28,581 nt of DNA from a virus, in IMG/VR virus record IMGVR_UViG_3300035670_001015, positions 1-28,581 of that record. The stretch is one strand, 5' to 3'. The first letter of the stretch is position 1; the number at the start of each line of letters is the position of its first letter. Positions 1 to 28,581 of this stretch are shown here, in pieces. The notes under the pieces are model-generated. The model had not been told where the DNA came from and searched no databases. It saw nothing but the letters and a program-made list of their open reading frames with translations. Made by a program: the position numbers and the translations under genes.

Positions 1-2
1 TT

Positions 3-368
3 CAAGATGTTGAACTTCGTAAACAAGCCGAGAAGAATCGTCAGTCATCTGCCGAATCATATGATCCTGATTGGGTTGGTGGTGTAAAGTTATCGGATAT
101 TGTAGAAGGACATTTTCAGGCATCTCTAAACCTTTACAACGAGATGATTGAAGCTGGTATCGCTCGTGAAGTTGCTCGTGATGTACTTCCACTTGCAACA
201 GAAACAACAATGTATATGAAGGGTTCACTTCGTTCTTGGATTCACTATCTTGAACTTCGTACACTCGAAGATACACAGAAAGAACACCGAGATATTGCTA
301 ACGGAATTCGTGATATTTTCACACAGAACTTCCCAAGTATTTCAGAGGCAATCGGATGGGGGGCGTAA
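3..368 (+). CDS. thyX: Flavin-dependent thymidylate synthase (ThyX), C-terminal part
   Basis: Reading frame 3 is open from the window edge to the TAA at 366-368, so the 5' end, including the N-terminal RHR substrate/FAD signature, lies outside. The visible 121 residues fit the C-terminal half of ThyX: AREVARDVLPLATETTMYM, then a GSLRSWIHYLELR segment and TQKEHRDIANGI. These correspond to the family's vLP...T, nLR..hfl.lR and aQ.Eir blocks that form the FAD and dUMP pocket. ThyX makes dTMP from dUMP with methylene-tetrahydrofolate and reduced FAD, and phages carry it to support DNA synthesis. The next gene starts inside the last 13 bases, which suggests translational coupling. The family call is firm; activity cannot be judged from a fragment. 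Confidence 0.88.
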   Translation, partial: QDVELRKQAEKNRQSSAESYDPDWVGGVKLSDIVEGHFQASLNLYNEMIEAGIAREVARDVLPLATETTMYMKGSLRSWIHYLELRTLEDTQKEHRDIANGIRDIFTQNFPSISEAIGWGA

Positions 369-604
369 AGAAGTTTTACGAAGAGTCCCTAAACTTCAAC
401 TGGGAAATGATGGAAGAAAATCCAAACTACTTCATTGAGTTGAAATCAATGACCGACTTTCAAAAGCTAGATGAACTATATGATATGTATATCTACTTTC
501 TTGAAAAAGATGAATTTGAAAAATGTGAAGTGATACAAAACAACATAGTAACTGTTAGAAGCAAATATCATAAAGTAATTAAAGAGAAAAAAAGTTATGA
601 CTGA
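356..604 (+). CDS. Small hypothetical acidic/helical protein (82 aa)
   Basis: Family not recognised. The ATG at 356 lies in the end of thyX and has an AGAGG ribosome-binding site at 344-348, seven bases upstream, which supports this start. The protein is helical and rich in Glu and Lys. Residues about 37-62 (LDELYDMYIYFLEKDEFEKC then EVIQNNI) loosely resemble the UVR helical hairpin of UvrB/UvrC and related adaptors (FE.A..iRd.I), but this is a weak pattern match and no function is assigned. The gene overlaps the next one by eight bases, so it belongs to the same transcription unit. Confidence 0.72.
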   Translation: MGGVKKFYEESLNFNWEMMEENPNYFIELKSMTDFQKLDELYDMYIYFLEKDEFEKCEVIQNNIVTVRSKYHKVIKEKKSYD

Positions 605-911
605 AACTGAAAAGATTATGAGAAAGGTTTTGAAGAAGGCACCCACTGCAAAGATGCTTTTCGATTCAGAAAAAAATTTGTATATTGATGTGAATGGTGT
701 GAATCTTTCAGAAGAACATCTACTTCCTCCAACAAAAGATCCACATCGTGCATGGGAAATGGCAGATTTAAGTTTGAAGATGACACAAAACTTTAATCGT
801 ACCCATCCAATGAGAGCAGAATTTTATTCATCGGATGACAAGAAAAACAGAATTAAAAAGAGAAGAAAAAGTAAGATTAACGATTACTATGGAAGTTATG
901 ACATTGATTGA
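597..911 (+). CDS. Hypothetical protein (104 aa), basic C-terminus
   Basis: Family not recognised. The start ATG at 597 overlaps the preceding stop and has a purine-rich AAGAGAAA stretch upstream. The protein has a charged N-terminus, a central segment with HLLPPTKDPHRAWEMADLSL, and a strongly basic stretch near residues 82-92 (KKNRIKKRRKSK) that could contact nucleic acid. There are no membrane segments or cysteines. Position between thyX and uvdE suggests an early or middle accessory gene, but this is only context. Confidence 0.68.
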   Translation: MTETEKIMRKVLKKAPTAKMLFDSEKNLYIDVNGVNLSEEHLLPPTKDPHRAWEMADLSLKMTQNFNRTHPMRAEFYSSDDKKNRIKKRRKSKINDYYGSYDID

Positions 912-1449
912 TGAACTATATAAAATTGGTATAAAGGACGGCAACTCAATATTACATTTTGGTGCTGGATATAAAAATGGTGAATTCATACTTGACTTGA
1001 ATAAGTCACTGACTGAAAGCTCTACATCGGTAAATTACGTCGGTGTTGAAGCTGAAAATGATAAGATAAAATCAACAGTGGATTATCTCATCAAAAATGA
1101 TGCACCTCAAAAGTATCAAAACATATTCAATATCTCGATGCAAGATTACATCGTTGATAACAATTCAACTTATGACTTTACGTTCATAACAGGTATCTTT
1201 CATAAGCAGTTGTACGGCGATAATCAGTTTCAGTTTATACATTCTACGATAAATGAGATATTTAACTTTACCGAGAATGCGGTTGTATTTACATACAACT
1301 CATCAGACCATCAAGAAGAAATGTATAACATTCATTATATGAACAGTTACGTCCATAACAATTACAGCAGATACTCCATTATCAGAATTAATGAACACGA
1401 ATACTTATATTGTATAAACAAGTATTATCTTCCATATAACAACATATAA
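898..1449 (+). CDS. Putative class I SAM-dependent methyltransferase-like protein
   Basis: The frame is open from 835, but that start would overlap the previous gene by 77 bases. ATG 889 and 898 are more plausible; 898 (183 aa) is used here and 889 cannot be excluded. Near the N-terminus ILHFGAGYKNGEFILDL resembles motif I of Rossmann-fold methyltransferases (hhDhGxGxG...). It is followed by YVGVEAENDKIKSTVDYL, an acidic residue at the end of strand 2 as expected for ribose binding, and then a motif II/IV-like YDFTFITGIF. The first Asp of motif I is replaced by His, and no target-recognition or catalytic NPPY/PC motif is visible. The substrate is therefore unknown, and the protein could be an inactive or divergent nucleotide-binding protein. 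Confidence 0.6.
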   Translation: MTLIDELYKIGIKDGNSILHFGAGYKNGEFILDLNKSLTESSTSVNYVGVEAENDKIKSTVDYLIKNDAPQKYQNIFNISMQDYIVDNNSTYDFTFITGIFHKQLYGDNQFQFIHSTINEIFNFTENAVVFTYNSSDHQEEMYNIHYMNSYVHNNYSRYSIIRINEHEYLYCINKYYLPYNNI

Positions 1450-1459
1450 AGGAAAAGTT

Positions 1460-1762
1460 ATGTTAGTTGCATCTATTATTTTACTCACCGCAGTTTTGGC
1501 TGGATTTGTTTTCTGGTTCTACAATAAACGTAGAGTTACTTCTCTCGTTGAAAATATTGATGATAAGCAAGCAATCATCAATGCACTTACAAATCATGTA
1601 GAACACGCAAATACATCTACAAAGGTTACAATCGAAACTTCTAAGAAGAAGGATGGTTATCGCCGTAAGTACAACAAGAAGAATAATGACGGTAGGTCAA
1701 AGAGTCAAAACTCTCAAAACAAACCACCTCAAAAGAAGAAGCCAAAGAAGAATGTAATCTAA
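1460..1762 (+). CDS. Small single-span membrane protein with lysine-rich tail
   Basis: Family not recognised. The start ATG at 1460 follows AAGGA with six-base spacing. Residues 2-22 (VASIILLTAVLAGFVFWFYN) form one hydrophobic span followed by basic KRR, suggesting N-out/C-in orientation. A short helical stretch follows, and the last 40 residues are a low-complexity Lys/Asn/Gln-rich tail ending in KKPKKNVI. This gene is the last before the strong terminator at 1783-1823. A role at the inner membrane is possible, but neither holin nor spanin features are clear. Confidence 0.7.
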   Translation: MLVASIILLTAVLAGFVFWFYNKRRVTSLVENIDDKQAIINALTNHVEHANTSTKVTIETSKKKDGYRRKYNKKNNDGRSKSQNSQNKPPQKKKPKKNVI

Positions 1763-1782
1763 AATTGATAGATTGATTATTT

Positions 1783-1823
1783 CAATGGGAGACAAGATTT
1801 TTCTTGTTTCCCATTGTTTTTTT
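1783..1823 (+). terminator. Intrinsic (Rho-independent) terminator
   Basis: The 5' arm CAATGGGAGACAAGA (1783-1797), the loop TTTT and the 3' arm TCTTGTTTCCCATTG (1802-1816) form a 15-bp stem. The only non-Watson-Crick pair is one G-U. Seven T residues follow at 1817-1823. It lies 21 bases after the stop at 1760-1762 and ends the thyX-side block. Confidence 0.93.
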
Positions 1824-1832
1824 CCTTATATT
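1804..1832 (+). promoter_or_regulatory. Candidate sigma70-type promoter for uvdE
   Basis: TTGTTT (1804-1809) and TATATT (1827-1832) are separated by 17 bases. The predicted transcription start near 1839 leaves a short leader carrying AGGA (1854-1857) five bases before the ATG at 1863. The -35 element lies within the 3' arm of the terminator, a compact terminator-promoter arrangement. This is a pattern match only: the -35 matches consensus at three of six positions, the -10 at five of six. Confidence 0.42.
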
Positions 1833-1862
1833 AGAACTCACATTATTCATCATAGGATTGTT

Positions 1863-2774
1863 ATGAATCTCGGTTATGCCTGTATCAATATGACTCTTGG
1901 TAAGAAAAAAATCACTACCAATCGGTCAATGATAAAGAAAACATTTCTCCAACGTGGTATCAATTATGCCGCTGAACTTGGACTTCAAAACGTCAAGGAC
2001 TTAGAAACTATCATACAGTGGAACATAGAAAACAACATCAAACTATTTCGTATATCGTCCGATATGTTTCCGTGGGCATCGGAATACGGTATAGAAAACC
2101 TCCCTAACATTGATGAAATTAGTGAGGTGATGAAACGCACGGGTGAGTATGCAAAACTCCATGGCGTCCGTTTAGGGTGTCATCCTGGCCCTTTTAACGT
2201 TCTTTGTTCACCTAACGAAAAGGTAGTTCAGAACACTATTATTGACTTAGAAAACCACGGTAAAGTTCTTGACTTACTCGGACTTTCACATACACCATAC
2301 AACAAAATAAACATCCACTGTAACGGAACTTATGGTGATAAAATTGCATCTATGCAACGTTTTTGTGAGAACTATGACAAACTGTCACACTCTGTCAAAT
2401 CTCGTCTTACTATTGAAAATGATGACAAAGCGAGTATGTATAGTGTAAAAGACCTAATGTATATCCACGAACGTATCGGTATTCCAATCGTGTTTGATTA
2501 TCATCATCACACGTTCAACACGGGTGGACTATCAGAACAAGAAGCTCTTGAACTTGCTATGTCAACGTGGCCTGACGGAATCACTCCTGTTGTCCATTAT
2601 TCTTCATCTAAACCAAAGGAAACAGGTAATCCAAAAGACAAACCACAAGCTCATGCTGACTATATTTTGGAAAAAATAGATACTTATGGTCATGACGTAG
2701 ATGTCATGTTGGAATGTAAAGCTAAAGAACTGGCACTACTAGAATATCGTAATACTAATGGAGATTTCAAATGA
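1863..2774 (+). CDS. uvsE: UV-damage endonuclease (UvdE/UvsE family)
   Basis: This is a 303-aa TIM-barrel UV-damage endonuclease, normal in length for the family; it nicks DNA 5' of UV photoproducts to start an alternative excision repair. The frame is open from 1773, but that stretch encodes the terminator and promoter. ATG 1863 has an AGGA site and gives the family-typical N-terminus MNLGYACINMTL. Family blocks in order are FRISSDMFPW (62-71), GVRLGCHPGPFNVL (101-114), LTIENDD (182-188), PIVFDYHHH (208-216), VVHYSSS (243-249) and VMLECKAKE (281-289). Likely metal ligands are His107, His143, Glu185, Asp212, His215, His245 and Glu284. The residue two before His245 is Val, where I recall a modified Lys in the Thermus enzyme. 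The stop overlaps the next start (ATGA). Confidence 0.93.
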   Translation: MNLGYACINMTLGKKKITTNRSMIKKTFLQRGINYAAELGLQNVKDLETIIQWNIENNIKLFRISSDMFPWASEYGIENLPNIDEISEVMKRTGEYAKLHGVRLGCHPGPFNVLCSPNEKVVQNTIIDLENHGKVLDLLGLSHTPYNKINIHCNGTYGDKIASMQRFCENYDKLSHSVKSRLTIENDDKASMYSVKDLMYIHERIGIPIVFDYHHHTFNTGGLSEQEALELAMSTWPDGITPVVHYSSSKPKETGNPKDKPQAHADYILEKIDTYGHDVDVMLECKAKELALLEYRNTNGDFK

Positions 2775-3064
2775 AAATGAAAAGATTATTGGAACTTGCA
2801 GGTATAACATCAGAAACTTATATATCTGAATCTATACCATCATCTGTGAGAAATCAAAGATTTAAGTATGTTGGTAAAACGTTGGAATTGGATCCAACTG
2901 AAAACAAATTTAATTCATTAGATGATTTCTTTGCGGAACTTAGATTTAGTTGGGACACAAGTGAGAATGAAGTTAAGAAGTATATTAATTCTCTTTCATA
3001 CGAAGGTGGTAAGATTGTTTCAAATCATAGCGGCACAAAAGAAGTAGAGTTGGTAAGATACTAA
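2771..3064 (+). CDS. Hypothetical protein (97 aa)
   Basis: Family not recognised. The start at 2771 overlaps the uvdE stop (ATGA) and has GGAG at 2760-2763; a second in-frame ATG at 2777 is possible. The N-terminus MKRLLELAGI is a short amphipathic helix followed by an acidic/serine stretch. Residues 25-97 look like a small alpha/beta domain (FKYVGKTLEL ... SLDDFFAELRFSW ... VELVRY). There are no cysteines, membrane spans or catalytic motifs. Confidence 0.68.
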   Translation: MKMKRLLELAGITSETYISESIPSSVRNQRFKYVGKTLELDPTENKFNSLDDFFAELRFSWDTSENEVKKYINSLSYEGGKIVSNHSGTKEVELVRY

Positions 3065-3074
3065 GAGTAGAATT

Positions 3075-4205
3075 ATGTCATTTAAAATATTCAACCTCAA
3101 AAATCTTATTTGGTTTTGTGCGATTGGATTGGCGGTATTCTCTGGATATTACTCTATATTCGGAATATCTAAACTATTTTCTGGTGGCTCTTGGTCTATT
3201 ATTGGTATGGCTGCAATGTTGGAATTATCCAAACTTGTTGTTGTAACATTCTTACATGACCACTTCAAAACACTCCGACTTCTTTTTAAGACATATCTTC
3301 TATCCGCTGCAGTAGTTCTTATGGGAATTACTTCCATTGGTGTCTATGGTTACCTAACTAATTCTTACCAAGAAACCGCGAAGGTTATTTACAAAACACA
3401 GAATGAAATAACCCTACTTGATCAAAAGAAAAAGTTGTTCGAGGAACAAAAGATACAATTAGACAAGGCAGTGGAAGACAAAAATACACGTCTTAAATCG
3501 TTGGATCAGATCAGAGTTTCACAACAAAATGCTTACACCCAGCAACTGACACAGAAAAGAGGAACTGGTGGTTTATCAAAGAATATTGCATCTGTTGATA
3601 AATCATCCGAGAATATAAATAATGATATTTCCACACTTACTCAGAAGTCATTTGCACTTTCAGATTCGATTGCTGTAATAGAGCAAACAAAACTAACTCT
3701 GAATAACGAAACATTTTCATCAGAACTTGGTCCACTACTTTATCTCAGTAGAATAACTGGAATACCAATGGATATAGTTGTGAACTGGTTTATCATTATT
3801 CTTGTTATTGTATTTGATCCACTTGCTGTTAGTTTAGTTATTGCTGCTAATCATCTATCTCAAAAAGAAAAACAGAATAATATTTTGGATGAACTAACCG
3901 AACTTGGACAAGAAATTGAATCCAAGCCCCCATTGGAGGAACCAGATTTTTTTCAAGATAAGGTTTTGGTTGAGGAAACAAATGTCCCTCATACTGATGT
4001 AGTTACCATCAAGAAAAAAAAGAGACGTAATAAAGATTTGAAAAATCCAAAGAAAAGTGGTATATTTATCAACACTCCAATTGAAACGAGTGATAATAAA
4101 GATAATGGACAAAAAGAATTTTATGGAGAAGAACCTAAATCGGAAAATGTTCAAGTTGAAATTGTAGAAAATCCTTGGATACCAAACAGACCGTTTAGGA
4201 GATAA
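3075..4205 (+). CDS. Multi-spanning membrane protein with long coiled coil
   Basis: This 376-aa protein is not assigned to a named family. Three hydrophobic spans occupy about residues 8-32, 40-60 and 70-95. A predicted coiled coil of about 110 residues follows (roughly 100-210, rich in Gln, Lys and Leu), then a fourth span near 234-262 (VVNWFIIILVIVFDPLAVSL). The C-terminal about 110 residues are hydrophilic and basic/acidic, with a KKKKRRNK cluster. The FDPLAV motif is an acidic-proline step inside the fourth span. This topology would hold a coiled coil between two membrane anchors. Lysis control, superinfection exclusion and cell-envelope remodelling are all possible, and the sequence does not choose between them. 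The start at 3075 follows AAGAG. Confidence 0.78.
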   Translation: MSFKIFNLKNLIWFCAIGLAVFSGYYSIFGISKLFSGGSWSIIGMAAMLELSKLVVVTFLHDHFKTLRLLFKTYLLSAAVVLMGITSIGVYGYLTNSYQETAKVIYKTQNEITLLDQKKKLFEEQKIQLDKAVEDKNTRLKSLDQIRVSQQNAYTQQLTQKRGTGGLSKNIASVDKSSENINNDISTLTQKSFALSDSIAVIEQTKLTLNNETFSSELGPLLYLSRITGIPMDIVVNWFIIILVIVFDPLAVSLVIAANHLSQKEKQNNILDELTELGQEIESKPPLEEPDFFQDKVLVEETNVPHTDVVTIKKKKRRNKDLKNPKKSGIFINTPIETSDNKDNGQKEFYGEEPKSENVQVEIVENPWIPNRPFRR

Positions 4206-4208
4206 GTT

Positions 4209-4595
4209 ATGAAATATGTTTTGTGTCAAAATAGTAAAGCCGGTGGTAAGTACTTCAAAGGTAGAATCTGCTACGAAGAAGTCCTTGTTGATGAAAAATC
4301 AGAAAGTGCTTTATGTTGGAAATGTACTGCACTAATGACGCCACCACCAGAAGAAAAGAAACCGTCTGGTTATCCACGTGGTTGGAAATTTATGGCAGAG
4401 TTTGTAGACAAAGACGGGAATGTATATCACAAAGGCGAATTACAAGAGAAACTGTTCGGCACATTACCACCAACTGAAATAAAAAGTTCTGATAAAAAGA
4501 CAAAAAAGAAGAAGAAAGATTCGCTCGATGACAAGATAATTACCGAGTTTAATAAACGAGTTACAAACAACAAAAAAAAGAATAGGAGACGGTAA
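4209..4595 (+). CDS. Hypothetical protein with putative four-cysteine metal site
   Basis: The start at 4209 has GGAGAT upstream and follows the previous stop by three bases. Cys6, Cys21 and the pair Cys36/Cys39 (ALCWKC) could form a small zinc-binding knuckle. Residues 50-78 include YPRGWKFMAEFVDKDGNVYH, which looks like a beta-hairpin. The C-terminal 35 residues are extremely basic (runs of Lys and a terminal NKKKNRRR), which is compatible with nucleic-acid binding. Family not recognised; the metal site is inferred from cysteine spacing only. Confidence 0.7.
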   Translation: MKYVLCQNSKAGGKYFKGRICYEEVLVDEKSESALCWKCTALMTPPPEEKKPSGYPRGWKFMAEFVDKDGNVYHKGELQEKLFGTLPPTEIKSSDKKTKKKKKDSLDDKIITEFNKRVTNNKKKNRRR

Positions 4596-4596
4596 T

Positions 4597-5250
4597 ATGA
4601 AGAATTTCTATGATGACGATGCGAAAGAAGAAAAGACCACATCAAAAAACAATCAGTCGAGTGAAGACCTTCCAGTAAAATGGAAAGAAGCACTTTCTCA
4701 AATTGATTATGGTATTGATGTTGAATCTTCAACAATCTATATGTTTGGAGATATTGCCGACGGAACCCTTTACGACTTTATGTTGAGAATAAAGGCAATT
4801 CTTCACATGAGAAGTGACGATAAGAGTAATGATCCAATTAATATTGTTATCAACTCTGACGGTGGGGATGTGTACGAGGCACTTGGTATGATTGACTTTA
4901 TTCAGTCACTCAATGTAAAGGTAAACACAATTTGTAGAGGACGAGCGATGTCAGCTGCAGCACTTCTACTTTGTTCTGGAACAGGTGTTCGTGCCGCATC
5001 AAAGAATAGTACAATCATGTTCCATGAAATGTCTTCAGGTATTTACGGTAAGTCATCCGATATGAAGGCAAACGTACAACATATGGAAAAGTTAGAAGAA
5101 ATTCTTGTAACAATAATGAGTCAGAACTCAAATAAGAATGACGAGTTCTGGAAGGACAAGACAATCAAGGATTATTATCTTTCACCAGAAGAAGCATTAC
5201 AACTCGGTGTAATTGATACTATAATTGAACCGAAATTCGCAAGAGGTTAA
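4597..5250 (+). CDS. clpP: ClpP-family serine protease (peptidase S14)
   Basis: The protein has 217 aa, near the normal ClpP length. A hydrophilic N-terminal extension of about 40 residues is followed by the ClpP/crotonase fold. IYMFGDIAD (47-55) and INIVINSDGGDVYEALGMID (81-100) form the first half. Ser119 in GRAMSAAALLL is the nucleophile, His143 in IMFHEMSSG the base, and Asp192 in IKDYYLSPEEALQLGVID the third triad member. The Ser-His spacing is 24, close to cellular ClpP. It may act on capsid or scaffold proteins during head maturation, or pair with a host unfoldase. The neighbouring genes are sigma and baseplate genes rather than head genes, so the target is open. SD is GGAG at 4585-4588. 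Confidence 0.9.
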   Translation: MKNFYDDDAKEEKTTSKNNQSSEDLPVKWKEALSQIDYGIDVESSTIYMFGDIADGTLYDFMLRIKAILHMRSDDKSNDPINIVINSDGGDVYEALGMIDFIQSLNVKVNTICRGRAMSAAALLLCSGTGVRAASKNSTIMFHEMSSGIYGKSSDMKANVQHMEKLEEILVTIMSQNSNKNDEFWKDKTIKDYYLSPEEALQLGVIDTIIEPKFARG

Positions 5251-5251
5251 T

Positions 5252-5599
5252 ATGGTATTTATTGTTTTGTTTTTAGTGTTACTGTTATTAACATCTTGTT
5301 ATGTGATATATAATCTTTATACAAAGTACCAAGTACTTGAAACTGTTGCACAAGAGAATGTTGATTTCATTATCGCAATAAGATCTCGTGTATTAAGCCA
5401 ACAATCCTATCTAAAACAATTAGATAGGATTGGTGCGTTTGAATCTGACGATGAAGTAGGTCATTTCTTTAAAGAACTCAAGAAAATCATCAACGATATT
5501 GCACTGTATCTTGAAATTGAAAACAAAGATGATGAAGACGAAAGTGATCAGAATGATGGAATAAAATCAAAAATCGTTGGTGAAATAGGGGGAGTTTAA
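5252..5599 (+). CDS. Small N-terminally anchored membrane protein (115 aa)
   Basis: ATG 5252 is preferred over an in-frame ATG at 5225 because AAGAGG (5241-5246) sits five bases upstream and the gene then begins one base after the clpP stop. Residues 2-22 (VFIVLFLVLLLLTSCYVIYN) form a strong membrane span, possibly a signal anchor. A helical region follows, with the distinctive LDRIGAFESDDEVGHFFKEL near residues 61-80, then a very acidic tail. Residues around 58-68 are encoded by a perfect 13-bp inverted repeat. Family not named; the conserved-looking FESDDEVG block suggests a genuine conserved phage protein. Confidence 0.75.
   Translation: MVFIVLFLVLLLLTSCYVIYNLYTKYQVLETVAQENVDFIIAIRSRVLSQQSYLKQLDRIGAFESDDEVGHFFKELKKIINDIALYLEIENKDDEDESDQNDGIKSKIVGEIGGV
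5402..5432 (+). repeat. Perfect 13-bp inverted repeat inside a gene
   Basis: CAATCCTATCTAA (5402-5414), a five-base loop AACAA and TTAGATAGGATTG (5420-5432) pair perfectly. There is no T-run after it, so it is not a normal terminator. It lies in the middle of the small membrane-protein gene and would form a stable mRNA hairpin. Confidence 0.9.
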
Positions 5600-6327
5600 T
5601 GGAAACAAAACGAAAAAAACAGAATATCTATTTTACTCAAGATACCGAAAACGCTATCATAGAATACATAAAATGTGAAGACGGAGATGTAAGAAATAGG
5701 ATATATACGGAGAAGATACATCCAGCTTTTTATAAGATGGCCGAGATAATGATACACCGTTTTAAGTTCTATAACTTTGATGTTTCACATGAAGATGTTA
5801 AACACGAAGTGGTTACGTTCTTACATGAAAAAATAGACAAGTATAAAGAAGGAAATGGTAAGGCATTTTCTTATTTTTCAATAGTAGCCAAGAATTATCT
5901 TATAGCAGAGAATAACAAAAACTACTATCAGTATAAGAAGAAATATGATTTAGATACGATTGATAGAGAACGGAATATTGTAAATGAACATCTAAGAAGT
6001 GAGTTCATAGATGAACAATCTGACTTTATAAACATCTTTGTTGATTTAATGGAAAAATACCTACCATTGATATTCACAAAGAATAGAGATATACAAGTTG
6101 CAGATTCCATAATCTATCTCTTTAAAACTAGAGATAACATTGAAAACTACAATAAAAAGGCGTTGTATATTCTGATCAGAGAAAGAACAGGTGTAAAAAC
6201 ACAGTACATAACTAATGTGATAACAAAAGTAAAAAACATTTACATGAGATTATACCAAGAATATTGCGACGGAACTAACATAGTAGATTTAGATTGGTAT
6301 AACCTTAAAGACATTATTGAGGACTAA
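5599..6327 (+). CDS. 55: gp55-like late-transcription sigma factor
   Basis: The protein has 242 aa, with its start overlapping the previous stop (TAATG) and GGGGGAG upstream. Residues 62-106 contain VSHEDVKHEVVTFLHEKIDK then the diagnostic KAFSYFSIVAKNYLIAENNK. This is the sigma region 2-like segment of T4 gp55-family sigma factors that binds the core polymerase clamp and reads a short -10-type late promoter. The C-terminal half is helical and charged, with no obvious region 4, as expected for gp55, which depends on the sliding clamp and a co-activator. Its place immediately upstream of the tail operon fits a late-gene switch. It could instead be a more distant sigma70-like factor. Confidence 0.78.
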   Translation: METKRKKQNIYFTQDTENAIIEYIKCEDGDVRNRIYTEKIHPAFYKMAEIMIHRFKFYNFDVSHEDVKHEVVTFLHEKIDKYKEGNGKAFSYFSIVAKNYLIAENNKNYYQYKKKYDLDTIDRERNIVNEHLRSEFIDEQSDFINIFVDLMEKYLPLIFTKNRDIQVADSIIYLFKTRDNIENYNKKALYILIRERTGVKTQYITNVITKVKNIYMRLYQEYCDGTNIVDLDWYNLKDIIED

Positions 6328-6341
6328 TATAGTTATAGTAT

Positions 6342-6728
6342 ATGAGCTTTGATACAGAAATATTTGGAAGTAAAAAGTTTTCGGATTTGTTGAAAGACAT
6401 TTACGAAAACCAAAAGAAGAAAGATCGTCAAATCAATCTTTTGATTGCGGATTTAAAACCACTAATCACTGGAATAAATGACGCAGCAATTCTAGTTCCT
6501 GTTATTAAAGATTATATGGAAGTTGCTGTAAAAAATGATGAACATCTTGTAAAATTAGCCGCAGTTGTTCAGCGAATGGTTAACAATAAAGGTGAAGAAG
6601 GTAATTCGTTTTTAACAGACGAAGAAAAAGACGCTCTTTTAAAAGAGATTAAATCCATCGGAGATGAGGTAGAGGAAAATAAAGTAAATGAACCCCCAAA
6701 AGACCATAATAAACGGGAAGGAATATGA
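6342..6728 (+). CDS. Hypothetical helical protein preceding gp5 (128 aa)
   Basis: Family not recognised. The protein is predicted to be nearly all helix: a charged N-terminal part, a hydrophobic middle (LIADLKPLITGINDAAILVP, about residues 34-53) and a Glu/Lys-rich end. The ATG at 6342 lacks a recognisable ribosome-binding site; the 14-base gap before it is TATAGTTATAGTAT-like. Its 3' end overlaps the gp5-like gene by 41 bases, so the two are probably coupled, and it may be a small tail or baseplate accessory protein. Confidence 0.7.
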   Translation: MSFDTEIFGSKKFSDLLKDIYENQKKKDRQINLLIADLKPLITGINDAAILVPVIKDYMEVAVKNDEHLVKLAAVVQRMVNNKGEEGNSFLTDEEKDALLKEIKSIGDEVEENKVNEPPKDHNKREGI

Positions 6729-8274
6729 GCTAGTACCTGCCGAGGTAGTTGACGTTGACTTTAATGGCAAGAATAAAGAAAAGCTCTATACAATCGTTTG
6801 TAAAATTATAGGTGCGTTTGGATCACAGGCTTCGTATAATCTCATCCAAGCTCGAGCACTTGATGCAAATATAAAGAACATACCTATAATTGGTGAAGTA
6901 GTTATGTTGTTAAAAGCACCAACTGCTTACAACAGTTACTTCGGAACAACACAAGAGTATTACTATACAAATCCTGTATCAATACAAAGTTCTGTTCACC
7001 ACAACGGCTTACCTGGGGTGAATGAGACAAATAAAAAGTTAACAGCGAAAGATAATAAAAAAAGACAAAATGCACAGGACGGTGTAAACTCCTCAACAAA
7101 TAAAAGATTAGATGTAAAATCAACGATTGATCCAGCGTTTCCAGAAAGACTGGATGTTTCTCCTTTACAACCATATTCGGGTGATATTATTATTGAAGGT
7201 AGATGGGGACAGTCAATACGATTTAGTTCTACCGTTGATGAGAGAAGAACATATCCGGTTAGACCAATATGGCAAAAAGGTCTCGGAGAAACTGGAAATC
7301 CTATACTGATAATTTCAAACGGAACAAATCCCAAAAATAAAAAGTACAATGAATTTATTTCTGAAAACCCAGATGAAGATGATGCATCAATATGGATGAC
7401 TTCTGGTCAATCTATTAGATTTAAACAGGCATCTGGATATACTCCTTCTATCAAGGATAAAGAAATTGAGTTGTACAAGAAGAATGATTTTGGCGGCAAT
7501 CAAGTACTGATTACATCAGATAGATTGATCTTTAATGCAAGAAAGCAAGAAATACTGGCATATAGTAAAGAAAGTATTGGTCTATCATCTGAAAAAATTA
7601 TTTCGTTAGATGGTAAGGAATTAGTAGAAACAGAATCAAAACGAATTAATCTAGGTTTGAATGCAACGTCTCCAATTCTTCTTGGAGATAGAACTATGGA
7701 CTGGTTGGACACATTGTGTGATATTCTATCTAAGTTCATAACAACAACTACACAAATAACTGTACCTACTGGTGTAGGTCCATCTGGACCTCCAATAAAC
7801 ACTCCTGCATTTTTACAAATACGAACAAGTCTATTACAACTTCAACGAGAGATTGAAAAGTTACAATCTCGTTTGGCATTTGTAAATGAAAAAACTGCTG
7901 GACCTTCCGAAGATTCAAGATCATCAGCAGCAGATAGAGAATCCATCAGGGAACGAAGAGAAGCTGGTCAAGAACCAACTAGAAAGAAAACAGACCCACA
8001 GGGAACAGATTTGGCAGATAAAGTTATGCCGACTGGTGTTATGGGTGCTGGTCTTACACTACAAGATCCAACTGAAACAGAAGATGCATCAACAGGTCAA
8101 TATGCAACTGTTTACGGTGAACGTGGGTATAATGCCGAAACTTGGGAATACGATAAACGTTATAATCAATATTTAGACCAAACACCAACAGAAGAAGGTG
8201 GAAATAAACGACCTGATAGTTCATTTGATAGTCAAGGTCTTAATGATAAACTTAACTATGATAAATTAGACTAA
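6688..8274 (+). CDS. 5: gp5-like baseplate hub/spike protein (OB-fold), no lysozyme domain
   Basis: The N-terminal about 105 residues match the OB-fold hub domain of T4 gp5-like proteins: LYTIVCKIIGAFGS, ARALDANIKNIPIIGEVVML and YYYTNPVSIQSSVHHNGLPG. A beta-rich region follows (DIIIEGRWGQSIRF near 165-178; WMTSGQSIRF near 236-245) and repeated short strands around residues 270-320 (LITSDRLIFNARKQEILAYS), compatible with a trimeric beta-helical needle. A Pro/Gly linker and a short coiled coil (about 378-400) come next, then a hydrophilic tail. No GH24 lysozyme domain is present, unlike T4 gp5. The start at 6688 overlaps the upstream gene by 41 bases, with AGAGGA upstream; no better start is visible. 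Confidence 0.84.
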   Translation: MNPQKTIINGKEYELVPAEVVDVDFNGKNKEKLYTIVCKIIGAFGSQASYNLIQARALDANIKNIPIIGEVVMLLKAPTAYNSYFGTTQEYYYTNPVSIQSSVHHNGLPGVNETNKKLTAKDNKKRQNAQDGVNSSTNKRLDVKSTIDPAFPERLDVSPLQPYSGDIIIEGRWGQSIRFSSTVDERRTYPVRPIWQKGLGETGNPILIISNGTNPKNKKYNEFISENPDEDDASIWMTSGQSIRFKQASGYTPSIKDKEIELYKKNDFGGNQVLITSDRLIFNARKQEILAYSKESIGLSSEKIISLDGKELVETESKRINLGLNATSPILLGDRTMDWLDTLCDILSKFITTTTQITVPTGVGPSGPPINTPAFLQIRTSLLQLQREIEKLQSRLAFVNEKTAGPSEDSRSSAADRESIRERREAGQEPTRKKTDPQGTDLADKVMPTGVMGAGLTLQDPTETEDASTGQYATVYGERGYNAETWEYDKRYNQYLDQTPTEEGGNKRPDSSFDSQGLNDKLNYDKLD

Positions 8275-8275
8275 T

Positions 8276-9424
8276 ATGGCACGACTAAATACTATACAAG
8301 ATACTAAACCAAGAACAACAAGCCAGGATCGAAAGACTCTATCTGATCAACGTATAGATAATTTTGATGATCTCATAATCCAAGAAGATGTGGAACAAAC
8401 TGAACCAGTATCTCCTCGGTCTGGAAATAGAAATCAACAAAATAATAATGGTCAGGAATACAGACTACCAGAAATAGAAAAAGAAGACTCGAAGATAAAA
8501 GGTACACGGAGTCCAAAGGGTGGACTTGGTTCTACTGAGTTAACAAAAAAATCAAATGACTTTGTTAAGTCAACAAAAACTCCCAATGAAAAAAAGTCTT
8601 TCTTATCAAAGGCACAATCAATTCTTGGATCGGATAAACATACTCCAAAGTTTTTTGTTCAGTCCTTACCACTCATAGTTAACGCACCTTACAATATAGA
8701 TACACCAGAACGTCTCGCTAATTTTATGGGACAATGTATGGCCGAGTCTGGTATATATCCTAAAACAGAGAGAATGGGTTATAGACCATCAACTCTTGCA
8801 AAAGTATGGCCAAACAGAATAACTTTAAGAGAAGCACGAGAAGTTGTAAAAAGACCACCATCCGCATTAAATGGATGGGCAGACATAATCTATGGTGGTA
8901 GAAATGAAGCTAGATCTGGTGGAAGAGGTAGAGGTGGTAATACCTTCAACAAAATATCTCCCGCAAAAGATGGAAATAAAGGAACAACTGAGGGATATAC
9001 TTATAGAGGACACGGTTTAATTCAAAGTACTTTCAAACCAAAATTTATTGCATTTGATGAAAAATTTGCTGGTTTTTCTGAGGCAGGTGGTGGTGAGTCA
9101 AAAGCAAAATCGGTTACTGGATATGATGATTTTAGACCAATAGTTCAAGGTTCTGATCCAAAAAACGATCCACCTGGTGCAGTACCAAGAAAAGTAGAAT
9201 CGGGTCACTTTATCATTTATCCAGATGTTACTGCTAACCCAAATGACCCAATATGGGCTGTTATAACTTCATTGGAGTTTTTCAGAGGAAAAGATAAATT
9301 GCTTGTAAATAATGTCAGTCCTTTGACTACAAAAACAATAACTGGTATAGTAAAAGGAAGCTCCGATGATTATCAATTACGTCATAAATGGACACAATAT
9401 TTCTACAATAAGTTAAAACAATAA
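8276..9424 (+). CDS. GH19-type tail lysozyme (chitinase-like muramidase)
   Basis: This 382-aa protein has a disordered, charged N-terminal about 110 residues and a GH19 lysozyme/chitinase-like domain (about 120-382). Motifs are ERLANFMGQCMAESG (145-159), with Glu157 as the likely catalytic acid and Glu165 (TERMGY) the likely second Glu, then STLAKVWPNRIT (172-183), IIYGGRN and YTYRGHGLIQST (242-252), the substrate-cleft block. An Arg/Gly-rich insertion (about 209-222) widens the loop before that block. Directly following the lysozyme-less gp5, it probably supplies the peptidoglycan-cutting activity of the injection tip, though a free endolysin role is also possible. No signal peptide is seen. 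No clear ribosome-binding site precedes ATG 8276, suggesting coupling. Confidence 0.85.
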   Translation: MARLNTIQDTKPRTTSQDRKTLSDQRIDNFDDLIIQEDVEQTEPVSPRSGNRNQQNNNGQEYRLPEIEKEDSKIKGTRSPKGGLGSTELTKKSNDFVKSTKTPNEKKSFLSKAQSILGSDKHTPKFFVQSLPLIVNAPYNIDTPERLANFMGQCMAESGIYPKTERMGYRPSTLAKVWPNRITLREAREVVKRPPSALNGWADIIYGGRNEARSGGRGRGGNTFNKISPAKDGNKGTTEGYTYRGHGLIQSTFKPKFIAFDEKFAGFSEAGGGESKAKSVTGYDDFRPIVQGSDPKNDPPGAVPRKVESGHFIIYPDVTANPNDPIWAVITSLEFFRGKDKLLVNNVSPLTTKTITGIVKGSSDDYQLRHKWTQYFYNKLKQ

Positions 9425-9434
9425 GGATGTTAAA

Positions 9435-9851
9435 ATGGATACTAAGAATTTTCTAAAAGAAATTCGCTCTATCATAAGAGAAGAGATAGAGTATGCTATG
9501 AAAAAACAACAAAATGAATCAAAGAAAAAATCCACAAATGAATCTATTCAACAAGGATTGTCTATGTATCAAAAGGCAGAAAAACCTGTACAAAAGAAGA
9601 AGATACAACCAAGTGGTAATTTTTCAAGTATTCAAGACATTTTAAACGAAACGAGAAGAACCCTAGAAGAAAGTTCAGATATGGAATCTGAATTTGGGTT
9701 TACGTCAAATGATTTAAATGCTTACTCAAATCCATACGGGGCAATCCCAACGGGAGTAGATCCATCACAGGTGACACCAGAAGTTGCTAGTGCACTTACA
9801 CGAGATTATTCTGCTTTGATGGCAAAGATCAACGAGAAAAAAGGGAGTTAA
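9435..9851 (+). CDS. Hypothetical helical structural-module protein (138 aa)
   Basis: Family not recognised. The start at 9435 follows AAGGA. The N-terminus (NFLKEIRSIIREEIEYAMKK) is an amphipathic helix, followed by a Lys/Gln/Ser-rich segment, a short helix (IQDILNETRRTLEE) and a Pro/Gly/Asn-containing C-terminal part ending KINEKKGS. Placement between the lysozyme and gp25 suggests a small baseplate or assembly factor, by context only. Confidence 0.7.
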   Translation: MDTKNFLKEIRSIIREEIEYAMKKQQNESKKKSTNESIQQGLSMYQKAEKPVQKKKIQPSGNFSSIQDILNETRRTLEESSDMESEFGFTSNDLNAYSNPYGAIPTGVDPSQVTPEVASALTRDYSALMAKINEKKGS

Positions 9852-9854
9852 TAA

Positions 9855-10346
9855 TTGGCTATATACAGAAGAAAAACGATCATTATAAATGAACCTAGTT
9901 CATCTATAAACCAATATACCAAACCCATTGGTGTAACTATACCGTTTAATAACCCGAATGGTGTATTCTATCAAAGTTACACGAATAGAGTTCAAGTTTT
10001 TTCTAATGTAAAAAATCTTTTGCTTACTGCAAAAGGTGAACGATATATGCAGCCCGATTTCGGAACAGAATTAAAGTTCATTTTGTTTGAAAACATAACA
10101 AGTGAGGATTCATTTGCTGATAGAATACGTGGGGAAATTATCTCTGCAATATCAACGTGGCTTCCGTATCTTAGTGTAACTAATTTAGAAGTAAATCTTA
10201 ATATGACAGAAGATGGTAGAGTAAATGATCCATCTCATGCAATTGGAATAAAGTTGGAACTTCAAATCGTAGGAACGAACATATATTTGCCGATTCAGAT
10301 ATTTATATCTGACACAGGTAATTTGACCATTGAAGAGGCAGTATAA
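9855..10346 (+). CDS. 25: gp25-like baseplate wedge protein
   Basis: The protein has 163 aa and initiates at TTG 9855, with a good GGGAG site (9843-9847) upstream and no suitable ATG nearby. Residues 51-80 (NVKNLLLTAKGERYMQPDFG then TELKFILFEN) carry the gp25 fold signature: the helix entering a GxRxmxPxFGt turn, here GERYMQPDFGT. A C-terminal IGIKLELQIVG strand follows. gp25 forms the core bundle of the baseplate wedge with gp6 and initiates sheath assembly. The immediate downstream gp6-like gene confirms the context. Confidence 0.9.
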   Translation: MAIYRRKTIIINEPSSSINQYTKPIGVTIPFNNPNGVFYQSYTNRVQVFSNVKNLLLTAKGERYMQPDFGTELKFILFENITSEDSFADRIRGEIISAISTWLPYLSVTNLEVNLNMTEDGRVNDPSHAIGIKLELQIVGTNIYLPIQIFISDTGNLTIEEAV

Positions 10347-10348
10347 TA

Positions 10349-12244
10349 ATGGCGGACTTAGTAAAAAAAGATATACGGTATCTCTCACGAGATTTTCCAG
10401 CTTTAAAGCAGAATCTTATTGATTTTGCTAAGAACTATTTTCCAAATACATACCAAGATTTTAATGAGTCATCGCCTGGTATGATGTTCTTGGAAATGGC
10501 TGCATATGTTGGGGATGTCCTATCATATTATACAGATACAACACTTCAAGAATCATTGATACTCCAATCAACTGAACGTCAAAACATATTAAACATTGCA
10601 CAATCTCTTGGTTACAAACCAAAAACAAAGATAGCTGCCAACGTTAAGTTGGACGTTTTTCAATTAGTCCCTGCAATTGGAAGTGGTACAAATAACAGAC
10701 CAGATTATTCATACGCATTTGCAATAGAACCCGGTATGGTTGTTGCATCTGACAATAATAATGTAACTTCACAATTCAGAACGATTGATTATTTAGATTT
10801 CAAGCATAGTAGCAGTATAGATCCAACTGAAGTTTCTGTATTTGAATATGATGATATTTCTAAAGAACCAACGTATTATCTATTGAAAAAGTCTATAAAT
10901 GCAGTTTCTGGTGTAATAAGAACCGCAACTTATGATTTCAATGATCCAAAACCTTACGATAAGGTTTTTCTTGAAGATACAAATATAATAGATGTTTTAT
11001 ACGCAATTGATTCCGATGGGAACAAATGGTATCACGTGCCATACTTGGCACAAGATACAATATTTGAACCAACACCAAATATAGCAAGAAATGATAGACA
11101 ATTGTCTGTTTATAGAAACGAAACACCATATCTTCTTAAACTTAGAAAAGTATCAAGAAGATTTATAACAAGACAACTGGCTAATGGTTCATTGGAAATA
11201 CAATTTGGCGCAGGTGTGTCCGATCTTGATGACGAAATTCTAATACCAAACCCAGATTTAGTCGGTTCCTCACTCACTGGTATAGAATCAGCTGCATCGG
11301 TTGATATAGATCCATCGAACTTTCTTTATACAAAGACTTATGGTCTTGCACCTACCAATACAACTTTAACTGTTTATTACACACAAGGTGGTGGTATCAA
11401 AGATAATGTTCCGAGTGATACTATAAATCGTATTATTTCAAGAACAATATTACTGGATGAAACCGGATTAAATGACTCAATATATAATCAAACAATTGCT
11501 AGCTTAGCCGTCACAAACCCAGAACCAGCTTCTGGTGCAAAAGACGGAGAAGACATTAATGAAATCCGTCAAAATGCACTTGCTTATTTTGCCTCACAAA
11601 ATCGTGCGGTAACAAAAGAAGATTATATCATTAGGGCTTATAGTCTACCACAAAAATATGGTTCTATTGCAAAGGCATACATTACAAAAGACGATCAATT
11701 AACTCAAGAGTCAATTTATAACAGTGAAAGAATATCAAATCCTTTGGCATTGAATTTTTATGTACTAGGATATGATGCTGACAATAAATTAACTAAGATA
11801 AATGACGCAACGAAAGACAATTTAAAAACATATCTTGCATACCACAGAATCTTAACAGATGCAATTAATATCAAAGATGCATATATAATAAATCTTGGTA
11901 TTGAATTTGACATAATCACAATGCCAGATCAAAACGGCAACCAAGTAGTCCTCAGATGTATTGATAGACTAAAAAGATATTTCGATATTAAGAGATGGCA
12001 AATCAATCAACCAATTGTAATTAGTAACGTTTATACGGAATTGGATAAAGTAGAAGGAGTTCAAACGGTAGTAGATGTGAGATTTACAAATCTTACAGAC
12101 CCATCTATTGGGTACTCTCCTAACGCATATAATATCGATCAAGCAACAAAAGATGGTATTATTTTTCCATCTCTTGACCCATCTATTTTTGAAATAAAAT
12201 ATCCTGATAATGATATTATCGGTAGAGTGAGGGCATTCGGATGA
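10349..12244 (+). CDS. 6: gp6-like baseplate wedge protein (baseplate J family)
   Basis: The protein has 631 aa, close to T4 gp6 length. Residues 35-72 contain the hallmark YQDFNESSPGMMFLEMAAYV then GDVLSYYTDTTLQES. A beta-rich middle follows, then the conserved baseplate-J segment EDINEIRQNALAYFASQNRA then VTKEDY (about 403-430), and a C-terminal domain ending VYTELDKVEGVQTVVDVRF. Dimers of gp6 form the iris ring of the baseplate around the hub. It is separated from gp25 by two bases and overlaps the next gene by an ATGA. GAGG at 10335 serves as ribosome-binding site. Confidence 0.93.
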   Translation: MADLVKKDIRYLSRDFPALKQNLIDFAKNYFPNTYQDFNESSPGMMFLEMAAYVGDVLSYYTDTTLQESLILQSTERQNILNIAQSLGYKPKTKIAANVKLDVFQLVPAIGSGTNNRPDYSYAFAIEPGMVVASDNNNVTSQFRTIDYLDFKHSSSIDPTEVSVFEYDDISKEPTYYLLKKSINAVSGVIRTATYDFNDPKPYDKVFLEDTNIIDVLYAIDSDGNKWYHVPYLAQDTIFEPTPNIARNDRQLSVYRNETPYLLKLRKVSRRFITRQLANGSLEIQFGAGVSDLDDEILIPNPDLVGSSLTGIESAASVDIDPSNFLYTKTYGLAPTNTTLTVYYTQGGGIKDNVPSDTINRIISRTILLDETGLNDSIYNQTIASLAVTNPEPASGAKDGEDINEIRQNALAYFASQNRAVTKEDYIIRAYSLPQKYGSIAKAYITKDDQLTQESIYNSERISNPLALNFYVLGYDADNKLTKINDATKDNLKTYLAYHRILTDAINIKDAYIINLGIEFDIITMPDQNGNQVVLRCIDRLKRYFDIKRWQINQPIVISNVYTELDKVEGVQTVVDVRFTNLTDPSIGYSPNAYNIDQATKDGIIFPSLDPSIFEIKYPDNDIIGRVRAFG

Positions 12245-13413
12245 TATACACAATATATGCTCAAAGAGATTCAACAATATATGAAAGAACCGAATCCCTG
12301 AATACTGGATTGGATTCTATACTAGAAATTTCACATCAATTGGTTGGTACTTCATCACTGTATAACAGTAGAGTTTTGATAAAGTTTGATGTATCGGATA
12401 TAGAATCAAAAGTAAGATCTGGTAAAATAGATTCTGGTAGTGCTAGATATTATCTATCTCTTAGATCATCCGAAGTTAAAGAAATACCACAAGAATACAC
12501 AGTTTACTCTTATCCACTCAGTGGCTCATGGACAAATGGTAGTGGTAGATACAACAATAAACCAATAACAACTGATGGTGTTTCTTGGAAATATAAATCA
12601 TCAAAATCTGTTGGTTTAGAATGGGATATACCACCAACTATTGACAGTTATGAGTGGGACGAAGTTTCCGATACATGGGTCGATGCGGATTCTTTATTCG
12701 GAATAAATATATCGGCAAATGTAACATCATCATACCTATCATCGGAGGGTGGTGGTACATGGTGGACATGGGACGGTGCAGAATGTACACAATCATTCTC
12801 CTTTGAATCATCTGATATATACATGGATGTTACTTCTATCGTTAATAAATGGATAACTGGTTCTGGAAGATTTGAAAATGATGGATTTATTCTTAAATTC
12901 AGTGACTTAACTGAAAAGTCATTAGAGACGGTGCATTCATTAAAGTTTTTTGGTGCAGATAGTAACACGATATATGTACCACGACTTCATGCAGTATGGG
13001 ATGATTCTGCGTTTGTAACAGGAAGCTTATCAGAAATAGGTGATGACAATCTAATCGTTGATGTTAGATTGAAAAAATACTACTCCGAATCTGAAAAGGC
13101 AAAGGTGCGAGTGTATGCAAATCAAAGATACCCACAAAAAACTTACACAACACAGTCATACTACACTGAAAAATATTACTTACCGACTTCTTCGTATTAT
13201 GAAATACGAGATGCCCACACTGACGAAGTTATTTTACCGTTTAATCAAATCGGTACAAAACTCAGCTGTGACGCTGATGGAAACTATTTCAATTTGTGGA
13301 TGGACTCATTCCAACCTGAAAGATTTTACAGAGTTTTGATAAAAGTTGAAACAGACGGTGGAGATACTACTCAAATATTTGATAACAACTATTACTTTAA
13401 GGTAATAAGATGA
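12241..13413 (+). CDS. DNRLRE-like beta-rich virion protein
   Basis: This 390-aa protein begins at the ATGA overlap with gp6. The first about 55 residues (IYAQRDSTIYERTESLNTGL then DSILEIS and SRVLIKFDVSDI) follow the DNRLRE-domain pattern (DatI...n.G....l.v...rslikFD.s.i). DVTSIVNKWITGSG..ENDGFILKF near 195-222 matches the second half of that domain. Between them is an aromatic/Trp-rich section. The last about 120 residues are a separate beta domain (VRVYANQRYPQKTY ... FQPERFYRVLIKVETDGGD). Position after gp6 suggests a peripheral wedge or fibre-attachment protein, taking the place of T4 gp7/gp8. The domain assignment is by pattern only. Confidence 0.72.
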   Translation: MIYTIYAQRDSTIYERTESLNTGLDSILEISHQLVGTSSLYNSRVLIKFDVSDIESKVRSGKIDSGSARYYLSLRSSEVKEIPQEYTVYSYPLSGSWTNGSGRYNNKPITTDGVSWKYKSSKSVGLEWDIPPTIDSYEWDEVSDTWVDADSLFGINISANVTSSYLSSEGGGTWWTWDGAECTQSFSFESSDIYMDVTSIVNKWITGSGRFENDGFILKFSDLTEKSLETVHSLKFFGADSNTIYVPRLHAVWDDSAFVTGSLSEIGDDNLIVDVRLKKYYSESEKAKVRVYANQRYPQKTYTTQSYYTEKYYLPTSSYYEIRDAHTDEVILPFNQIGTKLSCDADGNYFNLWMDSFQPERFYRVLIKVETDGGDTTQIFDNNYYFKVIR

Positions 13414-14690
13414 TTAGTTTAGTTGAGTTTCTTTTTCTTGAAGATATAAATCCACTGCAAGTGGAATCAATACTTGATACTTATCCAAATATATATTACA
13501 ATACCATAAACGAATTCTATGACTTTTTTAAGTCTAGGTCAGTTGTATTAAAAAAAGTTTCTAAAAATAACGCAGGTAGTACTTTATTAGAAAGATTAAA
13601 ATCATTTAAACAATCTTATGAATATGAAGTTGTTAGAAATTTTATAGACGAACAAAACAAAATTAAAAAATTACTTACAACAAATCCATCAGAGATTACT
13701 GTAATACAAAATACATTGGAAAGTGTATCTAGGTACAACTTAGATACTTTTGACTATTACATAGTTCGAAAACTAATAGATCCAACTGGCTCATCAAATG
13801 GAGTATTACCTTCTGAGCAATTACAGATTTTATTTGATTCATTATTAGAATCAAAAAACAAACTCTCTTTGAACGAATCTGGTTCTATCAATTTTGATAA
13901 AAATCTAAGGGATAATTTTGATAGAGCAATAACTTTTGAAAATCTTTATAAAAATAGTGGAAGATATAGATTACCAATATTGGATGAAAGATTTTACTTC
14001 AAAGATTTCGATTATATAATAGATAGAAACTTTCAATCTTTACCCGAAGCAGTTTCCGCTGAACTAAATCTTTTAGATAGACTTGCAAATGTAAGTGACA
14101 TTGATACATTCTTAACAGATTTGACCAAGCTAACAATAGAAAATGAAAATTCTATAACAGGATTAACTGCAAAGGTTCAAAGATTAGAAAAAATAATAGA
14201 AGTAAAACAAGAAGAAGTTCAGATGTATATTGATGCACAAATTGAACATGAAGGATTTATTGATACACTGGCAACTGAGACACTACAACAAGACGAAGAA
14301 TTAAGACAGAAAGACGAAACTATTAATCAGTTGAATGAAACAATATCAACTACATTATCTGAACTAGAGTCAAGTGTTGCTAATCAAATTAACAGTATTA
14401 ACTCTGCATTGGATTCACTTTCTCAAAATGTATCTTCACAGGGTGCAAGTAAAAATGCATCACAAGACAGCGAAATTGCACTACTAAAGACACAGATAGC
14501 CGCTTTACAAGCAACTATAAATTCACTGAGAAACAGTTCGAGTGGTGGAAGTACGGGTGGTGGCACCGGAATGGGTGGTGGCACCGGAACGGGTGGTTCA
14601 ATCGGAGGACCAACCAGTGCGACTGGTTCTGCATCAACTAATACTGGTGATGCTCGTGGTGCTGGTAATCCTGGAGGTAGAATAATTTAA
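13410..14690 (+). CDS. Coiled-coil virion protein with Gly/Ser/Thr-rich C-terminal tail
   Basis: This 426-aa protein begins in the stop of the previous gene (ATGA), with AAGG upstream. Residues 1-235 are mostly helical with no recognised fold. About 240-375 is a long coiled coil (TAKVQRLEKIIEVKQEEVQM ... IALLKTQIAALQATINSL). From about 376 the chain is a Gly/Ser/Thr low-complexity tail encoded partly by an 18-bp tandem repeat. Trimeric coiled coil plus flexible glycine tail is a common plan for tail-fibre or tail-tip connector proteins. A function as connector is inferred from architecture and location only. Confidence 0.78.
   Translation: MISLVEFLFLEDINPLQVESILDTYPNIYYNTINEFYDFFKSRSVVLKKVSKNNAGSTLLERLKSFKQSYEYEVVRNFIDEQNKIKKLLTTNPSEITVIQNTLESVSRYNLDTFDYYIVRKLIDPTGSSNGVLPSEQLQILFDSLLESKNKLSLNESGSINFDKNLRDNFDRAITFENLYKNSGRYRLPILDERFYFKDFDYIIDRNFQSLPEAVSAELNLLDRLANVSDIDTFLTDLTKLTIENENSITGLTAKVQRLEKIIEVKQEEVQMYIDAQIEHEGFIDTLATETLQQDEELRQKDETINQLNETISTTLSELESSVANQINSINSALDSLSQNVSSQGASKNASQDSEIALLKTQIAALQATINSLRNSSSGGSTGGGTGMGGGTGTGGSIGGPTSATGSASTNTGDARGAGNPGGRII
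14555..14599 (+). repeat. 18-bp tandem repeat encoding Gly-Gly-Gly-Thr-Gly-X
   Basis: GGGTGGTGGCACCGGAAT (14555-14572) is followed by GGGTGGTGGCACCGGAAC (14573-14590) and a partial third copy. It is in frame and locally GC-rich within an AT-rich gene. It lies in the low-complexity tail of the coiled-coil protein. Confidence 0.85.
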
Positions 14691-14692
14691 TT

Positions 14693-17600
14693 ATGGCAAA
14701 CTTTGAATACAAAAATATAGATGATATTTTAGAGTCAAATCTTCCAATCAGGGGAGTAAGAGTCCCAGTTGAAGATTTGAAACTTCTAAAAAAGACACCA
14801 CCTTTGGTCCCATCAGTTTCAACTGATGAAACTGTTGTTGAGTTTCATACATTTTTACCAAATGGTGCGTACTTAACATCGTTATATGATGTTGACGGTT
14901 GGAGAATAGAATCACCTTCGGCAAATTCTTCTGCACCTGTAATATCACTTGATTTACATAGAGATTTTGATAAATCAGAAAATCCACCTGGAACGTATAA
15001 AGTAGTTTATAACTTTTTTAGAAACATAATTGGTTCATTTGATGCACCAAAAATGTTTATATCAAAAGTTTCGCCGGATAGAACTGAATTAGAATTAACA
15101 TTAATAGATAGATCTTCTGTACAAGATCAAGAATTACTTGCAAACTTTGTTTTATCTTATTTAAAATCGAAAGAAATATTACCAAATGTAGTTTTAAACT
15201 TTGGTGAAAATAAAGTAGTAGATGTACTTAATCTTATATCGGATGGAAGTAAGTTTAGCTTCTTCGTAAAATTATACGAAGGACTACCAACCGATCTAGA
15301 TCTGTATTTTCAGTGTTGGGTTCAGGAGCAACTTCTTAAACCATTTATTGACACAATAAATCATATCCCAGAAGAAATACAAACACAGTTACCATCACTT
15401 AAAGGTCCTAATTTCGAAGTAGATTATGATTATTGGACAACAACGGAAACAGAATATAAATCTTGGAATGACATTCTATCTTCAAACGTACAGACTTCTC
15501 AAGAAATAATCGATAGGTATATATCATCTAGTAATTTACCCGTTCAATTAAACATAGATTACAGAGAATTTGAAAATTTCATATTCTATTCTTCGGCCGA
15601 GGATAGAGTCGATAACTTTGTTTATAAAGTAGAAATGATTGAACGATACAATAATGAACTTTCGTTATTGGAGACATTTACTGGATCAATATCTTCAAAC
15701 AAAATAAAAATAAAATCACTCCGAGATAAAACAATTTCTGGATTTGATAACTTTGAGAAGTGGTTATACTATGAAACAACTGCCAGTAATTATTACACGT
15801 ATCAACAAACGGCATCAATAACACCATATCCTAAATTTGAGGTAACTGGTAGTGATTACCATATTGCAACAAAGGAAGGGAAATTTAAATTATATCCAAG
15901 TGGCTCTAACATAGTAGATGATTGGTATAAGGATTTAATTACAAAGTCAGTAGATTATGATCTTAAAAATTACAATTCACTGAATAAGGCTATACCAGAA
16001 CATTTGTTAGACAGCGGAGATAACGAACAGTTTGTTACATTCGTTAACATGATAGGTCAACATTTCGATATAATTTACTTATACACAGATCATATTCTTA
16101 AAAAAAATCTTCGAGAAGAAAATCCAAAAGATGGTTTATCGCAAGATTTAATATATGAAGCAACTCGAAATCTCGGATGGACTCTATCAAGCGGAACACA
16201 GGCAAAAGACCTTTGGGAATATGCATTTGGTATTAGTGGTAGTGGTGATCCAATTTGGACTGGAAAAACAACAGTAGGTAGATACTTTACAAAGTCTGAT
16301 GAAGAACGAACAAAGGAAGTTTGGAGACGTATATTTAATAATCTTCCTTATATTTACAAATCAAAAGGTACTGCTCGTGGTGTAAAAGCATTGCTAGCTG
16401 CATATGGTATTCCACAGACATTACTTACAATTCGTGAATTTGGTGGCCCTGATAACGCCGATCTTGGATTAATACCAAGAGCAGAGTGGGAAAAACATAC
16501 ATACTATCTAAACTTTAAAGGAAGCTTCCCAACACCACCAACTCAGAGTTACATATCAATTCCGTGGGAAAAGGTAAGTGAGGTAGATGGTACATGGTCA
16601 TATCCTGACGCAATATCTTTCAGATGGAAGATGGAACCAGAAGATACCTATGCATACGGTTTAGATCCAGAACAAACACTTTTACAAAAAAATGTTGGAA
16701 GTCGAGTAGATTGGTTTGTCACTGTAAACAAAAATGGAACAGATCCAGAAAAAGGATCATTAACATTTTACATTGGCGACGGTACTTCTTATAAATCAGC
16801 ATCTATAACCGATGAGTATTTGTATGATGATGTTCCACTGAATCTTTTGATAAAAAGAAGTCAATTTAGTGATCTAACGTCAACAAATCAAACATACGAT
16901 CTTATTTTAAAAACTGCAAAATACGGTAAGATCGCAGTAGAGAGATCAGCGAGTGTAACTGTAAATGGTTCAGTTGATCCAGATGTAAACAGGGCATGGG
17001 TTTCTGACGGTACATTGTATATTGGTTCTGGTTCAAATCAACAGACAGACAAGATACTATCTGGTTCAGTTTTTGAATTGAGATATTGGTCTAACAATCT
17101 TAATACCAGCTCTTTCAATAATCATGTACTTGCACCAAGATCATACAATGGAAACACAGAGACATCCTCATACTATGATTTACAGGCACAGTTTAAGTTC
17201 TGGCAGAGATTTGATGTAGCCGTAACAACAAGTTTATCAAGTTCTCATCCAAATCAAAATCAAACATACTTTGAAACCTCTCCAAAGATTGCAACATTTG
17301 TTGGGTTTAATCAATTTTCTTTTGAATCCATAAACGAAAACTACTATATGGAAGTTGCCACTCTGGCAAACAACACACCATATGCAGAAAAGGTTCGTAT
17401 TGATTCTGGATCATTGATTGGAGGTCTATCTAAAGATAGAAGTGCTGAAATATCTGCATTTGATTTCTATTCCAATGATTCTGATAGACTTATGATCGCA
17501 TTCTCACCACAGGATGTTATAAATGAGGATATATACGAAAGTTTAGGTTATACACAGCTTGACGACTATATAGGAGAATATAGTAACATATCAAAGAATG

Positions 17601-19021
17601 AATATCCTAATTTAAAATGGTTATCGAGAGATTACTGGAAAAAATATTCTAACAGAAATGATTTTACTGCATATCTTAAATTGATTTCAGTTTTTGATTT
17701 TAGTGTATTTGATCAAATTAGACAAACATTACCTGCAAGAACTAATCCAATTCTTGGTGTAGTAATTCAACCAAATGTTCTTGAACGTTCAAAGGTTGGT
17801 GGGATAGGAAGAAATATTACGGCAGATAGTAACAACAGCATACCTTCAAATGAAATTTCTGCATCCGTATCATCTTTTGCAACATATAATGTAAAAGAAG
17901 GAACTATTTTAATTGGATTTGAAGAAAATGAAGGAGAAATCGATGATATTCAAGGCGATTATGATTTATATAAAGAAGAATTGCCTTCGGAATATATATT
18001 AAATTCAACAAAACAATTGCCTGTTTCAAAGTCATTGAAAATTGATTATACCTCAAAAGAATCATTTTTAAAGAAAGATAAATCTTTTAATTTAGAAAAT
18101 ACTCAAAAAGAAGTAGTAATTGATTTAGAATTAAGAAAAAAACCCGATGTTGAATATGTTGTAAAAGACAGTTTGATAGATGTAGGTATAAAACAATCAC
18201 CGGATATTGATTACACAACAAAAGACAGTTTGATAGATGTAGATATAAAACAATCACCGGATGTTGATTACACAACAAAAAACAGTTTGATAGATGTAGG
18301 CGTTATACAAACACCAAATGTTGACTATACAACAAAAGAAAGTCTAATAAATTTATCTATAACTGAAAAATTAAATATTTCGTATAATGTAAACGAAACT
18401 TCACTAACCTCAGAAACACCGAATAAATTTACAGATAACACTTACAACACAAAAGAAACAGATATTAATCAAACTTCAAGAGCTAGCTTTGAAACAACAT
18501 ATAACGGAGTTAATATATCAGTTGATGGTAATATCTTTTCATCAAATGCATCGTATAATAATATTGAAGACGACGTACAAATTGCAATAACTGCAAGCTT
18601 TACTAATGGTGGATTTAATATTATAAAATCCGGAAGTTTAAGTATTGATTACGGATATGGTAATGGTTGGGTAACTCAAAGTAGATTAGATAAAGTACAA
18701 AATTTTATTGAACAAATTTCATCATACAGAAGAGATGGATTTTATAATACTTACTATTTATACTATGATAGCTCAGCTCAAAAATTTTCAGGTATATATA
18801 GATCATCATCATTGACTGGTTCAGATATACTAAATCAAGAAAATTTGACGACTGGTCTAAGACACCATAGATTTTTGGGAAGTAAATTAACTGGACCTGA
18901 TGTAAATGTATCTACAACAAATACACCAGATGCCAAGGCGGTTGTTGAAATTTTCATAGTTGACTCAGAACAAATTTTCTACAACACAACAAATCGTGGT
19001 GGTAATTTAGAAACAAGATGA
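14693..19021 (+). CDS. Large tail/baseplate protein (1442 aa), tail-protein-I-like and LamG-like segments
   Basis: The N-terminal about 500 residues have no recognised fold. Around 530-590, GRYFTKSDEERTKEVWRRIF then NNLPYIYKSKGTARGVKALL and AAYGIPQTLLTIREFGG resemble the tail-protein-I/gpI-type segment found at baseplate-to-fibre junctions. About 596-825 is a concanavalin A/LamG-like jelly roll (DAISFRWKME ... SGSVFELRYWSNNLNTSSF). About 1000-1035 has IRQTLPARTNPILGVVIQPN then VLER. About 1150-1230 holds 19-residue tandem repeats, and the last 200 residues form another domain ending with VVEIFIVDSEQIFYN. By gene order it occupies the place of T4 gp7, but sequence similarity to gp7 is not evident. 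No strong ribosome-binding site sits close to ATG 14693. Confidence 0.85.
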   Translation: MANFEYKNIDDILESNLPIRGVRVPVEDLKLLKKTPPLVPSVSTDETVVEFHTFLPNGAYLTSLYDVDGWRIESPSANSSAPVISLDLHRDFDKSENPPGTYKVVYNFFRNIIGSFDAPKMFISKVSPDRTELELTLIDRSSVQDQELLANFVLSYLKSKEILPNVVLNFGENKVVDVLNLISDGSKFSFFVKLYEGLPTDLDLYFQCWVQEQLLKPFIDTINHIPEEIQTQLPSLKGPNFEVDYDYWTTTETEYKSWNDILSSNVQTSQEIIDRYISSSNLPVQLNIDYREFENFIFYSSAEDRVDNFVYKVEMIERYNNELSLLETFTGSISSNKIKIKSLRDKTISGFDNFEKWLYYETTASNYYTYQQTASITPYPKFEVTGSDYHIATKEGKFKLYPSGSNIVDDWYKDLITKSVDYDLKNYNSLNKAIPEHLLDSGDNEQFVTFVNMIGQHFDIIYLYTDHILKKNLREENPKDGLSQDLIYEATRNLGWTLSSGTQAKDLWEYAFGISGSGDPIWTGKTTVGRYFTKSDEERTKEVWRRIFNNLPYIYKSKGTARGVKALLAAYGIPQTLLTIREFGGPDNADLGLIPRAEWEKHTYYLNFKGSFPTPPTQSYISIPWEKVSEVDGTWSYPDAISFRWKMEPEDTYAYGLDPEQTLLQKNVGSRVDWFVTVNKNGTDPEKGSLTFYIGDGTSYKSASITDEYLYDDVPLNLLIKRSQFSDLTSTNQTYDLILKTAKYGKIAVERSASVTVNGSVDPDVNRAWVSDGTLYIGSGSNQQTDKILSGSVFELRYWSNNLNTSSFNNHVLAPRSYNGNTETSSYYDLQAQFKFWQRFDVAVTTSLSSSHPNQNQTYFETSPKIATFVGFNQFSFESINENYYMEVATLANNTPYAEKVRIDSGSLIGGLSKDRSAEISAFDFYSNDSDRLMIAFSPQDVINEDIYESLGYTQLDDYIGEYSNISKNEYPNLKWLSRDYWKKYSNRNDFTAYLKLISVFDFSVFDQIRQTLPARTNPILGVVIQPNVLERSKVGGIGRNITADSNNSIPSNEISASVSSFATYNVKEGTILIGFEENEGEIDDIQGDYDLYKEELPSEYILNSTKQLPVSKSLKIDYTSKESFLKKDKSFNLENTQKEVVIDLELRKKPDVEYVVKDSLIDVGIKQSPDIDYTTKDSLIDVDIKQSPDVDYTTKNSLIDVGVIQTPNVDYTTKESLINLSITEKLNISYNVNETSLTSETPNKFTDNTYNTKETDINQTSRASFETTYNGVNISVDGNIFSSNASYNNIEDDVQIAITASFTNGGFNIIKSGSLSIDYGYGNGWVTQSRLDKVQNFIEQISSYRRDGFYNTYYLYYDSSAQKFSGIYRSSSLTGSDILNQENLTTGLRHHRFLGSKLTGPDVNVSTTNTPDAKAVVEIFIVDSEQIFYNTTNRGGNLETR
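18146..18373 (+). repeat. Four 57-bp in-frame tandem repeats
   Basis: Units run at 18146-18202, 18203-18259, 18260-18316 and 18317-18373, each encoding 19 residues of the form DVDYTTKDSLIDVGIKQSP. Units 1-3 are very similar at the DNA level (shared AACAGTTTGATAGATGTAG or a one-base variant). Unit 4 has diverged, and degenerate relatives (IDYTSKESFLKK upstream; ISYNVNETSL downstream) flank the array. Confidence 0.9.
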
Positions 19022-19065
19022 TATTTATTTTAGAGTAAACAAAGTATTTTTATGAGGAGAATAAA

Positions 19066-19803
19066 ATGGGTTATTTAGATAACAGCACTATTACAGTAGA
19101 TGCAATTCTTACAAAAAGAGGAAGAGAACTTTTAGCACAAGGTAGAGGCTCTTTTAATATTACACAATTTGCTTTAGCAGATGACGAGATTGACTACGAT
19201 TTGTGGAACCCAGCACACCCACTTGGATCTGATTATTATGGTGTGGTAATTGAAAATATGCCAATTACAGAAGCAGTGCCAGACGAAACTCAATCAATGA
19301 AGTATCCATTAATTACTCTTCCTGTAAATTCTGTGGCTATACCATTTCTTCAAGCTAGTGTTACTTCACTAGAAATAAAACCATCAAATCCTAAATCAGT
19401 TGATATAGAAACTTTCTATTATGGTGGTGGAACTCCTGGTGGACCTAATAATGGTTTAAGTACAATTTTAAATTCTTCTGCTGGATATAATGTTACTCTC
19501 TTAGATTCAACGTATGTTACAATGGTAAATGAAGGTACAACTAACAATGGCGTTAATTCGAATGTTAGTTTGGTAGGAACAACCGGTACACTTGGTGCAC
19601 GAACAGCTACATCGGAGGTGGCAAATGTTACTCCACAGTCAGACTCTTCTAAGATTACAATTAATCTCCAAGCAAGGTCAAATGTTGCGAACATTGATGA
19701 TGGTCTATTAAAAGCTACAAAACTTATAATAACTGGAAACGAAACTGGTGGTAGAGTTGTAATCCCTATTACAATCCGTCGCGACGATTCAAGATCAGTA
19801 TAA
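19066..19803 (+). CDS. Putative virion structural protein (245 aa)
   Basis: ATG 19066 has the strongest ribosome-binding site in the late block (GAGGAG, 19053-19058). The N-terminus GYLDNSTITVDAILTKRGRE then LLAQGRGSFNITQFALADDE is followed by an acidic/aromatic stretch with LWNPAHPLGSDYYG and IENMPITEA. The middle is Gly/Asn-rich, and the C-terminal about 90 residues are Ser/Thr/Val-rich with an Ig-like feel (ATKLIITGNETGGRVVIPIT). I take it to be a virion protein from its location and composition; the exact role is unknown. It is the only gene of the late block with real gaps on both sides (44 and 37 bases), which may hold its own promoter. Confidence 0.75.
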   Translation: MGYLDNSTITVDAILTKRGRELLAQGRGSFNITQFALADDEIDYDLWNPAHPLGSDYYGVVIENMPITEAVPDETQSMKYPLITLPVNSVAIPFLQASVTSLEIKPSNPKSVDIETFYYGGGTPGGPNNGLSTILNSSAGYNVTLLDSTYVTMVNEGTTNNGVNSNVSLVGTTGTLGARTATSEVANVTPQSDSSKITINLQARSNVANIDDGLLKATKLIITGNETGGRVVIPITIRRDDSRSV

Positions 19804-19840
19804 TTTGAATAACAGTAATAAACGTAATTGAGGTATAAAA

Positions 19841-21031
19841 ATGGTAATACAGTTAAATCAACCACTCGGTCTAAATGGCGGCGGTGGAGATTATGGTCTC
19901 AGACTGGCTTTTGAGCACACCCTTGCTGGCGTAGAACCAGACACACAAAAAAAATTGATAACAAAAGGACTTTGGGCAGCAAATCTCGGTGAGCTCTTGA
20001 CTTTTTTCACAAGCTCGGCCCAATCATCCGATTCAAAAACATATCACTATGAAATTTGGAGCTCCGCTTCTCTTGTATGTGGTGATGAAAATATGTTTTC
20101 TGTTGCATATGGTCACGTAGCAGGTTCTGGATCTATGGGTGTAGGTGGGCAAATTGGAGATACACCAACAAGAGCAATATACTCACAATATAAGACAATG
20201 CTTTTAGAAGGAGACCCAACTCTTCCTGCAGCAACTGGAGCGCCAACTAGATTTACATTGGCAAATGGTAGTTCAGTACAACATTTTTATGCCGTAAACA
20301 TATCAAGAGACAGATTTGAAGATAAACTCGATCCGGGTAATTTTGAATTGGTTCTTGCAAAGATGGATTCTGCCGCTTCTGCAAGCGCACTTACAATTGC
20401 GAGTGCAAATAACGTAATAAGACTCATAGATGATTCGGCGGACACAAATGATTCACTTGGATATGGTGGCCTGCCTTCAAATGTAAGAAATCTTGTAAGT
20501 GGTAGTATATCAGATGGCATATATAATCCATCCGCTCCTCATTATTACGGACTTGTTTACTCAGATAAGGGCGTTATTCTACTCGATGCAGATGTATTAA
20601 ATACCTCGGCAAGTTTAGGAACTGTAACTGGAAGTAACGTTATAGGAAATAATGCATTCAGACTTTATAAGTCAATTAGTGGTTCTGGTGCACAAGGTGC
20701 CGGATATGGATTCAGTGCAAGAAGTGTTAGTGTAAAGGATGTCACATATTATTATGTAAGAGTACCTGCTAGATTAGGTACATCACTATCAAATACAGAT
20801 GCAGGCGGAAATTCACTCCCATTGGCAATGTATTCAAATAACCCAACATATGTCAGTAGCTCTAATAACGTGCTTACAGATAAGTCATTTATAAATGATC
20901 CTACTGTCTATGTAACATCTATTGGTATGTATGATGACGAAGGTGAATTATTGGCAATTGCTAAGATGAGTAAACCAATTAAGAAGACATTAAATAGTGA
21001 ACTATCGGTAACAGTAAGATTAGAATACTAA
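19841..21031 (+). CDS. Paralogous putative tail-surface protein, copy 1 (396 aa)
   Basis: This is the first of five consecutive genes with one shared domain. A short Gly-rich N-terminus (about 35 residues) precedes the shared domain (about 38-396). Its blocks in order are TYHYEIW, MFSVAYGHVAGSGS (85-98), TRAIYSQYKTMLL, FYAVNISRDRFEDKLDPGNF then ELVLAK, VIRLIDDSAD, NLVSGSISDGIY, YYGLVYSDKGVILLDADVL, NNAFRLYKSISGSG, YYYVRV, NPTYVSSS, and the ending DPTVYVTSIGMYDDEGELLA then IAKMSKPIKK. The domain looks all-beta, with no signal peptide. GAGGT precedes the ATG by seven bases. It is probably displayed on the tail or baseplate periphery; this is inferred from location and the fibre-like neighbours. 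Confidence 0.82.
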   Translation: MVIQLNQPLGLNGGGGDYGLRLAFEHTLAGVEPDTQKKLITKGLWAANLGELLTFFTSSAQSSDSKTYHYEIWSSASLVCGDENMFSVAYGHVAGSGSMGVGGQIGDTPTRAIYSQYKTMLLEGDPTLPAATGAPTRFTLANGSSVQHFYAVNISRDRFEDKLDPGNFELVLAKMDSAASASALTIASANNVIRLIDDSADTNDSLGYGGLPSNVRNLVSGSISDGIYNPSAPHYYGLVYSDKGVILLDADVLNTSASLGTVTGSNVIGNNAFRLYKSISGSGAQGAGYGFSARSVSVKDVTYYYVRVPARLGTSLSNTDAGGNSLPLAMYSNNPTYVSSSNNVLTDKSFINDPTVYVTSIGMYDDEGELLAIAKMSKPIKKTLNSELSVTVRLEY

Positions 21032-21035
21032 AATT

Positions 21036-22091
21036 ATGATAGCAACATTTACACCATTTGTTGAGGATAGGGATGTTTTGGGTGGACATAAAGAAATCAT
21101 TACATCCCCGTTATGGACAGGAACACAGGCATCTTTAAAGTTTGTCTTCACAAGTTCGTATCAATCTTCTAATCAAAAACGATATTACTATGAAGTTTAT
21201 AATACCGCATCAACTGCAACTGGTGCAGAACCACAATTCAGTGTTGCCTATGGTGATACAAAAGGAAGTGGATCTGATAGAGGTGTTGGTAATATAGATG
21301 ATCTACCAACAAAAGCAATTTATTCTCAATATAAGCAGCTTTTGTTAAATGCTGGTACAAATTTGTTTACTTTTTCAAATGGTGAAACGTCTGAGTATGT
21401 ATATATTGTTAATATAAACAGATCAAGATATAAAGATAGAGTAGATACTAATAATTGGCAATTAAGTATTGGTAAACTTGATGCAACAACATCTGCATCT
21501 ATTTCAACGGGTGATGATATATTTACTCTTATCGATGATTCTGGTGCATCAACTATCGAATACACACAACAGGGCGGTAGAGTTTATAACGTCAGAAGCG
21601 GATCAATTACAGACGGTATATATACTGCAAGTTCAACTGTATGGGGACTATTTTATCCAGATAATGGTGTAATAGTTCTTAATGGTAATGCACTCGATGC
21701 ATCTGCTTCATTTGGAACTAATCGATCTCCATCAACAGGAAGTATAAATCAAAATAATGCATTTAGATTATTTACTTCAATAAGTGGTGCAATTGCATTT
21801 AATACATCATCTTACGCATTTCAAGGAAGAACCAGTGAAGTCGTATCTTCACAATACTTCTATGTTAGATTGTATAATGGAGAATACAATTATAGTATAA
21901 ATCCAACTTTTATAACTGGAAGTATTGCATCTGTAAAATATCAATCTATGATAACAGATCCAGTTGTTTACATAACAACAATTGGTCTTTATAATAATAG
22001 TCAAGAATTGTTAGCCGTTGCAAAACTCAGCAAACCAATTCAAAAAACATTTCAAAAAGAAGCAGTTATTCGCGTAAAAGTAGATTGGTAA
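21036..22091 (+). CDS. Paralogous putative tail-surface protein, copy 2 (351 aa, minimal form)
   Basis: This is the shortest member and nearly the bare shared domain: only about 18 residues precede IITSPLWTGTQASLKFVFTS. The same blocks follow in the same order: YYYEVYN, FSVAYGDTKGSGS (68-80), TKAIYSQYKQLLL, VYIVNINRSRYKDRVDTNNW, FTLIDDSGA, YNVRSGSITDGIY, WGLFYPDNGVIVLNGNALD, NNAFRLFTSISGA, FYVRLYNGEYNYSINPTF and DPVVYITTIGLYNNSQELLA then VAKLSKPIQK. It has no cysteine. No ribosome-binding site is clear before ATG 21036, four bases after the previous stop, so coupling to copy 1 is likely. Confidence 0.82.
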   Translation: MIATFTPFVEDRDVLGGHKEIITSPLWTGTQASLKFVFTSSYQSSNQKRYYYEVYNTASTATGAEPQFSVAYGDTKGSGSDRGVGNIDDLPTKAIYSQYKQLLLNAGTNLFTFSNGETSEYVYIVNINRSRYKDRVDTNNWQLSIGKLDATTSASISTGDDIFTLIDDSGASTIEYTQQGGRVYNVRSGSITDGIYTASSTVWGLFYPDNGVIVLNGNALDASASFGTNRSPSTGSINQNNAFRLFTSISGAIAFNTSSYAFQGRTSEVVSSQYFYVRLYNGEYNYSINPTFITGSIASVKYQSMITDPVVYITTIGLYNNSQELLAVAKLSKPIQKTFQKEAVIRVKVDW

Positions 22092-22100
22092 TAATTCCAT

Positions 22101-24779
22101 ATGGCTGTTCAAACTAAAATAAATGGCGTTGATGGAGTTCCAGTACAATCTTTTCCTATTGCATCTGGTGATTTATACATCGACCCTATAACTGGGAACG
22201 TACTTTCGGCAAATCAAGTTGCTGTTTCTTCCGAAATTAGAAGAAGTGGTGGTAACGAAGGGTTTGATGCGTTAGAATGTGTTGCATATAATTATCATAT
22301 TGGACAACCACAGGTAGTAAAAACAAACAACAGATTAGTAGATTCAGACAATAATGAACTCAATCTATCAAACTATCCAGACCACAAGAATCTAACTGGT
22401 ACTCAATGTTACCTTATCGCACCATTATATGAGTGTTGTTGGGTAAGACCTAATTTTGGAACAGGTCAATTAACATCAAATGGTGCAACATTAAAGGGAT
22501 GGGTATTAATAGCTAGATCTAAATCTGTTCTATCTTACGAAGAGTGCTATGATAATAATGGTAACGTAGGAAGAAGACCGGTATTAATACAGTATTTTTC
22601 GTATGATGATATACTAGGAGGTCCATATACACCAATAGCTGGTCCTAGTCAACCTGATAGAGCAGTTTCTCTTATACTACAACGTATAGGACCAAATGGA
22701 ACAGTACAAAACTTTACATACCCAGGAAATGGTCAGTTTTGGGGTAATTGTTATGGTGATTTTTCATTAGATTTTTTTGTAAATTGGTTATCATCAAATA
22801 ACGTAATATCTAATGTTACCGATTTACAATCATATAGAACTACGGGAACTTCCCCAAATGGTTCATATCCTCTCACAAATACAGTTACTGGTGCCAGTAT
22901 TGGTAGTCAACTAGGTATTGTTATTGAAGGTGATGAATGTAAATACGTTGGATCTTGTAAATTAACGAAAACAGAAGAACCACCAACAAAAGACCCAGTT
23001 TGTGTTGAAGAAATAACCGTTAATAATCTGGTACAATGGAGTCAATACTCTAGAAATGATTCATTTCAGATCGAACCGTCACTTCTTCAATTAGTAACAA
23101 TAGTTCCTGGTGACAATACACAACCAACATTACTGAATGATGGTAATAAAGTAAACTTATCTGGTTTTGGTTTTGGTTGTGAGATCGGTCAAATACAAAG
23201 ATTCCAACAAGTTTCTTATAGAGCATATCCAAAATTTGTATTTTGTAGATTATCAAATGGAACTATAAGAAGAACAATTCTGCCAGGTCAGTATATAATT
23301 GACTATAACAATCCAGAATTTTCTGGTGGATTTGAAGATAGAATTGTACAATCTTCTCGTGAATTCGATCCATCATGTTGCGACGGAGTTGCGAATGCAT
23401 TTTTAACAAGTAATGCAGAAGAACTAAGAAGATTCTCAGAAAGAGGTGTAGTTGTAAGTGTAATTGAATCTAGCAAAAGATTTGAATTACTAGACTCTTG
23501 TGGTTGTGAGGAAGTAGAAGTCACCGATTTAGGCTGTTTTTATAGAAATCTGACAAGAAGGGGACATTACAGTGTAATTCTAAAAGGTGATATAAAAGAT
23601 CCAAGAACATATACTGGTGTTAGAAGACCAGTAGTTGATGAAAGATGTCAAACAAGCGACGGTCCAGAAGTTTATAGACCTTTTGACAAAAAAAGAGATA
23701 TTATATTGAATAGAACAAAGTCTGGAACCACGGGTCTTTTCGGTGGTGATGACTCGATGCAGTGTTACTACACGAGTTCAACCAAACCAACTGCATCAAA
23801 TAATTACTACTATGAAGTAACAGATTGTGAAACATGTGGTAAAATTCCATACTTTGCAGTTGCATATGGTCATATAAGTGGTTCTGGTTCAATGTTTATT
23901 CAAGACGAGGAAACTAATAAAACATCAACCGATTCAATCTACTCTCAGTATCAATTGATTTGTTTAGAATCAACCAGAAGTATTTCCTCTGGTATTTTTG
24001 TACCAAAATTTGAATTTGTAAGTGCAAGTTCTATCATACAATCTGATGATATTTATGTAATAAACTTTAACAGAAATGGAATAAAAGACAAACTGGATGC
24101 AGGTAATTTTGAGATTAATTTGGGTTCTTTAAATGGAGATTCATTCTCAAACAACACCTTTACAGGAAGTAATGTTCAAATTGGAAGCGAAAACATATTA
24201 AGACTAATAGATGATTCAGATGACTATTCTGAAATAGAAACATGCGATGGTGATCCATTAATATCGTATAACATAGTATCTGGTTCTCTGGAAAATGGTA
24301 AATATGAAAATGCATCTGTGAACACATATGGTAAGGTTTATCCTAATCTTGGAATAGTCATACTACATCCAAAACGACTTAACGAGATACTTGAATTCAA
24401 CACCGTCACTGGTAGTAATATAAATGGTGACAATGCCTACAAATTGTTTACGTCTATAAGTGGTGCTGCCGCACCATATAGTAGTAGTAGAACGGACTCC
24501 TATTATCTCACTGCAAGAAATGTCAAATATAAAACAACGAGTCATTACTTTGTAAGAGCATATGCACCTTTGTTTAATTATAGTAATAATCCAACATTTG
24601 TATCTGGCTCCACAAATAGTGTTTTCGATAAGTGTTTTATCAAAAATCCACAAACTTACATAACATCAGTCGGTTTATATAATAGTAACAAACAACTTCT
24701 TGCAATCGCAAAATTAAGTAGACCTATAAAGAAAACATTTGAAACTGATTTACTAATTAAGATAAGATTGAATTGGTAA
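22101..24779 (+). CDS. Paralogous putative tail-surface protein, copy 3, with cysteine-rich N-terminal half (892 aa)
   Basis: Residues 1 to about 520 are unrelated to the paralogs and contain 17 cysteines (for example YECCWV, DPSCCDG, DSCGCEE), plus repeated aromatic and Gly/Asn segments. Residues about 530-892 are the shared domain: NNYYYEVTDC, YFAVAYGHISGSGSM, DSIYSQYQLICLE, IYVINFNRNGIKDKLDAGNF, ILRLIDDSDD, YNIVSGSLENGKY, YGKVYPNLGIVIL, DNAYKLFTSISGAA and NPQTYITSVGLYNSNKQLLA then IAKLSRPIKK. The cysteines suggest disulphides or metal binding in an exposed head domain. The N-terminal half is not recognised and may carry receptor binding. No clear ribosome-binding site precedes ATG 22101. 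Confidence 0.82.
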   Translation: MAVQTKINGVDGVPVQSFPIASGDLYIDPITGNVLSANQVAVSSEIRRSGGNEGFDALECVAYNYHIGQPQVVKTNNRLVDSDNNELNLSNYPDHKNLTGTQCYLIAPLYECCWVRPNFGTGQLTSNGATLKGWVLIARSKSVLSYEECYDNNGNVGRRPVLIQYFSYDDILGGPYTPIAGPSQPDRAVSLILQRIGPNGTVQNFTYPGNGQFWGNCYGDFSLDFFVNWLSSNNVISNVTDLQSYRTTGTSPNGSYPLTNTVTGASIGSQLGIVIEGDECKYVGSCKLTKTEEPPTKDPVCVEEITVNNLVQWSQYSRNDSFQIEPSLLQLVTIVPGDNTQPTLLNDGNKVNLSGFGFGCEIGQIQRFQQVSYRAYPKFVFCRLSNGTIRRTILPGQYIIDYNNPEFSGGFEDRIVQSSREFDPSCCDGVANAFLTSNAEELRRFSERGVVVSVIESSKRFELLDSCGCEEVEVTDLGCFYRNLTRRGHYSVILKGDIKDPRTYTGVRRPVVDERCQTSDGPEVYRPFDKKRDIILNRTKSGTTGLFGGDDSMQCYYTSSTKPTASNNYYYEVTDCETCGKIPYFAVAYGHISGSGSMFIQDEETNKTSTDSIYSQYQLICLESTRSISSGIFVPKFEFVSASSIIQSDDIYVINFNRNGIKDKLDAGNFEINLGSLNGDSFSNNTFTGSNVQIGSENILRLIDDSDDYSEIETCDGDPLISYNIVSGSLENGKYENASVNTYGKVYPNLGIVILHPKRLNEILEFNTVTGSNINGDNAYKLFTSISGAAAPYSSSRTDSYYLTARNVKYKTTSHYFVRAYAPLFNYSNNPTFVSGSTNSVFDKCFIKNPQTYITSVGLYNSNKQLLAIAKLSRPIKKTFETDLLIKIRLNW

Positions 24780-24780
24780 T

Positions 24781-26337
24781 ATGTCATTATCTTACATGAA
24801 TATTGCAGATCCTCAAACTTACGTTGAAGATGAAGCAGATAGGTTATTTAATGAACTTCTGAATGATATTAATTCTGAATTTTCTTCATCTTCAATATCT
24901 AGAATATTCTTTATAGAGGGTATAATTGATTTAGAAAATAAAATCAAGGATAGATATAAAAAAAATGTTGAATCAATAAATGCAAATGCTAATATGTTCT
25001 CTCGCGAAATTCTTATAGCGATTGAAGAACTTGTTAAAAAGAAGTATTTAAAGTATCTATCAAATCAGAAAAAATTTTTTGTTGGGGGAGGTAGAGTCGG
25101 CGACCCAACATCTGGGGTTTTTAGACCAGTATTAAATAGACACACATATCCATCTGTATCATCAACTTCATTTCCATCTGTTGAGTCTTTTGATGAATTG
25201 ATAGACAACATGATAAATGAATTGACGGAAGATGATAATCAAGTTTATAAGTTTAAACGATTATCATTTGTAAAAGATAAATCTGCTGTAATAAAGAAAA
25301 ACAGAACGGTTTCAATTTGGAATTGTGATGACGATGCACTGAATACATTTTTTACTGGTTCCAATGGTTTGAATAGAGATAAATACTATCTTTCTGTTTA
25401 CAATGAAAACCCAAACAATTACAATGCAAATCCACAATTTGACATATCATTTGGTCACATAGCTGGTTCTGGATCATCACTTCTTAGTGGAGAAATAGAT
25501 TTAATGCCATCAAAAACTATGTATCGTAAATACATGATGGAATGTGTTGGTGATGTAAGAAATGATAATGACAGATTTCCATTCAAAAATGGAGTTAATG
25601 GCGACTATGTTTATATAATCCAGTTAGATAGAGATCTATTGAAAGATAGATTGGATGCTGGTAATTTCGAGTTATTTTTAACTCCGTTATCTGGTAGTTC
25701 TAATCAGTTAATAAACACAGGAAGTAATGTACAAGTTAGTCAAACCTCAACTGAATTATTTAGTTTGATAGATGATAGTGGTGACTCAAAACAATCAACT
25801 TCTGACAGAGAAGATATACTTGAAGTTTACAACTTAGTATCTGGTTCAAAAAGAGATGGGGTTTATGCAGATGAAGATGCCAATGCATGGGGATTGGTTT
25901 ATCCTAAGTTGGGAGTAATTATATTAGATGGAACTGTTTTAGATCAATCATGTTCATTTAATACAGTCACTGCATCAATAGACGGTGATAATATATCAAA
26001 ACTGTTTCTATCACTGAGTGGATCTGCATCAGTAACAACTGCAAGAAATTACTCTGGTTCATTTTTTGCAAGATCAAACGAAAAAGTAGTGAACCAAACA
26101 TATTTTTGTAGAGTTAACACAGATGAATATAATCTTTCTTCCAATCCAAGTTATTCAAGTGGTAGTTTAAACGAACTAAAATTCGCTTATTTTAAAGACA
26201 ACCCTCATGCTTATATAACATCAATCGGACTTTATAATTCTAATAACGAATTGTTAGCTATTGGAAAATTAAAAAGACCAATTATAAAAAACAACAATAA
26301 GTCGTACATATTTGAAGTAAAAATGAGAATTAACTAA
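24781..26337 (+). CDS. Paralogous putative tail-surface protein, copy 4, with helical N-terminal extension (518 aa)
   Basis: The first about 160 residues are a different, mostly helical extension (DRLFNELLNDINSEFSSSSI ... ENKIKDRYKKNVESI), then a Gly/Pro/Ser linker (GGGRVGDPTSGVFRPVLNRH). Residues about 167-518 are the shared domain: YYLSVYNENP, FDISFGHIAGSGSS, SKTMYRKYMMECV, VYIIQLDRDLLKDRLDAGNF, LFSLIDDSGD, YNLVSGSKRDGVY, WGLVYPKLGVIILDGTVLD, LFLSLSGSA, TYFCRVN and NPHAYITSIGLYNSNNELLA then IGKLKRPI. The helical part could be the attachment module to the particle. The start is one base after the previous stop; the last base of the stop forms TAATG with the next gene. Confidence 0.82.
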   Translation: MSLSYMNIADPQTYVEDEADRLFNELLNDINSEFSSSSISRIFFIEGIIDLENKIKDRYKKNVESINANANMFSREILIAIEELVKKKYLKYLSNQKKFFVGGGRVGDPTSGVFRPVLNRHTYPSVSSTSFPSVESFDELIDNMINELTEDDNQVYKFKRLSFVKDKSAVIKKNRTVSIWNCDDDALNTFFTGSNGLNRDKYYLSVYNENPNNYNANPQFDISFGHIAGSGSSLLSGEIDLMPSKTMYRKYMMECVGDVRNDNDRFPFKNGVNGDYVYIIQLDRDLLKDRLDAGNFELFLTPLSGSSNQLINTGSNVQVSQTSTELFSLIDDSGDSKQSTSDREDILEVYNLVSGSKRDGVYADEDANAWGLVYPKLGVIILDGTVLDQSCSFNTVTASIDGDNISKLFLSLSGSASVTTARNYSGSFFARSNEKVVNQTYFCRVNTDEYNLSSNPSYSSGSLNELKFAYFKDNPHAYITSIGLYNSNNELLAIGKLKRPIIKNNNKSYIFEVKMRIN

Positions 26338-28085
26338 TGTCATTTCAAAAAGGAAACATAGTATCGCTTATTCGTAAAAGATTGAAACGTGGTGATTTTG
26401 AAGTAAAACCATTTCAAGCGAATAAACTTTGGAAATTTGCTAGCGATGATACCGAAACATTTGCAGGAAAATCAACGTTCTATGAAAACTTTGGAATGAA
26501 AATATACAGAGTTCTCTACCCAGAAAATGACTTATATTATGGTGCTGTTGCAAACATAAGTTCTTCACTTTATTCAAGAGTATTTACAACACAAAGTATA
26601 GATCCAAAAATGCTGTGGTATTCGTTAGACCACAAATATTACAACCAATATAAAAATGATGGTAATCCGACTTACTTAATTAGTTCTAATGCACAATTAA
26701 ATCTTTCTATAAGTGGATCTTTACTTTTATTACCACAAGACGTTTTTGGTGAAGGAGTAAAACCAAAGTCTTTTAAACTCACAAATTACAGTACAGATCC
26801 ATCACATTCATATTCAGTTGCTGATGATGGAAACGGAAATGTGATAGATTTATCTTTTGATACTGCAAAAATAATATCAAACGAAAATTGTCTTCTCTAT
26901 CTTGGATTTAATGAAAAGTACAGAGAATACGGTTTCAGAAATAAACAACTAGCTGGAGTTTATGACGGAAGTAATAGAATAAACAGTGTAGATTATATAA
27001 ACTCTAAAAAGATAAGATTTGCACCAGGAATTCCAACCACATCGCCCATTTCATCCAGTGGAACTTGTATGGTTAGTGAAGGTGGTTATCTTCATGTTAA
27101 AAATAAAGAAAACTTTGTACCGTTTCCTAAGAGTTCATTTGCAATAAGTTTCTGGATTAATGTTCCGCCATCACAATCTAATTACACCAACAGTTATAAT
27201 CATATTCTTAATAAGAATACAATGATATTAGATGATGGATTTAATAGAAGAATAGGAAAATATGATACTGTATTGGTAGAAAGAAGATCATCCAACTATC
27301 CATTTGATATTAAAATCACGAATAGTTCTGATCCGAATCCACATAGAATTATATTCGAACAATCATCGGCAGAAAATATCGTAACAGTCTCATCTTCAGC
27401 AATAACACCTGGAACTTGGTATCACGTTGTTTGTCAAAAAAGTGCTAGTATTTATAGTATTCATTTGAATGGAACTATTGATGCAAGTTCTAGTTTTGAA
27501 ATGACAAAAAATGTTTCAAATGATTATGAGATGTATATTGGTGGTAACGGTACAAATACTGGAATGATTTCTGCATCCATTGATGAGTTTAGAATCTATA
27601 ATACTGGATTAACACAAACTCAAATTTCATCATTATCTGATAATTCTTATGGACTAGGATATGCATATCAAAGTAACGTTATTGGAAACATATTTTACAA
27701 GTCTGGTGAAATAGTTATATCCGATCCAAGACCTAAATATGCAAATGCAATACTTGGTAGAACAGGAAGTTTTGATTATGGTGGAAGAACACACGGATTT
27801 AGTGGCGAATTTAGAAGTACAACAACATTTTACGAATATCAAGTAATATGTAAAATTCGTAAAAAAGAATTCAATCTATCTCAAAACATCTCGCTCAGAG
27901 AGGGTGGGGATCCTAATTCTTATAGACTACGCAATTTTGTTACTAGTTCACATTTTAATCCATATATTACAACTATTGGATTGTATGACGATAATGATGA
28001 ATTGTTGGCAATAGGTAAACTTGCATCACCACTTGAAAAAAGAGATGACGTAGATATGAACATCATTGTTAGATGGGATATATAA
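26337..28085 (+). CDS. Paralogous putative tail-surface protein, copy 5, divergent, with inserted LamG/ConA-like domain (582 aa)
   Basis: This is the most divergent member. Residues about 20-175 match the first half of the shared domain (FGMKIYRVLYPEND, YYGAVANISSS, HKYYNQYKNDG, LLLLPQDVFGEGVKPKSFKL, YSVADDGNGNVID). The second half resumes at about 445 (VIGNIFYKSGEIVISD ... NPYITTIGLYDDNDELLAIG then KLASPLEK). Between them, about 183-433, lies a LamG-type concanavalin jelly roll: CLLYLGFNE, SSFAISFWINV, GTWYHVVCQKSASIYSIHLN and SASIDEFRIYNTGLTQTQIS. LamG domains in phage fibres commonly bind glycans. The insertion splits the shared domain at a loop after the DDG turn. The gene overlaps the previous stop (TAATG). 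Confidence 0.82.
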   Translation: MSFQKGNIVSLIRKRLKRGDFEVKPFQANKLWKFASDDTETFAGKSTFYENFGMKIYRVLYPENDLYYGAVANISSSLYSRVFTTQSIDPKMLWYSLDHKYYNQYKNDGNPTYLISSNAQLNLSISGSLLLLPQDVFGEGVKPKSFKLTNYSTDPSHSYSVADDGNGNVIDLSFDTAKIISNENCLLYLGFNEKYREYGFRNKQLAGVYDGSNRINSVDYINSKKIRFAPGIPTTSPISSSGTCMVSEGGYLHVKNKENFVPFPKSSFAISFWINVPPSQSNYTNSYNHILNKNTMILDDGFNRRIGKYDTVLVERRSSNYPFDIKITNSSDPNPHRIIFEQSSAENIVTVSSSAITPGTWYHVVCQKSASIYSIHLNGTIDASSSFEMTKNVSNDYEMYIGGNGTNTGMISASIDEFRIYNTGLTQTQISSLSDNSYGLGYAYQSNVIGNIFYKSGEIVISDPRPKYANAILGRTGSFDYGGRTHGFSGEFRSTTTFYEYQVICKIRKKEFNLSQNISLREGGDPNSYRLRNFVTSSHFNPYITTIGLYDDNDELLAIGKLASPLEKRDDVDMNIIVRWDI

Positions 28086-28493
28086 ATGAAAAGAAATGCA
28101 GTTGCGATAAAACACGGGTTTCGTTCTGGTCTTGAAGATACAATCAATGAAAATCTAAAATCGTCCAAGAAAAATTACAGTTACGAAACCGAGAAACTTT
28201 CGTATATTAGACCAGCCACAAATCACACCTACACACCCGACTTTGTTCTACAAAAGAAAAGTGGTGAAACTATGTATATCGAAACTAAGGGTAGGTGGGT
28301 AAAGGACGACCGAGAAAAGATGGAACTGATATTCGATCAATATCCAAACATAGATATTAGGTTTATCTTTCAGAATCCAAACGCAAAACTCTACAAGGGA
28401 AGTAAAACAACCTATGCCCAATTCTGTGAGAAACGGGGTTGGTTGTGGTCAAAAAAAGAAATTCCACAAGAATGGTTGGATGAGTGTTTGTAA
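28086..28493 (+). CDS. T7 endonuclease I-type Holliday-junction resolvase
   Basis: The protein has 135 aa, close to the 149 of T7 gp3. The whole chain follows the T7 endonuclease I pattern: FRSGLEDTINENL (12-24), YETEKLSYIRPATNHTYTPD then F, GETMYIETKGRWVKDDREKM, YPNIDIRFIF, KLYKGSKTTYAQFCEKRGW and the ending IPQEWLDECL. The predicted catalytic residues Glu17, Asp52, Glu66 and Lys68 (PDF...ETKG) are all present. The enzyme resolves branched DNA and debranches replicating genomes before packaging. It starts right after the stop of the last structural gene and appears to begin another DNA-metabolism block. Confidence 0.93.
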   Translation: MKRNAVAIKHGFRSGLEDTINENLKSSKKNYSYETEKLSYIRPATNHTYTPDFVLQKKSGETMYIETKGRWVKDDREKMELIFDQYPNIDIRFIFQNPNAKLYKGSKTTYAQFCEKRGWLWSKKEIPQEWLDECL

Positions 28494-28516
28494 ATCTCCT
28501 CAAATAGTCGTATATT
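28488..28516 (+). promoter_or_regulatory. Candidate sigma70-type promoter
   Basis: TTGTAA (28488-28493, including the resolvase stop codon) and TATATT (28511-28516) are 17 bases apart, the same spacing and -10 as the candidate before uvdE. The predicted start would fall about 28523, only a few bases before ATG 28526, implying a leaderless message or a start further downstream. Pattern match only. Confidence 0.35.
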
Positions 28517-28525
28517 GGTTTTACT

Positions 28526-28581
28526 ATGATAAACCACGACTTATTACATCTGTTAGAACAAGTTTTAGGTAAAGGAAAGAA
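28526..28581 (+). CDS. 5' end of a gene running off the window (first 18 codons)
   Basis: An open frame from ATG 28526 encodes MINHDLLHLLEQVLGKGK and continues past the edge. The helix followed by a short GKGK turn is reminiscent of the N-terminus of phage DNA primases that lead into a CHC2-type zinc finger. The fragment is too short to assign, so this is a guess from pattern and from the adjacent resolvase. No ribosome-binding site is visible upstream. Confidence 0.4.
   Translation, partial: MINHDLLHLLEQVLGKGK

Follow-up and report, generated by a model that had tools for sequence, protein, structure and literature searches.

Paired gain and loss of cysteines in a fast-diverging phage protein that may form a disulfide-bonded adhesin head

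Introduction

Why should one member of a set of duplicated phage genes encode a protein so rich in cysteine, and what might the cysteines do there? The cytoplasm in which phage particles assemble is reducing, and a skeleton of cysteine pairs in one of their proteins therefore raises the question of when and how its bonds form. The protein in question is the product of copy 3 (c3) of a cluster lying in 28,581 nucleotides of viral DNA (IMG/VR record IMGVR_UViG_3300035670_001015, positions 1 to 28,581), the whole of which we call the window. A preliminary description of this DNA had singled out the N-terminal half of c3 as an unrecognised region that may be a new adhesin head. We have followed the cysteines through the relatives of c3.

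Results

A cysteine-rich protein in a cluster of duplicated genes

Cysteine makes up 2.6% of c3 (23/892), against a background of 36 in 8283 residues (0.43%) over the 24 other counted open reading frames of the window. Seventeen of the cysteines lie within residues 1 to 523 (60, 103, 112, 113, 149, 217, 280, 286, 301, 360, 382, 426, 427, 467, 469, 479 and 516), with CC motifs at 112-113 and 426-427 and a CGC motif at 467-469; the binomial probability of at least 17 in 523 residues, judged against the 24 other frames, is 3e-10. The richness of this half is thus borne out, the four neighbouring copies having 0 to 4 cysteines each. It is not confined to that half, as had been thought: beyond a boundary at about residue 530 the module of c3 holds six more (555, 576, 579, 621, 715 and 845), and the module is cysteine-rich in c3 and not in the other copies of the window. 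As a sign of enrichment we find the conservation of the cysteines in relatives more telling than the binomial value. Uncut cysteine-rich relatives have between 377 and 1256 residues ahead of the module, so extra domains can sit at the N-terminal leader.

Table 1. Features of the window discussed in the text
Feature	Position	Strand	Length and cysteines	Remarks
Baseplate wedge protein gp25	9855..10346	+	0 Cys	
Baseplate wedge protein, gp6-like	10349..12244	+	1 Cys	72% identical to Mel-JY01 counterpart
Copy 1 (c1)	19841..21031	+	396 aa, 1 Cys	module almost alone
Copy 2 (c2)	21036..22091	+	351 aa, 0 Cys	module alone
Copy 3 (c3), cysteine-rich protein	22101..24779	+	892 aa, 23 Cys	basis: ORF call, cysteine count, orthologues
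c3 leader, residues 1-53	22101..22259	+		poorly predicted, mostly pLDDT < 50
c3 domain 1, residues 54-292	22260..22976	+	8 Cys	beta-rich model
c3 domain 2, residues 293-530	22977..23690	+	9 Cys	
c3 module, residues 531-892	23691..24776	+	6 Cys	common to copies 1-4
Copy 4 (c4)	24781..26337	+	518 aa, 4 Cys	own N-terminal part plus module
Copy 5 (c5)	26337..28085	+	582 aa, 4 Cys	Laminin_G_3 (ConA-like lectin) at residues 261-431, plus last part of module

A module of about 350 residues is shared by c1 to c4, and c5 has only its last 85 or so. Four genes separate the gp6-like wedge gene from copy 1. Between a wedge gene and genes with tail fiber and tail spike annotations, Flavobacterium phage immuto has a full and a partial module gene. 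The gp25 and gp6-like genes upstream, the lectin domain of c5 and the layout in immuto put the cluster in the usual place of outer baseplate and fibre genes. From this setting we infer that c3 is a protein of the virion, which the module probably anchors on the baseplate periphery.

Phage T4 gp8 was considered as a parent of the module, prompted by its size, which is near that of the module, by its gene order, likewise after gp6 and gp7, and by one weak structural row; the fold search with whole c3 gave a weak row for 9f4a (Z 2.4, rmsd 2.5, 68 residues aligned). Profile comparison of the module with gp8 did not support the relationship (hhalign, probability 0.1%), and we rejected the candidate. 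A Pfam scan of 17 module members returned five families, none of them phage gp8, and among PDB sequences the module profile hit nothing beyond chance (best E 0.62).

Relatives of c3 are found through the module

Neither the N-terminal half of c3 nor the whole protein found a relative among viral contigs when used as query; the N-terminal half had no match in the phage collection at E up to 1, and the same half of the orthologue in Microcystis phage Mel-JY01 matched itself only. Relatives were reached through the module instead, whose profile found at least 583 among the first 600 candidate stretches of IMG/VR, the best 80 being kept for analysis. Sixty of these best 80 loci have at least four cysteines ahead of the module, several being fragments at the end of a contig, and the remaining 20 have none there. 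The module or part of it occurs in 482 open reading frames of at least 250 residues (159 sources, some contigs counted twice); 91 of them are cysteine-rich by a loose rule, and the other 391 average 2.0 cysteines with a maximum of 11.

Gene order was compared in 82 loci, namely the best 80 of the at least 583 from IMG/VR, Mel-JY01 and the window. Copies were named by best BLAST match, and a star (c3*) marks a copy with at least nine cysteines and more than 500 residues. The order c1 c2 c3* c4 c5 is found in 37 of the 82. Another 23 have c3* but fewer neighbours, or a second starred copy besides; five of these show no neighbour. A two-gene form, c2 c5, accounts for 15 loci and other arrangements lacking a starred copy for seven, two of these with an unstarred c3. 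The order c2-c3-c4 is broken in none of the 60 loci with c3*, including the five that show no neighbour. In the window c3 stands between copies 2 and 4, as in the orthologue group of Mel-JY01, and its module is nearest to copy 3 of that phage and carries C555, C576, C579, C715 and C845.

Named relatives lie in seven phage records, with Microcystis, Flavobacterium and Rhodothermus as hosts. Among these a cysteine-rich copy was found in Mel-JY01 only; the examined stretches of immuto and RM378 are without one. A scan of genome contigs gave six loci, and the module frames examined there have 0 to 4 cysteines. The closeness to Mel-JY01 suggests a cyanobacterial host for the phage of the window.

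The Mel-JY01 protein (WWT39515.1, annotated as hypothetical; 954 residues, 21 cysteines) is a syntenic orthologue of c3 within the same five-copy gene order and has all eight domain-1 cysteines. Its N-terminal half is otherwise nearly unrecognisable: the two proteins are 43% identical in the module and share 33 of 198 residues in domain 1. The orthologue differs further in being without C467 and C621, in having a 429-481 pair where the c3 of the window has 426-479, and in having CxC rather than CxxC at 576/579. A literature search found no publication on this phage, and among titles and abstract openings on disulfide-bonded or cysteine-rich phage tail, baseplate and receptor-binding proteins none dealt with the c3 family.

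Structure prediction for the N-terminal half

AlphaFold2 gave a poor model of whole c3 (pLDDT 66, pTM 0.41), and fold searches with it returned nothing usable. Residues 54-292 alone gave a better one (pLDDT 80, pTM 0.79). Foldseek found nothing in PDB or BFVD that matched this domain-1 model at an E value of 0.001 or below, and the model's best VIA-align Z was 2.3 (41 residues, rmsd 3.4), less than the 7-8 that, according to the tool, is typical of models lacking a clear match. This hints at a new fold, although a known one may have been missed. By sequence, c3 had no hit to the Pfam or PHROG families even with E values up to 1 allowed, so that no known enzyme or lectin was found in its N-terminal half by these libraries, and its best E against the PDB was 0.17; the domain-1 profile reached 0.71 against PDB sequences. 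When 37 domain-1 members were compared with the PHROGs, families were matched by one or two members only, the best at E 0.0017 being a family of unknown function. The N-terminal half of c3 is as unrecognised as it had first appeared.

Cysteines are kept while the rest of the N-terminal half diverges

Removal of near-identical proteins reduced 62 orthologues to 42, and five from a second scan brought the alignment to 47 rows. Mean pairwise identity is 0.18 in domain 1, 0.21 in domain 2 and 0.56 in the module. Within residues 54-530 the 17 cysteines of c3 are conserved at a mean of 65% over the 47 rows, compared with 36% for Trp, 22% for Tyr and 19% for Gly, and seven of the ten positions kept at 80% or more are cysteines. 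Ahead of residue 530 nothing but the start Met and cysteines is invariant, the latter being C360, C427 and C516 in one alignment (A2) and C360, C426, C467 and C516 in another (A3). C360 and C516 are present in 47/47 rows; C427 is present in 42/42 rows of the first alignment, and in the second it is split between columns of 39 and 8 rows, which gives 47/47 if they are read as one.

Within the module C576, C579, C715 and C845 are each present in 45 of the 47 orthologues, C555 in 44 and C621 in 10. C467 is absent from Mel-JY01 alone, and from two further rows (L101 and L112) together with all five conserved module cysteines; C467 may therefore be bonded to the module, or it may not. The number of cysteines within domain 1 is even in 33 of 42 rows, a count that is not independent of descent, and over the whole protein there is no clear rule of even or odd.

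Cysteines of the N-terminal half are gained and lost in twos

Already in the first alignment several pairs of cysteines agreed exactly in presence. For each candidate pair we counted rows with both, one (mixed) or neither of the cysteines, in c3 numbering, and placed the changes on a module tree built without the cysteine columns. Domain 1 was realigned alone in 42 rows, leaving out two that are without most of it (L057 and L058), two judged not alignable (L060 and L063) and one not mapped (L095).

Three pairs in domain 2 agree perfectly over 47 rows with no hand edit: 429-481 and 454-477, each with 9 both, 0 mixed and 38 neither and each absent from c3 itself, and 426-479, with 8, 0 and 39. 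Columns that are not partners do mismatch; 429 with 477, for instance, gives 0 both, 18 mixed and 29 neither. An extra cysteine beside C427 is always accompanied by exactly one extra cysteine at 477, 479 or 481, and it takes three alternative places in different lineages. The pair 382-469 scores 41/0/6 by an ungapped manual reading of six rows and has one tree change; the column alignment instead puts the loss at 467, giving 41/6/0 for 382-469 and 38/3/6 for 382-467.

In domain 1 the pair 60-113 is present in 39 of the 42 rows and absent from three, with none mixed and no hand edit. The pair 103-280 gives 26/0/16 after pooling three neighbouring columns and scoring two rows (L045 and L054) by eye, 24/2/16 without those rows and 19/7/16 with one column alone. 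For 112-149 the count is 31/1/10 with one row (L037) scored by hand as having C149, as it does in alignment A5, and 30/2/10 in the raw alignment. The numbers of tree changes are equal within a pair (103 and 280, five each; 429 and 481, three each; 454 and 477, three each), the sole inequality among the pairs being 112 (four) with 149 (three).

Chance agreement was gauged by simulating independent characters on that same tree. An exact match over five changes arose in 0 of 200,000 trials, and the frequency was 0.00011-0.00018 for three changes, 0.0016 for two and 0.022 for one. The pairs were picked after the data had been inspected, and 231 column pairs were compared; corrected for this number the three-change pairs stay just below 0.05. 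Pattern alone is not enough for 60-113, with its two changes, or for the one-change pairs. One of the latter, 426-479, has a single tree change and so sits at a level that about 2% of pairs would reach by chance. The strongest pair, 103-280, depends on hand pooling, and a sign test on independent rows has too few rows to reach 0.05. C60, C113 and C555 match exactly, all three being lost in L024, L101 and L112, yet we claim no bond for C555, and because of this shared pattern 60-113 is not secure by pattern. The better argument for that pair is that C60 and C113 are the only c3 domain-1 positions left in eight rows of one clade, four of which have one further cysteine.

These patterns point to bonds 103-280, 112-149, 60-113 and, weakest, 217-286 in domain 1, the last likely by elimination only, and to bonds 426-479 and 382-469 in domain 2, the latter hinging on the alignment of 467 and 469. 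No partner is assigned to C301, C360, C427, C467 or C516. A 217-621 disulfide, paired in the first alignment, was dropped on realignment, C217 occurring without C621 in Mel-JY01 and others.

Redox proteins of related phages

A search for an Erv1-type oxidase in 16 phage records found none, but its controls went undetected too and it is uninformative. DsbA was found in none of five phage records by a search that detected 8 of 14 controls. Thioredoxins were found in four of five records searched, with WCxPC active sites, and we take them to be of the ordinary reducing type. With these thioredoxins, and no DsbA in the five records, no oxidising helper was found; the thioredoxins neither help nor contradict disulfide formation.

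Discussion

We think it probable that c3 is a fast-evolving head, stapled by disulfides and probably turned towards the host, which the duplicated module keeps near the baseplate. A stapled head on a baseplate anchor is suggested by four features taken together: a sequence that turns over fast around a retained frame of cysteines, bonds that shift position, a constant place in the gene order and a module duplicated several times. The cysteines, their conservation, the gain and loss of several in pairs, the divergence around them and the gene order are observed; disulfide formation, adhesion and anchoring we infer. Function as an adhesin head is plausible, given the fast divergence, the place of the gene after those for baseplate wedge proteins and the lectin-bearing neighbour c5.

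The protein would belong to the particle of a contractile-tailed phage, in which its C-terminal module would hold it on the periphery of the baseplate. The N-terminal half would form a beta-rich head with most of its cysteines in bonds within the chain, and these bonds would form late in the cell or once it has lysed. They may keep the fold while the remaining sequence of this half changes fast, and such change would be expected where a protein is exposed to host surfaces or to the open medium. Late oxidation, one of two roles first proposed for the cysteines, finds support in their gain and loss in pairs.

Disulfides had at first been called unusual for phage tail proteins, which is too strong a statement. 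The tail and baseplate of Agrobacterium phage Milano are described as a disulfide network in which all tail components are cross-linked and some bonds must be reduced before contraction (PMC10811340), and the fibres of cyanophage Pam3 are reported, in a paper citing the Pam3 study, to be disulfide-bonded to wedge proteins (PMC11821841). With such networks already known, c3 would not be the first of its kind. Milano shares with the system considered here a contractile tail and cysteine-rich tail proteins (2.1% in the structural proteins described, 2.6% in c3), and disulfides are described among its baseplate and receptor-binding proteins; it differs in that all its tail components are cross-linked, whereas here one copy of a duplicated gene holds the cysteines and the putative bonds lie within the chain. 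Pam3, as described, is likewise a myophage with disulfides at the joint of baseplate and fibre, although these are interchain bonds of a fibre. Agrobacterium phage 7-7-1 is described as having a disulfide network in its capsid, with 2.58% cysteine in four capsid proteins (PMC12796354); these are phage structural proteins of cysteine content comparable to that of c3, but of the capsid and not the tail. The tail hubs of crAss001 are a further reported precedent for disulfides in phage particles.

These precedents bear on an alternative in which the cysteines of c3 link its chains to one another or to nearby proteins of the baseplate or fibres, and the tail is released when these links are reduced at the host surface, as has been proposed for Milano. 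Since 23 is an odd number, at least one cysteine must lie outside intrachain bonds, free or bonded to another chain. Both the bonds between fibre and wedge reported for Pam3 and the bonds of Milano that are reduced before contraction show the kind of link envisaged, and paired gain and loss would be expected equally if the partners sat in two subunits of one protein. On the other hand the paired positions all fall within one type of chain and there are few partner cysteines nearby (1 in c1, 0 in c2, 4 in c4, 4 in c5, 1 in the gp6-like protein, 0 in gp25), and neither Milano nor Pam3 is among the seven phage records in which tblastn found a relative, in a collection that may lack one or both of these phages. 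As an account of the cysteines in general we judge such a lock unlikely.

The other role first proposed, metal binding, fares differently in the two parts of c3. In the N-terminal half cysteines come and go in twos, several times over, which is unexpected for four ligands and is better explained by two-cysteine bonds. The module cysteines C576, C579, C715 and C845 are present or absent only as a set, a pattern that either two disulfides or a metal site could explain; the four match one another exactly through one event, and we claim no bond between them. A structural zinc or iron-sulfur site here, with the N-terminal half part disulfide and part metal, would agree with their presence in nearly all rows, their joint loss in L101 and L112, which is how a site of four ligands would disappear, and the CxxC spacing of C576 and C579 in c3. 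It agrees poorly with the CxC of Mel-JY01 at these positions and with a content of just six histidines in the 892 residues of c3; moreover L101 and L112 belong to a single clade, in which the four were lost in one event together with C467 and C555. We regard a metal site as improbable in the protein as a whole, though the four cysteines of the module may form one.

That c3 is instead an ordinary, fast-drifting structural protein with free ancestral cysteines, the matches reflecting shared ancestry and choice of alignment, we consider very unlikely: kinship does make single-event matches likely (2% per pair), C555 does match C60 and C113 with no bond proposed and several row states were set by hand, but at about 20% identity free cysteines should vanish as fast as the rest and are instead the best-kept residue, and two pairs match over three changes each with no hand edits.

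We raise, tentatively and as something that may well prove otherwise, the possibility of a new fold in residues 54-292 together with a new strategy among tailed phages, in which a baseplate adhesin head keeps a shifting frame of disulfides and replaces nearly all else, much as cysteine-stapled proteins secreted by animals do. The phage group concerned is widespread, mostly uncultured and includes a phage of Microcystis; the odd cysteine could then be a redox-sensitive link between chains. The c3 family offers named cysteine pairs and one isolated phage, Mel-JY01, for testing these ideas. They raise the question of whether adsorption is controlled by redox conditions in the medium or at the host surface and, if the fold is really new, it would provide a stable scaffold that is open to variation.

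Neighbouring genes in the window

The window encodes, in the phage, a homologue of the UV endonuclease UvdE, a light-damage repair gene. Nearer the wedge genes, no clear family match was found for the 1442-aa and 245-aa proteins, the larger of which, judged by its position, could be a gp7-like wedge protein. In copy 5, the last of the neighbouring genes that share the C-terminal module, a Pfam scan placed a lectin-like domain, which precedes the partial module; copy 5 is a likely carbohydrate-binding tail protein.

Features of the window outside copy 3
Feature	Position	Location or similarity	Support
UvdE homologue	1773-2774	UV endonuclease	Pfam E 2e-63
Predicted protein	12241-13413	Weak CBM96 similarity at N-terminus	E 2e-5; 24.9 bits vs cut-off 26
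1442-aa protein	14693-19021	Between wedge genes and copies	
245-aa protein	19066-19803	Between wedge genes and copies	
Copy 5	26337-28085	Laminin_G_3 (ConA-like lectin) domain, residues 261-431	Pfam E 5e-16

Proteins in other phage records

The 177 kb contig of relative L025 carries one small thioredoxin and two further thioredoxin-fold proteins (L087 and L088; motifs WCPPC and WCKPC), which have hydrophobic, signal-like N-termini and resemble periplasmic TlpA/ResA types. A 484 kb phage record (LR756508.1, L182) has a mechanically called ORF at 21927 of 305 aa with 17 cysteines (5.6%) and no module. The copy 3 orthologue of L112 (2874-5993) has an ASH/HYDIN-like Ig domain preceding the cysteine domains (best E 4e-7, below curated cut-offs), and a copy 4 type protein (L045, 11112-13727) resembles this Ig-bearing arrangement by eye.

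In that L112 protein and its L101 counterpart (3480-6185), all five conserved module cysteines (C555, C576, C579, C715 and C845 in copy 3) and C467 of domain 2 are gone, while 10 cysteines upstream of the module are still present. This pattern is a natural test of whether these two groups of cysteines are separate.
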